A model generated the notes under the pieces. It made no database searches and had not been told where the DNA came from. It saw nothing but the letters and a program-made list of their open reading frames with translations. 64,000 nucleotides of DNA from Caldicellulosiruptor morganii (GTDB lineage: Bacteria > Bacillota > Thermoanaerobacteria > Caldicellulosiruptorales > Caldicellulosiruptoraceae): positions 2,299,501 to 2,363,500 of the forward strand of contig NZ_CP113865.1 of the NCBI RefSeq assembly GCF_026810225.1, given 5' to 3'. Positions 1 to 64,000 of this stretch are shown here, piece by piece. The position numbers and the translations under genes are program-made. How positions within the stretch are numbered: the stretch's first letter is position 1; every line of letters begins with the position of its first letter.

Positions 1-51
1 CTATTTTATTTAGCAAAGTTTTTGACAGGCAAAGATGATCTTAATTTATAA
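1..51 (+). CDS. cmr2: C-terminal end of probable Cmr2/Cas10 (partial)
   Basis: An open frame enters from the left edge and stops with TAA at 49-51, reading LFYLAKFLTGKDDLNL. Only 16 residues are visible, so the product cannot be recognised from sequence. The assignment rests on position: the frame lies 40 bp upstream of cmr3, and the operon contains every Cmr subunit except the large Cas10-type subunit Cmr2. Cmr2 in known type III-B complexes carries the Palm/GGDEF domain that makes cyclic oligoadenylate, and often an HD nuclease; neither region is in view. Any other gene upstream of cmr3 would fit equally well. Confidence 0.45.
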   Translation, partial: LFYLAKFLTGKDDLNL

Positions 52-91
52 AAAGCAGCTCTAACAAATTATATCTGAGGTGGTTCTAAAA

Positions 92-1309
92 ATGATGTTA
101 AAGTTTGAATTTAAGCCCTTTGATGTGCTGTTTTTTGGAAGTGGTAAACCTTTTAACAGGGGAGATGACGCAAGTTCCATCTTCCCTCCGTTTCCACACA
201 CCCTTGCCGGAGCAATATCACAAAGACTTACAACTTTTTCTAAGATAGAGTCTTCAAGGACTATAAAGTTTATCTTTGGCCCTTTTGTAAAAAGACTGAC
301 AACAATTTCTGAGGAAGAAACTTTATTTTTCCCTGCACCTTCGAATATATACACTGCCCGAAAAGAAGATAAACCTGATTTTTTCTGCATACTAAATCCA
401 TTTGAAAATATGAGTCTGAAGTTATTTCTTTCCCAAAATACTAATAAGCCAAATACAATATATACATTTTGTGTTTACACTAAAGATGAGACCGAAATTG
501 AACCCTTCAATGGGTTTGTCTCAATGAAATATTTAAAACACTGGTTAGATGGAACGTTAGAAAATAAACTTTCAAATACAGAAAATAAAGTAGAAAATAA
601 AAACAACATTATCAAGCTTGATGAAATATGTCAAAACGATGAGAGAATTGGCATAAAAATAAATCCAGAACAAGGAACTGTAGAAAAAGATAGTGGTGTT
701 TACAGAGTATCCTTTAAAAAACTCAAGACTGAACCTGCAGAAGAGTTTTCACTTGTTGTTTGGGCAGAGTTTGATCTTGAAGATGAAAATCTCAAAAAAG
801 CTAATTTAGGATATGAACAAATAAAAGCTATTTTTGAAAAAGAACCACACGTGTTAAAAGTTGGGGGCGAGTCAAAAACTGTGTTTTATAAGCTTGAAGA
901 AAGTTCATTCTTTGATGAAATAAAGGATCTTCTTGAAACTGAAAATACTATCGTTGGATTTTTAAAGTGTGAAAATGATAGTTTATCAATGATCCCCAAA
1001 AAAGTTTCAAAAATAGAAAAAGGCGAAAAAGTTCAGTTTTTATTTTTAACACATGGAGTATCTGGTAGTTTCTTGCCTGATTTGCTCAGGAGATGTGGTT
1101 TTAGAACTATAAGCATGACAATGAATGGTTGTCCCAATGTAACACTGTATTCATCAAAAAGCAAAAGATTTTTCTCAAAAGCAATTCCAGCTGGCACAGT
1201 AATTTGGACAGTAGCAGAAAAAGATATTGAAATCTCATCTGAGAACGCTTGTACTTTATCTCAAAATAATTTTATTGGTTCAAACCTTGTCCTGATTAGA
1301 AAGGAGTAA
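92..1309 (+). CDS. cmr3: Type III-B effector subunit Cmr3
   Basis: Cmr3 is a RAMP (Cas5-like) subunit that caps the 5' handle of the crRNA and contacts Cmr2 at the foot of the Cmr complex. The N-terminus has the family pattern FEFKPFDVLFFGSGKPF, followed by FPPFPHTLAGAI, typical of Cmr3. About 405 residues is normal. ATG 92 is chosen because GAGGTGG at 77-83 lies 8 nt upstream; an earlier GTG at 80 falls inside that ribosome binding site. The gene precedes cmr1 by 7 bp, so the two are probably translated from one message. No signal peptide or membrane segment is seen, as expected for a cytoplasmic RNA-guided nuclease complex. Confidence 0.85.
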   Translation: MMLKFEFKPFDVLFFGSGKPFNRGDDASSIFPPFPHTLAGAISQRLTTFSKIESSRTIKFIFGPFVKRLTTISEEETLFFPAPSNIYTARKEDKPDFFCILNPFENMSLKLFLSQNTNKPNTIYTFCVYTKDETEIEPFNGFVSMKYLKHWLDGTLENKLSNTENKVENKNNIIKLDEICQNDERIGIKINPEQGTVEKDSGVYRVSFKKLKTEPAEEFSLVVWAEFDLEDENLKKANLGYEQIKAIFEKEPHVLKVGGESKTVFYKLEESSFFDEIKDLLETENTIVGFLKCENDSLSMIPKKVSKIEKGEKVQFLFLTHGVSGSFLPDLLRRCGFRTISMTMNGCPNVTLYSSKSKRFFSKAIPAGTVIWTVAEKDIEISSENACTLSQNNFIGSNLVLIRKE

Positions 1310-1316
1310 ACAGAAA

Positions 1317-2528
1317 ATGAGGGAATATACCTTTCACTGTGAGGTTGTCACTCCCCTTTTTATGGGTGGGAGTGATCCCAAAAAATTAGAATTAAGAAGC
1401 CAGTCTTTTAACGGACTTTTTAGGTACTGGTTCCGAGTTGGCGGAGGAAGTTTAGAAGATGAAAAAAGAATTTTTGGCTTTGGTGGAAATAATGCCAGAA
1501 AAGGACTTGTGCAGATAATAGTCAGACAATTGCCTCCCATTAACATTTGGCATAAAGATATAATGAAAGATACTGAGCTGGTTAAAGGTATGTATTATTT
1601 GAATAATTTTTTGCAAAGAACCGAACGCGAATGTGCTTTTATTACAGGCCAACAGTTCAAATTAATATTTCGCTTTTCACCTTTAGCAACAGAAGATGAT
1701 ATCAAGAAGTTCTTCTGCAGTGTGTGGCTTGCAATTAATCTTGGTAACTTTGGTGCAAGGGCAAGAAGAGGCTTTGGCTCTATAAAAGTTAATAGTATAG
1801 ACGGCACAGATGAACTGTATTCTTTTCTTCAGTTTAAACCTCAAAGCTCTTTAGAAATTTGGCTCCCTGATAATCTTAAAGTGATAAAAAACACTTTGTT
1901 TGCGGAAGAAAGAAAAAGTATTCCCTGTTTGTTTAATAATAGTGTTGAAATATACTATTTAAAAAAAGAAGATTTAGAAAATTCCTATAATAAATGGTTT
2001 TCAGAAATACGCAAAAACAGAAAAAGTAATAAATATGTACCAAATTTAGAAACAAGCGATTTAAATCTAAATAATCCTTTTAAAGTATTATCATTTATGG
2101 GCTGCTTACTTATGGCTTTTAGAAATTATTACTTACCTGACTATGCAAACTTAATTTCTGCGGTTAACAATCCAAGTGAAGCAGTCAAAAAAGGAATAGT
2201 AATAGAAAGAGCGTTGTTTGGTTTGCCTCTGATTTTTATAATTGGAAAAAAAACTTATAATGTTAGTGCATATATTTCAACAAAAGAAACCAAAAAGTTA
2301 GAAAGAAGAGCATCACCTTTGTGGTTTAAAGTATTACTAAATTCAAGTTTAAATAGTATTGAAAGCTTGTTTATAGTAATGAAGTCTGAATTTTTACCGA
2401 AAAACATGATAATAAATTTGAAAATCCAAAACAGCGAAATAAAATGTTCAACAAATAAATGGAACGCTTTAGATACTTTTATCGCTACACTTAAAAAATA
2501 TGAAATAATTGAGAAAATCAATTTTTAA
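1317..2528 (+). CDS. cmr1: Type III-B effector subunit Cmr1
   Basis: Cmr1 is a double RAMP (Cas7-like) protein at the head of the Cmr filament, near the 3' end of the crRNA. The N-terminal pattern EVVTPLFMGGSDP, then LRSQSFNGLFRYWFRVGGG, is the family hallmark (the first RAMP fold with its basic R-YW-R segment). NFGARARRGFGSIKV near residues 142-156 is the glycine-rich loop of the first RAMP domain. The 403-residue length is typical. It sits between cmr3 and cmr4 with short gaps (7 and 24 bp). The C-terminal half is AT-rich and Asn/Lys-rich and more divergent than the first half. Confidence 0.85.
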   Translation: MREYTFHCEVVTPLFMGGSDPKKLELRSQSFNGLFRYWFRVGGGSLEDEKRIFGFGGNNARKGLVQIIVRQLPPINIWHKDIMKDTELVKGMYYLNNFLQRTERECAFITGQQFKLIFRFSPLATEDDIKKFFCSVWLAINLGNFGARARRGFGSIKVNSIDGTDELYSFLQFKPQSSLEIWLPDNLKVIKNTLFAEERKSIPCLFNNSVEIYYLKKEDLENSYNKWFSEIRKNRKSNKYVPNLETSDLNLNNPFKVLSFMGCLLMAFRNYYLPDYANLISAVNNPSEAVKKGIVIERALFGLPLIFIIGKKTYNVSAYISTKETKKLERRASPLWFKVLLNSSLNSIESLFIVMKSEFLPKNMIINLKIQNSEIKCSTNKWNALDTFIATLKKYEIIEKINF

Positions 2529-2552
2529 AAAATAAAACAAAGGAGTGATAAA

Positions 2553-3659
2553 ATGTTCAAAGATTCAATTTTAGTCACATACTATTGCGAAACTCCCATA
2601 CATATGGGATCTGGGCAGAGTATTTCATATGTGGATTTGCCTATTCAAAGAGAAAAGCATACTGACTTTCCTGTTATATGGTCAAGCAGTATAAAAGGTG
2701 TGGTTAGAGATAAGTCATTCAGATGTGATTGGAGTCCAAATAAAATTAACTACATCTTTGGTTCTGACCAGGAAGAAACCTCTGATAATTTAGTACCAGC
2801 ATGTGTGAGTTTCACAGATGCAAAAATACTTTTTTATCCTGTTCGTTCAGCAAAAGGTATATTTGCTTGGATTTCTTGTCCATTTGTTTTAAAAAGATTT
2901 CTTAAAGAAGCAAAAAGCGCAGGCACTATTAGCAAAAATGTGTCAACCGCAATAATTAACTGTATAACCTTTATAGAACCTATTTCTCAAAACAAAGTAG
3001 TATTACTTGACAGCAGTGCCTTTATTAAGAATTCTTCAGAGAAAGTCATGTTAGAAGAATTTGAATTTTCTGCAGAAGTTAAAGAAGTTGAAGAGGTTAA
3101 TGAAACTATAAGATTTTTCAAAAGTATCCTCCCAGAAAATGAGCTTACAAAAGAATTTGAAAAAAGATTAGTGATAGTTCCAGATGATATTTTTTCAGCT
3201 TTTGTTAAATATGCAGTCGAAATTAGAACAAGGATTAGAATAGACCAAATAACAGGTGTTGTTGATGATAAAGCATTATTTACTGAAGAACTCTTGCCTG
3301 CAGAGAGTATTTTTTACGGATTTGTTTTTACAACCGACCCGTTTTTCGGTATTGATAACGATGTATATAACAAATTGAGTTCCTCTCCTATTGATTGGGA
3401 AAAATTGTGCAATTCTGTTCCCAATGAAAAGTTAGATATCTTAAAAGAGGCAGCGGGAGAAAGAAGTGAAAACGAAGCTGATAAAAGAGATGACAGGTAT
3501 TTGTTTTCTAAAGATGTTGCCAATCAACTTATAAAGCTTCTTGACAATGGACTTCTCCAACTTGGTGCAGATTCAACTCTTGGAAGAGGTTTTGTAAAGG
3601 TAAAAACTACTTCAAAACATTCTTCAGACTCTGAAGATAAGCAGGAGGTAAGTGGTTAA
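2553..3659 (+). CDS. cmr4: Type III-B backbone subunit Cmr4 (target RNA nuclease)
   Basis: Cmr4 is the Cas7-like backbone subunit that polymerises along the crRNA and cuts target RNA at 6-nt intervals. Family features are TYYCETPIHMGSGQSISYVDLPIQREKHTDFPVIWSSSIKGVVRD at the N-terminus (written here in parts: PIHMGSGQS, then LPIQREKHTDFPVIWSS, then KGVVRD) and LQLGADSTLGRGFVKV at the C-terminus, which is the glycine-rich RAMP loop. In known Cmr4 proteins the catalytic Asp lies in the loop after the QRE-H segment; I did not align it precisely. A ribosome binding site AAAGGAG precedes the ATG. The 368-residue length is slightly longer than usual, with an acidic C-terminal tail. Confidence 0.85.
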   Translation: MFKDSILVTYYCETPIHMGSGQSISYVDLPIQREKHTDFPVIWSSSIKGVVRDKSFRCDWSPNKINYIFGSDQEETSDNLVPACVSFTDAKILFYPVRSAKGIFAWISCPFVLKRFLKEAKSAGTISKNVSTAIINCITFIEPISQNKVVLLDSSAFIKNSSEKVMLEEFEFSAEVKEVEEVNETIRFFKSILPENELTKEFEKRLVIVPDDIFSAFVKYAVEIRTRIRIDQITGVVDDKALFTEELLPAESIFYGFVFTTDPFFGIDNDVYNKLSSSPIDWEKLCNSVPNEKLDILKEAAGERSENEADKRDDRYLFSKDVANQLIKLLDNGLLQLGADSTLGRGFVKVKTTSKHSSDSEDKQEVSG

Positions 3660-3660
3660 A

Positions 3661-4044
3661 ATGAGTATAAAAAGTACAGAACAAGAAATAGCATCGTTTT
3701 GCTTTAAGGAAATTCCTTCCTCTAATAAAACTCAACTAGCAGATAATAACGACAAACTTTCAAAGTTTAAATCTGATATAAGAAGACTTCCCGCTATGAT
3801 AACCAATAATGGTCTTTTAGCTACCATGACATTTTATAAAAAGAATAATGATAAAGTTTATAATATAATAAACAAATGGTTTTCAAATAAATCAGGAAGA
3901 GATATTGATCTAATTAAATATCTAACTAATTTAACTTATGAAGAGCTGCTTTTCAAAACATCTGAAGCTCTTAAACTTGCTGACTGGTTAAAAAGAATTG
4001 TTGAGGTGAAAATTAAAGATGACAAAACAACACAAGAGGAATAA
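3661..4044 (+). CDS. cmr5: Type III-B small subunit Cmr5
   Basis: Cmr5 is the small helical (Cas11-type) subunit that forms the minor filament of the Cmr complex. The protein is about 127 residues, mostly helical and lysine-rich, with the segment RRLPAMITNNGLLATMTFYKK, which matches the conserved core of Cmr5 (LP-MI--NGL--TL-F-). The start at ATG 3661 follows AGGAGG at 3643-3648 and comes 1 nt after the cmr4 stop. The 3' end overlaps cmr6 by 26 bp, a compact arrangement suggesting coupled expression. Confidence 0.8.
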   Translation: MSIKSTEQEIASFCFKEIPSSNKTQLADNNDKLSKFKSDIRRLPAMITNNGLLATMTFYKKNNDKVYNIINKWFSNKSGRDIDLIKYLTNLTYEELLFKTSEALKLADWLKRIVEVKIKDDKTTQEE

Positions 4045-5056
4045 GCCGGAGTGGAATTCACAAACGAATCCACAGTTTCATTCAGCCATTGTCGAACTTG
4101 ATAACTTAGCTCTTGCTTTTTCTAAAGGAATTTCGGTGGAAATTCGCAAGAAAAAAGTTTGCGAAATAAACCAAGAATATAAAAGAGATTTTTTTCAACA
4201 ACTATTTAAAGGCAGAAAAAAAGATAATTTTCCCCTTATTGAGCATCAACTATTTAATAAAATGAAAAAAATAGAAGAGCATTTGCTTTCTAATCATTTT
4301 GTAAAAGTAGTTGATGCCAGCTTTAAAAATATTTCGAGACTTGTTGTAGGTTTAGGATCCGAACATGTTTTCGAAACATCCTTAACTCTTGATTATATTT
4401 GGGGAATCCCTTATTTACCTTCATCCGCTGTCAAAGGTATATGTAAGGCTACTGCATTCTGGGAAATAGTTTCTTATTCTTTAAAATTGAAAAACTATGA
4501 TAAAAAAGAATCTCAAGAAGGAAATTCTCAAAATGAGATTGATGAATTAACAAAATATGTTTTTCAGAATTTATACAATGAGGATATTCATTTTGAAAAT
4601 AACAAATCATCAGAACTTAATGACACTGAGAAAACAATCTTATTATGCAAACTTATATTTGGTGCACAGAACTTTGAAGGGTTACTCACATTTTTAGATG
4701 CATACCCCCAAAATTTATCAGAAGTAGCTGATATATTCGATTTAGATGTAATAAACTCTCATTACTATGAATATTATAATAATCCCGAAAATAACCCTGC
4801 TGGAGACTGGTATAATCCACAACCCGTGTACTTTCTAACAGTAAAACCAGGAATTGAATTTAAGTTCTGTGTATTTTTTGATCAATTTCGCGCTGAGAAG
4901 TTAATAAAATCTTTTAGGGCAGGAAATATTTATTCTGAACTAATTGAAATGTTTAAAAAAGATAATTTTAAATTTATTAGAAATATTATAGAAACTTCCT
5001 TAAAATCTTATGGCATAGGTGCAAAAACACGTTTAGGTTATGGTTTGTTTGAATAG
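4019..5056 (+). CDS. cmr6: Type III-B effector subunit Cmr6
   Basis: Cmr6 is a RAMP protein that sits with Cmr1 at the head of the Cmr complex. The diagnostic segment LVVGLGSEHVFETSLTLDY, then GIPYLPSSAVKGICKATA, is seen around residues 107-145. The C-terminus GIGAKTRLGYGLF is the expected glycine-rich RAMP loop. The start at ATG 4019 has GAGGTG at 4003-4008. It is the last gene of the operon: no downstream cmr or Csx1/Csm6-type effector gene appears before the insertion sequence at 5417. Any ring nuclease or CARF effector would have to lie upstream of this window or elsewhere. Confidence 0.85.
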   Translation: MTKQHKRNKPEWNSQTNPQFHSAIVELDNLALAFSKGISVEIRKKKVCEINQEYKRDFFQQLFKGRKKDNFPLIEHQLFNKMKKIEEHLLSNHFVKVVDASFKNISRLVVGLGSEHVFETSLTLDYIWGIPYLPSSAVKGICKATAFWEIVSYSLKLKNYDKKESQEGNSQNEIDELTKYVFQNLYNEDIHFENNKSSELNDTEKTILLCKLIFGAQNFEGLLTFLDAYPQNLSEVADIFDLDVINSHYYEYYNNPENNPAGDWYNPQPVYFLTVKPGIEFKFCVFFDQFRAEKLIKSFRAGNIYSELIEMFKKDNFKFIRNIIETSLKSYGIGAKTRLGYGLFE

Positions 5057-5416
5057 GAAGAATAACTATTTCTAAGCCTGTTAATAATAACAGGAGTAAT
5101 TAATCTCGTATTGCAATACAACTAAATTTTCCATTATATACTGATTTTTATATATCAACTTTATAATGCTTAGTATAAGGAAAACTATATGAAGATAAAA
5201 GTAACAAAATCAAATAAATTTATTTCGATCTATATAATGTAAAAATATTTAAAAATATTTTGTAGATCTTTGGCAATATTGCAACAAAAAGAAAAATCAG
5301 AAGAATTTATCAATTCTAAAGCAGTGATAATAAATGTAGTAAATAGAAACAAATAGACGAAAATTTAATCGTTCATAATAAGGACAAGTCAGAAAATTAT
5401 GTCCATTTGTAATAAA
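5057..5416. other. Intergenic AT-rich stretch after cmr6
   Basis: About 360 bases with no credible open frame on either strand, no clear terminator and no repeat of the CRISPR family. The insertion sequence at 5417 has landed here, as shown by the 8-bp duplication GTAATAAA at 5409-5416 and 6532-6539. Confidence 0.6.
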
Positions 5417-5473
5417 TAGCTTGTTGAATAAAACATATTGACATAAAAGTAATAAATTTATAAATGGAAAAAA

Positions 5474-5535
5474 CCATCCTCCTTGAGATAAAATTTTAAG
5501 AAGAGAATACTAAAAAACCCAAGCAAGGAGGATGG
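5474..5535 (+). promoter_or_regulatory. Inverted repeat that hides the transposase ribosome binding site (copy 1)
   Basis: CCATCCTCCTTG (5474-5485) pairs perfectly with CAAGGAGGATGG (5524-5535), which contains the Shine-Dalgarno AAGGAGG of the transposase. In a read-through transcript from outside the element the hairpin would block translation. A promoter between the two arms would give an unblocked message. The same arrangement is in copy 2 at 11341-11402. Confidence 0.65.
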
Positions 5536-5537
5536 CA

Positions 5538-6485
5538 ATGACTAATTTTATTAAAGCACAAAAACAAAAATTTTTAAAGATATTTATGACAATTGAAAAA
5601 GTAATAAAAGATTTAGGATTGAAGATAAAAAACAACAAAAGAGGAAGACCGAAGAAATTTAAGCTGAGCCATATAATAGCTTGTTTTGTTTATAAAGTCA
5701 AAAATAGGATAAACAGCTTTAGGGAATTAGAGTACAAGATAAATGAAGATGAAGAATTTAGAAAGGTCATAGGAATAGAAAAGAGCCCCGATCATTCATA
5801 TTTTTCAAAATGGGCTAAAATGATTGAAGAAGAATATATAGAAGCAATAGCAAGAATTTTAGTAAGAGAAATAGATCCCAAGACAAGAGTTTGTGCTATA
5901 GATTCTACACCTTTGAGAAGCTCGAGGGGTGATAGAGAAGCAGGAGTAGGAAGATGTGTTAGTTTAGGTTTTTACAATGGGTATAAATTACATGTGCTAG
6001 CAACAGTTGAAGATGAGGTCATACCGATAGTATGGTGGTTGACATGTGCAAATATTCATGATAGTAAAGCGGTAGAACTTTTGTATGAAGCTAAGATATT
6101 TGGACCTGATGTAATATTAGCAGATGCAGGTTATGATTGTACAAAGTGGTTTGATGTGGCTGATAGACTTGGAATAAAGTTTGTAGCGGGTATAAATAAG
6201 AGAAATACTAAGGATTTTAACAATGTCAAAAATATTCTGAGAGCACAAAACATAGAATTTTTAAGAAGTAAAGAAGGACAAAGAGTATATAAGCAAAGGA
6301 TAAAAATTGAAAGATTATTTGGGAAGCTGAAAGGAGAATATAATTTAGAACAAGTACGGCTAAGAGGTTTTAGAACATATAAGAGACATGTTGACTGGAT
6401 AATGGTTACTTATTTGATAGAGCTTTATATTCAAAAAATTGAAAACTGTAAATTTTCTTTTAAATATGCATGGAATAATTTATAG
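5538..6485 (+). CDS. IS4-type DDE transposase (copy 1)
   Basis: A 315-residue DDE transposase that cuts and joins the ends of its own element. Seen motifs: CAIDSTPLRSS (first Asp), VILADAGYD (second Asp), and YKQRIKIERLFGKLK, which fits the Y-(2)-R-(3)-E-(6)-K signature of the IS4 group and holds the catalytic Glu. The N-terminal RGRPKKFKLSHIIACFVYKVKN is basic and probably DNA binding. I prefer ATG 5538 over ATG 5532 because the AAGGAGG site ends at 5531, leaving a proper 6-nt spacing. The protein is identical to copy 2 at 11405-12352. It appears intact and possibly active. Confidence 0.9.
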   Translation: MTNFIKAQKQKFLKIFMTIEKVIKDLGLKIKNNKRGRPKKFKLSHIIACFVYKVKNRINSFRELEYKINEDEEFRKVIGIEKSPDHSYFSKWAKMIEEEYIEAIARILVREIDPKTRVCAIDSTPLRSSRGDREAGVGRCVSLGFYNGYKLHVLATVEDEVIPIVWWLTCANIHDSKAVELLYEAKIFGPDVILADAGYDCTKWFDVADRLGIKFVAGINKRNTKDFNNVKNILRAQNIEFLRSKEGQRVYKQRIKIERLFGKLKGEYNLEQVRLRGFRTYKRHVDWIMVTYLIELYIQKIENCKFSFKYAWNNL

Positions 6486-6582
6486 TCCCATATAGTTACA
6501 TTAATAGTAGAATTATTTATTCAACAACTTAGTAATAAAGAAAACATAAAGTTTTTTTAAAACAAATATAGATACTCTTTGA

Positions 6583-6630
6583 AAGGTGAGGAACCCTATT
6601 AATTACTCTTCTAATCCTCACCTTCTATTT
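6583..6630 (+). terminator. Terminator-like hairpin
   Basis: AAGGTGAGGA (6583-6592) pairs with TCCTCACCTT (6615-6624), followed by CTATTTTT. The 22-nt loop is long, so efficiency is uncertain. It may have ended the cmr transcript before the insertion sequence arrived. Confidence 0.5.
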
Positions 6631-6768
6631 TTAACAATATTTTTACTCATAAGCAGAAACGATTTTTACCAAATCACTTTGTCGTTTGTCACAAATTTCT
6701 CATTATTTTTGTTTATATATCTAACAAAAGCCAAAATATACTGATTTAATCATGTTCAATTTCAAAGA

Positions 6769-7047
6769 CTATATCTTGGGCTTTAACTCCCCTCTTGCAA
6801 CCTTATCCATATACCACCACCAACCTGTTTCTCCATTTGGTGGTCCTATTACAAAAGGTGCAAGTTTATCTGCATATTTCAAAACTTTTTTCTGTAGCTC
6901 TCTACCTTCGGGGGTATCAAGCAGTTGTTTTTCCTGGAGAATATCAAGAAGATTTAATAAGTAACTTACCGCAAAATAATCAGGCTCTTCCTCTTGATAA
7001 ATATCAAGACTTTCAGCTTCCATTTTAGCTCTTTTTAGAATTTCCAC
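6769..7047 (-). CDS. Small protein of unknown function (92 aa)
   Basis: I do not recognise this protein. It starts at GTG 7047 with a strong GGAGGT site 5-6 nt upstream on the - strand, which argues that it is a real gene. The sequence is acidic in its first half (AESLDIYQEEEPDYFA), with a helical, Leu-rich middle and a distinctive end, FVIGPPNGETGWWWYMDKVARG. No membrane segment or Cys motif is seen. It lies between the cmr module and the CRISPR array, on the strand opposite cmr. A defence role is possible only by association. Confidence 0.6.
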   Translation of the reverse strand: MEILKRAKMEAESLDIYQEEEPDYFAVSYLLNLLDILQEKQLLDTPEGRELQKKVLKYADKLAPFVIGPPNGETGWWWYMDKVARGELKPKI

Positions 7048-7221
7048 GTTATTACCTCCACAGAATTATTTACATCTCTGATAACTCAAATATAAACTGT
7101 AATTTTACTTCCAAAATATTGTAATATGTATTGTAACCTCAAAAACTTCTTTACATTTTCATTATCTTTATTTTTACACTTTCCATTCTATACTGCAGAA
7201 GGCTTCTTTTCTCTTCTACCT

Positions 7222-7672
7222 TAAACTTTTTTGAGGAAAACTTTCTGGTACATATTTTCCTTTGGCAGGTATTTTGGCATTAAAACTTTCTCTTTTGCTT
7301 TTCCTTCTGTTTTGGCTTTCAATAAGCTCAAAAAATATTTAAAAGCTTCAACCACCGAAAAAATAAGTGTTTTCTGTGCAACCCTTGATGGCAATAAATC
7401 TGTAGTTTTTGCTGCTTTTTTGTAAGATAGTATACAATACTTTTTGCAGCTATTCCTGAGATTAAAAAAGGGTTCTGAATTATACGATACAGAGCAAAGT
7501 TGTACAGGTTTTTTGAAAAGTGACAAAACTTTTGTAAAAGTTTGTATGTTTTCTTATTACATCTTATATGATTTTTTGTGTTTTGTGCAATTAAAATAAC
7601 TTAAAAATATTTTATCGTATTTTAGCAATTCATTTCTATTTTGAGGAAGATAAAATTTTTGCTATATTTTCA
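7222..7672 (-). pseudogene. Relic of a TnpB (IS605 OrfB) element, 5' part only
   Basis: The frame SYKKAAKTTDLLPSRVAQKTL... and KEKVLMPKYLPKENMYQKVF is clearly homologous to residues about 55-115 of the intact TnpB at 37488-38705. It has internal damage and stops short after VFLKKV; the RuvC and zinc-finger parts are missing. Upstream on the - strand the left end of the element survives: ATATAGCAA near 7658-7668, preceded by TTTAT (7673-7677 read on the - strand), exactly as in the intact element. The right end and its RNA hairpin are gone. Confidence 0.75.
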
Positions 7673-7751
7673 ATAAATTTTGCGTTTCAGGATTATATAA
7701 AAATAGAGATACTACCAATTAAGAGCAGAACTCTTGTAATTTTTTTGTTCT

Positions 7752-8051
7752 TCATATCATTGGCTTTAAATTCCCATTTTCGTCTACCTCATATACCCTT
7801 CTATATTTTTTCCCATTTATTTCTACATCTTCTATTATGAATTCTTTTCCGACTAAGTTTTGATATTCTTGTTCCCATTGTTTTCGCAGGATATCTGGCG
7901 GAGTATTTTTTATTCTTTGTTTTTCTGCTTTTAAAGATTTTAGTAATTTATGTTTAGTGAGGTCATCAATCATTTCTGAATTTTTTATCTGTTGTTCTAA
8001 ATCATTTAAACTTATTTTGATTTCTTTTATTTTTTTGTTTTTGCTTTCCAT
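7752..8051 (-). CDS. Small coiled-coil protein of unknown function (99 aa)
   Basis: Not recognised. The start at ATG 8051 has GGGAGGGG just upstream on the - strand; a longer frame from TTG 8066 would begin inside that site. The first two thirds are highly charged and helical (KKIKEIKISLNDLEQQIKNSEM...LLKSLKAEKQRIK), typical of a short coiled coil. The C-terminal end, IIEDVEINGKKYRRVYEVDENGNLKPMI, looks like a small beta hairpin unit. Similar small proteins occur near mobile regions in Firmicutes, but I cannot assign a family. Confidence 0.6.
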   Translation of the reverse strand: MESKNKKIKEIKISLNDLEQQIKNSEMIDDLTKHKLLKSLKAEKQRIKNTPPDILRKQWEQEYQNLVGKEFIIEDVEINGKKYRRVYEVDENGNLKPMI

Positions 8052-8581
8052 AATTACCCCTCCCAATTTTATGTTTCTATTTTAATTTAGCACATTCTCC
8101 ACCCTATTTTCAAAAAAATTTACTGGTCGGAAGTTAAAATAAAACTTGACTACTACAAAGTTAAGAATTAAAGGAAATTAATTGCAATGGTAAAAGATGT
8201 AATTTTTAAGGCAGCTAAAAACACAGTAACCCCAGCAAAGTATTAAATACGTATTGCTCTCAAGTTGAATTCAATTGCCCAGCTCTTACAAAGCTTTTAG
8301 AATATCTGTTAAACTGCAATTTGTATATCAGAATAAAAAATCTACCTTTATGGTATATTTTTTTAATCAATAATTATTCTTGTAAAATTGGCTTTAAAAT
8401 AAATATTTTAAGCAAAGTAATTGAAAAATAGGGCATCTCTTTTTAAACACCATGCTTGCGAAATCTTACAATTTTTCAAGTTACACTAAAAATTAGATGC
8501 ACAAAATTATTGACAAATTTCCAAGAGCTACCTTATTTTTTCAAATCTCATTTCAGCTCATTTTTCCTCATTTTCGTTCAT
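8052..8581. other. Gene-free stretch at the trailer end of the CRISPR array
   Basis: About 530 bases without a supportable gene. A stop-free stretch runs from about 8248 to 8431 on the + strand (reading SQVEFNCPALTKLLEYL early on) but has no start codon and no ribosome binding site; it may be a decayed gene. No leader-like promoter was seen, which agrees with this being the leader-distal end of the array. Confidence 0.5.
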
Positions 8582-11273
8582 TACAGGAATGCTCATAGTT
8601 CAGATAAAACTAGCAAAAACAGGAGGTTTAAACTTAGGTTCAATCTCAGTTTTACATCCCTCATAGTTCAGATAAAACCAACTCACTTAATCTTTTCATC
8701 TCTATTTCTTTTTCGTTTACATCCCTCATAGTTCAGATAAAACTATCCTATGAATTCTACCATATTCTCCCACCTTTCAGAGGTTTACATCCCTCATAGT
8801 TCAGATAAAACTTTGTTATGACACAAGAAATTTTTGCTGTGTTGTTTGTAGTTTACATCCCTCATAGTTCAGATAAAACTATCAGCGATATTACGACAGT
8901 CTAAACAATCTCATCAGTTTACATCCCTCATAGTTCAGATAAAACTTCCTTGAACATTCTGTTAATTTGAGCTGCACTAAGATTGTTTACATCCCTCATA
9001 GTTCAGATAAAACCCTGTTACAAAATATTCTATCTTTTGAATTAATAATGAGTTTACATCCCTCATAGTTCAGATAAAACCCTGTTACAAAATATTCTAT
9101 CTTTTGAATTAATAATGAGTTTACATCCCTCATAGTTCAGATAAAACTCAAAGCCCGGCTGTTTGTGTTTTGTTGTTATGTAAGGTTTACATCCCTCATA
9201 GTTCAGATAAAACGGTAGATATTGGTCTACAGGCAACACACCATTTATTGGGTTTACATCCCTCATAGTTCAGATAAAACAGCGACAGCGAGCTTGCCCT
9301 TGACAGCCAAAAGACGAGTTTACATCCCTCATAGTTCAGATAAAACCTTCTTTTTCTCTTATATTTATCACGAATATTATTTAGTTTACATCCCTCATAG
9401 TTCAGATAAAACTGTATCAGCAGATTCTCCAAATGGTGGCTTAATATAGTTTACATCCCTCATAGTTCAGATAAAACCTATGTCGCTGAAAATAACAAGC
9501 ATATAATTGCTCAGGTTTACATCCCTCATAGTTCAGATAAAACGCTTGGGAGTTAGATTTGCATCAATAATGACTCCAGGTTTACATCCCTCATAGTTCA
9601 GATAAAACAATACTTCCTTCGCTGCCTCTAAATACACTCTCCCCGCGTTTACATCCCTCATAGTTCAGATAAAACTCTGTTCAGCCGCTGCATATTTTGA
9701 AACGTCAATCCACAGGTTTACATCCCTCATAGTTCAGATAAAACCAAAATGGCAGAAACAGCAGAAAAGTATTTGAAAAAGTTTACATCCCTCATAGTTC
9801 AGATAAAACTGCACAAGTTAAAAAGCAGATATTAAAAGAAATAAAGAGTTTACATCCCTCATAGTTCAGATAAAACTTATTTACAACAAGTCTTCTTATG
9901 ATGGACGACTTTATGTTTACATCCCTCATAGTTCAGATAAAACTTGGAGATTGCAAAGCCTAACCTTGTTCACCAGCAATTGTTTACATCCCTCATAGTT
10001 CAGATAAAACAGGATATAAGACAGGTATTTTATTTGCTGAAAGATATATGTTTACATCCCTCATAGTTCAGATAAAACTGTTTATGAAGGACAGATAAAG
10101 AAGATTAATTATTTCAGTTTACATCCCTCATAGTTCAGATAAAACTAATCCAGAGCTTACTGATAAGGAAATAGACTATATTTGTTTACATCCCTCATAG
10201 TTCAGATAAAACGTAAGAAAAATAGTAGTAGCAGAAGTAGAAAGTGCAATGTTTACATCCCTCATAGTTCAGATAAAACGTTCAACTGTGATAACGCATA
10301 AGCACCTGCTCCTGCTAGTTTACATCCCTCATAGTTCAGATAAAACTTTCCCAAGTAATCTCTTAAAAAACGCGCTCCTGTATTCGTTTACATCCCTCAT
10401 AGTTCAGATAAAACTATAAATGTTGCAATAATACTCATCAGTAAAGTAATAAGTTTACATCCCTCATGGTTCAGATAAAACTTGAAGGTGAACTATCATG
10501 AGCAATGCGGAATTGAAAGTTTACATCCCTCATAGTTCAGATAAAACGGCGGGGCGGCTGGGAATTATTACTCAACACAATCAGGTTTACATCCCTCATA
10601 GTTCAGATAAAACCCATCATCGTCGACAACAAACTCAAAAGTTAGTAGTTGGTTTACATCCCTCATAGTTCAGATAAAACCAGATAAGAAGCGGTAAACT
10701 TCAATTAGCACCGTAAGAGTTTACATCCCTCATAGTTCAGATAAAACTATACGTACAGGCAAAGCGTTGGGATGCTAGTGTAGTGTTTACATCCCTCATA
10801 GTTCAGATAAAACATTTTGAAGTAGAAGATGAAGAAAGCATAGAAGTAGTTTACATCCCTCATAGTTCAGATAAAACTTTACTGGGTGTTCAAAAGGGAA
10901 AGATAAAAACAGTTTACATCCCTCATAGTTCAGATAAAACCTTTTTAACACATTCTGCCCGCAGTATTCGCAATATAGGTTTACATCCCTCATAGTTCAG
11001 ATAAAACATACCTGCGTTTCGGCGGAAAAGATCTTTTGAATTTTGTTTACATCCCTCATAGTTCAGATAAAACCGCCAATATTGGCAAACTCATCAAGCA
11101 GAAACAAAACGTTTACATCCCTCATAGTTCAGATAAAACCATGTTAGTATGTATGATAAACTTAATTATGGTTATACGTTTACATCCCTCATAGTTCAGA
11201 TAAAACTGAACAACTAATTGTTTTCTTTCTAAAATCACAAGCAAGTTTACATCCCTCATAGTTCAGATAAAAC
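8582..11273 (-). CRISPR. CRISPR array, block 1 (41 repeats, leader-distal)
   Basis: The repeat is 29 bp; on the + strand it runs GTTTACATCCCTC...GATAAAAC, and on the transcribed - strand it starts GTTTTATCTG and ends GATGTAAAC. Spacers are 35-39 nt. I count 41 repeats by hand, the first at 8582-8610 strongly decayed on its + strand left half and the second at about 8649-8678 with one extra T. The repeat at 10453-10481 has CATGG for CATAG. Decay at this end and the matching leader at 23380-23604 place the oldest spacers here. The spacer at 9014-9051 is repeated exactly at 9081-9118. The block ends where the IS4-type element interrupts the spacer that starts at 11274. Confidence 0.97.
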
Positions 11274-11340
11274 AGTTGAGAGATAGCTTGTTGAATAAAA
11301 CATATTGACATAAAAGTAATAAATTTATAAATGGAAAAAA

Positions 11341-11402
11341 CCATCCTCCTTGAGATAAAATTTTAAGAAGAGAATACTAAAAAACCCAAGCAAGGAGGAT
11401 GG
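11341..11402 (+). promoter_or_regulatory. Inverted repeat that hides the transposase ribosome binding site (copy 2)
   Basis: CCATCCTCCTTG at 11341-11352 pairs with CAAGGAGGATGG at 11391-11402, as in copy 1. Here the outside transcript it would guard against comes from the + strand side of the array. Confidence 0.6.
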
Positions 11403-11404
11403 CA

Positions 11405-12352
11405 ATGACTAATTTTATTAAAGCACAAAAACAAAAATTTTTAAAGATATTTATGACAATTGAAAAAGTAATAAAAGATTTAGGATTGAAGATAAAAAAC
11501 AACAAAAGAGGAAGACCGAAGAAATTTAAGCTGAGCCATATAATAGCTTGTTTTGTTTATAAAGTCAAAAATAGGATAAACAGCTTTAGGGAATTAGAGT
11601 ACAAGATAAATGAAGATGAAGAATTTAGAAAGGTCATAGGAATAGAAAAGAGCCCCGATCATTCATATTTTTCAAAATGGGCTAAAATGATTGAAGAAGA
11701 ATATATAGAAGCAATAGCAAGAATTTTAGTAAGAGAAATAGATCCCAAGACAAGAGTTTGTGCTATAGATTCTACACCTTTGAGAAGCTCGAGGGGTGAT
11801 AGAGAAGCAGGAGTAGGAAGATGTGTTAGTTTAGGTTTTTACAATGGGTATAAATTACATGTGCTAGCAACAGTTGAAGATGAGGTCATACCGATAGTAT
11901 GGTGGTTGACATGTGCAAATATTCATGATAGTAAAGCGGTAGAACTTTTGTATGAAGCTAAGATATTTGGACCTGATGTAATATTAGCAGATGCAGGTTA
12001 TGATTGTACAAAGTGGTTTGATGTGGCTGATAGACTTGGAATAAAGTTTGTAGCGGGTATAAATAAGAGAAATACTAAGGATTTTAACAATGTCAAAAAT
12101 ATTCTGAGAGCACAAAACATAGAATTTTTAAGAAGTAAAGAAGGACAAAGAGTATATAAGCAAAGGATAAAAATTGAAAGATTATTTGGGAAGCTGAAAG
12201 GAGAATATAATTTAGAACAAGTACGGCTAAGAGGTTTTAGAACATATAAGAGACATGTTGACTGGATAATGGTTACTTATTTGATAGAGCTTTATATTCA
12301 AAAAATTGAAAACTGTAAATTTTCTTTTAAATATGCATGGAATAATTTATAG
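11405..12352 (+). CDS. IS4-type DDE transposase (copy 2)
   Basis: Identical in sequence to the transposase at 5538-6485: DDE catalytic domain with CAIDSTPLRSS, VILADAGYD and the YREK signature YKQRIKIERLFGKLK. The gene reads on the + strand, opposite to the direction of array transcription, so it could be exposed to antisense transcription from the leader. It is intact. Confidence 0.9.
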   Translation: MTNFIKAQKQKFLKIFMTIEKVIKDLGLKIKNNKRGRPKKFKLSHIIACFVYKVKNRINSFRELEYKINEDEEFRKVIGIEKSPDHSYFSKWAKMIEEEYIEAIARILVREIDPKTRVCAIDSTPLRSSRGDREAGVGRCVSLGFYNGYKLHVLATVEDEVIPIVWWLTCANIHDSKAVELLYEAKIFGPDVILADAGYDCTKWFDVADRLGIKFVAGINKRNTKDFNNVKNILRAQNIEFLRSKEGQRVYKQRIKIERLFGKLKGEYNLEQVRLRGFRTYKRHVDWIMVTYLIELYIQKIENCKFSFKYAWNNL

Positions 12353-12434
12353 TCCCATATAGTTACATTAATAGTAGAATTATTTATTCAACAACTTAAG
12401 TTGAGAGAGCTTAAAAATGCAGAAACAGAGTTTG

Positions 12435-15046
12435 GTTTACATCCCTCATAGTTCAGATAAAACTCCCTGTTCCGTAACGACTTATATCTAACGCTACTTC
12501 ATGTTTACATCCCTCATAGTTCAGATAAAACCAGGTAGCTGTATTAGGGAACATAGTACTGACTGAATGGTTTACATCCCTCATAGTTCAGATAAAACAT
12601 AAATGACCTGATAGTAATAATGGTTTATCTGCCTTAGTTTACATCCCTCATAGTTCAGATAAAACGTATTAATTGTATTTAGTTCAATAACGTTTAGTTT
12701 TCGTTTACATCCCTCATAGTTCAGATAAAACGCTTTAACAGGTTTAACAGCGGCCTTAATTTTAACAAGTTTACATCCCTCATAGTTCAGATAAAACTTT
12801 TTACTAATTTTCTGACTATTTCAGGGAGTATTTCTTGTTTACATCCCTCATAGTTCAGATAAAACTGAAGACGTCAACGTTGAAGAAGAAATAATAGAAA
12901 AAAGTTTACATCCCTCATAGTTCAGATAAAACTTTGAACCCTCCTTCACTTGAAATACAAAATGACCAGTTTACATCCCTCATAGTTCAGATAAAACCAT
13001 ATAAGCCCGGCAATAAGTACCAAGTGTCCGTCCAAGTTTACATCCCTCATAGTTCAGATAAAACCAACAAGAAGGACGATAGAGGGTGGCAGCGGGGTGT
13101 AGTTTACATCCCTCATAGTTCAGATAAAACCAAACGCAAGTGAGTTTTTAGCTTGGGCAAAGACACAGTTTACATCCCTCATAGTTCAGATAAAACTTTT
13201 GTTTTAAATAAGCTTTTACAGAAAACTTGATAATGTTTACATCCCTCATAGTTCAGATAAAACTGAAAAATACAAAGAACAATTGTTCAACAATCTTGGG
13301 CGTTTACATCCCTCATAGTTCAGATAAAACATCATTTCCCAGCTTCTACGCAAATTTTCCCTTGCTTCGTTTACATCCCTCATAGTTCAGATAAAACTTT
13401 TTGGTTTTGAACCCTTTTAGTTCTTCAAGTATTGTTTACATCCCTCATAGTTCAGATAAAACATATGGCGACTTAACTTATGCTGATGCGTTTTATTCAG
13501 TTTTCATCCCTCATAGTTCAGATAAAACTTGAAGAGTTAACAATTGAAGAGATTATTACTTTTCTTGTTTACATCCCTCATAGTTCAGATAAAACATTTT
13601 GTATTTACCGAATCTATATTTCTTACCTTCAATGTTTACATCCCTCATAGTTCAGATAAAACAATTGGACATGGTAACAGAATTATTTTCGAAAGTAACG
13701 TTTACATCCCTCATAGTTCAGATAAAACGCAGTGTGTGCAGCTGCGGGTATAGTAGCAGTTACTGGTTTACATCCCTCATAGTTCAGATAAAACTTTTCA
13801 GAGATAGTAAGTGGCACAAAATTATTACAAACGTTTACATCCCTCATAGTTCAGATAAAACCAGGATTCACAAAAGAAGAAATTCTAAAAGGTAAGTATC
13901 GTTTACATCCCTCATAGTTCAGATAAAACTACTGTTCTTTTTTGTTATCCAAATTTGGATTGAAAGTTTACATCCCTCATAGTTCAGATAAAACTTCCTT
14001 GTCGTGCGAAAAACAAAAAACGAACGTTTACATCCCTCATAGTTCAGATAAAACGTCTGAAAATCCCGCTATATACTCTTTGAAACCTCCGTTTACATCC
14101 CTCATAGTTCAGATAAAACTTTGTTGAGTATAAGATAAGCTTGCCCGTCTACAAACTCGTTTACATCCCTCATAGTTCAGATAAAACTGCTTGTAAAAAG
14201 CACTCTTAAAGAAGGATATGATTAGTTTACATCCCTCATAGTTCAGATAAAACGCAGAGTGTAGGCGTGAAATGTGGACAGCAGTGCAGTGTTTACATCC
14301 CTCATAGTTCAGATAAAACGAAGAACGTTTAGAAAAGGGAATAGATGAGGCAATAGTTTACATCCCTCATAGTTCAGATAAAACGTAAAATCATCTTTTG
14401 ATAAAGTTCAAGTTTAAGCGGGTTTACATCCCTCATAGTTCAGATAAAACTCTGCGTCTTTAAGATATTTTCTTGTCGCTTGTATAAGTTTACATCCCTC
14501 ATAGTTCAGATAAAACTCGTGGCAGCAAAACAGGTTTGCAGGCACAAAAAACTGTTTACATCCCTCATAGTTCAGATAAAACTTGCAGCGATTATACCAA
14601 AAACAGTAACTTTGCTAAAGTTTACATCCCTCATAGTTCAGATAAAACGAGTATTTTTCACAGTGTACTATCCAGACCCAATCAGGTTTACATCCCTCAT
14701 AGTTCAGATAAAACGATTACAAAAATTATTCAAATGTGTTAGTTGATATCAGTTTACATCCCTCATAGTTCAGATAAAACTGGCGCATTTTCCCTTTTAA
14801 TTTGCTGCCAGTTAGGATCGTTTACATCCCTCATAGTTCAGATAAAACGCTCAAGGAACGTTTGTGCATTGCCACTTTTCCCGCGTTTACATCCCTCATA
14901 GTTCAGATAAAACTCTTATTGGTTTAAGAGCAACTGAGAGTCCGAACCGAGTTTACATCCCTCATAGTTCAGATAAAACCATAAAACATTGAGTTAAGGC
15001 ATATAACTTGTCTTCTTGTTTACATCCCTCATAGTTCAGATAAAAC
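12435..15046 (-). CRISPR. CRISPR array, block 2 (40 repeats)
   Basis: Continues block 1 with the same 29-bp repeat; 40 repeats by hand count. The repeat at 13500-13528 has TTTTCATCCC instead of TTTACATCCC; all others look perfect. Two spacers recur in block 3 with a different length at one end: 14120-14158 (39 nt) against 18108-18144 (37 nt), and 14451-14487 (37 nt) against 18240-18277 (38 nt). The block ends at the spacer interrupted by the first IS110-family element. Confidence 0.97.
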
Positions 15047-15091
15047 CTAACATCAAGGGGCATAGTTCACGCCCCCTTGTATAATTATTTT

Positions 15092-15549
15092 CGTAAGACA
15101 CATCAAAAAAATTCTAATAAAATAACAACCAAAGTTTCGGTTAACATAAGATTTTGAGTCTCATCCTTAAAATAACATCTCAAATACTACCTCTTTGAGA
15201 GGAAAGCAGCGCAAAGTCTCTTCCTGCTGCTTGTGGCTTCTAATCTTTAGCCACTTTAACGCTGGCCTCTTGCCAGCCATTCTAACTTTGATATAATTCT
15301 TTCTATCTGGGCATGGAATTTACCTGTACGCGCCCCCTGGGAACGGAACTTCTTTCCGTATACCCGTGAAAAAGATTATTATTCCATTCCAGGTAAGTCT
15401 AAACTATTTGGCTGGTTGAGGCCAGCTTAGATCCTAATCAAAGCTGGTTCCTCGCATCACGTGCAAGGTTGTATACTTACCTTTGCTCGGAATGGAAAAC
15501 TCATGCCCTAATTCAATTTCAAAATCACTTGCAGGGAGGTTTAATTGCT
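15092..15549 (+). ncRNA. Candidate bridge RNA region of IS110 element A
   Basis: The non-coding left end of IS110 elements is known to encode a bridge (seek) RNA whose loops pair with target and donor DNA. Here roughly 15180-15470 is much more GC-rich than the surroundings and full of possible stems, for example GAACGGAACTTCTTTCCG (15340-15357), and GGCTGGTTGAGGCCAGC (15410-15426) followed by AAGCTGG. No open frame with a ribosome binding site fits the region. Exact RNA ends and guide loops cannot be fixed by eye. Confidence 0.55.
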
Positions 15550-16842
15550 ATGAATCTAAAACCTATTGCCGGGATTGATGTAGCCAAGTATTTCAGCGAA
15601 ATGGTGATTATATCTCCTACAAATGAAATAATTGCCCGCTTGACTATCCGTCACAATAATCCCTCTGATTTTGATAGGGCTATTGAAATCCTTAAAAAAG
15701 TTGAAGAGGATTTCGCAGCACGCCCTATCATCGTCATGGAAGCCACAGGGCATTACCACAAAATCCTCTCCCGCTTCTTTACTTCTAATGGCTGGGATGT
15801 TTCAATTATCAATCCCATCCAATCTAATTCTATCAAAAATGCGGGAGTTAGAAAAGTAAAAAATGATAAAACCGATGCCCTGTGGATTGCATTAACTTTT
15901 AGACTTACTGACTCTACTGTAGTACAACCTTCATCTGAAATCCTCGACTGCTTGAAAAACCTATGCCGCCAGTATTACAACCTCAGTGATGAACTAACCT
16001 CTTACAAATACAGACTTACTTCTGTCGTCGATCAAATTATGCTCAATTTCAAAGAGGTCTTCCCTGACATTTGTTCTAAAACATCCTTGGCTATACTTGA
16101 AAACTACCCAACTCCAACCGATATCTTAGGCGCTGACAGCGAAAAACTTATTTCCATCATTCAGCTAACCTCTAAAAAAAGCTATCAATGGGCCAAAGAA
16201 AAATATGAATTACTTGTCGCAAAAGCTAAACAGTTTCAACCTTTTTCTATATCAGACTTAGCAACTGTTACTATGCTTAAAGTCTATATTAACATGGTCC
16301 TGAATTTACAGCAGAATATCGACAAAATTTTTGAAGCCATAAATCAACTTGTTCAGCAATCTTCGCAATCTCAGCCTTCACTCATGGAAAATATTAACCT
16401 CCTTCAATCTATCCCCGGCATAGGTTTTCTATCCGCTGCAACTATCCTTGCTGAAATAGGTGATTTCGAAAAATTTTCAAAACCCAACAAGCTTGTTGCT
16501 TTCTTTGGTGTAGATCCTTCCGTAAATCAATCGGGGCAATTTGTTGGCACAAAAAATAAAATGTCTAAACGTGGTTCTAAAATCTTGCGAAGAATCTTAT
16601 TTACAATTGCTCTTGCCAATATCAGAACAAAAAGAAATTCTAAACCTTGTAATCCTGTATTATTCGAATACTATCAGAAAAAGTGCCAACAAAAGCCCAA
16701 AAAAGTTGCATTAGGTGCTGTTATGAGAAAAATTATTTGTATTATCTTTGCTGTTATGCGCGATAAAAAACCTTTTGAACTTAGAACTCCAGAAGAACAT
16801 ATTCAAAAATACTTTAATAAAACTGCAGTTTGTAGTGCATAA
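15550..16842 (+). CDS. IS110-family DEDD transposase (recombinase) A
   Basis: A 430-residue recombinase of the IS110 family, with an N-terminal RuvC-like DEDD domain and a C-terminal Tnp domain with a catalytic Ser. Seen: PIAGIDVAKYFSEMVI (first Asp), VMEATGHYH (Glu), VKNDKTDALWIA (Asp pair), then LLQSIPGIGFLSAATILAEIG (helix-hairpin-helix-like segment) and FFGVDPSVNQSGQF with the likely Ser. The start at ATG 15550 has GGGAGG upstream; a longer frame from 15469 has no such site. In known members the protein acts with a bridge RNA from the element's non-coding end. Intact. Confidence 0.88.
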   Translation: MNLKPIAGIDVAKYFSEMVIISPTNEIIARLTIRHNNPSDFDRAIEILKKVEEDFAARPIIVMEATGHYHKILSRFFTSNGWDVSIINPIQSNSIKNAGVRKVKNDKTDALWIALTFRLTDSTVVQPSSEILDCLKNLCRQYYNLSDELTSYKYRLTSVVDQIMLNFKEVFPDICSKTSLAILENYPTPTDILGADSEKLISIIQLTSKKSYQWAKEKYELLVAKAKQFQPFSISDLATVTMLKVYINMVLNLQQNIDKIFEAINQLVQQSSQSQPSLMENINLLQSIPGIGFLSAATILAEIGDFEKFSKPNKLVAFFGVDPSVNQSGQFVGTKNKMSKRGSKILRRILFTIALANIRTKRNSKPCNPVLFEYYQKKCQQKPKKVALGAVMRKIICIIFAVMRDKKPFELRTPEEHIQKYFNKTAVCSA

Positions 16843-17019
16843 ACAATTGTTCTGTTTACGAAACATTAGTTAACAATAACACTACTCAGCCTCCATATGT
16901 TATGTCAACTTCTAATGGATGGCTTACCTTTTTGCGCCCTCTTTAAAGAATCTTATACCATAAAATGGTGTCAAAATTTTTTAAAAAAACTCTTGACTTT
17001 AATTAGCTGGTCTTGATGT

Positions 17020-19166
17020 GTTTACATCCCTCATAGTTCAGATAAAACCATTTTTTTACCGATAACAACTATATTTACATTTTTGTTTACATCCCTCATA
17101 GTTCGGATAAAACTAGCGAAAGCAGCAAAAACAGCAAAAGGACAATTAGCGTTTACATCCCTCATAGTTCAGATAAAACTTCAAGAAAGCAGGTATTCTA
17201 ATTCTTCCGTTCTCTGTTTACATCCCTCATAGTTCAGATAAAACTTAACCTCACCTGTTCTTTTTGTTTTTAGGTCTGTCTTGTTTACATCCCTCATAGT
17301 TCAGATAAAACGGACTTGCAGAAGCTGTAAAGACATCTGTGTATTTGCGGTTTACATCCCTCATAGTTCAGATAAAACTTTAAAACTGTTAGTTTTAAGC
17401 CTATAGTGTTAGGAGTTTACATCCCTCATAGTTCAGATAAAACATTAATTTTTTCAACGCAGCATCTTCTGTTCTGATGTGGTTTACATCCCTCATAGTT
17501 CAGATAAAACCAGATATAGTTCTGATTTACAGAGAGAAGAAAGCATAGGTTTACATCCCTCATAGTTCAGATAAAACCTTAATAGTATGTTTGTTAATTC
17601 ATTAGCTGTAGCAATGTTTACATCCCTCATAGTTCAGATAAAACTGTTTTTTGCAAACATTTATTGCTTTATAGTATCGTTTACATCCCTCATAGTTCAG
17701 ATAAAACCTTAATAGTATGTTTGTTAATTCATTAGCTGTAGCAATGTTTACATCCCTCATAGTTCAGATAAAACTAACCTCTTCTAACATTTAACCTCAC
17801 CTATTTTCTTTTGTTTACATCCCTCATAGTTCAGATAAAACCTCAATCGTTGTTAAATAAGCACTCAATCGTTGTTAGTTTACATCCCTCATAGTTCAGA
17901 TAAAACCCTCCCATTTTTTGTTTTGCCCTCACGGGCAATCCCCAAGTTTACATCCCTCATAGTTCAGATAAAACAAGTCATGTAAAGGCTTGGTCCAGCA
18001 GGGTACAGTATGTTTACATCCCTCATAGTTCAGATAAAACTGGGGATTGCCAAGGGCAAAGCCAACCGGCAAAGCCCAGTTTACATCCCTCATAGTTCAG
18101 ATAAAACTGTTGAGTATAAGATAAGCTTGCCCGTCTACAAACTCGTTTACATCCCTCATAGTTCAGATAAAACTAGATTTGCGTAATAGCATTGAAGTAT
18201 TAATACAAAGGTTTACATCCCTCATAGTTCAGATAAAACTTCTGCGTCTTTAAGATATTTTCTTGTCGCTTGTATAAGTTTACATCCCTCATAGTTCAGA
18301 TAAAACTCAGCGACAAACTTATCATGGTCACCATTAAGGGCTATGGTTTACATCCCTCATAGTTCAGATAAAACCAGGTATTAACCCAGAAAATTGCACA
18401 ATTAAGTACAAGTTTACATCCCTCATAGTTCAGATAAAACTCCTTTAAAAGTTTTAATTGATTAGCATCCACAAGTTGGTTTACATCCCTCATAGTTCAG
18501 ATAAAACCAGCACTTAGAAGGCTAATGATGGCACCGTTAGCGAGTTTACATCCCTCATAGTTCAGATAAAACCTCAAATTCAAGTGCTGTGAGATATTTA
18601 ACAACTGCTTGTTTACATCCCTCATAGTTCAGATAAAACAACTTTATCAATATCAACAAGCTGAACGTCAAAGCAGTTTACATCCCTCATAGTTCAGATA
18701 AAACCGCAGAAAAGTGGCTATATTTGGGGAATAGACGAAAGTTTACATCCCTCATAGTTCAGATAAAACGACCCTGCTTTATATTCTGATGAAAACAGAT
18801 TAATTGTTTACATCCCTCATAGTTCAGATAAAACTCAATTACTTGACGGGAGAAATAGAATTTAACGAAGATGTTTACATCCCTCATAGTTCAGATAAAA
18901 CCTCAAAAGAAAGGGTGGATATGGATAATCGAAGAAAGTTTACATCCCTCATAGTTCAGATAAAACAAAGGCAAAAGCTGTGGGAGTTTATGAAAAATCT
19001 AGACGTTTACATCCCTCATAGTTCAGATAAAACCATAATTATTTATTGCAGGCCTGAAAAGGAAATAATTGTTTACATCCCTCATAGTTCAGATAAAACA
19101 AACAAAAACACACCAATCTCTGTTTGTAAAATGAGATGTTTACATCCCTCATAGTTCAGATAAAAC
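17020..19166 (-). CRISPR. CRISPR array, block 3 (33 repeats)
   Basis: The same repeat; 33 by hand count. The repeat at 17085-17113 has TTCGG for TTCAG. The spacer at 17578-17615 recurs exactly at 17708-17745, separated by one other spacer. Two spacers match block 2 spacers except for length. The spacer at 17842-17877 contains CTCAATCGTTGTTA twice. The block ends at the spacer split by the second IS110-family element. Confidence 0.97.
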
Positions 19167-19326
19167 ATTACAAGAGACAAACGGTAAAATGTCAAGAGGG
19201 TTTTTAAGAAAAATTTTTTAGATTATTAGGCGAAAAAAGGCAATAAAATACCTGGCCGCACAGCATGGTAAAATTTAACTGGCAGCTTGTTCAGAGAAAA
19301 TTATTAAACTAAAAATTTGAGATTAA

Positions 19327-20571
19327 CTAAGTATTGTAAACATCACCTCTTTCTTGATATATTTGACCTTTGCTGAGCATTGCAAAGATCAGAGGAATTA
19401 AGCGTCTTGCGGTGAGGACGAGGGCACGTTTATGCTGGTGTTTGGTAACCTCTGAGAACTTCTTGTTGTAGAAAGCTTTGTAGCGTACTGTGTGCACCCT
19501 TACACAGTTAGCAGCTTCAACAAGATAGTATCTCAGGTATTGGTTACCACACTTAGCTAATGAGACATCTTGGGCATTGAAATTGCCTGACTGATATTGA
19601 GTCCAAACCAGGCCAGAGTATTTAGCTAAAGCAGCTTCATTTTTGAAGCGCTTGATATCACCGATTTCAGCGATGATGCCGGCTGCGAGAACGTCACCTA
19701 TGCCAGGAACGGTTGTTAATGTTTGAGAGAAAGCTTTAAGAAGTTTTGAGATTTCTTTGTCAAGTTTTTTGAGTTGTTCTTGCATAAATCTAATGTTTTC
19801 AAGTGTCATAGACAAAGCTAAATCATTTGCCTCAGCCAACAGAGGATGTAATCTAAAGGAGCGATTAGCAGCAGTTTTAAGTATTTCAGCAATTTTATTA
19901 ACATCTGAGAGTCTATTGTTGCCGTTATCGGATACGAATTTAATTAAGTCTTCTAAAGGCATAGAAGCGATATCATCAGGTGTAAAGTTTTCGATGATAG
20001 CGCAAGATGCCTTACCGAAGATATCTGAAAATGGGCACTCTTGAGAATAAGTAGAGAATTTAAGGTATATGAGATTGAGAGCTCTGTTTTTTTCGCGAGT
20101 TAGATTATGAACAAGGTGGTAGCGCATTCTGGTAAGGCGTTGCAGTGCAGCAAATTTAAAATCTGGCAAAGGTGTTGGATTTAGTTTACTGAACCTGACA
20201 CATTCAGCAATAACGATAGCGTCAATATTATCTGTCTTAGGCAAGAAAGTGTAGATTTTTTTAAATCCTTTGACGATGCTTGGGTTAAGTACGTAGAAGG
20301 TTGGTTTGTAAGGTAGTAGTTCAGAAGAAGAAGCAAGATGAAGGTGAAGATGCCATGTGTAATGTGAAGTTGCTTCCATGCCAAACTTAATACAGGATAG
20401 ATTATACTGGCTGAGACAATCAATAACTCTTTTGATTAATTCGTTAGCGCCTTCTTGATTGTTAGGCAAGGAAAAAGGTTTTTTAATCAAGTGATTACCG
20501 GCATCATCGATGAAGAAGATAGAATTTGACTGACTACTGATATCAATGCCCACGATTAATGTATTAGGCAA
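19327..20571 (-). CDS. IS110-family DEDD transposase (recombinase) B
   Basis: A 414-residue IS110-family recombinase. Motifs: LIVGIDISSQSNSIFFID (Asp), FGMEATSHYTWHL (Glu), LPKTDNIDAIVIAE (Asp pair), TTVPGIGDVLAAGIIAEIGDI (HhH-like), and GLVWTQYQSGNFNAQD with the probable catalytic Ser. The start is TTG 20571, with AGGAGG 6-8 nt upstream on the - strand. It shares little sequence with transposase A beyond these motifs, so the two arrived separately. Intact. Confidence 0.88.
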   Translation of the reverse strand: MPNTLIVGIDISSQSNSIFFIDDAGNHLIKKPFSLPNNQEGANELIKRVIDCLSQYNLSCIKFGMEATSHYTWHLHLHLASSSELLPYKPTFYVLNPSIVKGFKKIYTFLPKTDNIDAIVIAECVRFSKLNPTPLPDFKFAALQRLTRMRYHLVHNLTREKNRALNLIYLKFSTYSQECPFSDIFGKASCAIIENFTPDDIASMPLEDLIKFVSDNGNNRLSDVNKIAEILKTAANRSFRLHPLLAEANDLALSMTLENIRFMQEQLKKLDKEISKLLKAFSQTLTTVPGIGDVLAAGIIAEIGDIKRFKNEAALAKYSGLVWTQYQSGNFNAQDVSLAKCGNQYLRYYLVEAANCVRVHTVRYKAFYNKKFSEVTKHQHKRALVLTARRLIPLIFAMLSKGQIYQERGDVYNT

Positions 20572-20589
20572 TTTAAAAGCCTCCTTTCT

Positions 20590-20900
20590 AAAGTGTGGTG
20601 TTAGGAAAAGAGTTAAGCCCTTTATCCCTGGGGATTACATGTAATGCAGCCTCGCCGATATTAGAGCTACGGAGCAGTTTACAGGGTGCACACATCTGAT
20701 ATGCTCAAATCAGATGTGGTAAACTGACCATGCACAGCAAACGAGTAAACATTACTCATGTAATCCTTTGGGGTTCAGTCTCTCACAAGCTGTGGCGTGC
20801 AGTTATCAAAGCACGTCCAGCAGGGGGTGACAAAAAATATCCAACAAACTAAAATCAGGCTTAACTTTTTTCTGATTTTAGTTTACCAAAGATAAAGGGC
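20590..20900 (-). ncRNA. Candidate bridge RNA region of IS110 element B
   Basis: The non-coding left end between the transposase start and the -10 box at 21057-21062. It has several good stems on the - strand: CACATCTGAT with ATCAGATGTG (near 20690-20720), GGATTACATG with CATGTAATCC (20631-20765), and a perfect 13-bp arm pair at 20846-20858 and 20872-20884. There is no plausible open frame. By analogy with characterised IS110 elements this should encode the guide RNA; the precise ends are unknown. Confidence 0.55.
20846..20884. repeat. Perfect 13-bp inverted repeat
   Basis: AAACTAAAATCAG and CTGATTTTAGTTT around a 13-nt loop, within the non-coding left end of IS110 element B. A further pair, TCAATTGGTAC (20992-21002) and GTACCAATTGA (21015-21025), lies between it and the -10 box. 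Confidence 0.8.
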
Positions 20901-21092
20901 AAATTTAAGCTGTAGCAGTCAATTTTAATATTCAATTTTTAAGAAGTGAGTGTTTTAAGAATGGGAATTTATTTTAATGAATTTCCAGTAATCAATTGGT
21001 ACTAATAATTTAATGTACCAATTGAGATATGAATTTTTTATTGATTTGATAATCATATTATACGAGGAGGGAGAAGAAGTGAAACCCTATGA

Positions 21093-23379
21093 GTTTACAT
21101 CCCTCATAGTTCAGATAAAACCAAATCTGTCGTCTTTCAAGAGCAATCCGTAAAACCAGTTTACATCCCTCATAGTTCAGATAAAACAATAGTTAGTTCC
21201 GTTTTAATTATTAAATTCACCTTTAGTTTACATCCCTCATAGTTCAGATAAAACTGCCCCCAAGCCTTTATTAATCTTGGATGTGAATGATCGGTTTACA
21301 TCCCTCATAGTTCAGATAAAACCGAAGTTACTTGGAGGCTTCTTGATGAAATATTAAAAGTTTACATCCCTCATAGTTCAGATAAAACCCAACACTACAG
21401 AGCAGAGTAAACAATATCGAAACGGTTTACATCCCTCATAGTTCAGATAAAACGAGGTTTTAAAGAATTTATAGCGGGCTTTTCAGATGGGTTTACATCC
21501 CTCATAGTTCAGATAAAACACACCACATTGTAACTGGATTATTCCTTTTGATTATCCGTTTACATCCCTCATAGTTCAGATAAAACTATATGGACGATCC
21601 GGTACTGGAAAAACCACTTTTGCAGTTTACATCCCTCATAGTTCAGATAAAACTCGCTGGAGAAGCAAGGTGGCTTCCGGAGAAAAAAGCTGTTTACATC
21701 CCTCATAGTTCAGATAAAACCTTTTTGTGGAATTTAAACGTGGGAATTTTCTTTAAAAGTTTACATCCCTCATAGTTCAGATAAAACTGCAAGAATTAAA
21801 ACAAACAAAATATTTCATTACAAGTTTACATCCCTCATAGTTCAGATAAAACCCTTTGTTGAATTTGAAGACAAGCTGTTGTTTACAGAGTTTACATCCC
21901 TCATAGTTCAGATAAAACACCAGAGAATGAGAAAAAAGCCTTGCTGGATGGTTCATGGGTTTACATCCCTCATAGTTCAGATAAAACTTGCGTGTTTTAA
22001 AAATTATAGAGCAAAAAACGAAATGGTTTACATCCCTCATAGTTCAGATAAAACCAACAGCCGTGAGCATTTGTAATATTTACAAGTGCTCGGTTTACAT
22101 CCCTCATAGTTCAGATAAAACAAATTGAATAACGAAAATTACCAAAACTTGATAGTAAGGTTTACATCCCTCATAGTTCAGATAAAACAACATTCAAACC
22201 AGACTATAGGCTCAAAATAGACTAGTTTACATCCCTCATAGTTCAGATAAAACAAGTTCTTATTCAAGATAATGATAATGAATATGTTTAGTTTACATCC
22301 CTCATAGTTCAGATAAAACAAAACATTACCACGTCCAGTTATTGCTATTACTTATAGTTTACATCCCTCATAGTTCAGATAAAACTTGTTAGACTGGGTA
22401 AAGCAGGTAAGACAGCTTGATTTGTTTACATCCCTCATAGTTCAGATAAAACTCAGAGTATATAACTTAACTCAAAAAGTTAAAGCATACGTTTACATCC
22501 CTCATAGTTCAGATAAAACTGTTGTTGTATAAGTTGCAGGACTGTTGGCACTACGTTTACATCCCTCATAGTTCAGATAAAACGGCGGCTGATGAGTAGT
22601 CTTGCTGCGTTTTACATATAAAGTTTACATCCCTCATAGTTCAGATAAAACTGAGCGTGCCGAAAAAAACTGAAAAGCCACCCTGAAGTTTACATCCCTC
22701 ATAGTTCAGATAAAACTTCTTTAATTATTTCTACTATTTCATCAAGTCTTTTGTTTACATCCCTCATAGTTCAGATAAAACTTGGCAGCTCAGTTATAAA
22801 GTGCAGTCTTGCTCCTTGTTTACATCCCTCATAGTTCAGATAAAACAATGGGAACGGCAAGTTTATGAAGACATAGAGTTTATTGTTTACATCCCTCATA
22901 GTTCAGATAAAACGTACGTCTTCTTGCACAATGTAAGTAAGCGTGTAATCAGTTTACATCCCTCATAGTTCAGATAAAACAGACATGATGCAACTAACAA
23001 ATGCTGGAATCAAAGCTGTTTACATCCCTCATAGTTCAGATAAAACCTGTTGTAAAAGCTTAATATTTTCTAAATCCTTTATTGGGTTTACATCCCTCAT
23101 AGTTCAGATAAAACGTATCTTCTGCCCCGTTGGTATGTATGTGAGCTCCATGTTTACATCCCTCATAGTTCAGATAAAACCCTCTTTGCGTCGGTTAACA
23201 CGTTTTTAAAAACATCGTTTACATCCCTCATAGTTCAGATAAAACTGTAAAAATCTGCGTTTTAAATCCTTAATGTTATTTTTGTTTACATCCCTCATAG
23301 TTCAGATAAAACGGGTCAAGCCTCATTCGAATTCTGTTAACCTTTGCAAGGTTTACATCCCTCATAGTTCAGATAAAAC
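21093..23379 (-). CRISPR. CRISPR array, block 4 (35 repeats, leader-proximal)
   Basis: Thirty-five perfect or near-perfect 29-bp repeats, the last at 23351-23379 next to the leader, so the newest spacers are at the high-coordinate end. The predicted crRNA 5' handle, the last 8 nt of the repeat on the - strand, is ATGTAAAC. The spacer at 21587-21624 reads on the + strand as YGRSGTGKTTFA, a Walker A motif, showing a protein-coding target. No repeated spacers were noticed within this block. Confidence 0.97.
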
Positions 23380-23604
23380 CCATTCTTATGAAAATGCCCT
23401 CAGTTCAGATTATATCAATAGTATAGTATATTTGCCCAAACTTTGCAAGGTTATATATTTGCAGCAAAGGGGGAATTGGTTTTTGGTTTTGATTTCAAAA
23501 AAATAAGCTTTTACAGGAATGATAAGGCTTTTGGACCATAATACTGATTTTGAGGTTTGCTGCAAAATGGTTGTATTTGGAATAAAATTGTATTCGCAGC
23601 ATCT
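23380..23604 (-). promoter_or_regulatory. CRISPR leader with promoter
   Basis: AT-rich sequence between cas2 and the first repeat. On the - strand a promoter is visible: TTGCAA (23448-23443), 17 bp, TATACT (23425-23420), so transcription should start near 23413 and run into the array. Just downstream lies a repeat-like motif, on the + strand CCCTCAGTTCAGAT (23397-23410), which matches the core of the repeat with TA deleted. No other copy of this leader is seen in the window. Confidence 0.75.
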
Positions 23605-23874
23605 TTACAGTATTATGGAATCATAGTTTTTCTCCTGTCCAAGTACTTTTTTGTTGCACACAATTTTATATTCCATTTCATAAAAATACACTGAATCCTC
23701 GTCCTTCTCTATCACAGAAAAAAGTTCGCGTTTGCATTTTTCAAGCTTTCCGTATGTTATTTCACCTTCAAATACAGAGTTCTGTACCCATGTGAAATAC
23801 TTTTTCAAAATCTTTCGAACCTTGTTTACACGCTTTTCATTCACATCATATGTCACGATTACAAAAATTGTCAA
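23605..23874 (-). CDS. cas2: CRISPR adaptation protein Cas2
   Basis: Cas2 dimers bridge two Cas1 dimers in the spacer-integration complex. The protein is 89 residues with a ferredoxin-like fold: TIFVIVTYDVNEKRVNKVRKILKKYFTWVQNSVFEGEIT, shown here in the key parts VIVTYDVNEKR (conserved Asp) and WVQNSVFEGEIT. The start is TTG 23874, with AAAGGGTGA upstream. It is the last cas gene and borders the leader. A gap of 160 bp (from the cas1 stop at 24055) is unusually long for this operon. Confidence 0.93.
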   Translation of the reverse strand: MTIFVIVTYDVNEKRVNKVRKILKKYFTWVQNSVFEGEITYGKLEKCKRELFSVIEKDEDSVYFYEMEYKIVCNKKVLGQEKNYDSIIL

Positions 23875-24054
23875 TCACCCTTTGCACCAAATTCTTAAAA
23901 AGAAATTTCTTTTCATAAAGTTACATTTGTTAAACTTTTCTATATAAAATTTAGGAATACCTGATAGTAACTATTTTGTATCTGACTTTTAAAGCAGCAT
24001 CTTCTGCAATATGTTTTTTGTTTTTAGCACAAAGTGTTGTCTTTTGGCAACCAC

Positions 24055-25035
24055 TTACCACCATGCCTTCAGAGGTGAGTAGACACTATCACCTATAAAG
24101 TGCTTTATTAACTTGTAGCACTCAAGCCTTATATAACCTTTGTAAGATACATTTCTGTTAAGCTGCCTGTGGCGAACTGTTGTTTCAAGTTTGTTCTGAA
24201 GCTCTTTTATAAAAATCTTTCTTCCTTCTTGATTCAAATAGCAATAATTCAAGTCCTCATCAAAGTGTTCAAGTGTAATCTGACGATTGTTTAGAAGTTT
24301 GAAAATTACACTGTCCACAATAAGTGGCTTAAAAATCTCCGAAATGTCAAGGCTCAGAGAAAATCTCTTTTCGCCCGGTTCATGCAAAAAACTTATGCTC
24401 GGGTCAAGCTGTGTGTGATATATTTCTGTCAAAATGGTGCTGTATATTAGGCTATTCCCGAAAGAAATCAACGCATTTATGGGGTTTGTTGGTGGTCTTT
24501 TTTCACGTCTTTCCATGTAAAAATCTTCTGGCAAAAATTGATTGAAAGATGAATAGTAAATGTTCCTCACCCTTCCCTCAAGCCCCATAAGCTCTGGTAT
24601 GCTCGAAATATTAAACCTGCCATTTTCCCATTCGTCTTCAATAGCATTCAAAAAAGCCTCAGCTTCTTTTCTCTCTCTCAAGTTTCTCATCATATGATAA
24701 ACTGCTGATTCTACAAAGCAGTATGCTAAAAACATTCTTTTATCCCTGTCAAGATAGTGTAGTGCCTGCCGAACAACCACATCACCCGAGACATTTTTCT
24801 TTCGTGGCATAAAGCTTCCTGCATAAAAGCCATAGTAGTTGTAAAAGTGAAGAACTATACCATACTGGGAGATATAGTTCAATGCCCTGGTATTCAAATC
24901 AACCTCACCAAATATATGAATTTGTTCAATGTTTTCAATGTCAACAGCCCTCTTTTCGGTTTCTGTCTCAAAGTACAGGGTGTTTTCTTTTCTTCGAAGT
25001 CTTCCATTCGAATTTATATAAAGCGTCTTTTGCAT
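24055..25035 (-). CDS. cas1: CRISPR adaptation integrase Cas1 (type I-B)
   Basis: Cas1 is the metal-dependent integrase that inserts new spacers at the leader. Length is 326 residues from ATG 25035, which lies 5 nt after the cas4 stop and has GGGGGT upstream. The metal ligands expected in the family are visible: Glu in PELMGLEGRVRNIYY, His in SFLHEPGEKR and Asp in SLSLDISEIFKPLIVD. The N-terminal beta domain (TLYINSNGRLRRKENTLYFE) and the helical catalytic domain are both complete. Confidence 0.93.
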   Translation of the reverse strand: MQKTLYINSNGRLRRKENTLYFETETEKRAVDIENIEQIHIFGEVDLNTRALNYISQYGIVLHFYNYYGFYAGSFMPRKKNVSGDVVVRQALHYLDRDKRMFLAYCFVESAVYHMMRNLRERKEAEAFLNAIEDEWENGRFNISSIPELMGLEGRVRNIYYSSFNQFLPEDFYMERREKRPPTNPINALISFGNSLIYSTILTEIYHTQLDPSISFLHEPGEKRFSLSLDISEIFKPLIVDSVIFKLLNNRQITLEHFDEDLNYCYLNQEGRKIFIKELQNKLETTVRHRQLNRNVSYKGYIRLECYKLIKHFIGDSVYSPLKAWW

Positions 25036-25040
25036 AGCAA

Positions 25041-25553
25041 CTACCCCCAGCAAAACTCAAAATATGCACAGCTTTTGCAAATTCTCTGTTTTGTTGCAGG
25101 CGGTGGGACAGGTTTTTTTGTGATTTCTTCTATCTCCTTTAAAGCCTGCTTTACTTTTTCCTCATACTCAGGTGTAAGATCCAGCACCTCTTTTCTTCTT
25201 TCTTTCGGGTAATTGATTATCCCCTGTTTTTGTATCCCTTTCTGTTTCAAATAGTAAAGATAGTACATAACCTGCATAATGTCTGCCTCTTTCATTTTGC
25301 TGCTGTGTTTTACCTCTCTCACTGCACCATCCGATAGAATGTCAATCCTTATCAGATTGTCTATCAAAACCTCTTTTGTCTCTTCTTTGGGATAAGAATA
25401 TTCATGCAAGATTTTGCCAAGCAGAACTCTGTCAGACCAATTTTCAAATGTTATATTTTTGCTAAAAAGCCAGAGCTTGCGTTTGCAAACGTAAAGATAG
25501 TTTATTTTTATACCCTGGAATTTGAGTTCAGAATATTCTTGTATATATTCCAT
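25041..25553 (-). CDS. cas4: CRISPR adaptation nuclease Cas4
   Basis: Cas4 is a RecB-like nuclease with a 4Fe-4S cluster that trims prespacers and selects those with a correct PAM. The protein is 170 residues. Seen: one Cys near the N-terminus (YLYVCKRKLW, residue 23), the nuclease core IRIDILSDGAVREVKHSS (Asp, Glu and Lys), then QVMYYLYYLK, and the C-terminal Cys triad CKSCAYFEFC. The gene lies between cas3 and cas1, as in most type I-B operons. The start at ATG 25553 is accepted; upstream is the cas3 stop at 25572. Confidence 0.92.
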   Translation of the reverse strand: MEYIQEYSELKFQGIKINYLYVCKRKLWLFSKNITFENWSDRVLLGKILHEYSYPKEETKEVLIDNLIRIDILSDGAVREVKHSSKMKEADIMQVMYYLYYLKQKGIQKQGIINYPKERRKEVLDLTPEYEEKVKQALKEIEEITKKPVPPPATKQRICKSCAYFEFCWG

Positions 25554-25571
25554 ATATTTTCACTCGCTTTT

Positions 25572-28316
25572 TTACACTATATAATTTTCAATGTCATATC
25601 TTTCATTTTTCAATAGTCCTAATTCCTCATTGTATTTATGTGAAGAAACATAGATATCTGATAACCATCGCTGTAATCTGATTTCCCAATTATTGTTATT
25701 GAATTTCAAGTTTAATCTTTTAATTACAGGAGTTAATCCTCTTTCAAATGGTTGATTTACTACATATTTTGCCAGAACATCTTTTTTAAAACGTGTAAAT
25801 AATAACTTCTTTTCTGATGGTGTCGCTTCTTCTTTACTAATAAAATTTAAAATGTCCGCTTCAAACTTTTCTAAATATTCCTCTGGAACAACTTGAAGAC
25901 TAAAGATATTTCTAAAGATCTTCTCAGCCTCTGATTTTTTCTCAGACATCCAGCCTGCTTCAAGAATATCAAGTGTATCATAATAACTCCTTAAATAGGT
26001 ACCATTTTGTTTTAATGTACTATAAAATAAAGAAACCAATACATATTTCTCATACTCTGATAACTCAATTTCGGTTTTGTCTATCTTAGATAACCAATCA
26101 TTATTTTCAACTATTGTATCATATACATTACTTTCCTGATTCTTTTTATTCTTCTTTTTACCGCTCTTTTGAGATATGTTTTCCAATAAATCTAAAAATT
26201 CTTGTTGAAAAATCTTTTCTTCTATTTTTTTATCATAATCAATATCGTCTTCTTTGAACTGAGAAACTTCATTTAAGAGAGTGTCCAAATTATTTTTTTG
26301 ACTTTCCTTCCATAACCATGCAAGAGAAAGTTTTACAAGTTCCTTAGGATAAACTAAATCTCCACCTGATTGTAACTTATCATCAAAAATGAATACATGA
26401 ACATTTGGTTCACCACTTGGTTCCTTTTCAAATGCTTTAAACATTTCAGACAACTCATGCTCATCATTATTGCTCTTATTAATTACTTTTCCGTTCCTAT
26501 AAAAATACCTTCTCAAAACTCTTCCCATTCTCTGAACCAATGCATCAAGAGGGCATATTTCTGTAAACAAAACATCTGCATCAATATCAAGTGAAGCCTC
26601 AACCACCTGTGTAGAAACAAGAATTTTACCGACATTTTCATGTACAGATTTTGGATTGTAAAATGATTTAATATATTCCCTTTCTTTTATCTCTTTATCA
26701 TTTAAAGTAAAACGAGAATGAAGCAAAAAGATGTTATTTCGAATCTCTCCAGAAGCTTTTTCTTTTAGCTTTTTATAAACTTCTTGAGCAAAAGCCACAG
26801 TATTCAAAATAACAAGTACTCTTTTACCTCTTTTGGCTTGTTCAAGTATTTCATCAATTTTCTCCTCTGGTAATCTGAAATCTGCCGTAGAATCTGTTTT
26901 GCTTTTTATTAGTTCAAGTCTTAACTTGTGTTTGTAAATTTTCTCTAAATGCCTTTTTTCTTTTTTATAAATATTTACTTCTTCTACTTGATCATTAAAA
27001 GAAGGAATCAATTCTCTTATTCTGTGTTCTATAAATTTGGGCATTGTAGCAGTCATAAGTAAAAATTTTCCTCCAATTTTATACAACATTTCAATAAACT
27101 TCGTTATTATGGCACATGCTTTTGGATCATACGCCTGTATTTCATCAATTACAAGTCGGGAATAAGAAAGAGTAGCAAATAACTTTTCAAAGCCTGGAGG
27201 TCTTAGAGCATAAGGGAAAAACTGGTCTCCTGTTGAAATTATTGCAGGATACGAAAGTTGTTTTGCAAGTTCGTAAATTTTCATTACATCAGCTTCATCA
27301 GAAGCTTTATTTAACAAATACAAATCAATATCTGAATGCAAAACTCCAGTTTTATCATCGCCAAATATTCCTTTTGCTCTTTCATAAGTATTATTGACTG
27401 CTGATCGAATAGGAAGAGTGTAGAAAAATTTTTCACCATTTGACCACAAAAACGCAAATTCAGTTTTCCCATAACCAGTGGGTGCAATTAATATAATATT
27501 TTTGTCCAATTTATTATTCAATGCTACAAATTGCCAGGCACTTTCCCCTACTTTGGTAAGTATACTGCTATCTATCGCATTTTTATTCATAGGGTCAATT
27601 TCCACCTTGTCTAATTCTTCTTCTTTCCCTTCTTCTTCACACCACGAAGCATAATGATCACATCTTTGTAGAAAACCTGCAACTAAAATCCATTCTTTGT
27701 TAACTTCTCTTCTCAAAGGCTCATAATCAAATTTGTATGGTGGTATTGCAAGGTCTAATAAAATCCTTCCATTTATTATACTATTAAGCCATTTTCGGTT
27801 GAGAGTTATTAAGTCTTTGTATTCACCATGATTAGAAATTTTTTCATATTCATTGTCAAGATTGTTCTGCAAATGTTCTCCCCACTTATCAATTATCAAT
27901 TTACATAGTTTTTTGAGCATCTCATTTTCTTTTGAAATAAAGTCATCAAACCTCTCTCTCCAATGATGATATGCAACAGCTGAAATGACAAAATTCAAAT
28001 AATCCTCACCATTAAGCTTTTCTTTTAATTTGTTTATATCAATCCAAAAAATAGAAAACAGAGAATGAGGAACTTCATAACATATATCCCATGGTTGATA
28101 CATTTTATTTTTGAGAACTTTAATCTGAAAAGAGGGCAACACTTTTCCAAGGTCATGTAAATATATTGCAATTTTTGTCGCATCAATTAATGACTTATTT
28201 TTGATTTTTATCTCTATATTTTTAAATACTTCTAAAACATCAGAGACATGCTTTGATAAAGTTATTGTCTGCTTGTTTATATCATCATAACTTGATTTTG
28301 CCCAAATTTCACTCAT
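25572..28316 (-). CDS. cas3: Type I effector nuclease-helicase Cas3
   Basis: Cas3 is recruited by Cascade to an R-loop, nicks the displaced strand and degrades DNA processively. The 914-residue protein has an N-terminal HD nuclease (His in SKHVSDV, HD at residues 54-55 in IYLHDLGKVL, then YHHWRERF) and an SF2 helicase: Walker A APTGYGKTEF, DEIQAY in place of DExH, LMTATMP (motif III), STQVVEASLDID (motif V) and VQRMGRVLRR (motif VI). The ATG overlaps the cas5 stop by 8 bp (ATGAGTGA), implying translational coupling. Intact. Confidence 0.94.
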   Translation of the reverse strand: MSEIWAKSSYDDINKQTITLSKHVSDVLEVFKNIEIKIKNKSLIDATKIAIYLHDLGKVLPSFQIKVLKNKMYQPWDICYEVPHSLFSIFWIDINKLKEKLNGEDYLNFVISAVAYHHWRERFDDFISKENEMLKKLCKLIIDKWGEHLQNNLDNEYEKISNHGEYKDLITLNRKWLNSIINGRILLDLAIPPYKFDYEPLRREVNKEWILVAGFLQRCDHYASWCEEEGKEEELDKVEIDPMNKNAIDSSILTKVGESAWQFVALNNKLDKNIILIAPTGYGKTEFAFLWSNGEKFFYTLPIRSAVNNTYERAKGIFGDDKTGVLHSDIDLYLLNKASDEADVMKIYELAKQLSYPAIISTGDQFFPYALRPPGFEKLFATLSYSRLVIDEIQAYDPKACAIITKFIEMLYKIGGKFLLMTATMPKFIEHRIRELIPSFNDQVEEVNIYKKEKRHLEKIYKHKLRLELIKSKTDSTADFRLPEEKIDEILEQAKRGKRVLVILNTVAFAQEVYKKLKEKASGEIRNNIFLLHSRFTLNDKEIKEREYIKSFYNPKSVHENVGKILVSTQVVEASLDIDADVLFTEICPLDALVQRMGRVLRRYFYRNGKVINKSNNDEHELSEMFKAFEKEPSGEPNVHVFIFDDKLQSGGDLVYPKELVKLSLAWLWKESQKNNLDTLLNEVSQFKEDDIDYDKKIEEKIFQQEFLDLLENISQKSGKKKNKKNQESNVYDTIVENNDWLSKIDKTEIELSEYEKYVLVSLFYSTLKQNGTYLRSYYDTLDILEAGWMSEKKSEAEKIFRNIFSLQVVPEEYLEKFEADILNFISKEEATPSEKKLLFTRFKKDVLAKYVVNQPFERGLTPVIKRLNLKFNNNNWEIRLQRWLSDIYVSSHKYNEELGLLKNERYDIENYIV

Positions 28317-29130
28317 TTTTATCCCCCTTCAGGTCAGCAAAAAATACCGGGATTTTTTCTTCATGGTCAAAATAAGCAAATATGTCTCCCATATTCCCAT
28401 CATTAAGTTTTGATTTCATATAATAAAAATTTCTTGATCCATTTATTATCCTGTAAAAGGTGGGTAGACTATAAACTAATCCACTTACTTTTTTAAATTC
28501 TTCTCCAAATCCTGTCCCAAAAATTCTTTCAGGAATCCAAAAAAATTGCCTATAATTACCGTTTATTTCTTCGACGCTTAGTTCCACTTCCTTTAGGTCT
28601 TCTATTACTATCCAATCCTCGGCTCTTCCCAAATGAAGAATTGATGATTTTTTTTCCATATTTTCAAAACTCCATTTTATCTCATTCAGGAATGAATTAT
28701 CATGATGATATAAATAAACAAAAATGCGAACATCATTCAAAATATCAATTGAACACGGTGACTGGCCTCCAATATGCTCAATATGTCCCGCTACGTTTCT
28801 ATTTGCTACTGTACCAAATCTTTTTATATGGTATTCTTTGTTTAAATTTCTAAGCCACGTATACTCTATGCTTTTAGATTTAAAGTTTCCACAAACCCCT
28901 ATCTTAATCATTTTATAATTGCAGTAAGCACACCCGCAATTTTCTTTTGTACATGGCTCTTCCTGCCCTGGTAAATTCTTTATACCAAGAACATTTGCTA
29001 CAAGTCCCATAACTGTTGAATATGGGGGAAGCGGATAAGTATGTCGCCTTTGGTAACTAAAGGGTATTCTATAGTGTGCCTGTGGCTGATATATTTTTAT
29101 TTTCAACGCTTTAATTTTTTCATAACTCAT
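28309..29130 (-). CDS. cas5: Cascade subunit Cas5 (type I-B, Cas5t-like)
   Basis: Cas5 binds the crRNA 5' handle at the foot of Cascade. The N-terminal RAMP motif IKIYQPQAHYRIPFSYQRRHTYPLPPYSTVMGLVANVLG (key parts: PFSYQRRHTYPLPPYST and GLVANVLG) is diagnostic of the Cst/Cas5t group. A Cys-rich insert, CTKENCGCAYC, follows at about residues 60-70 and looks like a small zinc site. The length of 273 is somewhat above typical Cas5 because of this insert. GAGGTAGG lies upstream of ATG 29130. The 3' end overlaps cas3. Confidence 0.88.
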   Translation of the reverse strand: MSYEKIKALKIKIYQPQAHYRIPFSYQRRHTYPLPPYSTVMGLVANVLGIKNLPGQEEPCTKENCGCAYCNYKMIKIGVCGNFKSKSIEYTWLRNLNKEYHIKRFGTVANRNVAGHIEHIGGQSPCSIDILNDVRIFVYLYHHDNSFLNEIKWSFENMEKKSSILHLGRAEDWIVIEDLKEVELSVEEINGNYRQFFWIPERIFGTGFGEEFKKVSGLVYSLPTFYRIINGSRNFYYMKSKLNDGNMGDIFAYFDHEEKIPVFFADLKGDKNE

Positions 29131-29187
29131 TGTTATCTTACCTACCTCTTTAGGTTTTATCCGCAGAAGAATTGCTATCTTTGTCTT

Positions 29188-30291
<1,104 letters not shown>

Positions 30292-30326
30292 CTACACCCT
30301 CCCATACTTTTTTATATTTTTTAATT

Positions 30327-30839
30327 TCAACCCAGTAGTCCACTCATAAAAGAATAAACTAAAATTTTAAAGTTTTCTATCGAGTATTTTGGATTAAAGG
30401 CATTTACAAGATCATGCTTTAATTCTTGCTGTGCATTCACAAACTCTCTTAAAAGTACATAAAAAACTTCTTCTCTTTTCCCAAGTCTTGTTAACTCGAG
30501 AATCCTAAAGGCTATACCTCTTGGAACTTTTTTATCCTCATCATAAAATCTCTTATAAAGCTCGGAGTTTTTTAATGATTCTCCATATCTTTTCACCCTA
30601 TCACATAGCTCACTGATATTTTGAAGAGAAATCTCATAAAACAATGCCCAAAGTTTAACCTTATCTTCATCCTTTGCATTTTTTGCTGCAAACTCCAGTA
30701 TTTTTTCGAGCTCAAAACCAAGTTTTTTGTAATTGTTAATTGCTTTTTCGAATACGTCAATTTTAATCTGATTTTCCTTTATTGCTTTTTCTAAGCTTTC
30801 TTTTATTTCATCAAAATTGAAATTGAAACTTTCTCTCAT
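30327..30839 (-). CDS. Small helical cas gene, candidate Cascade small subunit (Cas11-like)
   Basis: A 170-residue, almost entirely helical, charged protein (FNFDEIKESLEKAIKENQ..., ending NFKILVYSFMSGLLG). I do not recognise a named family from sequence alone. Its start codon overlaps the cas8b1 stop (ATGA) and GGAGG lies in the end of cas8b1, so it is translationally coupled to the large subunit. Type I-B Cascades are known to contain a small Cas11 subunit made from an internal start within cas8b; here the neighbouring Cas8b1 is relatively short (423 aa) and this helical protein could be the same module as a separate gene. Alternatively it is the frame-separated C-terminus of Cas8b1. Confidence 0.65.
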   Translation of the reverse strand: MRESFNFNFDEIKESLEKAIKENQIKIDVFEKAINNYKKLGFELEKILEFAAKNAKDEDKVKLWALFYEISLQNISELCDRVKRYGESLKNSELYKRFYDEDKKVPRGIAFRILELTRLGKREEVFYVLLREFVNAQQELKHDLVNAFNPKYSIENFKILVYSFMSGLLG

Positions 30840-32107
30840 ACAAAAACCTCCCTCTTAATTTTCTCTTCAATCAATGCATAGAGTTTAAAAAGTTTGTAAG
30901 ATAAATTGGTCAAATTATCAATATTTTTTTGTAGCTTAATATTTTCCTTTACAAACTCTTTATCATTTTGTTTAAGCTTCTCTACTGAATAGTTTAAAAG
31001 AGAAATTTTTAATATTCTTTCACCAAGTTCCATTATTTTTGAAAAATCATTATTCAATACAAAACTTAATATACTGAGTTCCCCAATATCATTTAATAAT
31101 GTTGCAATCTCGCGATTCGAGAGAAGAACAGTCGTTTCATACAGAATGGAAAAGAAATCTACTTTTTTGTTATATAAAGTAACAATTTCTATATTCATCA
31201 TTGTCCACTTTCCAAGTTGAATATTGAGTTTTAAAGCCATTTCTATAAGTGACATACCCAGAAGTTCTTTTGTTCTGGATATTCTTTCTCTTTTATAAAT
31301 GGTTTGTACATACTCATTTAAATGCCACATTACCTCAAACGAGGGAGCATTTACAAACATTTTTAAACCATCAGCTAAATCTGTCATACAAACATGGTAA
31401 TGAAGAATTAGATAGGCACAGAGCGGGCAAATATATAAACTATCAGCATTATTACAGAATGAATTAGGAAATTCTCCTAATGAAGGTGCCAACAAAGCAT
31501 TATGCCGCATGTCAAACTTTTTAATACCATTCAAAAACTTCCCTAAAGTTTCTTTCATTTTTTTATAATTTACTTCTATTTGTTTATCTTTCATACTAAG
31601 AATTTTGAAAATTTTTGAATATGGTATTTCTTTGGAAGAATTTTTAACATTGTTTGTATTATTAATCTGCCTTTTATTGGCTTTTTCTATATTATTTTTT
31701 TCTCTTTTATGTCTATTGATTACACATCTTATCATCTTTCTCTGCATATCTTTAATATCTGTATCAGAAAATGCAAATTTTCTACCACAAAAATCGCACG
31801 ACATAGATTCATCAACTTCTTTTATATTGGCTAAGTTCTTAACAAAAAGCCTAAAAACTTCTTTCCAATCTTCACCATACTGCAAATAGTTTATGTGAAA
31901 AGATGATTTACCTATAATTGACGCAACCTTTTTTTCATAATATCTTTCCTCAATTTTTAATTGTTTAAAAATATTCTGGTCTATAACAACACTGCCATCT
32001 TCTTTAAAACTAAAATGGTTTGATAAATTTTCAATTTCTTTTACAGAAATTAAAAAACCAATCACTGAAGCATTATACAACCAATTACCAGGATACAATG
32101 TTAGCAT
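30836..32107 (-). CDS. cas8b: Cascade large subunit Cas8b1 (Cst1, CXXC-CXXC type)
   Basis: The large subunit recognises the PAM and positions target DNA. The protein belongs to the Cst1 group by its opening TLYPGNWLYNASVIGFL and two CXXC pairs, SCDFCGRKF near residue 105 and LYICPLCAYL near residue 232, expected to bind zinc. The length is 423 residues; Cst1 proteins I recall are often longer, and the next gene (30327-30839) may supply the rest. AGGAGG lies upstream of ATG 32107, 50 bp after the cas6 stop. Confidence 0.85.
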   Translation of the reverse strand: MLTLYPGNWLYNASVIGFLISVKEIENLSNHFSFKEDGSVVIDQNIFKQLKIEERYYEKKVASIIGKSSFHINYLQYGEDWKEVFRLFVKNLANIKEVDESMSCDFCGRKFAFSDTDIKDMQRKMIRCVINRHKREKNNIEKANKRQINNTNNVKNSSKEIPYSKIFKILSMKDKQIEVNYKKMKETLGKFLNGIKKFDMRHNALLAPSLGEFPNSFCNNADSLYICPLCAYLILHYHVCMTDLADGLKMFVNAPSFEVMWHLNEYVQTIYKRERISRTKELLGMSLIEMALKLNIQLGKWTMMNIEIVTLYNKKVDFFSILYETTVLLSNREIATLLNDIGELSILSFVLNNDFSKIMELGERILKISLLNYSVEKLKQNDKEFVKENIKLQKNIDNLTNLSYKLFKLYALIEEKIKREVFV

Positions 32108-32157
32108 TTCATTTATTCTACCTCCTGATTCAGAATAGAGAAAACCTATTTAACACT

Positions 32158-32943
32158 TTACCTCGCCACCTCAATAAAGCCAAAGCCCTGAGCGCGCCTG
32201 AATCCAAGGCCATTCTGGTAAATCTCTTTCAAATCCTCGGGATGTCCTGATAGTTCAAATATCCCCGAAAAACCTGTAAGATACATAATCTCTTTGCCGG
32301 TATTTTTCTCAAACTCTGAAATCTTATGCTTTACAACAGTCTTTTTTATATTTTTTGGCTTAAAACTGATTCTTTTGTGAAGTCCGCGGTTTTGTCCCCT
32401 CAGAATTCTTATATTTCTGATCTCAAAATCAATCACGTCATTCAAAATCTCCTCAAAACCCTCCTCATATGGCAAAACCGGTATTTTGTCATCTCCTTCT
32501 TTTTTTTCAATTAAAACCGGTGAAAATGTTTTGAAAGTCATGGTGGAATCAAACTGATCAGGCTCTTTGACAAGGTAGGATCTTTTTAGTTTGACCACGC
32601 AATGGTCTGCCAGTTTGTAAGGATACAGGTTCTTGCTTATAAGCCCATTGTAAATATTTACAAAAAACTCATAATCGGAAGTTGAAAGATTCAAAACTAT
32701 ATCGCCTCTGAATAAAACCTTATCATCCAAAAAATTCATATTTGGCAGGTTCACTGCATATACAAAAGGCTTTTGCCACTTGTTTTTCTTATCTTCCCAC
32801 CAGTATAACTTCCGAAAATACTCGCTGTTGTAATCTGACAGTGCCTTTTTCAAAAAAGCCATAAAAACTGTTCTATAATAAACCGGCAACTCCCTGTACT
32901 CTTCTTGACTGTTTTGCACTTCAAATATAAACTTTGCTCTCAT
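32158..32943 (-). CDS. cas6: CRISPR RNA endoribonuclease Cas6
   Basis: Cas6 cuts the array transcript within each repeat, leaving an 8-nt 5' handle. The protein is 261 residues with the family's C-terminal glycine-rich loop, GLGFRRAQGFGFIEVAR, and an N-terminal RAMP domain that starts MRAKFIFEVQ. A catalytic His is plausible in the first domain but I cannot single it out by eye. It is the first gene of the operon, with GGGGAG upstream of ATG 32943. As the only Cas6 in view it probably serves both the I-B and the Cmr effector. Confidence 0.9.
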   Translation of the reverse strand: MRAKFIFEVQNSQEEYRELPVYYRTVFMAFLKKALSDYNSEYFRKLYWWEDKKNKWQKPFVYAVNLPNMNFLDDKVLFRGDIVLNLSTSDYEFFVNIYNGLISKNLYPYKLADHCVVKLKRSYLVKEPDQFDSTMTFKTFSPVLIEKKEGDDKIPVLPYEEGFEEILNDVIDFEIRNIRILRGQNRGLHKRISFKPKNIKKTVVKHKISEFEKNTGKEIMYLTGFSGIFELSGHPEDLKEIYQNGLGFRRAQGFGFIEVAR

Positions 32944-33335
32944 CCAAACAATCTCCCCTTTTTGATGAATTTTTCCTCTTTATAGCGTTGTTTATTATAA
33001 TTCGACATTAAGTGCAAAATTCCTTCTTATTGTAAAAAAATTTTTTAGCATAAAGGCAAGCAGCTTATTTTTAAAGCAGGTAATTTGGTTTTGAATAGCA
33101 GTTTTTATGATTCATTGGATGTAAGTCTGCAGAATATAGCAATATAAAAAATAGCAGCAATCACCTTTTTCAGGCGTGCTGCTTGCTTTGAGTTTTACTT
33201 TTCTGTTTTCTTTTCCTGCTTAAAATGATATAATGTTTATGTGTGGAAAAGTCAGATAAAGAGGATTATTGTTTTATGATATTTTGAAATCGTTTTCTAT
33301 ATTTAAAATACTTTTAAAAGTCAGGGTGATTGGTT
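32944..33335. promoter_or_regulatory. Divergent promoter region between cas operon and xylan operon
   Basis: About 390 bases with no gene. For the cas operon (- strand) a -10 box TATAAT lies at 32999-32994, 50 bp upstream of cas6; no good -35 is visible. For the esterase gene (+ strand) a -10 box TATAAT lies at 33229-33234, also with a weak -35. No obvious operator palindrome was found. Confidence 0.5.
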
Positions 33336-35222
33336 ATGCCGCTTGTATTGCCGAAGCTTCTGAGCGATGGTATGGTACTTCAAAGAAACAGCAATATAAA
33401 AATCTGGGGATGGGCAAATGCAGGTGAAACTGTAGAGGTGAATTTCCTGGGCAAATCGTACACAGCAAGACCCTCCGATGAAGGCAGCTGGGAAGTCATT
33501 TTACCTCCCATGGATGCCGGCGGTCCATATTGCATGGAGATCAAATGCGCGCATCATACCACTGTTATAAAAGACATTTTAATTGGTGATGTGTGGGTTT
33601 GCTCGGGTCAGTCCAACATGGTACTGCCCATGGAAAGGGTTATTGACCTGTACCCTGAAGAGCTTGAAGACTGCAACATTCCATTTATCAGGCAGTTTAC
33701 AGTCCCCGACAGATACCACTTTAAAGGTCCGCTCAAAGACTTAGAAGGGGGATGCTGGGAGGTTCTTGGCAAAGAAACCATACTGAAATTTTCAGCGGTG
33801 GGATATTTTTTTGCAAAAGCACTTTACAAAAAATATAAAATCCCCATAGGGCTGATTAAAGCATGTGTTGGCGGAACTCCAATTGAAGCATGGATGAGCA
33901 AAGAAATAGCAGTCCAGTTTATTGAAAATCCTGAAGAACTGGAAAAGCTCAAAGATGACAGCTTTATAGAATCTGTCAAAAAAGAAGAGGAAGCGAAAAT
34001 AAAAGCATGGTTTGACTATCTGGAAAACAATGATATAGGGCTTAAAAATACTCCTTTCCCATTTTTTGATGAAAACTATATCCCATCCGGGTGGAAGCCA
34101 GTAAATATTCCAGCTACATGGAAGCAAATGGGCCTTGATTCAACAATAGGTGCTGTGTGGTTCAGAAAAGAAGTGAACATCCCCTCACGTGTAGCAGGAA
34201 AACCAGCCAAACTCTATCTCGGAACTATAGTTGATAGCGATTTTACGTATGTAAATGGAGTGCTGGTTGGTTCTACTTCATACCGATACCCGCCAAGGAA
34301 GTACAATATACCCGCAGGGCTTTTAAAAGAAGGGAAAAACACAATTGTTGTGAGGGTTATAAGCAACGACGGCAATGGTGAGTTTGTAAAAGGAAAAGAG
34401 TACAAGCTGTTTACAGAAGATTATACACAGGACCTCAGCGGACAGTGGCTGTGCACGGTCGGAGCACGTGCAAAAGAACCTCTGCCATTACAAACTTTCT
34501 TTCAATACAAACCTACAGGTCTTTTCAACGGAATGATTGCACCGCTTTTGAACTACAGCATAAAAGGCATAATATGGTATCAGGGAGAGTCCAATACTGA
34601 CAATCCTGAGGGTTACTGTGAAAAACTTTGCGCTTTTGTAAAGGACCTGAGGGAAAGATGGAAGAACAACTTTCCGTTTCTGTATGTTCAGCTTGCAAAC
34701 TTTATGGAACCAAAGCCACAGCCAGGTGACAGCAACTGGGCAAGGCTCAGAGAAGAGCAAAGAAGAGCACTTTTGCGTCTTGACAATGCAGGCATGGCAG
34801 TTGCAATTGATGTTGGCGAGTGGAACGACCTTCACCCGTCCAACAAAAAAGCTGTTGGTGAGCGGCTTGCTCTTCTTGCACAGAAAATTGCATACGGCGA
34901 AAAAGACCTGGTTGCATCAGGTCCTCTTTACAGGTCAATGAAAATTGAAGGAAACAGAGTCATACTGGAATTTTCTGATGCTGGAAGTGGCCTTTGCACA
35001 AAAGATGGCAAGATGCCGAAAAGCTTTGCAATAGCCGGTCCTGATAAAAATTTTGTATGGGCAAATGCTAAAATATATGGCAGCAAGGTGATTGTCTGGA
35101 ATGATAGCATCCAAAACCCTGTTTATGTAAGATACGCCTGGGCAGACAATCCTGAAGGTGCCAATCTTTATAACAAAGAAGGGCTTCCAGCTTCACCTTT
35201 TACAACAGAAGAAGAACTTTAA
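33336..35222 (+). CDS. SGNH-type acetyl esterase (sialate O-acetylesterase family)
   Basis: A 628-residue esterase of the sialate 9-O-acetylesterase (SASA) family, which in xylan clusters removes acetyl groups from xylo-oligosaccharides. Seen: DVWVCSGQSNMVLPM (catalytic Ser in GQSN, residue about 92), KACVGGTPIEAWM, then an inserted beta-galactosidase-like jelly-roll segment (AVWFRKEVNIPSR), GIIWYQGESNTDN, and VAIDVGEWNDLHPSNK with the Asp-His pair. No signal peptide, so it acts in the cytoplasm. ATG 33336 follows AGGGTGAT. First gene of a three-gene operon with 24-bp gaps. Confidence 0.85.
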   Translation: MPLVLPKLLSDGMVLQRNSNIKIWGWANAGETVEVNFLGKSYTARPSDEGSWEVILPPMDAGGPYCMEIKCAHHTTVIKDILIGDVWVCSGQSNMVLPMERVIDLYPEELEDCNIPFIRQFTVPDRYHFKGPLKDLEGGCWEVLGKETILKFSAVGYFFAKALYKKYKIPIGLIKACVGGTPIEAWMSKEIAVQFIENPEELEKLKDDSFIESVKKEEEAKIKAWFDYLENNDIGLKNTPFPFFDENYIPSGWKPVNIPATWKQMGLDSTIGAVWFRKEVNIPSRVAGKPAKLYLGTIVDSDFTYVNGVLVGSTSYRYPPRKYNIPAGLLKEGKNTIVVRVISNDGNGEFVKGKEYKLFTEDYTQDLSGQWLCTVGARAKEPLPLQTFFQYKPTGLFNGMIAPLLNYSIKGIIWYQGESNTDNPEGYCEKLCAFVKDLRERWKNNFPFLYVQLANFMEPKPQPGDSNWARLREEQRRALLRLDNAGMAVAIDVGEWNDLHPSNKKAVGERLALLAQKIAYGEKDLVASGPLYRSMKIEGNRVILEFSDAGSGLCTKDGKMPKSFAIAGPDKNFVWANAKIYGSKVIVWNDSIQNPVYVRYAWADNPEGANLYNKEGLPASPFTTEEEL

Positions 35223-35246
35223 GATATTTTAATGAGGTGATAGGCG

Positions 35247-36044
35247 ATGTATGTTAGCTATCTGTTCCCCGGTGGCAGGTCAAAAGCAATTACACTCAGC
35301 TATGATGACGGTCAGATTTTTGATCGAAGGCTTGTCAGCATCTTCAATGAATACAAAATCAGGGCAACATTTTTCCTGAACTCGGCAAATCTTGGCAGGA
35401 ATATATTCATTGAGCCCGACGAAGTGAGCCGGCTTTACCAGGGGCATGAGGTCGGCGTGCATACAAAAACCCATCCTTTTCTGGACTCCATTCCTGTTGA
35501 AGCTGCAGTTGAAGAGATCATGGAGGACAGAAAGGCTTTGGAGAAACTTGTAGGGTACCCTGTTAAAGGCATGTCATACCCTTATGGAGTTTACAATGAA
35601 GACATTGTAAAGATTCTGCCATCGCTCGGCATTGAATATTCAAGGACTGTGATTTCTACTTTCAGCTTCAACCTGCCATCAACCTTTCTGGCATGGCATC
35701 CAACCTGCCATCACAACCAGGATCTTCTTGATATATCAAAGAAATTCCTGGAAAGCCCCTACCTTCAGCATCTGCAGCTTCTGTACATATGGGGGCACAG
35801 TTTTGAATTTAAGCGTGAAAATAACTGGCATATCATTGAGAATTTCTGCAAACTGGTATCAAAATTCGACTCTGTCTGGTTTGCAACAAACATTGAAATT
35901 GTTCGATATGTTAAAGCTTTAAAAATGCTTGAGTTTTCGGCTGACAAAGAAATTGTCTATAACCCATCTGCAACTTCGATCTGGTTGCTTGTTGACGGCA
36001 ATCCGGTTGAGGTTAAAGGCGGGCAAATGGTTAATTTGAAATAA
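35247..36044 (+). CDS. Polysaccharide deacetylase-like protein (NodB fold)
   Basis: A 265-residue NodB-type (CE4-like) deacetylase. Motif 1 is ITLSYDDGQIFD, motif 2 is HEVGVHTKTHPF (metal-binding His pair) and motif 3 is KGMSYPYGVYN. The C-terminal segment LQLLYIWGHSFEF probably supplies the final His. There is no signal peptide, so the substrate is likely an imported acetylated oligosaccharide rather than cell wall. It sits between the esterase and the xylanase, sharing their message; the precise substrate is inferred from this context. Confidence 0.8.
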   Translation: MYVSYLFPGGRSKAITLSYDDGQIFDRRLVSIFNEYKIRATFFLNSANLGRNIFIEPDEVSRLYQGHEVGVHTKTHPFLDSIPVEAAVEEIMEDRKALEKLVGYPVKGMSYPYGVYNEDIVKILPSLGIEYSRTVISTFSFNLPSTFLAWHPTCHHNQDLLDISKKFLESPYLQHLQLLYIWGHSFEFKRENNWHIIENFCKLVSKFDSVWFATNIEIVRYVKALKMLEFSADKEIVYNPSATSIWLLVDGNPVEVKGGQMVNLK

Positions 36045-36068
36045 AGATTATAGGGAGGGTTTAAAAAA

Positions 36069-37295
36069 ATGGATAAGTATCAGCACCGAAAAGGTAAAGC
36101 TGCTGTCAAAATCAAAACACCGGATGGTCAGCCTCTTAAAAATGCAAAAGTGGAAGTCAAACAAACAAAGCACAGGTTCCTGTTTGGCTGTGCGGACTTC
36201 TCAGTGGTTCCGTTTGTAAACAATGAATTTTCGGACGAGCTAAGAGAAATTGTTCAGATGTCGTTTGAAAAGTTTGTGGACCTCTTCAACTTTGCAACTC
36301 TTCCATTCTACTGGGGCAGGTTTGAACCTGTGCGCGGCAAGCCGGATACACAGCGACTCAAAAACGCAGCACAGTGGTTAAAAGAGCGCGGATTTGTATT
36401 AAAAGGACATCCTCTCTGCTGGCACACAGTCACAGCACCATGGCTTCTTGAACTTACCAATGAACAAATTTTGGATGCACAGCTTGGCAGAATAAAACGC
36501 GAAGTGAGTGATTTTGCCGGGCTTATTGACATGTGGGATGTGATAAATGAGGTTGTGATAATGCCAAACTTCAATAAATATGACAATGGAATCACCAGAA
36601 TCTGCAGACAGTATGGCAGAATAGGGCTTGTCAAAATGACTTTTGAAGCAGCCAAAGAGGCAAATCCAAAAAGCATTCTGCTCATAAACGACTATGTGGT
36701 ATCAGATGCATACGAAATACTCATAGAAGCTTTGCTTTATGCCGGTGTCAGGTTCGACGTTATCGGCATACAGTCGCACATGCATCAGGGTTTCTGGGGT
36801 GTTGAAAAGACACAGGAGGTGCTTGAAAGGTTTTCACGTTTTGGAATACCTTTGCATTTCACAGAAGTCACATTGATATCCGGAAAGCTTATGCCACCGC
36901 ATATAAAGGACCTTAACGATTACAAACCGGAAAACTGGCTTTCAACTCCGGAATGCGAAGAGCGCCAGGCAATGGAAGCCGTGCTATTTTATAAGATGCT
37001 CTTTGCACATCCGCTTGTTGAAGCTATTACATGGTGGAATTTCATCGACACATTCGCATGGCTTGGTGCACCGGCTGGCTTTGTTACAAAAGATGGAAGA
37101 ATCAAACCCATTTACAGTGCTCTTTACAATTTAATCAAAAAAGAATGGTGGACAGGCACACAGGAGCTTGTCACAGACCAGAGCGGAACTTTAAAAGTCA
37201 GTGGATTTATGGGTGAATATGAAATTGCATTCAAAGACAAAAAAGCCAGCTTTACTATTGACAAGCCTGAATGCACTGTTGAGGTAACCCTTTGA
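36069..37295 (+). CDS. Intracellular GH10 endo-beta-1,4-xylanase
   Basis: A 408-residue GH10 (beta/alpha)8 barrel that hydrolyses xylan or xylo-oligosaccharides with retention. The acid/base Glu161 is in WDVINEVV and the nucleophile Glu266 in HFTEVTLI. GHPLCWHTVTAPWLL and THE-type substrate residues are present. A short N-terminal beta segment (AAVKIKTPDGQPLKNAKVEV) precedes the barrel. There is no signal peptide and no carbohydrate-binding module, indicating cytoplasmic action on imported oligomers. GGGAGG precedes the ATG. Last gene of the operon, followed by a strong terminator. Confidence 0.9.
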   Translation: MDKYQHRKGKAAVKIKTPDGQPLKNAKVEVKQTKHRFLFGCADFSVVPFVNNEFSDELREIVQMSFEKFVDLFNFATLPFYWGRFEPVRGKPDTQRLKNAAQWLKERGFVLKGHPLCWHTVTAPWLLELTNEQILDAQLGRIKREVSDFAGLIDMWDVINEVVIMPNFNKYDNGITRICRQYGRIGLVKMTFEAAKEANPKSILLINDYVVSDAYEILIEALLYAGVRFDVIGIQSHMHQGFWGVEKTQEVLERFSRFGIPLHFTEVTLISGKLMPPHIKDLNDYKPENWLSTPECEERQAMEAVLFYKMLFAHPLVEAITWWNFIDTFAWLGAPAGFVTKDGRIKPIYSALYNLIKKEWWTGTQELVTDQSGTLKVSGFMGEYEIAFKDKKASFTIDKPECTVEVTL

Positions 37296-37311
37296 AGACA
37301 ATGTATAAACA

Positions 37312-37370
37312 CGGAAGGGGGCTTTATAAAGTCAAAACCTCTTTATAAAAAAGCCCCCTTCCGGTTTTTT
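37312..37370 (+). terminator. Strong terminator of the xylan operon
   Basis: GGAAGGGGGCTTTATAAAG pairs with CTTTATAAAAAAGCCCCCTTCC, followed by GGTTTTTT. Confidence 0.9.
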
Positions 37371-37424
37371 AAAGTCTTACCTGATGCCCGCCTTTGACCT
37401 CAAATATCATGCCTATTTTCTAAA

Positions 37425-37560
37425 GCTTTTAAGTAAACTACCATCCACCTGAAGAGGTGGAGGCTTCGTGAGAAGTTTGGTAGGATTTTAAGCTACCCTT
37501 ATTCTCACAGGGTGGTTCACACACCCACTACTGATTATCTGCTTTATCGCAGATTCACCA
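37425..37560 (-). ncRNA. Candidate omega RNA (guide RNA) of the TnpB element
   Basis: In characterised elements the guide RNA overlaps the 3' end of tnpB and ends at the right end of the element, with the guide beyond it. Here the stable stem CCTCCACCTCTTCAGGTGG (near 37445-37462, - strand) lies 25-45 nt after the tnpB stop, in the expected place. The 5' end of the RNA is not determined. Confidence 0.55.
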
Positions 37561-38790
37561 GCTACCTTTAAAAGTATGTTTATCGCCCCATTTATATCCG
37601 CATTCAATACATTCCCACAGTTCTTGCACACATACAAGCCCCTATGCTTTCTGTTACTCTTGTCAACCATCCCACATCTGCTGCACCTCTGTGAGGTGTA
37701 GCTTTCTTCTACCTCCACATACTCTATACCATATAACCTGCACTTTGCTTCTAATTTTCTCTTAAACCTCTTGTATGGTATTCCCACAAAGTTCTGATTG
37801 TTCACCTTCCCCAGCTCTATACCCTTCTTTATCTCTTTCATATTACCCACAACAACTATTCCTATTTTATTTTCCAGACAGTGCTTAACTACAACGTTTA
37901 CAGCCTGATTTAAAAAGTTATCAACTATATGCTGTCTTTTTAAAGAAACTTGAGCAAGTTTTGAGCCATATTTGATTCCCTGTTTGGAGTATACACTCTG
38001 CAGTCTTGCTTTTTCCTTGTTGTACCATCGGTTGACTGATTTTAAAAACCTGCCTTCTATCAAAAAGGCAGTCCCAATGGTATCCGTAAGCGCTGCAAAG
38101 TTGTTTAATCCTAAGTCTATTGCCAAATACCTGCTTCTGTCAAGCTTACAATCCTGCTCCTTTTCCTCATACACATACTCAATCTCAAACCATTTACCAT
38201 GGTATCTCGGGATTATCCTGACTTCCTTAATCTTTTTTTCTGCAATGTTTTTTGGCAAATCAAAATATAAGTATCTTACCCCAAACTCCTTTGAAAAACT
38301 TCTGCCAAGACTAAGTCTCACTTTTCTGTCTTCTACTTTGGACTGGTCTTTTGGGAAAACTATCTGATACATCCCATCCTTGGGCAGATACTTTGGCATT
38401 AAAACTTTCTCTTTTACCTTTCCTTCCTTTTTGGCTTTTAAAAGGTTCAAAAAAGATTTAAAAGATTCATCCACCGAAATAAGTGTCTGCTGTGCAACCT
38501 GTGATGGCAAAAGCATATAGTTTTCGTTGCCTTTTGCAATGTGATATACACTTTCATATCGCAGGTGTTCATGGGTTTTAAAGTAATGCTGTCTTATATT
38601 ATACAGAGCAAAGTTGTACAGGTTTTTTGAAAAGTGACAAAGCTTTCGCAAAATTTTGTATGTTTTCTTATCACATCTTATATGATTTTTTTGTGTTTTG
38701 TACACTTGACATCACCCAGAAATATTTTATCACATTTTTAGCAATTCATCTTCATCTTACAGAAGATGGAGTCTTCTTGCTATATTTTTG
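37430..38790 (-). mobile_element. TnpB-only IS605/IS1341-type element
   Basis: The - strand left end starts after TTTAT (38795-38791) with CAAAAATATAGCAAG and a short hairpin (GAAGACTCCATCTTC). The right end has the hairpin CCACCT-GAAG-AGGTGG (37445-37460). It carries only tnpB; no tnpA is present. It has inserted at the tail of the GH13 gene's terminator. A relic with the same left flank TTTAT lies at 7222-7672. Confidence 0.75.
37488..38705 (-). CDS. tnpB: TnpB RNA-guided nuclease (OrfB)
   Basis: A 405-residue TnpB. N-terminal wedge/REC part (MYKTQKNHIRCDKKTYKILRKLCHFSKNLYNFAL, opening MYKTQKNHIR), then RuvC-I with the Asp in YLAIDLGLNNFAALTD, the RuvC-II region IGIVVVGNMKEIKKG, a zinc finger CSRCG...CKNCG, and RuvC-III with Asp in LNADINGAINIL. 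Where most TnpB proteins have Glu at the end of the RuvC-II strand this protein has Gly (VVVGNM), with Glu three residues on; activity is therefore uncertain. No ribosome binding site of note; the start is TTG/ATG-poor but MYKTQ is the usual opening. Confidence 0.88.
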   Translation of the reverse strand: MYKTQKNHIRCDKKTYKILRKLCHFSKNLYNFALYNIRQHYFKTHEHLRYESVYHIAKGNENYMLLPSQVAQQTLISVDESFKSFLNLLKAKKEGKVKEKVLMPKYLPKDGMYQIVFPKDQSKVEDRKVRLSLGRSFSKEFGVRYLYFDLPKNIAEKKIKEVRIIPRYHGKWFEIEYVYEEKEQDCKLDRSRYLAIDLGLNNFAALTDTIGTAFLIEGRFLKSVNRWYNKEKARLQSVYSKQGIKYGSKLAQVSLKRQHIVDNFLNQAVNVVVKHCLENKIGIVVVGNMKEIKKGIELGKVNNQNFVGIPYKRFKRKLEAKCRLYGIEYVEVEESYTSQRCSRCGMVDKSNRKHRGLYVCKNCGNVLNADINGAINILLKVAGESAIKQIISSGCVNHPVRIRVA

Positions 38791-38820
38791 ATAAAAAAAC
38801 ACCCTTTTAAAAGGGTGCAA
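38790..38820 (-). terminator. Terminator of the GH13 gene
   Basis: CACCCTTTTAAAAGGGTG (38800-38817) followed on the - strand by TTTTTTTAT. The TnpB element begins directly at this tail. Confidence 0.8.
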
Positions 38821-38829
38821 ACATTGATT

Positions 38830-40908
38830 TTACCTTGCAAGAAGGATCTTTATATCAAGTGGCTTTAAGTTGCAGATAAGTTTTTTTCCTTCTAACATGC
38901 AGTCTTTCCCATCCTTTAAACTGAAAATAACTTCAATCTTTTCTATCTCAGATGATAGATTCAGCTTCACTCTGTCAAGATTCAACTCCACTTTTTTCTC
39001 CCTCAGATTATCAGCATTTGCAACAACAATCAAATATTCTTTGCCCTTTGCTTCATTCATGTATGCAAAGGTGATAATATATTTACTGTTGTAAGGAATT
39101 TTAAGAAAATTATTTGCGTCAATAAAACTTCTGAATTTATTTCTTATCTTTGATATATTGGATATAAGCTCAATCATATCCTCTGCGCCGTCATTTGTCC
39201 AGTGAAGAGCAAACCTGTCAAAAAACGCAAGCCTGCCATAAAACGGGTCAGACTTTGGCAATTTAAACCTTCCATCTTTCTGCGGGTCAAGCCCCAAGTT
39301 CATTGGCTGGACTTCATAAACCTCCTGCCCGGATGTCAAAAAGAAGACTGCATTTGGCAGAAAGTTATTCAGCACAACCGAAAATCTTGAAAACTCCCTG
39401 CCACCCAATCTTGATGCCGCCCTTGGGCTGTCCGGAATCTCAGATGCAGCGAAAACAGGAAGTTGAACCTTCAAAAGCTTATCAATCATTTTTTTGAGGT
39501 TCCCCTGATAATACCTTGGCACCTGTGCCCATAAATCACCTATTATCATGTCATAGCCCGACTCTTTTGCCTTTCTGTCCCCCGATAAAGTAAGCTCTTC
39601 AGCTATAAAGCAAAAGTGAGGGTCTGCCTTTTTTGCCTTTGATATAATCATGTCTTCAAGCTCTTTTGGCAGTGCATGGCCCATGTCAATCCTTGCACCG
39701 TCAACACCAAAGTTTTTGATATAGTGAACTATTATGTTCGACAGCATCTCCCAGAGCTCTGAATTGGGTCTTTCCCCTTTGAATATATTTGCTCTGATTG
39801 TGTCAAACAGTATATAGGGTGGCTGATTTTGAGATACATACTTTGCAGACTGCACCGGATGGTCAAGATAAAGCCTCAGATAGGTAACATCTGTCCATGG
39901 TGGCTGCGGGTCGTTCAAACAATCAGAAAACGCAGGTGCAGTTGTAAGCCCTATATTGTTTTCTATAAGTTCAAAAAAGTCTGTGGCGGGATTTCTCTTG
40001 CAGGCTTCTTTTATCTCAGCCCACTTTTCGGGTGCAAACTTGTCCGGCGAATCAACAAATAGCTTTAAATGTTCTTTCACTGCTTCATCCCTGTAAATTA
40101 TGTCAATGTTTGACTCATCGGCTTTTGTAAACTCTTTGATAAGTGTAAGCTGTGGCGGGCGATATTTCGGGGCATCCGATAATCTTATCCAGTAGAACCA
40201 GTCAGGATGTTCTAAAATGAAGTCAGAATCCCTTGCAGATGTTCTTGGAATTATGTCTATTACAAACCTCATTCCAAGTATGTGACATGCCTCAACAAAA
40301 GCTGCAAACTCCTCTTTTATTGAGAGCTCTTCTGTCATTGGGTCTTTTAAAACAGGGTCAAGCTCATAAAAGTTCTTGACTGCATAGGGCGAACCCATCT
40401 CACCCTTTTTGTACCTTGTGCTGTTTTTGGTAATAGGCAGGGTGTAAATTGTGTCAAAGCCCATCTTCTTTATAAGAGGCAAAAGTGCAATTGTTTTTAT
40501 AAAAGTCCCTGTGTCCTTCAGCCCGAATCTATTTTCAAGCTTCAGTTCTCTATCACCATCATGGTCCCAGGCTGAAGTTGTCCTGATTTGCATCCCGTAA
40601 ATGCTGCTTTTTTTAATCCAGCCCTCCTGTGAAGCTTCTTTGTCTCCTTTTTGTATTTCAATTTGTGCCATCGTTTGCAAATAATCTGTGTCTGGATCTG
40701 CATACGGCAGAATGCATCTTTCAATGCACTCCGAAATAAAATTATACGGGTTTACAGTCAGGGTTCTGTCAGGATTTTCTTTCTTCTCATCTCCCATGTA
40801 GCCAAAGCTATCCCACAGCACCGGTATCCTGTAATCATTTTTCATATCCCATTTTTTTGCTTTTTGTTTTAGAATCTCAAGCACTTTTTGAAGATTTAAG
40901 CTTCCCAT
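38830..40908 (-). CDS. GH13 (alpha-amylase family) protein
   Basis: A 692-residue cytoplasmic GH13 enzyme acting on alpha-glucans; the exact specificity is not clear. Seen: GSPYAVKNFYELDP and MRFVIDIIPRTSARD (region I; HN is replaced by PR), GVDGARIDMGHALP (region II, nucleophile Asp), FCFIAEELTL (region III, Glu) and SEIPDSPRAASRLGG (region IV, Asp in an unusual context). The C-terminal beta domain is present. ATG 40908 follows AAGGAGAG; upstream frame extension lacks such a site. The departures from classical motifs suggest a transferase or a specialised subfamily rather than a plain amylase. Confidence 0.75.
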   Translation of the reverse strand: MGSLNLQKVLEILKQKAKKWDMKNDYRIPVLWDSFGYMGDEKKENPDRTLTVNPYNFISECIERCILPYADPDTDYLQTMAQIEIQKGDKEASQEGWIKKSSIYGMQIRTTSAWDHDGDRELKLENRFGLKDTGTFIKTIALLPLIKKMGFDTIYTLPITKNSTRYKKGEMGSPYAVKNFYELDPVLKDPMTEELSIKEEFAAFVEACHILGMRFVIDIIPRTSARDSDFILEHPDWFYWIRLSDAPKYRPPQLTLIKEFTKADESNIDIIYRDEAVKEHLKLFVDSPDKFAPEKWAEIKEACKRNPATDFFELIENNIGLTTAPAFSDCLNDPQPPWTDVTYLRLYLDHPVQSAKYVSQNQPPYILFDTIRANIFKGERPNSELWEMLSNIIVHYIKNFGVDGARIDMGHALPKELEDMIISKAKKADPHFCFIAEELTLSGDRKAKESGYDMIIGDLWAQVPRYYQGNLKKMIDKLLKVQLPVFAASEIPDSPRAASRLGGREFSRFSVVLNNFLPNAVFFLTSGQEVYEVQPMNLGLDPQKDGRFKLPKSDPFYGRLAFFDRFALHWTNDGAEDMIELISNISKIRNKFRSFIDANNFLKIPYNSKYIITFAYMNEAKGKEYLIVVANADNLREKKVELNLDRVKLNLSSEIEKIEVIFSLKDGKDCMLEGKKLICNLKPLDIKILLAR

Positions 40909-40951
40909 AAAAATCTCTCCTTTCAGCTTCTTATTATGTAAAATTCCATTA

Positions 40952-40983
40952 GCAAACGTTTGCATTTCTTTGAGAATATTATA
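40952..40983 (-). promoter_or_regulatory. LacI-type operator and -10 box upstream of the GH13 gene
   Basis: A perfect 12-bp palindrome, GCAAACGTTTGC (40952-40963), typical of LacI/CcpA-family operators, lies about 15 bp downstream of a TATAAT (40983-40978, - strand). Binding there would block the promoter, which fits sugar-controlled expression. Confidence 0.65.
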
Positions 40984-41027
40984 TCATACTATCAGCAAAT
41001 TTTACAGAAGAAATTATATTAAAAAAA

Positions 41028-41059
41028 GTAGCTTCCTTGTAAAATTGCAAGGAAGCTAC
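41028..41059 (-). terminator. Terminator
   Basis: GTAGCTTCCTTG and CAAGGAAGCTAC, 12-bp perfect stem, followed on the - strand by TTTTTTT. Ends the transcript of the small gene at 41091-41330. Confidence 0.85.
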
Positions 41060-41090
41060 CATGGTTTTTCTGTATCATTTTCCCTTTTAC

Positions 41091-41330
41091 TTACAAAAGC
41101 ACACCGTCTTCCGGGTTTTTAGAAGTATACATGCCATTTGCTTCTTTATTCTCGGTTCTTTCTTCATGCGCTATTGTCTTTTCTTCAGAGGTCTCTTCTT
41201 TTGCAAGAAGAATGGAATTCAGTATCTCCTGCTTCATCCTGTTTACATTCTCATCCTCTTCTTTTTCGGGTTTGTAATCAACACCCAGCTCTTTTGTCAA
41301 AAGTAATGTTACGCAAAATATCCTTGACAT
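41091..41330 (-). CDS. Small hypothetical protein (79 aa), start uncertain
   Basis: Not recognised. An acidic, helical, Glu-rich frame (KPEKEEDENVNRMKQEILNSI..., LAKEETSEEKTIAHEERT) with a strong terminator right behind it, which suggests that something on this strand is transcribed. ATG 41330 has no visible ribosome binding site; an internal ATG (MKQEIL) is an alternative and would give about 48 residues. The gene is divergent from bioY, with both starts close together. Confidence 0.4.
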   Translation of the reverse strand: MSRIFCVTLLLTKELGVDYKPEKEEDENVNRMKQEILNSILLAKEETSEEKTIAHEERTENKEANGMYTSKNPEDGVLL

Positions 41331-41354
41331 TTTGATATTTGGCTGATATATTTT

Positions 41355-41386
41355 TGGTAAACCATTTTAATATAATAAGTTTACAC
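41355..41386 (+). promoter_or_regulatory. BirA-like operator overlapping the bioY promoter
   Basis: GTAAAC (41357-41362) and GTTTAC (41379-41384) form an inverted pair 16 bp apart, with the -10 box TATAAT (41371-41376) between them. This matches the layout of biotin repressor (BirA) sites in Firmicutes and fits the downstream biotin transporter. Confidence 0.6.
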
Positions 41387-41400
41387 AAAGGGGCAAAGAA

Positions 41401-41955
41401 ATGTCGAACACAAAAAGCGCATACACAACAAGGATGATAATTCTATCTGCCTTATTTGCAGCAATTGTGGCTGTTTGTGCACAGATCTCAATTCCAATTG
41501 GTCCTGTGCCATTTACATTGCAGGTTCTGGCAATCTTCTTATCAAGCCTTGTTCTGCCACCAAGGTATGCATTTTTAAGTCTTTTAGTATATGACCTTCT
41601 GGGTGCTGTTGGCATCCCAGTGTTTGCAAACTTCTCGGGCGGGCTTTCAAAGTTTGTGGGACCAACAGGCGGATATCTTCTGGCATTCCCAGTTGCTGCA
41701 TTTTTGACAAGCTACATTAATCAGAAAAAGCCTATCAAAAACGATATTGTAAACACAGCCTTTGCCCTTATTTCAGGGCTTGTTCTGATTTACACAGCCG
41801 GTTTTTTGTTTCTGGCAGCCGCAGCACACCTAACACTTAAAAAAGCATTCCTTGTGGGTGTTGCACCGTTTATAATCCCTGATATTATCAAGCTTGCAGT
41901 TGCGTATCTTTTAGCTTCCTTCTTAAAAAGTCGTAAAGTGCTGAATATCGCATAG
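41401..41955 (+). CDS. bioY: Biotin transporter substrate-binding subunit BioY
   Basis: BioY is the membrane S-component that binds biotin, alone or with an ECF energy module. It is 184 residues with six hydrophobic segments; the family signature is seen in AQISIPIGPVPFTLQVLAIFL (key: IPIGPVPFTLQ), then LVYDLLGAVGIPVFANFSGG and FVGPTGGYLLAFP. The candidate BirA operator just upstream supports biotin-controlled expression. The 3' end overlaps the convergent recD2 by 68 bp. Confidence 0.92.
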   Translation: MSNTKSAYTTRMIILSALFAAIVAVCAQISIPIGPVPFTLQVLAIFLSSLVLPPRYAFLSLLVYDLLGAVGIPVFANFSGGLSKFVGPTGGYLLAFPVAAFLTSYINQKKPIKNDIVNTAFALISGLVLIYTAGFLFLAAAAHLTLKKAFLVGVAPFIIPDIIKLAVAYLLASFLKSRKVLNIA

Positions 41956-44110
41956 CTTCTTTCTGGTTTGCTATCATGTACTGCAGGGCGCTTTTTTTGC
42001 CCACCAGCACAACAAGCTCTTTTGCGCGCGTGACTGCTGTGTACAAAAGGTTTCTTGTCATCAAAATTGGGTAGGTCTCAACAACCGGCATTACAATGCA
42101 CCTGAACTCAGAGCCCTGCGATTTGTGAACAGTCATGGCATACGAAAGCTCTAAGTCATCAAGAAGCGAAAAGTCATAAAACACAAGCTTGTCATCATCA
42201 AATACAATCTCCATAACACCCTCTGCCCTGTCAATGTCTTTTATAACCCCTATGTCACCGTTAAATATTCCTGTTGAGACCCTGCCCTTCTCATCACCTT
42301 CTATAACTGTATATTCAAGCGAGTAGTTGTTCTTCACCTGCATAACCCTGTCGCCAACTCTGAATGTGTTCTCTTTATAGACAAACTCCTTTTTTGAAGC
42401 CCCGGCAGGATTTAAATACTGCTGAAGCACCCTGTTTATATTGTACATACCAACAATCCCTTTTTTGGACGGACATAAAACCTGAATATCTCTCAGGGGG
42501 TCGGCTGAAAGGTAAGATGGAAGCTTTTTTGTCACAAGCTCGACAACTGTCTTCAGTATGTCCTGCTGTGAATCTTTCTGGATGAAATAAAAATCACTGT
42601 CTTTCTGAAGGTGAGGAAATTCGCCATTGTTTATCCTGTGAGCGTTCAGAACAATGAAGCTGTTTTCACTCTGCCTGTAAACCTCGGTAAGCCTCACATA
42701 CGGCACAACATCGCTTCTTATAAGGTCTTTGAGTATGTTCCCTGCTCCAACCGAAGGCAGCTGGTCCTTGTCACCAACAAGAATAAGCCTTGTTGTGTCT
42801 TTTGTGGCAGCAAGAAGATAGTTCATGATGAAACTATCAACCATGCTTGTCTCATCAACTATGATAACATCGCACCTGAGGGGATTACCCGGTCCTCTCT
42901 GGAACACAACCTGAGAATCTGTGACGGTCATCTCCAGAAGTCTGTGGATGGTCTTTGCCTCTTTCTGGCATGCAGCCTGCATCCTCTTTGCCGCCCTGCC
43001 TGTTGGCGCGCACAGAAAAACCTTTTTACCCTCCTGCTCAAATATGTCAATTATACACTTTATAATTGTGGTTTTCCCTGTGCCGGGTCCACCTGTTATT
43101 ATGCTCACACCTTCTGTCAAAGCCATCTTTATTGCCTTTCTCTGGTTGTTCGAAAATGCTATGTTGTTTCTCTTTTCAAATTCAGAAATCTTTTCATCTA
43201 TATCAGCAATATCCTCATAAGTTCTCAGCATAGAGAATATCCTGTCAGCAATGAATTTTTCACATTCGTAAAATCCAAAAAGAAAAACCATCTCCACTCC
43301 ATCTATTGTATCAATCACAACCCTTTTTACTCTCTCAAGATCTAAAAGTGCCTCTTCTGTCTTTTCTTTTTCTATTTCAAGTGCCTTTGAAACAAGCAAT
43401 ACAAGCTTTTCTCTGGGAAGGCATGTATGCCCTTCGCTGCTGCTTCCTGTGTTCAAAATATTTATAATTTTTGCCTGAATTCTTCTTGCATCTTCCAGAC
43501 CAATGCCCATATCAAGTGCCATTCTGTCCACCTTTTTAAAGTCAAGCTCGGGAAATACATCCAGCAGAAAATATGGATTTTCATTCAAAAGCCCGAGCGC
43601 CGAAAACCCGTACAGTTTAAAAAGTCTCATAGCATGATTCTGCGATAGCCCGTACTGAGAAAACACTGTCATAATGTCTTTCAAAAACTTCTGGAATGCA
43701 AACATATTCTTTATTCTTTCAACCTTTTCGGGTGTCATTCCACGGATAGAAAGAAGTCTCTCCGGTTCCTGCTGCAAAACTCTTATGGTGTCATCTCCAA
43801 AGGTATCAACAATCTTCTTTGCAGTCTTTTTGCCTATGCCCTTTATCACTCCGGATGAAAGATACATGTAAATCTCATCCTTCGTCTCTGGCAAAAGCTT
43901 TTCAAGATATGAAACTTTTAGCTGCTGCCCATAAACAGGGTGGACATAAAACTCTCCGTATATCTTCACCTTTTCGCCAATTGCAATATCCGGAACAATT
44001 CCAACAGCTGTAAAAACCTCTTCATCGCAGAGAACTTCAAACACTGTGTAGTTGTTCTCAAGGTTTTTGTAAATAATATCACTTACCATTCCTTTTATAT
44101 CCTGAAGCAT
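41888..44110 (-). CDS. recD2: RecD2-type 5'-3' DNA helicase
   Basis: A 740-residue SF1B helicase of the RecD2 type, which works without RecBC in DNA repair and replication. The N-terminal part has an OB-like region (EKVKIYGEFYVHPVYGQQLKV) and tandem HhH motifs (SGVIKGIGKKTAKKIVDTFG; key: KGIGKKTAKKI). The helicase part has Walker A GGPGTGKTTIIK, DETSMVD (motif II), VGDKDQLPSVGAG (motif III), and the C-terminal TVHKSQGSEF and LLYTAVTRAKE. The start ATG 44110 lacks a clear ribosome binding site. It converges on bioY. Confidence 0.92.
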   Translation of the reverse strand: MLQDIKGMVSDIIYKNLENNYTVFEVLCDEEVFTAVGIVPDIAIGEKVKIYGEFYVHPVYGQQLKVSYLEKLLPETKDEIYMYLSSGVIKGIGKKTAKKIVDTFGDDTIRVLQQEPERLLSIRGMTPEKVERIKNMFAFQKFLKDIMTVFSQYGLSQNHAMRLFKLYGFSALGLLNENPYFLLDVFPELDFKKVDRMALDMGIGLEDARRIQAKIINILNTGSSSEGHTCLPREKLVLLVSKALEIEKEKTEEALLDLERVKRVVIDTIDGVEMVFLFGFYECEKFIADRIFSMLRTYEDIADIDEKISEFEKRNNIAFSNNQRKAIKMALTEGVSIITGGPGTGKTTIIKCIIDIFEQEGKKVFLCAPTGRAAKRMQAACQKEAKTIHRLLEMTVTDSQVVFQRGPGNPLRCDVIIVDETSMVDSFIMNYLLAATKDTTRLILVGDKDQLPSVGAGNILKDLIRSDVVPYVRLTEVYRQSENSFIVLNAHRINNGEFPHLQKDSDFYFIQKDSQQDILKTVVELVTKKLPSYLSADPLRDIQVLCPSKKGIVGMYNINRVLQQYLNPAGASKKEFVYKENTFRVGDRVMQVKNNYSLEYTVIEGDEKGRVSTGIFNGDIGVIKDIDRAEGVMEIVFDDDKLVFYDFSLLDDLELSYAMTVHKSQGSEFRCIVMPVVETYPILMTRNLLYTAVTRAKELVVLVGKKSALQYMIANQKEAMRYSALYDFLRRKLKDTQLQA

Positions 44111-44218
44111 CTTTTGAGCTTTTATCCTCTCTTTTTCAATAGAATTGCTACATTATATATTACTCCAAATTGGTTTGATTCTCAAGAAAGTAACCGGTAG
44201 CATCCTCTTTACAAAATT

Positions 44219-44262
44219 ATAGCACCATGCCTTTTTTAAACTCTTCCAGAGCCATGGTGCTG
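44219..44262 (-). terminator. Terminator-like hairpin after the ComK-like gene
   Basis: AGCACCATG (44221-44229) and CATGGTGCT (44253-44261), followed on the - strand by ATAATTTTG. Confidence 0.6.
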
Positions 44263-44277
44263 TGACTTTTTTGATTT

Positions 44278-44790
44278 TTACTTAAACTTAAAAATATTTT
44301 CAACATCACATTCTTCTTTTATGGTGCACATTCCTTTTGCCCACATGGAAGAAAGATAGTCACTTATAATCGTTGCGGCTGTGATTCTCCTTTTGAAATA
44401 TTTTGCAGAACCAAAACACTTTAAAACTGCGCCGCACCTGAACAAAATCTCAAAGCCCTCTTTCTTTTCATCTATTTTAAAAATCTGTGTAAGGTTTACA
44501 TACCCGAAGATTGGGTCTGTTGAAACCCTTGCTTTTCTTGTCTTCACAGGGATAAATGTTGCATCCGGAAGGACAATGGGAAGCAGATTCTTTTGCCCAA
44601 CCTTCTTTGAAATTATTCTCTTTATGCTGACAGGGTCAATTGCATACATTGAATACAGCTTTTTGACAAAGCTTCTGATTGATATGGTGCAAACTTTTTT
44701 CTGTCCATCCAAAAGCAAAATTACAACTCCATCTCCATTTTCAAGATACTCAGGAATAAAATATATGATATCTTTTGGAATGCTGTCCAT
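44278..44790 (-). CDS. ComK-like transcription factor homologue
   Basis: A 170-residue protein whose layout resembles ComK, the competence activator of Bacillus. The central part, KKVGQKNLLPIVLPDATFIPVKT then STDPIFGYVNLTQIF, aligns with the ComK core (PPI-V----IF-PT-S---P--GWI), followed by a helical C-terminal part. The match is by pattern memory, not alignment, so the family call is moderate. Natural competence in this organism would not follow from it alone. The start at ATG 44790 lies next to the divergent region that holds yvrJ. Confidence 0.5.
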   Translation of the reverse strand: MDSIPKDIIYFIPEYLENGDGVVILLLDGQKKVCTISIRSFVKKLYSMYAIDPVSIKRIISKKVGQKNLLPIVLPDATFIPVKTRKARVSTDPIFGYVNLTQIFKIDEKKEGFEILFRCGAVLKCFGSAKYFKRRITAATIISDYLSSMWAKGMCTIKEECDVENIFKFK

Positions 44791-44866
44791 ATCAAAAACA
44801 CCATCCTTTTCTCACAATCCAGTTTTTACAACTTTGTATTTATTATATCGAACTAATGTTTGTATG

Positions 44867-45016
44867 TCAATTGCTTTTAATTTGCATTATCTTCTCGGAA
44901 AGTTTATCTATTGTATCAGAGAGCTTGTCAATCTTGCTTTCAAACCTTGTCAGAAGATATATGCAAAGCACAATGGGAAACCCTATATTGGCTATGTTTG
45001 TAATAATCTCCTGCAT
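44867..45016 (-). CDS. yvrJ: YvrJ-family small membrane protein (49 aa)
   Basis: The frame starts at ATG 45016 behind a perfect AAAGGAGGTGG and ends at TCA 44867. It reads MQEIITNIANIGFPIVLCIY, then LLTRFESKIDKLSDTIDKLS, then EKIMQIKSN. This is the YvrJ family pattern: one N-terminal membrane segment with a Gly-Phe-Pro motif, followed by a short coiled coil. It is the third gene of the DUF1659-DUF2922-yvrJ set common in Firmicutes. The function is unknown. Confidence 0.85.
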   Translation of the reverse strand: MQEIITNIANIGFPIVLCIYLLTRFESKIDKLSDTIDKLSEKIMQIKSN

Positions 45017-45072
45017 TTGTTCCACCTCCTTTTTAAATGGCATTATATTATGTACACAATTTTAAGAATATC

Positions 45073-45114
45073 AGGGCTGTCTTCTTGCTGGGGAAATTGG
45101 CAAAAAGACAGCCC
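45073..45114. terminator. Stable hairpin between the DUF2922 gene and yvrJ
   Basis: AGGGCTGTCTT pairs with AAGACAGCCC. Read on the + strand it is followed by CCTTTTG; on the - strand it has no T-run, so it may be an RNA processing or partial termination site within the operon. Confidence 0.45.
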
Positions 45115-45122
45115 CTTTTGCA

Positions 45123-45332
45123 CTATCCGATTATCTGGTTGACATTTCTGTCAATAACCCTTGCCGAAACCTTTTCAACAATTGGGCTTGAGGTTGAAAA
45201 AATATTCTTCTGGATTATCAGATTCATCACACTGTCAACCTCCTGTGCTGTCAAATTGCTCTTTGGGTCAGGAATTGAAAGCCTGAATGTCTTTCCATTC
45301 TGAAGCCTGAATGTCAAAACCAAAGTAAGCAC
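45123..45332 (-). CDS. DUF2922-family small protein (69 aa)
   Basis: The conserved DUF2922 pattern is clear: LTLVLTFRLQNGKTFRLSIPDPKSNLTAQEVDSVMNLII (key parts: FRLQNGKTFRLSIPDPK, LTAQEV, MNLIIQKNIF). I place the start at GTG 45332, behind AAAGGAGG; a longer frame to 45404 runs through that site. Function unknown. It follows the DUF1659 gene at a distance of 68 bp. Confidence 0.85.
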   Translation of the reverse strand: MLTLVLTFRLQNGKTFRLSIPDPKSNLTAQEVDSVMNLIIQKNIFSTSSPIVEKVSARVIDRNVNQIIG

Positions 45333-45400
45333 CTTAAAGCTCACCTCCTTTCTACTTTTAAAAAAGTTTTCACAAAAGAGTTTTAAAAACCTCAAAACCA

Positions 45401-45613
45401 TCAATAAACAAGTTCAAAGTTGCTCTGCCTAACAATTGTGTAAAGTGGCTTTGACTGAAGGCCTGCTATAGCCCGGGCAACCTGATAAACATCAAGATCC
45501 TGCGCATCTGGCTTGATGTCATAGGAAAGTGTTTTGACCTTGATTCTGCCGGTTGAAGTTGTTCCATTTTGAAGCTTAATCAAAAGGTTGCCTGTCAATG
45601 GATTTGCCGCCAT
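45401..45613 (-). CDS. DUF1659-family small protein (70 aa)
   Basis: The sequence LLIKLQNGTTSTGRIKVKTLSYDIKPDAQDLDVYQVARAIAGLQS (key parts: LQNGTTSTGRIKVKTLS, IKPDAQDLDVYQVARAIAGL) is the DUF1659 pattern. The start ATG 45613 has AAGGAGG upstream. First of the three-gene set with DUF2922 and YvrJ, and divergent from spoVAC. Function unknown. Confidence 0.88.
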   Translation of the reverse strand: MAANPLTGNLLIKLQNGTTSTGRIKVKTLSYDIKPDAQDLDVYQVARAIAGLQSKPLYTIVRQSNFELVY

Positions 45614-45820
45614 CCTCTTTTCACCTCCTTTCTACAGCTTCTATTTTAACCGGCACAGGCTATACAATCAAAAATTATACGAATGTTTGTTTGTATCATC
45701 TGAGTGAGATTTGCTATCAAATCAAAATCGGATGATTTCAAATCGCAGCTGGATGTGAATAAATCTCAGAAAAACTTAAAATAATATTTTTTTGAAACCC
45801 ATCATGCAGGAGGTTTGAAG

Positions 45821-46279
45821 ATGAATCTCAAAGAAAAGCGAACAAAAGAATATCAGGATATGGTAAAAGCCAGTGAGCCAGGAACAAATATTTTGAAAAA
45901 CTGCATATTTGCTTTTTTAACAGGTGGAATTATTTGCGACATCGGACAGGCTTTTTTAAATATCTATTCAACGTACCTTCCAAAAGATGAGACACAGACA
46001 CTCACATCAATTACAATGATTTTTCTCGGGGCTTTTCTGACAGGAATTGGGGTATATGATAAAATAGGCAGGTTTGCGGGTGCAGGCAGCATTGTTCCAA
46101 TCACCGGGTTTGCAAATTCCATTGTATCGCCTGCTGTTGAGTATAAAAAGGAAGGGTTTGTGTTTGGAGTTGGCAGCAAGATGTTTTTGATTGCGGGCCC
46201 TGTGCTGGTCTATGGAATATCCACATCAATAATTATCGGGCTTATTTACTACTTTGTAAAAATCTTCCCTGCCATTTAG
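45821..46279 (+). CDS. spoVAC: Spore germination/DPA transport protein SpoVAC
   Basis: SpoVAC forms part of the channel that moves dipicolinic acid into and out of spores. It is 152 residues with several hydrophobic segments; FLTGGIICDIGQAF and PITGFANSIVSPAVEYKKEGF are typical. ATG 45821 lies 7 nt after AGGAGG. First of a spoVAC-spoVAD-spoVAE set. The middle gene is broken, so this intact gene may be a leftover or have another role. Confidence 0.92.
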   Translation: MNLKEKRTKEYQDMVKASEPGTNILKNCIFAFLTGGIICDIGQAFLNIYSTYLPKDETQTLTSITMIFLGAFLTGIGVYDKIGRFAGAGSIVPITGFANSIVSPAVEYKKEGFVFGVGSKMFLIAGPVLVYGISTSIIIGLIYYFVKIFPAI

Positions 46280-46333
46280 CCAACCTCAAAAGCTTGAACT
46301 TAAAAATCCAGGCAAAAAGGAGGAAAAGCCGGC

Positions 46334-46920
46334 TTGAAAAAGCTTGGAAAAGCTACTTTTAGGTTTGAAAATCTTCCTGTTATCTCTGACTGCTTCACTG
46401 TGGTTGGCAAAAAGGAATCAGAAGGTCCGCTTGGAATCTTCTTTGACATGGCCATTGAAGATGAATATGCCGGGCAAAAATCCTGGACTATGGTATAAAA
46501 GACCCGAACAACATGGGCGCGTGCATGGCACCCGCTGCGTTTGACACAATCACAACCCATCTTGAGGATACAAAAAGAGATTTTTCTTATTATGATGTAA
46601 TTGTCACGGGTGATCTGGGGTATGTGGGAAGAAAACTTCTTGAGGATCTTTTCAAAAAAGAAGGGAAGTACCTGCCATTTGAACTTTTGGACTGCGGAAT
46701 TCTGATGTTCGACTCAAAAACGCAGGATACAGGATCCGGTGCAAGCGGATGTGCAGCCTCTGCGTGCGTATTTGGTGGATATTTCTACAGGCTCATGCTG
46801 CAAAAAACTTTTAAAAGAATCCTCATTGTGCTAACCGGGGCGCTTTTGTCAGCTTCAACAGTTCAGCTTGGTGAAAGCATTCCGGTTATCGCCCATGCAC
46901 TTTCAGTTGAAATAGAGTAA
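46334..46920 (+). pseudogene. spoVAD: spoVAD pseudogene with internal deletion and frameshift
   Basis: SpoVAD is a soluble thiolase-fold DPA-binding protein, usually about 338 residues. The N-terminal 50 residues are intact from TTG 46334 (KKLGKATFRFENLPVISD..., ESEGPLGIFFDMA, AGQKSW) but the frame stops at TAA 46496-46498. The C-terminal third continues in another frame: YGIKDPNNMGACMAPAAFDT, onward to 46920. About 140 residues that should lie between KSW and YGIKDP are missing. The ribosome binding site AAGGAGG is still present. Cannot give a functional product. Confidence 0.9.
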
Positions 46921-46958
46921 CTTTCAAAAAAACACTTTCAGGAGGTTTCGTTGTCAAA

Positions 46959-47312
46959 ATGGACTATCTAATGGCGTTTTTAACTGGCGGGCTTATCTGT
47001 GTTATCGGTCAAATCCTGATTGACAGGACAAAACTGACTTCAGCAAGGATACTTGTGCTTTTTGTAACCCTTGGCGCAATCCTGCAGGGTCTTGGACTTT
47101 ACCAGAAGCTTGTTGATATAGCCGGTGCCGGTGCAACAGTGTCTCTCCCAGGCTTTGGTTACTCTCTGGCAAAAGGGGCTATTGAAGAGGTTAAAAAAAT
47201 CGGGCTTGCCGGTGCATTCACAGGGGGAGTATCAAAAACAGCCGGCGGCATTTCTGCAGCTGTGTTTTTCGGGTATATAATTGCTCTTATCTTTAACCCG
47301 AGGAGCAAATGA
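46959..47312 (+). CDS. spoVAE: Spore germination/DPA transport protein SpoVAE
   Basis: A 117-residue membrane protein with the SpoVAE pattern: MDYLMAFLTGGLICVIGQIL, then GAGATVSLPGFGYSLAKGAIE and LAGAFTGGVSKTAGGISAAV. AGGAGG precedes the ATG. It is intact and immediately follows the spoVAD relic. Related in sequence and topology to SpoVAC. Confidence 0.92.
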   Translation: MDYLMAFLTGGLICVIGQILIDRTKLTSARILVLFVTLGAILQGLGLYQKLVDIAGAGATVSLPGFGYSLAKGAIEEVKKIGLAGAFTGGVSKTAGGISAAVFFGYIIALIFNPRSK

Positions 47313-47364
47313 TATTTAAAGCAAATTAATTTTTTTTGCTATGTACACAAACAGCACGCCACCC

Positions 47365-47393
47365 TTGACAAAAACAATTTTTAAGTTTATGCT
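47365..47393 (+). promoter_or_regulatory. Promoter upstream of queC
   Basis: TTGACA (47365-47370), 17 bp, TATGCT (47388-47393). No preQ1 riboswitch pattern was found between it and the gene. Confidence 0.6.
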
Positions 47394-47439
47394 CAAACTG
47401 TAGAAACAGGCTTTTAAATTCTGTGAGGTGAAAAGGTGG

Positions 47440-48108
47440 ATGAAAGCTCTGGTTGTGCTCTCGGGTGGTATGGATTCAACCACACTTTTGTATGATGTCA
47501 AAAGCAAAGGCTATGAAACATACGCTATAAGCTTTGATTACGGTCAAAAACACTCAAAAGAGCTTGAGTTTGCAAAAAAGACATGTGATCTTTTAAAAGT
47601 GCCCCACAAAATTGTTGACATATCCTTTTTTGCAAAATTAGCACCATCTGCCCTAACTCTGGCAAACTGGCAGATACCCGAAGGATATTACACAGATGAG
47701 AATATGAAGCAAACAGTTGTGCCAAACCGCAACATGGTGCTATTAAGTATTGCAACAGCGTATGCTATCTCAATCAGAGCGCAAAAGCTCTTTTACGGTG
47801 CACACGCTGGCGATCATCCGATATATCCTGACTGCAGAAAGGAATTTGTTGAGGCTATGAAAAGTGCAATTGCTCTCTGTGATTATCACACTGTTGAGCT
47901 TGAAGCTCCTTACATTGACCTGAAAAAAGAGGATATTTTAAAAATTGGACTAAAGCTTGGTGTGGACTTTTCTCTTACATGGTCATGTTACAAAGGCGGC
48001 GAAAAGGCATGCGGAAAATGCGGCACATGCACAGAGCGAATAGAAGCTTTTAAAAAGCTGGGGATAAAAGACCCCATCGAATACGAAATTGAAATTGACT
48101 GGAACTGA
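47440..48108 (+). CDS. queC: 7-cyano-7-deazaguanine synthase QueC
   Basis: QueC converts 7-carboxy-7-deazaguanine to preQ0 with ATP and ammonia, a step in queuosine biosynthesis. The 222-residue protein has the PP-loop VVLSGGMDSTTLLY at the N-terminus, the segment VVPNRNMVLLSIA and HAGDHPIYPDCR, and a zinc site CYKGGEKACGKCGTC near the C-terminus. ATG 47440 is preferred over GTG 47428, since GAGGTG ends 9 nt before it. No other que gene is adjacent. Confidence 0.93.
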   Translation: MKALVVLSGGMDSTTLLYDVKSKGYETYAISFDYGQKHSKELEFAKKTCDLLKVPHKIVDISFFAKLAPSALTLANWQIPEGYYTDENMKQTVVPNRNMVLLSIATAYAISIRAQKLFYGAHAGDHPIYPDCRKEFVEAMKSAIALCDYHTVELEAPYIDLKKEDILKIGLKLGVDFSLTWSCYKGGEKACGKCGTCTERIEAFKKLGIKDPIEYEIEIDWN

Positions 48109-48112
48109 TATA

Positions 48113-48160
48113 AAAAGGGCTGACCTCAAGTTTTTTGTCAAAACCGGTCAGCCCTTTTTT
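48113..48160 (+). terminator. Strong terminator after queC
   Basis: AAAAGGGCTGACC and GGTCAGCCCTTTTTT. It also borders the end of the convergent M23 peptidase gene. Confidence 0.88.
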
Positions 48161-48179
48161 GTTTCTATCAACTTTACTT

Positions 48180-49898
48180 TTACTGCAAATACCTCAAAGG
48201 ATTCTGTGGCACTCCATATTTTCTCACTTCAAAGTGAAGGTGCGGACCTGTGCTTCTACCGGTTGAACCACTTTTTGCAATCAGCTGCCCCTTTGCCACT
48301 TTTTGCCCCGGTGCAACAAGTATGCTGCTGAGGTGCCCATAGTATGTCTGATATCCATTCTGGTGGTTTATAACAATGAGCTTGCCATAGCTACCCGACC
48401 AGCCTGCAAACTCAACAACACCGCCATCTGCTGCATACACATTTGAACCCCAGGGCACTGCAAGGTCAATTCCATTGTGAAACTCTCTGCCCCTGTAGCC
48501 AAATCTTGATGTGAGAGTTCCCCATACAGGGTATGAAAATCTGCCTGTTGCAAAGTAAGCAGGCGGCTTTTTGGTGCCCTGAACAACTATCCTCTCAACC
48601 GGCTTTTGAATAATCTGCTGGGATAGAATCTCCCTGTCATATTCAAGCCCGTTCATGTATACAATCCTGGCACGAATCTTTGCCCTGCCATCCCTACCCT
48701 CCTGCTTCACAATGCTCTGGGTAGTGTAGTATCTATCCGACTTTACAATCTTAACTTCCTTTGGCAGCACATCTTCATACTCTATTTCTTTTTCAAGCAT
48801 AACATTTATAAGCGGAGTAGCCTTTGTAAGTCTTATTTTCTGCCCCGGCATAATCTTTTCTGAAAGTCCCGGGTTTGACGCAAATATGTCATCCACAGAA
48901 AGATTGTATTTTCGTGCAAGTTCCCAAAGGGTATCTCCTTCTTTGATAGTATACTCCATTACCTGGTCTTTCCCAAACATAATCCTGGTAAAGGCGCTTT
49001 CTTCATCGGCAACTTTCATATCTGGTGATACATAAACTGGCTTTATTTCAACCTTTTCTTTAAATTTTGCCTGACCTGCTTTGCTGCCATAATAAAGACT
49101 TTTTAACCTTTCAAGAATCCTGCCCGGCAGACTGGAGTCTTCAAAAACAAAATATGGCTTTGAATCAACAAAAAGTGCATATCTTTTCACAAGCACCTTT
49201 CCTTTTTCTAAAATAGCGTTTTTCAGAATATCTATACTTGTTTCTCTATACTCACCCGGCTCAATAGCTTTTAATTGAAGCTGGTTTTGCAGGATAAAGC
49301 TGTTTGTTTTGTGCTTTTGCTGGACTTCCTTTGCTATCCTATCAAGAAGGTTTTGCGCCTCAGATTTATCCTTCACATACCCCACAACCTGGTTGTTCAG
49401 CACAACCGCATACGCTTTCTTGTATGCCGGTGGCATTCTGGTAATCAAAAAAAGCGTTAATATCATTAAAATCATTGTCCCAAAAATCTTTGTCTTCAGC
49501 AAAATCTCGGGAAAGTTTGGTGCATTTTTTATATACCTCAGCCCGAATAAAATCCTGTATACTTCAGAAATAACATTTTCTTTTGCAACCAAAAGTTTTT
49601 TCTTAAAACCACTTTGAAAACTTCTAAGAATACTTTTTTCAAATTTAACCCACTTTGATAATCTATGTAAATTTACTTTATCTTTCTTTAAATCACTGCC
49701 ACAGCTTTTTTTGGCTTTTTCCACTTCTCCGGTCTTCTTTTCTCCCTGACGCATGGAAGTTTTGCTGAGCTTCTTTGTCTCTTTTTTATCAAAGCTTTTA
49801 TTATGCACATTGCTGCTTTTGGGAACAAATCGGGCTTTTTCTTCCCTTGTTATTATGGCTGTGGCACTGTGGCTGCTTTTTTTACTGTGCCCCGCCAC
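48180..49898 (-). CDS. Membrane-anchored M23 peptidase with LysM and G5 domains
   Basis: A 572-residue cell wall endopeptidase. Order: basic N-terminal cytoplasmic part, one membrane segment (FGTMILMILTLFLITRM), an extracellular region (AYAVVLNNQVVGYVKDKSEA), a LysM domain (YTIKEGDTLWELARKYNLSV), a G5 domain (ESQQ-type: EIEYEDVLPKEVKIV...), and a C-terminal M23 domain with HNGIDLAVPWGS (His-Asp) and GPHLHFEVR (HxH). The start is GTG 49898 behind AAGGGGG. A terminator-like hairpin lies in its leader at 49924-49944. Confidence 0.9.
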   Translation of the reverse strand: MAGHSKKSSHSATAIITREEKARFVPKSSNVHNKSFDKKETKKLSKTSMRQGEKKTGEVEKAKKSCGSDLKKDKVNLHRLSKWVKFEKSILRSFQSGFKKKLLVAKENVISEVYRILFGLRYIKNAPNFPEILLKTKIFGTMILMILTLFLITRMPPAYKKAYAVVLNNQVVGYVKDKSEAQNLLDRIAKEVQQKHKTNSFILQNQLQLKAIEPGEYRETSIDILKNAILEKGKVLVKRYALFVDSKPYFVFEDSSLPGRILERLKSLYYGSKAGQAKFKEKVEIKPVYVSPDMKVADEESAFTRIMFGKDQVMEYTIKEGDTLWELARKYNLSVDDIFASNPGLSEKIMPGQKIRLTKATPLINVMLEKEIEYEDVLPKEVKIVKSDRYYTTQSIVKQEGRDGRAKIRARIVYMNGLEYDREILSQQIIQKPVERIVVQGTKKPPAYFATGRFSYPVWGTLTSRFGYRGREFHNGIDLAVPWGSNVYAADGGVVEFAGWSGSYGKLIVINHQNGYQTYYGHLSSILVAPGQKVAKGQLIAKSGSTGRSTGPHLHFEVRKYGVPQNPLRYLQ

Positions 49899-49923
49899 AA
49901 AAACACCCCCTTGCAAAAACAAA

Positions 49924-49944
49924 AAGGGTATTAATGATACCCTT
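49924..49944 (-). terminator. Terminator-like hairpin in the leader of the M23 gene (possible attenuator)
   Basis: AAGGGTAT and ATACCCTT (- strand) followed by TTTGTTTTT, 26 bp upstream of the start codon and downstream of the promoter at 50016-49988. Confidence 0.6.
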
Positions 49945-50388
49945 ATATAATTTATATTATGTTGAGTATGCAAAACACTATACCTTAATTTTAATTTACA
50001 TTGGTTGATATGTCAAAGGCAAATATTGTTTTGATTTTGAATAGATGCAGAGACATTTATCTTAAGTTTAAACACAATTCGTCAATAGCTGTCGAAATAT
50101 GTCGAATTTTAAGATATTGCGAACCAATTAATATTTACAGTTTTTTCTTTCTTCTTGTTACAATTATTTTACTCTACTAATTAGATAGCTGTACTTTTAA
50201 AAATTTTAAAATGCGCAGAAACTCAGGAGTAATCTAATATATTCACATTAAACCTGCACAAGCTATACTTTGATGTCTCACAATATATTGTAAAAAGAAT
50301 TAAAAAATGCTTGACATAAAATTGAAACTATGGTACAATAGCATCGTAAGAAAAATGTCGAAATTTGTTGAAAGGAGGCAAATAAAAA
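49945..50388. promoter_or_regulatory. Divergent promoter region of the M23 and AbrB genes
   Basis: About 440 bases without a gene. - strand promoter: TTGACA (50016-50011), 17 bp, TAAAAT (49993-49988). + strand promoter: TTGACA (50311-50316), 17 bp, TACAAT (50334-50339). Two direct copies of GTCGAA near 50089 and 50102, and another at 50356, could be regulator sites. I looked for a c-di-AMP riboswitch and did not see its conserved blocks. Confidence 0.7.
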
Positions 50389-50631
50389 ATGAAGTCAACA
50401 GGTATTGTGAGAAAGGTTGACGAGCTTGGCAGAATAGTTCTTCCAATTGAGCTCAGAAGAACACTTGACATTGCAGAAAAGGATGCTCTGGAGATTTTTG
50501 TTGAGGACGACAAGATAATCCTCAGAAAGTATGAACCGGCTTGCATCTTCTGCGGCAATGCAAAAGATGTTGTTTACTACAAGGGCAAAAATATCTGCAA
50601 AGACTGCTTGGAAGAGCTTAAAAAGAACTAA
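50389..50631 (+). CDS. abrB: AbrB-type transition-state regulator
   Basis: An 80-residue DNA-binding protein with the AbrB swapped-hairpin domain at the N-terminus (MKSTGIVRKVDELGRIVLPIELRRTLDI; key: GIVRKVDELGRIVLP). The C-terminal half has two Cys pairs (CIFCGN, CKDC), a likely zinc site. AAAGGAGG precedes the ATG and a near-consensus promoter is upstream. In Bacillus abrB also neighbours rsmI and trmN6-type genes, so this is conserved gene order. Confidence 0.9.
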   Translation: MKSTGIVRKVDELGRIVLPIELRRTLDIAEKDALEIFVEDDKIILRKYEPACIFCGNAKDVVYYKGKNICKDCLEELKKN

Positions 50632-50661
50632 TTTGGCAGGATAAAACAATATACACTGTTA

Positions 50662-50700
50662 AAAAAGGGTAGAGCTTTCGAAAGTCAGGCTCTACCCTTT
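50662..50700 (+). terminator. Terminator between abrB and rsmI
   Basis: GGGTAGAGC and GCTCTACCC with A-run before and T-run after; may serve both convergent genes. Confidence 0.8.
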
Positions 50701-51583
50701 ATTCTTTATTGTAAAAATCTTCAAGTTCAAGTGAAGCTTTATAAACAATATTTTTGGCAACCTTCAGCTCTTCTGCCACCAACTTTACAGCCTCTTTTCT
50801 GGTAAGTCCCTGTGCTATTTTTTCGCAAAGCTTATTTTTTATAAATTCCATATCATATTTATTTTTATCTTGCTGGCTTTCCTCCTCAAATCCCCTTACA
50901 ACAATTACATATTCACCTTTGGGAGGATTTTTCTTAAAAAACTCTATTGCCTCACCTATTGTAGTTATCATCACACTTTCGTGTATTTTTGTAATCTCTT
51001 TTACAATGCTAATTTCCCTTTCCTCTCCAAACACCTCTGCCATCTGCAAAAGTGTATCCAAAAGCTTGTGAGGTGCCTCGTAAAATATTATGGTTCTCTT
51101 TTCAAATTTTAAGCTTTCAAGCTTTTCTCTTTTTGCTCTTTTATTTTTGGGCAAAAAGCCTTCAAAGATAAAATTCTGGGTGTTCTGTCCTGATATTACC
51201 AGTGCACAAACAAAGGCACACGCACCGGGTATTACCGTAACATCAATCCCTTCTTTTATACATCTTCTGACAAGCTCATACCCCGGGTCTGAGATAAGGG
51301 GCATTCCCGCATCGGATACTAAGGCAATCTTTTTTCCATTTTTGAGCTCTTTTATTAACATATCTTCCCTTTCTCTTAAGCTGAATTCATGGTAGGAAAC
51401 AAGCTTTTTTTTAATCCCAAAATGGTTTAAAAGCTTTACTGTAACCCTTGTATCCTCACAGGCTATAAAATCCACAAGATTCAGTGTATCCAGTGCTCTT
51501 TTTGAAATATCATCAAGATTTCCAATTGGCGTTGCCACTATGAAAAGTTTTCCGCACAAAGTTTTCTCACTCCGAATCCTCAT
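50699..51583 (-). CDS. rsmI: 16S rRNA (cytidine1402-2'-O)-methyltransferase RsmI
   Basis: RsmI methylates the 2'-O of C1402 in 16S rRNA. The tetrapyrrole-methylase fold is seen: KLFIVATPIGNLDDISKRAL, FIACEDTRVT, ALVSDAGMPLISDPG and PGACAFVCALVISG. About 294 residues from ATG 51583, which overlaps the upstream gene by 17 bp; TTG 51559, behind GGAGTGAG, is an alternative start nearer the family's usual beginning. The C-terminal tail (LTRKEAVKLVAEEL) is the usual small helical domain. Confidence 0.92.
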   Translation of the reverse strand: MRIRSEKTLCGKLFIVATPIGNLDDISKRALDTLNLVDFIACEDTRVTVKLLNHFGIKKKLVSYHEFSLREREDMLIKELKNGKKIALVSDAGMPLISDPGYELVRRCIKEGIDVTVIPGACAFVCALVISGQNTQNFIFEGFLPKNKRAKREKLESLKFEKRTIIFYEAPHKLLDTLLQMAEVFGEEREISIVKEITKIHESVMITTIGEAIEFFKKNPPKGEYVIVVRGFEEESQQDKNKYDMEFIKNKLCEKIAQGLTRKEAVKLVAEELKVAKNIVYKASLELEDFYNKE

Positions 51584-52280
51584 TTTTGATTTCACCATAA
51601 TATTCCATTTCATCAATAAAAAGTGGCCTGTCAACCTTTAATGTGCACTGCTTGCCTTTTTTTGCCTCAATCAAAACAAGTGAAGACTCCTTTTCTTTAT
51701 TCTGGTGTACAAATCGTATCAAGCTCGGTTCTAACTTGTAATACCTGAGATAATAAAGAGCATCAGTAAGTCTGTCACTTCTGTAAACCATATAGAACCT
51801 GCCGCCAAATTTTAAAATCTGCATGGCACTTTTTATAACATCTTCAATTGTGCACATAATCTCATGCCTTGCAATTGCCTTTTTGATGTTTGGATTTATT
51901 GTGCCGCTATTTACCTTTCTGTAAGGCGGATTTGTAAAAACAACATTTGCAAATTCCGAACCAAAGATTTTTAGCGCATCTTTTAAGTCTGCATTTATTA
52001 TCTCTATTCTGTCCTGAAGGTTATTTATATTCCTGTTGAGAATAGCAAGTTCACATACCTCTTTCTGGATCTCCAGCGCATAAAGTTTTTTAAACCTTTT
52101 GTTTTTTGCCCATAGCAAAATTGGAATTATCAAATTCCCCGTCCCAAATTCTACAACTATGTCATTTTTCTTAAGCTGAATAAAGTCGCTGAGCACAACC
52201 GCATCTGTCCCGTACAGGAAAAAATCTGTATCCTGATATATAGAATAGTTACCTATCTTAAGATTTTCCTTCCTGAGCAT
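51567..52280 (-). CDS. TrmN6-like tRNA adenine N6-methyltransferase
   Basis: A 237-residue SAM-dependent methyltransferase of the TrmN6/YfiC group. VVEFGTGNLIIPILL is the SAM loop and VVFTNPPYRK the NPPY catalytic motif typical of N6-adenine methylation. The opening LKIGNYSIYQDTDFFLYGTDAVVLSDF is characteristic of the group. ATG 52280 lies behind AGAGGT. It overlaps rsmI and probably shares its message. The exact tRNA target (A37 of tRNA-Val in E. coli) is only inferred. Confidence 0.85.
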   Translation of the reverse strand: MLRKENLKIGNYSIYQDTDFFLYGTDAVVLSDFIQLKKNDIVVEFGTGNLIIPILLWAKNKRFKKLYALEIQKEVCELAILNRNINNLQDRIEIINADLKDALKIFGSEFANVVFTNPPYRKVNSGTINPNIKKAIARHEIMCTIEDVIKSAMQILKFGGRFYMVYRSDRLTDALYYLRYYKLEPSLIRFVHQNKEKESSLVLIEAKKGKQCTLKVDRPLFIDEMEYYGEIKNEDSE

Positions 52281-52422
52281 ACTCTTACCTCTTTGCACTT
52301 AAAGCTTATATTATTTAATTTTTTTAAATTCCAATAAACAGTGTTGTCTTTTTCTGCAAATGCATTATAATATATTATAGTGTTCTTGAAACTATTTGAC
52401 AATGTCAAAGAGGAGATCTGTT

Positions 52423-52809
52423 ATGAAGATATGTATTGTAGACGATGCCCAGTTTATCAGGCAGATTTTGAAAGATATCTTCACTTCCATGGGACATCAG
52501 GTTGTGGCAGAGTACTCTTCTGCTTCTGAATTAATTGAAAATGTCGAAGATCTGGAGCCTGACATTGTCACGCTTGATATCACAATGCCTGATATGGATG
52601 GACTTACCGCAACCAGAATTCTAAAAAATATACTTCCGGATGTTAAAGTCATTATAATTTCTGCAATTTCTCAGCCAGATATTGAAAAAGAAGCTAAAAA
52701 ATATGGGGCATACGAATTTGTGCGAAAGCCTTTTTCCAGGTTTGTGATAGAAAGTATAATAAAACAAATTGAAGATGAAGAAAATAGCAAAAACGGGGCT
52801 GTGCTTTAG
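52423..52809 (+). CDS. CheY-like single-domain response regulator
   Basis: A 128-residue receiver domain without an output domain. Acidic pair DD in CIVDDAQF, phosphoacceptor Asp in IVTLDITMPDMDG, Ser in IIISAISQP and Lys in FVRKPFSR. ATG 52423 lies behind AGAGGAG. A promoter TTGTCT (52344-52349), 16 bp, TATAAT (52366-52371) is upstream. No partner kinase or chemotaxis gene is adjacent. The stop codon lies inside the terminator hairpin. Confidence 0.88.
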   Translation: MKICIVDDAQFIRQILKDIFTSMGHQVVAEYSSASELIENVEDLEPDIVTLDITMPDMDGLTATRILKNILPDVKVIIISAISQPDIEKEAKKYGAYEFVRKPFSRFVIESIIKQIEDEENSKNGAVL

Positions 52810-52820
52810 CCCCGTTTTGT
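52790..52820 (+). terminator. Terminator overlapping the cheY-like stop codon
   Basis: AAAACGGGGCT (52790-52800) and AGCCCCGTTTT (52808-52818), with the TAG stop at 52807-52809 in the loop and second arm. Confidence 0.85.
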
Positions 52821-52849
52821 GTTAAATAAACTTTACTTTCAAAATGCCC

Positions 52850-54283
52850 TTAAAAATACAGATCTCTCTGTCCGTTTTTTATCATCTCAAGCCTTTTTTC
52901 GGTTTCTTTTCTCATCTTCTCATCTTTGATTTCAAGAAGGCTTCTGTAAATAAGATCTCTTCCTATCTGCTTTGTCTTTTCAGATCCATAGTCTTCTAAA
53001 TATTCCATAAATGTCAATAGCGCATTTGGCGTGCAAAAGTCCTGAATATCGCCTGTCTTTGCATACTGCATAAAAAGATCCCCTGTTCTTCCTTTTCTGT
53101 AGCAGGCAGTACAGTAGCTTGGAATATAGCCAGACTCACACAAAGTTCTTATAACCTCATCAGGGCTTCTTCTGTCCTCAACCTCAAACTGTGCAAGGTC
53201 TTTTTCTAAGTCTCCGGTTGATTTTCCTTCATATTCAAGCGTGTAGCCACCAACACCGGTGCAGGACCCGGCGCTGATTTGTGATATACCAAGGTCAATC
53301 ACCTCTTCTCTAAAACCCGGTCTTTCTCTTGTAGACAGAATCATGCCGGTGTAGGGCACAGCAAGCCGAATTATTGCAACAATCTTTTTGAACTCATCAT
53401 CAGATACCAGATATGGATATTTTTCTTTTGTCACATCAACACCCTCGGCAGGGCGAATTCGCGGAACAGAGATTGTGTGCGGTCCCACTCCAAACCTCTC
53501 CTCTAAATGCCTGGCATGCAAAATCAATCCTACAACCTCAAACCTGTAGTCATAAAGTCCAAACAAAACCCCAAGCCCGACATCGTCAATGCCTGCCTGC
53601 ATAGCCCTGTCCATTGCCATTGCATGCCAGTCATAGTCAGACTTTGGACCTTCAGGGTGCATGTATTCATAGGTTGGGCGGTGATATGTCTCCTGGAAAA
53701 GCACATACGTGCCAATTTTTGCATCTTTTAGCATTCTGTACTCTTCAACTGTTGTTGCCGCAATGTTGACATTCACTCTTCTTATATTGCCTTTTTCCCT
53801 GTAGACAGAATATATGGTATTTATGGCATCTATTACGTACTCAATTGGAGTTTCTTTTGGGTCCTCGCCAAGTTCAAGAGCAATCCTTTTGTGCCCGAGA
53901 GACTCTATTATCTCAACTTCTTTTCGTATCTCATCCATTGTGAGTTTTCTTCTTTTCATTCTGGTGTTTGACCTGTGATAGCCACAGTAGCGGCAGTTGT
54001 TTACACAAAAGTTGCTGATGTAAAGCGGGGCAAAAAGGACAATTCTTTTGCCATAGATTCTCTCTTTTACCTTTTTTGCAGCTTTGAATAGTTTTTCTAA
54101 AAGATGCTCATCTTCTATATAAAGGAGGGTGGCAACCTCCTCGGGTTCAAGCCCATTTAACTTTAAAGCTTTTTCTATTATATCTTCTGCCCTGTGCTGA
54201 TTTTGCCTACCCTTTTCAAGGATTTCAAATACCATATCATCATTGATAAAATCTGCTCTTTCCCACTCATCTTTTCTAAACAT
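52850..54283 (-). CDS. hydG: [FeFe]-hydrogenase maturase HydG
   Basis: HydG is a radical-SAM tyrosine lyase that makes the CO and CN ligands of the hydrogenase H-cluster. The radical-SAM cluster motif is FCVNNCRYCGYH. The second, C-terminal cluster motif is CTACYRKGRTGDLF through to QDFC. Length is 477 residues from ATG 54283. The sequence has the ThiH-like barrel. The TM1266-type gene upstream is a usual partner. hydE and hydF are not in the window. Confidence 0.95.
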   Translation of the reverse strand: MFRKDEWERADFINDDMVFEILEKGRQNQHRAEDIIEKALKLNGLEPEEVATLLYIEDEHLLEKLFKAAKKVKERIYGKRIVLFAPLYISNFCVNNCRYCGYHRSNTRMKRRKLTMDEIRKEVEIIESLGHKRIALELGEDPKETPIEYVIDAINTIYSVYREKGNIRRVNVNIAATTVEEYRMLKDAKIGTYVLFQETYHRPTYEYMHPEGPKSDYDWHAMAMDRAMQAGIDDVGLGVLFGLYDYRFEVVGLILHARHLEERFGVGPHTISVPRIRPAEGVDVTKEKYPYLVSDDEFKKIVAIIRLAVPYTGMILSTRERPGFREEVIDLGISQISAGSCTGVGGYTLEYEGKSTGDLEKDLAQFEVEDRRSPDEVIRTLCESGYIPSYCTACYRKGRTGDLFMQYAKTGDIQDFCTPNALLTFMEYLEDYGSEKTKQIGRDLIYRSLLEIKDEKMRKETEKRLEMIKNGQRDLYF

Positions 54284-54304
54284 CTCAAAACCACACTCCA
54301 ATCT

Positions 54305-54550
54305 TTATTTTGTAAGAGCACTTTTTACCTTCACACCGCTCAAAGCTCCAAGCTTTCCTGTCAGCGCACCAATATCATCTGTTGTCCCATCCACAATCAG
54401 AGAAATCACACACAGCCCTCTTTCTTTATACGGTATACCCATCCTGCCAACAATGATATCACCATAATCACTCAGGATTTTATTGAGCTTCTCTGCCACA
54501 TCTTTTCTGTTTTCAACAACAATCCCAATAACACCAATTCTCCTTTCCAA
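54305..54550 (-). CDS. TM1266-family ACT-like protein (hydrogenase-associated)
   Basis: An 81-residue protein of the family annotated as iron-only hydrogenase system regulator (TM1266). RIGVIGIVVENRKDVAEKLN and GDIIVGRMGIPYKERGLCVISLIVDG show the ACT-like alpha/beta fold. The start is TTG 54550, with a weak GGTGA upstream. It ends 21 bp before hydG and is surely in the same transcript. A structured leader precedes it. Confidence 0.88.
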   Translation of the reverse strand: MERRIGVIGIVVENRKDVAEKLNKILSDYGDIIVGRMGIPYKERGLCVISLIVDGTTDDIGALTGKLGALSGVKVKSALTK

Positions 54551-54720
54551 TTTACTTCACCGTTCCTTTTCAAAAAATAAATCCACCTCTCCTGACCTTT
54601 TCAATCAAAAGAGGTGGACATAGCCTTCCTTTTTAGCATCAAACCAATAACCCCCTCCCTATCAGGCTGCAATGCCCTCTAAGTCAGGATCAAATATTCT
54701 GTTTGTTAATATTATAACAT
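54551..54720 (-). promoter_or_regulatory. Promoter and structured leader of the TM1266-hydG transcript
   Basis: A -10 box TATAAT lies at 54716-54711 (- strand) with TTTAAA 17 bp further upstream (54739-54734). The leader of about 155 nt contains a terminator-like hairpin, TCCACCTCT with AGAGGTGGA (arms at 54610-54618 and 54582-54590), followed by ATTTATTTTTT. The hairpin loop carries GTCAGGA (54596-54590, - strand), which can pair with TCCTGAC near the transcript start (54689-54683), giving a pseudoknot. It matches no riboswitch that I recognise. Confidence 0.5.
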
Positions 54721-54867
54721 ACTTTCGAAACTTTTTAAAGCTACCTGAAAAATTTTTTCTTCATCCTGATTTCATTAAAACAAAGCAGAAAAATGATGTA
54801 TAATATAATAAACATATTTCTTTTTTAAACAAACATGCTTCTACACAAAAAAAGGAGCTGATTTTTA

Positions 54868-55962
54868 ATGATACTTCTTTTTTTCCTTGTATGCTTAGCT
54901 TCAGGATTTATTCTTTTTTCAAAGACTTTCCTCGAACCTTCTCAAAACAAGCTTGATAAATTTAGCCGAAAAATTTCTGTTATCATTCCTGCTCGAAATG
55001 AAGAGAAGAATCTGCCTATTCTCCTAAAAAGCCTTTTGAATCAAACAGTAGTTCCTGATGAAATAATAGTTGTAGATGATTTTTCTGAGGACAATACCCC
55101 GGGGATTGCCAGAGAATTTGGTGTTAAACTGATAAAAAACCCTCCTCTGCCCTCCGGCTGGACAGGTAAAAACTGGGCTTTATGGAATGGATATTTGCAC
55201 TCAACAGGCGATGTTCTGATATTTATGGATGCTGATGTGAGACTATCTGAAGATGGCATAGAAAGAATTTTGAAGACACTTTTTCTATCCGGTGGAGCAA
55301 TCTCGGTTATACCATACCACACAACTGAGCAATTTTATGAAAAGCTGTGTTTAATTGTAAATATCCTGGGTGTTTTTGCTTTTATGTCACCGTATGAGAG
55401 AAAAAGCTCAAGCAAAGGAATGTACGGCTCATGCATAGCAGTTTTCAGAAAAGATTATGAAAAAGTTGGCGGGCACAGAAGCATATATGAAAGCATAACC
55501 GATGATCTTAGCCTTGGAAAGCTGTTTTGCGAAAATGGTGTAAAAGTAGAAAACTTTTTGGGATATGGCAGCGTTTCATTTAGAATGTACCCAAATGGGA
55601 TGAAAAGCCAGCTTGAAGGAATCGCGAAAAGTGCTGCTTTGAGCATGCAGCAGCTGCAAAAAAAGACCATTTTTCTGATTGCTCTGTGGGTTTTTGGGCT
55701 TGTCATAACAGGTTTTCTAACACCTGTATTGCTATTTTCACATCATCCTCTGGCAAAGCAGTTTTTGCTGGGCTATATTTTTTATGTTATTCAAATACTA
55801 TACTTGCAGCTATACATAGGAAATTTTGGCTTTGTACTTCCTTTATTTTTCTTTATTCCCACTGCATATTTTTTGCTTATGATTCTGTATTCATTCTATC
55901 AGGTCAAATTCATTGGAAGCATATACTGGAAGGGAAGACAAATAAAGGTAGGTGATAAGTAA
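54868..55962 (+). CDS. GT2-family membrane glycosyltransferase
   Basis: A 364-residue family 2 glycosyltransferase. N-terminal membrane segment (LLFFLVCLASGFILF), then the GT-A fold: ISVIIPARNEEKNLPILLKS, EIIVVDDFSEDNT, LIFMDADVRLS (DxD metal site) and SITDDLSLGKLF (TDD, ED-like catalytic base). There are two or three C-terminal membrane segments. The pattern resembles the CrtQ-type glycosyltransferases of carotenoid clusters, but no carotenoid genes are near. The next gene (PlsY-like) follows with no gap, so the pair probably makes a glycolipid. Confidence 0.8.
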   Translation: MILLFFLVCLASGFILFSKTFLEPSQNKLDKFSRKISVIIPARNEEKNLPILLKSLLNQTVVPDEIIVVDDFSEDNTPGIAREFGVKLIKNPPLPSGWTGKNWALWNGYLHSTGDVLIFMDADVRLSEDGIERILKTLFLSGGAISVIPYHTTEQFYEKLCLIVNILGVFAFMSPYERKSSSKGMYGSCIAVFRKDYEKVGGHRSIYESITDDLSLGKLFCENGVKVENFLGYGSVSFRMYPNGMKSQLEGIAKSAALSMQQLQKKTIFLIALWVFGLVITGFLTPVLLFSHHPLAKQFLLGYIFYVIQILYLQLYIGNFGFVLPLFFFIPTAYFLLMILYSFYQVKFIGSIYWKGRQIKVGDK

Positions 55963-56589
55963 ATGCTTGTAGCAATCACTCTTTTGGAATTCTTTTGTGG
56001 ATCTTTGATGTTTTCTTACTGGCTTGGAAGGCTTGTAAAAAAGGATATAACAGCAGTTGGCGATGGTAATCCGGGTGCGTTTAACCTCATACTCTTGGCC
56101 GGTTTTAAAATTGGGCTTTTAGGAGTATTTCTCGACTTTGCAAAAGGATATTTTCCTCTTGTGTACTTTATTGAAAAAGGGTATCTTCCAAAGTCTTACA
56201 TAATTCCTGCTGCAATTGCCCCAATTCTGGGTCATGCATTTTCACCCTTTTTGAAATTCAAAGGAGGAAAATCCATCGCAACCACATTTGGAGTTTGGAG
56301 TGCAGCAACCAAATTCAGAGTATCCTTTTTCTATGCAATTGTTCTGGCACTTCTTTTCGTAATTGCCAAAAAACTTAAACACGGAGGTTCTACAACAACC
56401 GAAGAAGATGCTTTCATGGTGGTGCTTGGCTTCTTGCCTGTGGGGGCTTATCTTTATCTTTTTGACTTTTCTGCATACCTTCTGGCACTCTGGTTTTTAA
56501 ACTTAATGGTAATGATTTATAAGAATAAAGAAAAGCTTTCTGCATTTTACTTTACTATTGTAAACAAAGAACATGAACTGAAAAAATAA
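55963..56589 (+). CDS. PlsY-like glycerol-3-phosphate acyltransferase
   Basis: A 208-residue membrane protein of the PlsY family, which transfers acyl groups from acyl-phosphate to glycerol 3-phosphate. Motifs: VGDGNPGAFNLI (GxGNPG, with AFN for the usual ATN), LDFAKGYFPL and FKGGKSIATTFGVW. Five or so membrane segments. The motif deviations and the coupling to a glycosyltransferase suggest that it is not the housekeeping PlsY but a second, specialised copy. Confidence 0.8.
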   Translation: MLVAITLLEFFCGSLMFSYWLGRLVKKDITAVGDGNPGAFNLILLAGFKIGLLGVFLDFAKGYFPLVYFIEKGYLPKSYIIPAAIAPILGHAFSPFLKFKGGKSIATTFGVWSAATKFRVSFFYAIVLALLFVIAKKLKHGGSTTTEEDAFMVVLGFLPVGAYLYLFDFSAYLLALWFLNLMVMIYKNKEKLSAFYFTIVNKEHELKK

Positions 56590-56634
56590 TCTATTAATTT
56601 CCATAAGTATATTTTATTGTTATTTTTCTTCTGA

Positions 56635-56937
56635 AAATGTTTATTTTATTACTTTAAGAGGTTGATTGAACTTAGAAAAAAGCATCCTGTCATTGTGTAT
56701 GGAGATATTCAGATGTTTTATGAAAATGATGAAAAGATTTTTGCATACACAAGGAATTATGAAGCTGAGAGGCTGCTTGTCGTCATGAATTTCTCTGAAG
56801 AAGAAAGTGAGTTTTTAGCACCAAATGAAATATTTACTCAAAAACCTCGGCTTTTAATTTCTAACTATGAAGTGGATGACAGTATTCAAGAAAAAATTGT
56901 TTTAAAACCATATGAAGCAAGGGTATATATAGTATAA
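56635..56937 (+). pseudogene. C-terminal relic of a GH13 alpha-glucosidase
   Basis: The frame LFYYFKRLIELRKKHPVIVYGD, followed by KIFAYTRNYEAERLLVVMNFS and a closing KPYEARVYIV, is the C-terminal beta domain of oligo-1,6-glucosidase-type GH13 enzymes. (Key parts: FKRLIELRKKHPVIVYGD, ERLLVVMNFS.) Homology begins abruptly after an upstream TGA (56632-56634); the whole catalytic barrel, about 450 residues, is missing. A TTG at 56662 could be read as a start but lacks a ribosome binding site. Confidence 0.8.
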
Positions 56938-56949
56938 AAGAACCTTTTG

Positions 56950-57002
56950 ATGAGGGCTGTTTCAGAAAATAGTAAAAGTATTAAAATGGCAGCCCTTTTT
57001 AG
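56950..57002 (+). terminator. Terminator-like hairpin
   Basis: AGGGCTG and CAGCCCT around a long loop, followed by TTTTAG. Probably the former terminator of the lost GH13 gene. Confidence 0.6.
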
Positions 57003-57020
57003 TTTTATAAAAGATTTATC

Positions 57021-57072
57021 TTGACAAATTGCAATATTGAAAATATAATAAAATTGTAATTAGTTCAATTTT
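57021..57072 (+). promoter_or_regulatory. Promoter and candidate operator of the fur/perR-rbr operon
   Basis: TTGACA (57021-57026), 17 bp, TATAAT (57044-57049): a consensus promoter. Directly downstream the inverted pair AAAATTG (57050-57056) and CAATTTT (57066-57072) could be the autoregulatory site. Confidence 0.75.
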
Positions 57073-57098
57073 AAATTTGGTTCAAGGGGGAAGCAAAG

Positions 57099-57518
57099 AT
57101 TTCTGATTTAACATTTTTAAAAAAGCAATTGGAGCAAAAGGGAATTAAACCTTCGTTTATAAGGCTAAAAATCTATCAATATTTGGTAGAGCACAAAACT
57201 CATCCAACAGCCGACGAAGTCTACAATAGCCTGCTTTCTGAAATCCCCACACTTTCAAAAACATCTGTATACAATACTTTAAGTTTATTTGTCTCAAAAG
57301 GTCTTGCTCAGATTATCACAATTGAAGAGAACATTGCACGCTTTGATGCTGATACGTCGGTGCACGGGCATTTTAAGTGCAAAACCTGTGGCAAAGTTTA
57401 TGATTTTTTAATAAAATCAGACTCTATTTACTCTTCGCTTTCTCCTGAATTTGTTGTTGATGAGGTTTACGTCTACTATAAGGGCACCTGCCCTTATTGT
57501 AAAAATAAAAACAATTAA
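57099..57518 (+). CDS. Fur-family metalloregulator (PerR-like)
   Basis: A Fur-superfamily repressor of about 139 residues: winged helix ([28 protein letters not shown]; key: [25 protein letters not shown]), then [15 protein letters not shown], and a C-terminal CPYC. Two CxxC pairs form the structural zinc site. With rubrerythrin next door a PerR-type peroxide role is likely. I extend the gene upstream to ATT 57099, behind AAGGGGG: translation from there ([16 protein letters not shown]) restores the usual N-terminus, while TTG 57129 has no ribosome binding site. The start remains open. Confidence 0.8.
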
Positions 57519-57541
57519 ATTGTGGGAGGTTGATTTTTGAA

Positions 57542-58078
57542 ATGAAGGATTTGAAGGGAACACAGACAGAAAAAAACCTGTGGGCAGCATTTGCAGGTGA
57601 GTCCCAGGCAAGAAACAAGTATACCTACTTTGCATCACAGGCAAGAAAAGAAGGATATGAGCAGATTGCAGCAATCTTCGAAGAGACAGCTGAAAATGAA
57701 AAAGAGCATGCAAAGCTATTTTTCAAATTCCTAAATGGAATTGGAAACACTCAAGAAAACTTAAAGGCTGCTGCAGAAGGCGAACACTATGAATGGTCTG
57801 AGATGTACAAAGAGTTTGCAAAGGTTGCAAGAGAAGAAGGCTTTGATGAGATAGCCCTTGCTTTTGAGTTTGTTGCAAAGGTTGAAGAAAAGCATGAGGA
57901 AAGATACAGAAAGCTTCTTGAAAATGTTGAAAATGGCAAGGTATTTGTAAAAGATGACGTGGTTGTCTGGAAGTGCAGAAATTGTGGTTATGTACATGTG
58001 GGAAAAGAAGCACCAAAGGTATGCCCAACCTGCAAACATCCACAGTCATTCTTTGAGATTAGAGCTGAGAACTACTGA
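57542..58078 (+). CDS. rbr: Rubrerythrin
   Basis: A 178-residue peroxide-reducing non-haem iron protein. The four-helix diiron domain has the Glu ligands in [27 protein letters not shown] and [10 protein letters not shown]. The C-terminal rubredoxin-like domain has [10 protein letters not shown] and CPTCKHPQ. The start ATG 57542 comes 12 nt after GGGAGG. It follows the Fur-family gene by 23 bp and is presumably repressed by it, giving an oxidative stress unit for an anaerobe. Confidence 0.94.
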
Positions 58079-58099
58079 TTTCAAATTTATGAAGAAAAA

Positions 58100-58142
58100 C
58101 ATAAGGCTGCTACTAGTGTTGATATGTGGCAGCCTTAATTTT
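58100..58142 (+). terminator. Terminator after rubrerythrin
   Basis: AAGGCTGC and GCAGCCTT, followed by AATTTTT. Confidence 0.75.
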
Positions 58143-58238
58143 TGCAGTAAAATAACTTAAATGATTAATTGTTTAGTGTTATAATTAGGTTGTGAAAAAG
58201 AATACTTTCTTATCTGAAAAACGAAAGGAGTTCAGAGG

Positions 58239-59477
58239 ATGAATTGGGGAAAAATAATCATAGGAGATAGCAGAAATATGTCTGAAATAGATAATGAAAC
58301 AATTGATTTGATAATAACCTCACCGCCTTATTGGCACCTAAAAGATTATGGTGTGGAAAACCAGATAGGATATGGTCAAACACTTCATGAGTACTTAAAA
58401 GATTTGTATCGGGTATGGCAAGAATGTTTTAGAGTACTTAAAGAAGGGCGCCGTTTGTGCATTAATATTGGTGACCAATTCGCACGTTCTATAGTCTATG
58501 GCAGATATAAAATAATCCCATTACACTCTGAGATAATTGCTCAGTGTGAAGATATAGGATTTGATTATATGGGAGCAATAATTTGGCAGAAAAAAACCAC
58601 TATGAATACAAGTGGTGGAGCAAATGTTATGGGATCTTATCCATATCCACCAAATGGCATGATAGAAATTGATTATGAATTTATACTTATATTCAAAAAG
58701 CCTGGAAAATCTCCAAAGGTGTCTCCTGAAATCAAAGAAAAATCTATCCTGACAAAGGAAGAGTGGAAAGAATACTTTAACGGACACTGGTATTTTAAAG
58801 GAGAAAAACAAACTGAACATGAAGCCATGTTCCCTGATGAACTTCCATATAGATTAATCAAAATGTTCTCTTTTGTTGGAGACACAATATTAGATCCATT
58901 CTTAGGCAGCGGAACGACCCTAAAAGTTGCGTTAGAACTTGAGAGAAATGGAATAGGATATGAAATTAATTCAGATTTTTTAGAAATAATAAATAAAAAG
59001 TTAAATACAATTAATAACTCTTTCCTTTATAAGATTGAGACTATTAAAAAAGAAATCAAAACTCCTGAGATAAAAGCTGTGAAATATGAGCCTCGCATCA
59101 AAGATGCATCACCCATGATTGATCCTAAGATAATTGAACCTAAAAAAAACCAATATTTTAAAGTTTCTGAAATAGTCTCTGCTGATACAGTTAAACTTAA
59201 CAGTGGTTTGGAAGTAAAATTATTAGGAGTAAAAATAAAGAAAGAAAAGGAAAAAGAGGCTGTAGAATACTTAAAAAATTATGTGTTGAATAAAGAAGTT
59301 TTTTTACGCTACGATACCAACTCTACTGTAAAAAACAATAATGTAAATGCTTATTTATATCTTAAAAACAAAATCTTTATTAATGCTTACTTAATAAAAA
59401 GTGGACTTGCTTTAGCCGATAAAGATAGTTTTTACACTTACAAGAATAAATTTGAAAAATTAGAGGGGATTGACTAA
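58239..59477 (+). CDS. Type II DNA methyltransferase (N4-cytosine type) with SNase-like C-terminal domain
   Basis: A 412-residue beta-class methyltransferase: catalytic motif TSPPYW at residues 27-32 first, SAM motif DPFLGSGTT near residue 222 later. TSPPYW favours N4-cytosine methylation. From about residue 305 a second domain begins: YFKVSEIVSADTVKLNSGLE, VKLLGVKIKKEKEKEAVEYL, KNKIFINAYLIKSGLALAD. This has the order of strands of the staphylococcal nuclease (TNase) fold, but the catalytic Arg and Glu positions are Lys or absent. It forms an operon with the endonuclease 2 bp downstream. GAAAGGAG precedes the ATG. Confidence 0.85.
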   Translation: MNWGKIIIGDSRNMSEIDNETIDLIITSPPYWHLKDYGVENQIGYGQTLHEYLKDLYRVWQECFRVLKEGRRLCINIGDQFARSIVYGRYKIIPLHSEIIAQCEDIGFDYMGAIIWQKKTTMNTSGGANVMGSYPYPPNGMIEIDYEFILIFKKPGKSPKVSPEIKEKSILTKEEWKEYFNGHWYFKGEKQTEHEAMFPDELPYRLIKMFSFVGDTILDPFLGSGTTLKVALELERNGIGYEINSDFLEIINKKLNTINNSFLYKIETIKKEIKTPEIKAVKYEPRIKDASPMIDPKIIEPKKNQYFKVSEIVSADTVKLNSGLEVKLLGVKIKKEKEKEAVEYLKNYVLNKEVFLRYDTNSTVKNNNVNAYLYLKNKIFINAYLIKSGLALADKDSFYTYKNKFEKLEGID

Positions 59478-59479
59478 TA

Positions 59480-60157
59480 ATGGCAAAAGAGTGGATTTTA
59501 AACATGGCTACTAACAGATGGGGATTAAATAAAAAAGACAAAGTGGGTCCTGTTGCTAAATGGATTAGAGAAACAGCGCCTAAAAATATCGAAGAGTGGG
59601 AAAAGGCTTATTTAAAACTTGTAGAAGAGAACATTTTAAAAACTAAAAATTCAGAATTCTCCAATGCTGAAGAATATCTTGAAGAGCTTGGTAGAAAACT
59701 TTATATTAAAATAACAGAAGTTATTCAGGCTGAAATTGACGATGTCACTGAACAAGACTGTATAAATTATATAAAGCAATTAGTAATAAATCGCACTTTT
59801 GAAGGGTATCTTACTGAAAAAAACACCATCTACGGTAGAATAGAAAAATTGTTGAATGTAAAAATTTATCCTGCTCCAGATGAATGGGATAGATTATATA
59901 ATGTAGACTTTTATATTCAAATAAAAAACAAGTATATTGGAATACAAATAAAACCCATTACCTATGAACACATGCCTCAAATACATAATTGGATAGAATG
60001 GCTTTCGCAGACCCACAAAAAATTTTCGGAAAAATTTGGTGGAAAAGTATTTGTTATATTTTCTATCAAAAACAAAGATGGCAAAAAGGAGATACACAAG
60101 GAAAACGAGATAATAGAGCAAATCAGACAAGAAATAGAAAGACTAAAGCAAATATAA
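59480..60157 (+). CDS. Type II restriction endonuclease, MjaI-like
   Basis: A 225-residue protein that I associate with the MjaI restriction enzyme family, whose archetype recognises CTAG. Characteristic parts are ILNMATNRWGLNKKDKVGPV, RTFEGYLTEKNTIYGRIEKL and YPAPDEWDRLYNVDFYIQIK. The likely PD-(D/E)xK core is VDFYIQI...IGIQIK (Asp then Gln-x-Lys). The methyltransferase upstream overlaps almost directly, as is normal for a type II pair. Specificity is inferred and not tested; the family call is from memory. Confidence 0.75.
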   Translation: MAKEWILNMATNRWGLNKKDKVGPVAKWIRETAPKNIEEWEKAYLKLVEENILKTKNSEFSNAEEYLEELGRKLYIKITEVIQAEIDDVTEQDCINYIKQLVINRTFEGYLTEKNTIYGRIEKLLNVKIYPAPDEWDRLYNVDFYIQIKNKYIGIQIKPITYEHMPQIHNWIEWLSQTHKKFSEKFGGKVFVIFSIKNKDGKKEIHKENEIIEQIRQEIERLKQI

Positions 60158-60162
60158 AAATT

Positions 60163-60205
60163 GAAAGGCTGTTACAAAAGATGATGTAACAGCCTCCTTG
60201 TTTAT
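60163..60205 (+). terminator. Terminator of the restriction-modification operon
   Basis: AGGCTGTTACA and TGTAACAGCCT, followed by CCTTGTTTATCTTTT. Confidence 0.8.
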
Positions 60206-60410
60206 CTTTTACCTTTCCACTCTATGATTTAACAGCAGCCTTTTCTTCTTTTCATATTATTCCTCAGATATCTCGCCATTTGCAAACTTATATTTAAAAT
60301 TTTCAATGCTTCATCCTCTGCTTCTGATTTTGATTTTTAGCAATTTCAAATAATGATAATCACAACTCAAAATTTCTGACAAAGGTTTCAATTACTATTC
60401 CAAATATTTA
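60206..60410. other. Gene-free stretch
   Basis: No supportable gene. A short - strand frame (ALKILNISLQMARYLRNN) without a start codon may be a relic. Confidence 0.4.
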
Positions 60411-60439
60411 TTGACAAACAGAATTTTATTGTATATACT
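60411..60439 (+). promoter_or_regulatory. Consensus promoter of the secreted protein gene
   Basis: TTGACA (60411-60416), 17 bp, TATACT (60434-60439). Confidence 0.75.
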
Positions 60440-60488
60440 TGACATACATACAATTTTAAATCTATATTCCGTCGAGGGGGTAAATGTT

Positions 60489-61631
60489 TTGAAAAGAAAA
60501 ACTCTACTGACAACCTGTATTATACTGGTTTTCATCTTGAGTATTCTTTTTAGTTCTGTATCCTATTCTCAAACACTATCAACTCCACTTTTAAAAGCCG
60601 GTCTGGCTTATACTCAGGCTCTGAATACTAAAACTATCGACGAAGAATTAAGAATTGACCTGAGATTTTCTGTCGGCAATGGTGCAACAGCAGATAGCAA
60701 AAAATTAGAAGAACTTCTCAAGAAGATGTACATCAAAGTAAGGGCTGTTTCAGATAACATCAAATATGAAGCTAATTTGCAAATAACTTTCTATTACAAT
60801 AACAAGGAGTTTTTGAAAGGCTCTATGTATGTCAACAAAGAATATGTTGTATACAATTTCCCACAGATCTATTCAAAGCCGCTTTATGTGAAGCTGAACC
60901 AAGCTAATATGCCTCTGCAGATTGATACAAACAAGTACGTAAAACTTTTTGATATCAAAAACAATCCTCAGCTTCAATCACTTGTTGCAAGCTATGCACA
61001 GGTTGTTTTGCCAAAACTGTCATCGTGTGTAAAGATGTCTGATAAAAAAGTGGAGCTCAAATTTAGCAATGGTAAAAAACAAAACTGTGATGAGATTATT
61101 TTTGAGCTCAATAAAAATTCTTCACTTGACATTTTAAAGGCTATTTTGACAAAAGCAGCTGATGACAAAGCAACCAAAGAGTTTGTGCTTTCGGTTGCAA
61201 AGATGATTCTTGAAGATGCGCAGGCCATTTTGAATGCTCAGCAGACTGATAAAAGCACCACTTTCAATATTGAGGATATAATGAAGCAGGCTGATGATAC
61301 TTATTCCCAAACAGTAAAAGAAGCAGTCTACCAGCTTGATACAGTAGCTGCCCAGATACCACCGTTTACTTTACAGTACAGAATGAGAATTGATGGCAAC
61401 AACAATCTCAAAGGTGAGAGGTTGTACTTTTACTTAAAAGATTCCAACAATCTCAAAGTCATGATTAATCTGGATGGTATTATTAACTCAATAAATCAAC
61501 CAGTTAATATAACAAAGATTGACATATCAAAAGGGGTCAATATTAACAAGCTATCGGATAAGGATATTGAAACAATGACAAAAAATGTTGAAAATATATT
61601 TAAGAAATTGGGAATTACTTTTTCTAAATAA
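60489..61631 (+). CDS. Secreted protein of unknown function
   Basis: A 380-residue exported protein. It begins at TTG 60489, 8 nt after GAGGGGG; a longer frame to 60411 overlaps the promoter and is wrong. The N-terminus KRKTLLTTCIILVFILSILF followed by SSVSYSQ is a Sec signal peptide with a likely cut after SYS. The mature part is beta-rich with long helices (ATKEFVLSVAKMILEDAQAIL) and two Cys (SSCVK, QNCDE). It resembles the general form of DUF-type lipoprotein-like copper-amine-oxidase-independent envelope proteins of this genus, but I recognise no family. Confidence 0.75.
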   Translation: MKRKTLLTTCIILVFILSILFSSVSYSQTLSTPLLKAGLAYTQALNTKTIDEELRIDLRFSVGNGATADSKKLEELLKKMYIKVRAVSDNIKYEANLQITFYYNNKEFLKGSMYVNKEYVVYNFPQIYSKPLYVKLNQANMPLQIDTNKYVKLFDIKNNPQLQSLVASYAQVVLPKLSSCVKMSDKKVELKFSNGKKQNCDEIIFELNKNSSLDILKAILTKAADDKATKEFVLSVAKMILEDAQAILNAQQTDKSTTFNIEDIMKQADDTYSQTVKEAVYQLDTVAAQIPPFTLQYRMRIDGNNNLKGERLYFYLKDSNNLKVMINLDGIINSINQPVNITKIDISKGVNINKLSDKDIETMTKNVENIFKKLGITFSK

Positions 61632-61652
61632 CATTTTTGAGAATCAAAAGCA

Positions 61653-61702
61653 AGAAGAGGAGTTATTTTGAGAAGCTCCTTAACTCCTCTTTATTTTTTA
61701 CT
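61653..61702 (+). terminator. Terminator
   Basis: AAGAGGAGTTA and TAACTCCTCTT followed by TATTTTTT. Confidence 0.8.
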
Positions 61703-61728
61703 CTCAAATTTTTTGAAAAATATTATAA

Positions 61729-62087
61729 CCTACCTGCCCATTTAGGAAAATTACCGGACTGCCATGTCCGGGATGTGGTATGACAAGGGCTTTTTTAGTG
61801 CTGCTGAGAGGGCAAATTATTCCTTCTTTTGTATATCATCCGCTGTGGTTTGTTGTTATAGTTTATCCTATTTATTGTTTTTACTATTATTGTATAAGTT
61901 ATTCAGAGTTTCTTAAATGATTAACAAAAGCCTTAAAATTGTAATTAAGACATTTATTGTTGTCTGGATATTCAGGCTGGTTCTATTTTATCCTTTCCTT
62001 CCACCATTTGAACCGGATAGAAAAGCAATCCTTTACCAACTGTTTAAATTACTTATAGAAAAAAGCATTGGGCAGCCATTTCTATAA
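61729..62087 (+). pseudogene. DUF2752 membrane protein, frameshifted and N-terminally truncated
   Basis: The first frame (from after TAA 61726-61728 to TGA 61918-61920) reads CPFRKITGLPCPGCGMTRAF, then LVLLRGQIIPSFVYHPLWFV, the DUF2752 signature. The C-terminal part continues in another frame from ATG 61917: INKSLKIVIKTFIVVWIFRL and on to TAA 62085-62087. A one-base change near 61918 separates them, and the N-terminal membrane segment and start codon are missing. Confidence 0.75.
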
Positions 62088-62110
62088 GCTGCCCATCTTT
62101 ATTTTTTTGA
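62068..62110 (+). terminator. Terminator of the DUF2752 relic
   Basis: GGGCAGC and GCTGCCC, followed by ATCTTTATTTTTTT. Confidence 0.75.
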
Positions 62111-62124
62111 AATTTTTGTATTTT

Positions 62125-63072
62125 TCATTCTGAGTCTCGGTCTGTCTCGTTATAACTATAAGAATTGTTATTATCAATAACACTTTTTCCCTTATTTATT
62201 GCTTCATTTACAATATTATACATAACATATTGAATTACCATAATATAAGGAAAAGCCAGAAAGTAAATAATAATTGAAATAAGAGTCAAAACAAAATAAA
62301 ATGCTGTTTCTTGAAAAGTACCACTTACATTTATTGCATCAATTATATAAACTGGAATTTCAACCACTATTGACACAACTGCATTGTACAAAATGGCAGC
62401 TATCAAAAACCCTAATTTGCCCTTTGTAAGTTTCAAACTTTCCCTTATGCTTTCCAAAACAGGCAAATCTCTGTCGACAAGAACTAAATTTGAAAAAAGT
62501 AATCTCAAAAGAAGGTATATAGACAGTACAATGCCGGCAAGACCAATAATTATCAATATCGCACGCACCAAAATGTTAGATACAGCAGACACCTTGGCAA
62601 GTGCAATTATCGCAACAAAAAATATTGGAGCCAATATAAGCATAAGAAGTAGTCCAAGGCCGAACATCTTCAGAGCAATCATCAAATTCTTTTCTTTCAT
62701 CGTTTCAAAATAAATATAAAAAGGTCTTTTTACAATCTCCCTGTCTCTTGTGATTTCAATAAATGTTTTTGTAAGAGGATACTGAATAAAGGCAACAGCC
62801 AGCCACATCCATACTACAAATAAAATACCCATAATAATCAGGAAAAAGATAAACCTGCTGCTCAGAAAAGGAAAAATATCTTTGTCATTCAAAATACTCA
62901 GTGTTGAAATGTCAACCCTCATTATCATTGCAAGTAGAAGCCCAGCAAGTATCAAAACAACAAGTGATAAAATTGCAAAAAGAAAAGATAACACTATAAG
63001 TCCAAATATGTATCCATAATATCTTTTTGTGTAAAAAAATGAATCTTTTACAAAAGTTTTGAACAAACCCAA
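62125..63072 (-). CDS. Multi-pass membrane protein of unknown function
   Basis: A 315-residue protein with six clear hydrophobic segments (for example GLIVLSFLFAILSLVVLILA and FFLIIMGILFVVWMWLAVAF) and a conserved-looking loop, LVLVDRDLPVLESIRESLKL. This form resembles the YciC/DUF975-like families of integral membrane proteins. The start is TTG 63072, behind TAAGGAGG. The C-terminal tail is hydrophilic and Asn/Ser-rich. It appears to be a single-gene unit. Confidence 0.7.
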   Translation of the reverse strand: MGLFKTFVKDSFFYTKRYYGYIFGLIVLSFLFAILSLVVLILAGLLLAMIMRVDISTLSILNDKDIFPFLSSRFIFFLIIMGILFVVWMWLAVAFIQYPLTKTFIEITRDREIVKRPFYIYFETMKEKNLMIALKMFGLGLLLMLILAPIFFVAIIALAKVSAVSNILVRAILIIIGLAGIVLSIYLLLRLLFSNLVLVDRDLPVLESIRESLKLTKGKLGFLIAAILYNAVVSIVVEIPVYIIDAINVSGTFQETAFYFVLTLISIIIYFLAFPYIMVIQYVMYNIVNEAINKGKSVIDNNNSYSYNETDRDSE

Positions 63073-63148
63073 TACCTCCTTATATCAGTAATTGTGAAAG
63101 ATTATATACACTAAATATACCACAAATTTCTCATTTTTAAAACAAAAA

Positions 63149-63180
63149 GGTTAAAGTGCTCCTGTAGCACTTTAACCTTT
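63149..63180 (-). terminator. Terminator of ptsI
   Basis: GGTTAAAGTGC and GCACTTTAACC, followed on the - strand by TTTTTGTTTT. Confidence 0.8.
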
Positions 63181-63312
63181 GAATAGCCATTTTGCCCCCT
63201 CACATCCATCGCAGCAACAACAAAGCCAGCTGCTGCCAAAGCAAACTTGTCACTCCAATCACCTGAATACCAGGCATAACCATGAAAGCTCAGCACTGCA
63301 GGTAAAGCAAAG
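63181..63312 (-). pseudogene. Fragment of a CE7 acetyl xylan esterase
   Basis: About 43 residues, LPAVLSFHGYAWYSGDWSDK then FALAAAGFVVAAMDVRGQNG, match the CE7 (cephalosporin C deacetylase/acetyl xylan esterase) region just before the catalytic Ser (HGY--YSGDW, MDVRGQ-G). Nothing of the gene is left on either side: the ptsI stop is 20 bp upstream and a terminator closes the fragment. A deletion relic between ptsI and its terminator. Confidence 0.75.
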
Positions 63313-63332
63313 CCTTAAGCAGCCTTATCTTC

Positions 63333-64000
63333 TTAGCTTATCTGTAAATGTTCACTTATTTTGCTTTTTTCTACATTATAATCTGTCTCTGTTATTTTCT
63401 TTTTAACGCTTAAAACCTTTGCTGGATTTACGCTAAGCTCATCCACTCCAAGCCCAATCAAGATTGGCACAATATTTTCATCAGAAGCTATCTCTCCACA
63501 AACTCCAACCTCTTTACCTTTTTTGTGGGCGTTGTCAATTGTCATTTTAATTAACCTCAAAATGGCAGGATTCAATGGGTCATACAAGTATGAAACCTTT
63601 TCATTTGTTCTATCAATTGCAAGCGTATATTGAATAAGGTCATTTGTCCCTATGCTGAAAAAATCCACCTCATCGGCAAGAATGTCTGAAACAATTGCTG
63701 CAGCAGGTGTTTCAATCATTATGCCTATCTCTATTTTTTTTGAAAAATCAATCCCCTGGCTTTTGAGCTCTTCTTTAGCTTCTTGCAAAATACTCTTTGC
63801 CTGTCTTACCTCATAAACGCTTGTTATCATGGGGAACATTATTTTCAAATTTCCATAAACCGACGCTCTCAAAAGCGCTTTTAACTGTGTCTTAAATAAA
63901 TCTTTATTACCCAAGCAAAACCTTATAGCTCTGTAACCCAAAAATGGATTGAGCTCGTTTTCTATATTTAAGTATGGAATATTTTTATCCCCACCAATAT
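63333..64000 (-). CDS. ptsI: PTS enzyme I, C-terminal part (runs off the window)
   Basis: The frame continues through the right edge. Visible are about 222 residues of the PEP-binding barrel: ELNPFLGYRAIRFCL, NLKIMFPMITSVYEVRQAK, EIGIMIETPAAAIVSDILA, DFFSIGTNDLIQYTLAIDR and GVCGEIASDENIVPILIGLG with the catalytic Cys. This is the typical EI end, phosphorylated from phosphoenolpyruvate and passing phosphate to HPr. Stop at 63333. The frame is open across 63942-64000 (GGDKNIPYLNIENELNPF), so the gene start is outside the window. Confidence 0.93.
   Translation of the reverse strand, partial: IGGDKNIPYLNIENELNPFLGYRAIRFCLGNKDLFKTQLKALLRASVYGNLKIMFPMITSVYEVRQAKSILQEAKEELKSQGIDFSKKIEIGIMIETPAAAIVSDILADEVDFFSIGTNDLIQYTLAIDRTNEKVSYLYDPLNPAILRLIKMTIDNAHKKGKEVGVCGEIASDENIVPILIGLGVDELSVNPAKVLSVKKKITETDYNVEKSKISEHLQIS

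Follow-up and report, generated by a model that had tools for sequence, protein, structure and literature searches.

A separate cas11 gene in a type I-B CRISPR-Cas operon of Caldicellulosiruptor morganii and its likely origin by fission of cas8b

The small subunit Cas11 of a type I-B CRISPR-Cas system in Caldicellulosiruptor morganii has a gene of its own, and we consider it likely that a single fission of a fused cas8b, at or near an internal start and without domain duplication, gave the two genes that are now conserved. Papers as late as 2026 describe type I-B as having no standalone cas11 (PMC13199841, PMC11899642). Its Cas11 is made from an internal start in cas8b (PMC11899642; PMC11096372), and such a start is thought likely for the I-B system of Thermotoga maritima (PMC13199841). 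Comparison of fused and split sister lineages locates the break and favours a fission that involved no duplication. For heterologous use, where the point matters (PMC13199841), the locus also provides a naturally occurring type I-B system whose Cas11 does not have to be engineered into a separate gene.

A type I-B operon with a separate cas11

The window (the whole stretch of 64,000 nucleotides that was analysed, contig NZ_CP113865.1) carries on its minus strand the genes cas6, cas8b, cas11, cas7b, cas5b and cas3, followed by cas4, cas1b, cas2 and a CRISPR array:

32158..32943, minus strand: cas6 (TIGR01877, 2.7e-22)
30836..32107, minus strand: cas8b, large subunit, 423 aa (PADLOC PDLC01204, 1.6e-110)
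30836..30856, minus strand: split junction, with Shine-Dalgarno GGGAGG, 7-nt spacer and ATGA overlap
30327..30839, minus strand: cas11b, separate small subunit, 170 aa, ATG start (PADLOC PDLC01190, 1e-63)
30540..30788, minus strand: Cas11 helical insert, ~80 aa, residues 18-100 (gap in all fused homologues)
30327..30533, minus strand: Cas11 core, residues ~103-170 (homologue of the last ~75 aa of fused Cas8b)
29188..30288, minus strand: cas7b, Cst2/DevR (TIGR02585, 2.2e-51)
28309..29130, minus strand: cas5b (TIGR01895, 4.5e-37)
25572..28316, minus strand: cas3, HD and helicase (TIGR01587, 4.6e-75; TIGR01596, 2.1e-23)
25041..25553, minus strand: cas4 (TIGR00372, 4.6e-23)
24055..25053, minus strand: cas1b (TIGR03641, 1.1e-137)
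23605..23874, minus strand: cas2, 89 aa (assigned by eye and by position beside cas1)
8715..23379, no strand assigned: CRISPR array of 144 exact 29-nt repeats, with insertion sequences within it

The type I-B operon looks intact, with Cas11 encoded by its own gene. Cas7, Cas5 and Cas1 scored above the cut-offs of I-B families (TIGR02585, TIGR01895, TIGR03641), and Cas8b was assigned by PDLC01204. Assignment to type I-A found no support: the families matched were those of I-B, and the operon has a single Cas3 with HD and helicase parts, not separate cas3' and cas3''. Inspection by eye placed three transposase-like ORFs inside the array (15469-16842, 19327-20571 and 11399-12352), two of them IS110-like and one IS5-like, and a 405-aa TnpB-like ORF with a zinc-finger motif near the operon (37488-38705). 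The GC content is 35%; nearby lie several insertion sequences and what looks by eye like a GH10-type xylanase.

The 170-aa protein matched the PADLOC Cas11b family PDLC01190 over its full length (positions 4-144 of 144) at E=1e-63, and PDLC01193, another Cas11b model, at 5.5e-60; searches of Pfam and NCBIfam gave no family match. PADLOC describes Cas11b as the "small subunit of some of I-B systems". Because Cas11b is already modelled there, a separate I-B Cas11 is of a known kind. Both models treat the small subunit as a protein in its own right, but neither says how it originated or describes the junction or the insert. The first-pass annotation had called the protein a Cas11-like small subunit, an identity supported by the PADLOC match and by homology to the C-terminal domain of fused Cas8b. 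Among the control genomes PDLC01193 also matched in Methanocaldococcus jannaschii, and archaeal relatives may exist.

Orthologues of cas11 were found in six other genomes, with 63-74% identity and all at the same place, which establishes the separate gene in the I-B operon as real. Five of the genomes with the two-gene form are congeneric (L028-L032) and one belongs to another class (L063); across the two-gene loci the cas8b partner encodes 363-423 aa. Pairwise dN/dS of cas11 was 0.05-0.18 over all tabulated pairs, dS being saturated in several. In the three pairs for which the halves were computed separately, dN/dS was 0.06-0.20 for residues 1-100 and 0.11-0.18 for the remainder. cas11 evolves under purifying selection. 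Scans of genome contigs and viral sequences with Cas11 yielded no relatives, and tblastn of plasmids with Cas11 and Cas8b yielded no matches. In one of the congeners (L032:9797-11229), the split system has a cas7 that is broken into frames of 222 and 231 aa; this system has no cas6, cas4 or cas1 alongside and is perhaps served or replaced by the second system.

Fused relatives and the position of the split

The large subunit had been annotated as a Cas8b1 of 423 aa. Its length and its identity as Cas8b (PDLC01204) stand; the narrower name needs a caveat, as the window protein gave no match to NCBIfam TIGR01908, Cas8b1/Cst1 (cut-off 19.4 bits), whereas its L063 orthologue reached that family at 27.3 bits. 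Eleven genomes elsewhere in the phylum (L043, L064 and L066-L074, the close fused set) carried the same cas7-cas5-cas3 lineage with a single fused Cas8b of 474-542 aa. The fused proteins gave a profile of 482 positions, of which split Cas8b spanned 2-380 and split Cas11 roughly 401-480; for the window alone, Cas8b covered 5-378 and the Cas11 match began at 363. Profile matches for the Cas11 core occurred in all 11 close fused Cas8b proteins (E 1e-9 to 1e-12), and hhalign scored the core at 98.5% (E 3e-15) with this lineage and at 97.2% with that of Cas8b1/Cst1. Split Cas8b stops near position 380 of the 482 and has no tethered Cas11-like C-terminal domain; nor was a copy of Cas11 seen in it (hhalign <1%).

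The start of cas11 is preceded by aaattaagaGGGAGGtttttgtATG, and the Shine-Dalgarno duplex was calculated at -12.6 kcal/mol, as expected of a gene annotated with a ribosome binding site of its own. The GGGAGG motif sits within the 3' end of cas8b, 7 nt ahead of the cas11 start, and the two genes (30327-30839 and 30836-32107) overlap by 4 nt, the cas8b stop and the cas11 start sharing ATGA. A strong Shine-Dalgarno was present at 7/7 split cas11 starts (-11.5 to -12.9 kcal/mol). The exact junction varies: at four of the seven loci, cas8b and cas11 are separated by 1-3 nt or share 8 nt instead of 4.

In every one of the 11 fused genes, the best Shine-Dalgarno-linked in-frame ATG or GTG lay 88-126 aa from the end (-9.7 to -13.3 kcal/mol), L064 being exceptional in that its best internal start was 126 aa from the end, against about 95. 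The split cas8b genes had no strong internal start of this kind (-5.6 or weaker). The internal site of L043 reads AAGAAAGGAGGCGTTTTT-GTG, coding KKKGGVF-V; the window junction reads AAGAGGGAGGTTTTTGT-ATGA, with cas8b ending KREVFV-stop. These two sites place the split at the position of the internal start, in another frame. The internal Shine-Dalgarno was tested by synonymous-codon shuffling, 300 shuffles per gene. For seven of the 11 fused genes the observed value was reached in 0-18 of 300 shuffles, a better site than the encoded protein demands; for the other four, with L069 and L070 as near-copies, 37, 63, 63 and 116 shuffles were as good, and the excess was not clear. The signal was mixed in the more distant fused lineage. 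The internal start is probably used in the fused relatives. These relatives share with the window the cas7/cas5/cas3 lineage, the homologous C-terminal domain and a candidate start at the split position; they differ in having one gene, whose candidate internal product of 88-126 aa is without the ~80-aa insert.

A cas8b of the fused lineage in a draft genome (L065:4424-5877) was considered as a second split and rejected, being broken mid-gene by a frameshift away from the internal start. Another genome, L042, also carries a broken Cas8b.

The helical insert and predicted structure

Alignment with the fused forms showed that standalone Cas11 has ~80 extra residues following its first helix. When 398 sampled genomes were searched with a profile of this insert, strong matches occurred only in split systems. 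Three weak matches were rejected as true relatives, because the neighbourhoods in which they sit contain no cas operon; one of them is a sigma-factor-like ORF. Profile comparison gave no visible sign that the insert comes from the end of Cas8b. An AlphaFold2 model of Cas11 predicted nine helices with a mean pLDDT of 86 and lower confidence over the first forty residues, so that the annotation of the protein as all-helical holds in the model. Foldseek searches with the AlphaFold2 models of Cas11 and Cas8b gave no significant match to a solved structure, Cas11 included, and sequence and profile searches of solved structures found no Cas11 or Cas8.

In a solved I-B Cascade, the belly, which holds the non-target strand, is built from the Cas8b C-terminal domain and three Cas11b subunits (PMC11096372). 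By analogy with this structure, one would expect here a Cas8b that lacks the domain and a belly built of Cas11 throughout. The 170-aa protein is probably the belly subunit of Cascade, free Cas11 alone would make up the belly, and the insert may replace contacts that were lost on untethering.

Direction of change and alternative origins

In the Cas7 and Cas3 trees, none of which (the enlarged Cas3 tree included) contained an I-A sequence, the split forms made up one clade with 100/100 support, sister to the close fused forms. A Cas3 tree with E. coli I-E, I-C, Thermus and other sequences kept the split and fused lineage together (96/98). The enlarged Cas3 tree, whose outgroup branches are long and whose root is not settled independently, set the split and close fused lineage apart from the fused Cas8b1/Cst1 lineage. 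The fused state is presumed ancestral: one fission is the shortest account, and two fusions from a split ancestor are a possible course at higher cost.

That costlier course, with the split form ancestral, fused Cas8b arising by fusion of cas8b with cas11 and the internal start a relic of the cas11 start, seems unlikely to us. It predicts the matching Shine-Dalgarno at the junction equally well, and types I-A and I-E do have a separate gene (PMC11899642); however, fused forms occur both in the sister lineage and in the Cas8b1/Cst1 lineage, so that this course takes two fusions where a single fission would do, and the published I-B systems consulted are fused (PMC11899642, PMC11096372, PMC13199841). 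The internally started small subunit of Haloferax volcanii and Synechocystis PCC 6714 corresponds, as here, to the Cas8b C-terminal domain, but its cas11 is nested in cas8b and not a gene of its own; the same is predicted for T. maritima (PMC11899642, PMC11096372, PMC13199841).

A 2023 review called the Cas11 lineage in type I unknown and suggested duplication, in general terms for type I (PMC10212523). Applied to the present locus, duplication in tandem of the stretch of cas8b that encodes Cas11, with domain loss from Cas8b afterwards, would give an identical outcome provided that the first copy later disappeared, and the combined length of the split proteins does exceed that of the fused one. 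The excess is the insert, however, and split Cas8b bears no trace of a Cas11 copy. Duplication of Cas8b helices into the N-terminal half of Cas11 was likewise rejected, that half and the Cas8b C-terminus being dissimilar (hhalign <2%). We regard duplication as very improbable.

It is just as improbable that the 170-aa protein is an accessory protein that has retained a piece of the Cas8b domain rather than the small subunit. The uniqueness of the insert and the failure of Foldseek to find a solved Cas11 would suit such a role, but the core is homologous to the Cas8b C-terminal domain, the gene has the operon position of a small subunit, and the operon holds no other small-subunit candidate. 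Finally, a frameshifted or decaying cas8b, with the two ORFs as pieces of a broken gene, can be dismissed almost entirely: such breaks occur (the L065 frameshift and the broken Cas8b of L042), but the same split is found in seven genomes from two genera of different classes, the strong Shine-Dalgarno is conserved in 7/7, and both parts are under purifying selection.

The fission account starts from an ancestor with a single Cas8b bearing a C-terminal Cas11-like domain, in which an in-frame internal start would also have made free Cas11. The reading frame would then have been broken at the internal start or a few codons from it, with retention of the Shine-Dalgarno, so that cas8b now ends at ATGA and cas11 is read in a different frame. 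The large subunit would thereby have lost its tethered Cas11-like domain, leaving all Cas11 copies free, and cas11 may be translated by re-initiation coupled to cas8b through the ATGA overlap. Cas11 would have gained the ~80-aa helical insert after its first helix. We lean, by a modest degree, towards the complete form of this account, in which one break of the frame at the internal start, with no duplication, turned a nested gene into a standalone one, the insert substitutes for the tether, and the belly consists entirely of free Cas11.

The conserved gene pair supports the first-pass view that one ancestral Cas8b was naturally split, as opposed to a frameshift in a single strain. The further suggestion that the arrangement is halfway to type I-A is not supported by the Cas3 and Cas7 trees: a split clade that is sister to fused I-B forms points to an independent split inside I-B and not to a path to I-A. 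Types I-A (Csa5) and I-E (Cse2) likewise have their own small-subunit gene adjoining the large subunit, but they are different subtypes, and what they share with the window is this gene organisation. The split appears to have arisen independently within I-B, with a resemblance to I-A and I-E that is organisational only. Cas8 of type I-E keeps its own C-terminal bundle.

Sister strains were searched for an intact Cas8b1 of ~590 aa, and every congener that shares this effector cassette proved to have cas8b and cas11 as two genes. The long Cas8b proteins seen in other congeners (~530-660 aa) belong to a different I-B effector lineage, Cas8b1/Cst1 (TIGR01908). Within the genus, two I-B effector cassettes have been exchanged between a conserved cas6 and cas4-cas1 (window 24055-32943, L028-L040), and two genomes (G001 and G008) hold both effector lineages.

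Follow-up and report, generated by a model that had tools for sequence, protein, structure and literature searches.

A covarying RNA hairpin before TM1266–hydG in Caldicellulosiruptor morganii represents a widespread, apparently undescribed family tied to [FeFe]-hydrogenase maturation

The window analyzed here, a stretch of 64,000 nucleotides from the genome of Caldicellulosiruptor morganii, carries on its minus strand a TM1266-family gene followed by hydG, the gene for an H-cluster maturase (Table 1). Transcription would start near position 54704, as judged from a promoter-like site that is overlapped by a Rex-type operator palindrome, and the resulting leader of ~154 nt would reach to the TM1266 start codon at 54550. 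An RNA hairpin and an intrinsic terminator lie within it, both downstream of the predicted start. The first-pass annotation had described a structured leader of 155 nt with a terminator hairpin before hydrogenase-maturation genes, and both descriptions hold; it had missed the main feature, the hairpin upstream of the terminator. Elsewhere in the window, reading the translations by eye points to adjoining Fur-family-like (57129-57518) and rubrerythrin-like (57530-58078) genes, and, at 58239-60157, to a DNA methyltransferase-like gene with a possible restriction-enzyme gene behind it.

Table 1. Features of the leader and of the genes behind it, in positions of the window (R1, covariance model of the RNA element; A1, alignment of 31 element domains)
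Feature	Position	Strand	Basis
Rex-type operator palindrome TGTTA-N6-TAACA, TGTTAATATTATAACA, overlapping the -10 box	54704..54719		Pattern scan
Predicted promoter, -35-like TTTAAA and -10 TATAAT	54739..54734 and 54716..54711	-	Consensus scan
Conserved RNA element (putative switch domain)	54649..54693	-	R1 match; folds alone into the consensus hairpin
Element 5' half, CCUGA-CUUA-GAGGG	54675..54688	-	Alignment A1
Element 3' half, CUGA-UAGG-GAGGGG	54652..54665	-	Alignment A1; shared-strand test
Intrinsic terminator with a 5-nt loop on a stem of 17 pairs (G-U included)	54581..54619	-	Terminator scan; kept in genus
Terminator U-rich tail, TTATTTTTTG	54571..54580	-	Terminator scan
TM1266-family gene, start codon TTG	54305..54550	-	PF21699, 119.1 bits; TIGR03959, 119.1 bits over cut-off
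hydG, H-cluster maturase	52850..54301	-	TIGR03955, 657.6 bits over cut-off

Across 12 genomes of the genus, four blocks are kept upstream of TM1266 and are separated by spacers that differ in length and sequence: the palindrome, TCCTGACTTAGAGGG, GCCTGATAAGGAGGGG (GCCTGATAGGGAGGGG in the window), and the terminator with GTCAGGAGAGGTGG. The genus alignment shows the -10 box unchanged in the 12 leaders except for one change in L012, and the palindrome conserved with one T-to-C change in L012. The terminator scan returned one terminator-like site against 1.0 expected in shuffled sequences, which is not significant by itself; the terminator is convincing because it is conserved in the genus.

The upstream regions of TM1266 genes from other Clostridia contain two half-sites of the form CUGA-N4-RAGG, in which the two N4 segments are complementary yet genome-specific; in the window, UAGG of the 3' half pairs with CUUA of the 5' half. 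The core of the element is a hairpin with a CCU/GGG base, a purine-rich internal loop and a helix of 3-4 bp of almost any sequence, and its upper part consists of a second, inverted purine loop and a GGN/N'CU apex. In A1, which comprises 31 of 45 domains (left out were L006, L007, L010, L015, L062, L063 twice, L067, L092, L107, L121, L160, L166 and L168), the basal pairs C6-G41, C7-G40 and U8-G39 are followed by a 2 by 2 purine loop and the pairing of N4 with N4', and then, after the second, inverted 2 by 2 purine loop, by the pairs G17-U30, G18-C29 and N19-N'28. The internal-loop purines are highly conserved, the opposed positions being mainly G-A and A-R in the first loop, then R-A and A-G (G-A at columns 9-38 in 20 of the 31 sequences, A-G at columns 16-31 in 30). 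RNAalifold gives the same hairpin unprompted from A1, and RNAfold folds the element of the window leader by itself into this consensus.

Base pairing in A1 extends to 95.8% of cells, and both sides have changed in 89 cells, against 30.8 in shuffled alignments, none of 500 of which reached this count; the score is biased for the middle helix because all 45 domains had been preselected for at least three of four complementary middle bases. The apical pair, which played no part in the choice of sequences, shows 15 both-side changes and 1 break (n = 31). When sequences were selected by the conserved letters only, 6 of 12 distinct N4 combinations were fully paired, against a mean of 1.1 after partner swaps and a maximum among 1000 swaps of likewise 6 full pairings. 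A further alignment, A3, contains 42 sites from sources outside A1, aligned via R2, a model without base pairs; both sides have changed in 63 of its cells, against 22.2 (sd 3.8) in shuffled alignments, none of 500 of which came as high, and A3 is only partly independent since some of its loci (L201-L240) had been found with R1. Comparison among genomes thus shows the element to be a structured RNA whose middle helix and apex covary, the conserved structured domain that is looked for in a riboswitch. An arrangement of two local hairpins with kissing loops scores close to the single hairpin, with 93.9% paired cells and a covariation score of 0.555 in A1 (95.8% and 0.655 for the single hairpin), and 89.9% and 0.328 in A3 (88.4% and 0.343). 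It was rejected, as it does not account for the covariation of the apical pair and as RNAalifold and RNAfold both prefer the single hairpin; in some leaders, such as L061, the local hairpins could also form as a dynamic alternative. Many leaders have two domains, the first of which is sometimes, by eye, a plain CCUGA-long stem-RAGGG (L084, L122, L138).

With R1 at E up to 0.05, matches were found in 111 of 398 genomes of the phylum. The genome of the window has a single match, which is the leader itself (G000:C1:2354149-2354193, minus strand, E 1.2e-7). At 110 TM1266 loci, 74 of 74 R1 matches lie on the sense strand of TM1266, 67 of them upstream of the gene and 7 just behind it; 56 of the loci have a match upstream and 54 have none at this threshold. 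Among 40 other R1 sites, the next gene is hydG at 17, hydE at 6, hydF at 1, TM1266 at 4, an ECF S component gene at 5 and an ABC transporter gene at 1, so that 34 precede a hydrogenase-maturation, TM1266 or transporter gene; the remainder comprises an unknown gene with a terminator (1), a contig end (1) and positions within reading frames (4). The names hydG, hydE and hydF at these 40 sites come from reading translations, with model checks at L206, L209, L220, L223, L230 and L233, and besides for HydF of L084 and aspA of L072. Possible chance matches of the model are those within reading frames (L212, L216, L237 and L240, by our own reading), the one at the contig end (L208) and the one before the unknown gene with a terminator (L234). 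At L234, a 185-aa protein without a Pfam match is encoded on the reverse strand ~110 nt behind the element, with element and terminator in front. The window's genome also has a radical-SAM match of hydE size with weak HydG similarity ~60 kb away (G000:C1:2291687-2292373), where R1 finds no element at E 0.05.

The element is not confined to TM1266 leaders. In 12 hydG loci of one family (L017-L021, L023-L030; 13 shown, all alike), it lies between the promoter and hydG without TM1266, and the N4 variants of this family, GCCC/GGGC, GUCC/GGAC (L025) and GCCU/GGGC (L028), represent compensation or wobble. Two Deltaproteobacteria carry element and terminator before TM1266, L290 with GAGG/CCUC and L247 (Solidesulfovibrio) with CGGC/GCCG. 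The wider family samples around G180 and G302 comprised only 3 and 2 genomes, respectively. A search of Rfam 15 (4227 models) found no family at the gathering threshold in the window, where matches at E up to 10 were eukaryotic snoRNA, miRNA and IS009 models, all below gathering; in 20 diverse relatives nothing was found at the element, and a tRNA and a group II intron piece were found elsewhere. The first-pass annotation had seen no match to the riboswitches that it considered (TPP, SAM, THF, Moco, NiCo, preQ1 and c-di-GMP). In a literature search restricted to open-licence papers, and as far as their accessible parts go, no account of this RNA was found. Within the limits of these checks, the leader belongs to a widespread, apparently undescribed structured-RNA family tied to [FeFe]-hydrogenase maturation.

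Transporter genes also occur with the element. A gene for an ECF S component (PF12822, without an NCBIfam name) lies directly behind TM1266 in L061, L062, L333 and L346; in L201, L204, L214, L222 and L227 such a gene is preceded by an element of its own. The proteins of L201, L204, L333 and L346 are related, with 72/168 to 147/170 aligned positions identical. The elements of L204, L214, L222 and L227 have a 3' strand reading AGGGGG only a few nucleotides ahead of the start codon. In L203, the genes behind the element form an SsuABC-like ABC operon. Another linked gene is that for aspartate ammonia-lyase (aspA), which is next after TM1266 in L064 and L072 (model-checked in L072) and lies behind hydG in L231; this enzyme may perhaps supply ammonia for H-cluster assembly. 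L201, L220 and L228 encode similar membrane proteins behind the ECF gene or hydG, which we take to be DUF554-like.

The layout of the leaders suggests how the element could control expression. In 24 of 31 leaders with a terminator, taken from different families (L006, L007, L010, L011, L062 and L150 were left out as near-duplicates or for poor terminators, L014 because its terminator had been mis-called), the element pairs through its 3' strand with the 5' arm of its own terminator at a mean of -12.6 kcal/mol, compared with -10.5 kcal/mol when partners are swapped, and 0 of 2000 swaps were as good. The duplex reaches -13.3 kcal/mol for the window's own sequence and -22.2 kcal/mol in L002. The pairing favored by the first-pass annotation, between the 5' strand of the element and the 3' arm of the terminator, gave -7.2 against -7.0 kcal/mol in the same leaders, with 711 of 2000 swaps as good. 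That annotation had read TCCTGAC and GTCAGGA as a pseudoknot with GTCAGGA in the terminator loop. The two motifs are indeed complementary and kept in all 12 genus leaders; GTCAGGA sits, however, in the 3' arm of the 17-pair stem, and with swaps so often as good, the pairing is rejected as a general device and is possibly an addition specific to the genus.

We propose that the 3' half of the element is the strand shared with an antiterminator. The closed hairpin would leave the terminator free to form (OFF), and opening it would let the 3' strand pair with the 5' arm of the terminator as an antiterminator (ON). Where the 3' strand holds the Shine-Dalgarno sequence, the closed hairpin would hide it, again giving OFF. 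A domain strand would thus be shared with the expression platform, as in riboswitches, with the sharing computed for terminators and the Shine-Dalgarno overlap seen in the sequence. Because the 3' strand overlaps both the antiterminator and the Shine-Dalgarno sequence, the folded state would be OFF in both layouts, and we consider this polarity likely. The computed ground state of the window leader is the closed hairpin plus terminator, at -48.4 kcal/mol compared with -30.9 kcal/mol for a forced antiterminator of the type first proposed; as the closed state is far more stable, the ON state would need kinetic control during transcription, or a helper. That the leader chooses between termination and read-through, as the first-pass annotation had suggested, is supported by the covariation, the distribution and the shared-strand architecture. 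Neither outcome named in that annotation as counting against it appeared, since homologous leaders do covary and the predicted start lies upstream of the hairpins. Taken together, the sequence data make a cis-acting RNA switch in this leader highly probable. The earlier observation is in part confirmed and its interpretation in part supported; the actual finding is larger, a new regulatory RNA family.

The promoter carries a control of its own. The palindrome TGTTA-N6-TAACA has its sole match in the 64 kb window there (0.19 expected), the genome encodes a Rex-type DNA-binding domain (PF06971), and such a site at the promoter is what is looked for in a member of the Rex regulon. In the accessible part of a C. 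bescii study (PMC6391272), Rex binding is validated upstream of the TM1266-hydG two-gene unit Athe_0168 (called CopG regulator plus HydG), the site lying 181 bp from the start codon, and deletion of rex changed this unit by log2 -0.21, -0.23 and -0.27. The part of PMC5886521 available to us gives a predicted Rex site at -92 of hydG for T. saccharolyticum. An extra RNA step would fit the unchanged expression in C. bescii, since a unit that is bound by Rex and not raised by rex deletion is expected if a later step limits expression. In the arrangement that we propose, Rex would set initiation by redox state, and the RNA would set read-through by assembly state. The operator in the window and the published binding also suit a passive leader, in which Rex is the sole control and the terminator merely reduces basal expression; we hold this to be very improbable, because the element covaries and recurs before differently arranged hyd genes and the C. 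bescii unit did not respond to rex deletion.

As for what closes the hairpin, a trans-acting effector would stabilize it, most likely the TM1266 protein, which resembles the C-terminal domain of NikR (PDB relative 2nzc). Whole genomes were searched in 37 cases: that of L243, whose locus has TM1266, and 36 genomes with a hydG locus that lacks it. TM1266 exceeds the cut-off in 8 of the 37 and not in 29, and R1 (E up to 0.05) matched in 4 of the former and 3 of the latter. The three matches in TM1266-less genomes were rejected, as those of L325 and L327 lie within listed ORFs and that of L321 in a protein-coding stretch by our own reading. Also counted as misses were the match in the TM1266-bearing genome G420 (L326), which has no hyd gene behind it, a weak match in L297 (E 0.075) on the strand opposite TM1266, and a match before hydE in L271 (E 0.008) that did not recur in the whole-genome search. 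Together with the 44 loci of which TM1266 is itself a part, 19 of them with the element, and with L243 counted once, a hyd or TM1266 leader carries the element in 22 of 51 TM1266-bearing and 0 of 29 TM1266-less hydG genomes (p 1.1e-5), or 23 of 51 and 3 of 29 for any R1 match regardless of position (p 0.0013), a co-occurrence that is confounded by descent because the TM1266-less genomes are mostly distant lineages. With the same confounding, the candidate effector gene was present in every one of these hydG genomes that has the element at a leader, as an attenuator controlled by TM1266 would require. A comparison of TM1266 residues between 59 proteins from motif-bearing and 51 from other genomes revealed no clean RNA-binding signature.

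We therefore favor, tentatively and at somewhat below even odds, TM1266 as the effector, an autogenous repressor that would act on the H-cluster assembly genes by binding the RNA, although the 54 TM1266 loci without an upstream match count against it, as do the transporter genes of the regulon, which a small-molecule riboswitch would also control. Direct sensing, in which the same OFF switch is an aptamer for a small molecule such as an H-cluster assembly intermediate, an ECF-imported precursor, or an iron or cysteine species and TM1266 is a mere passenger, is in our estimate a less probable reading that still deserves weight. The joining of enzymes with two unrelated transporter types is typical of riboswitches, the loop purines are highly conserved, and in the one hydG family the leader contains little besides the element between promoter and start codon. 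On the other side, no genuine element was found in the 29 hydG genomes searched that lack TM1266, and short repeated symmetric hairpins are commoner as protein sites than as aptamers. The protein fits at least as well as the redox- or iron-linked ligand that had been suggested first. The same 54 loci would agree with a genuine conserved element that answers to another effector, such as temperature, an antitermination factor or a different RNA-binding protein, or works with another polarity, the closed form then favoring expression; as the overlap of the 3' strand with antiterminator and Shine-Dalgarno sequence points to folded as OFF, we think this unlikely. The fuller picture, a dedicated biogenesis switch for [FeFe]-hydrogenase in Firmicutes and some Deltaproteobacteria, in which a symmetric RNA with two loops senses TM1266 or an organometallic or precursor ligand and the ECF transporter of the regulon imports something that the H-cluster needs, seems to us evenly balanced between right and wrong.

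If the TM1266-centered switch is real, H-cluster assembly would gain a dedicated control at the RNA level, and TM1266, a family called a putative regulator, would acquire a testable role. The ECF S component tied to the pathway would be a lead to an imported precursor or signal. Such a switch may explain why rex deletion leaves hydG expression in C. bescii unraised, and would offer a handle on hydrogen production by thermophilic fermenters.

Among known systems, Rex control of hydG acts at the same promoter as here, with its operator present; it works at the DNA level, at initiation, and explains neither the RNA element nor, in the accessible part of the C. bescii data, the expression left unchanged by rex deletion. 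Riboswitches for Moco, NiCo, TPP and other metals or cofactors follow a similar logic of terminator or Shine-Dalgarno control, with no Rfam 15 match at the element. The Rfam library includes T-box models, and no Rfam family, and hence no T-box sequence with specifier loop, was found there. A kink-turn, a three-nucleotide bulge next to tandem G-A pairs, was rejected, as A1 shows two symmetric 2 by 2 internal loops. Guanidine-II (mini-ykkC) RNAs resemble the element in being short hairpins that recur, at times as two or more copies in a leader, and that have small conserved loops; their conserved letters are, however, ACGR terminal loops, whereas here they lie in purine internal loops, inverted with respect to each other, within a single long hairpin, the genes differ, and the element has no Rfam match. 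The PyrR, LicT and TRAP attenuators share with the proposed switch a leader hairpin that competes with a terminator, a candidate regulator in the operon, and sometimes several copies of the site; the RNA is different, and the candidate here is TM1266, a putative RNA binder that resembles the NikR C-terminal domain.
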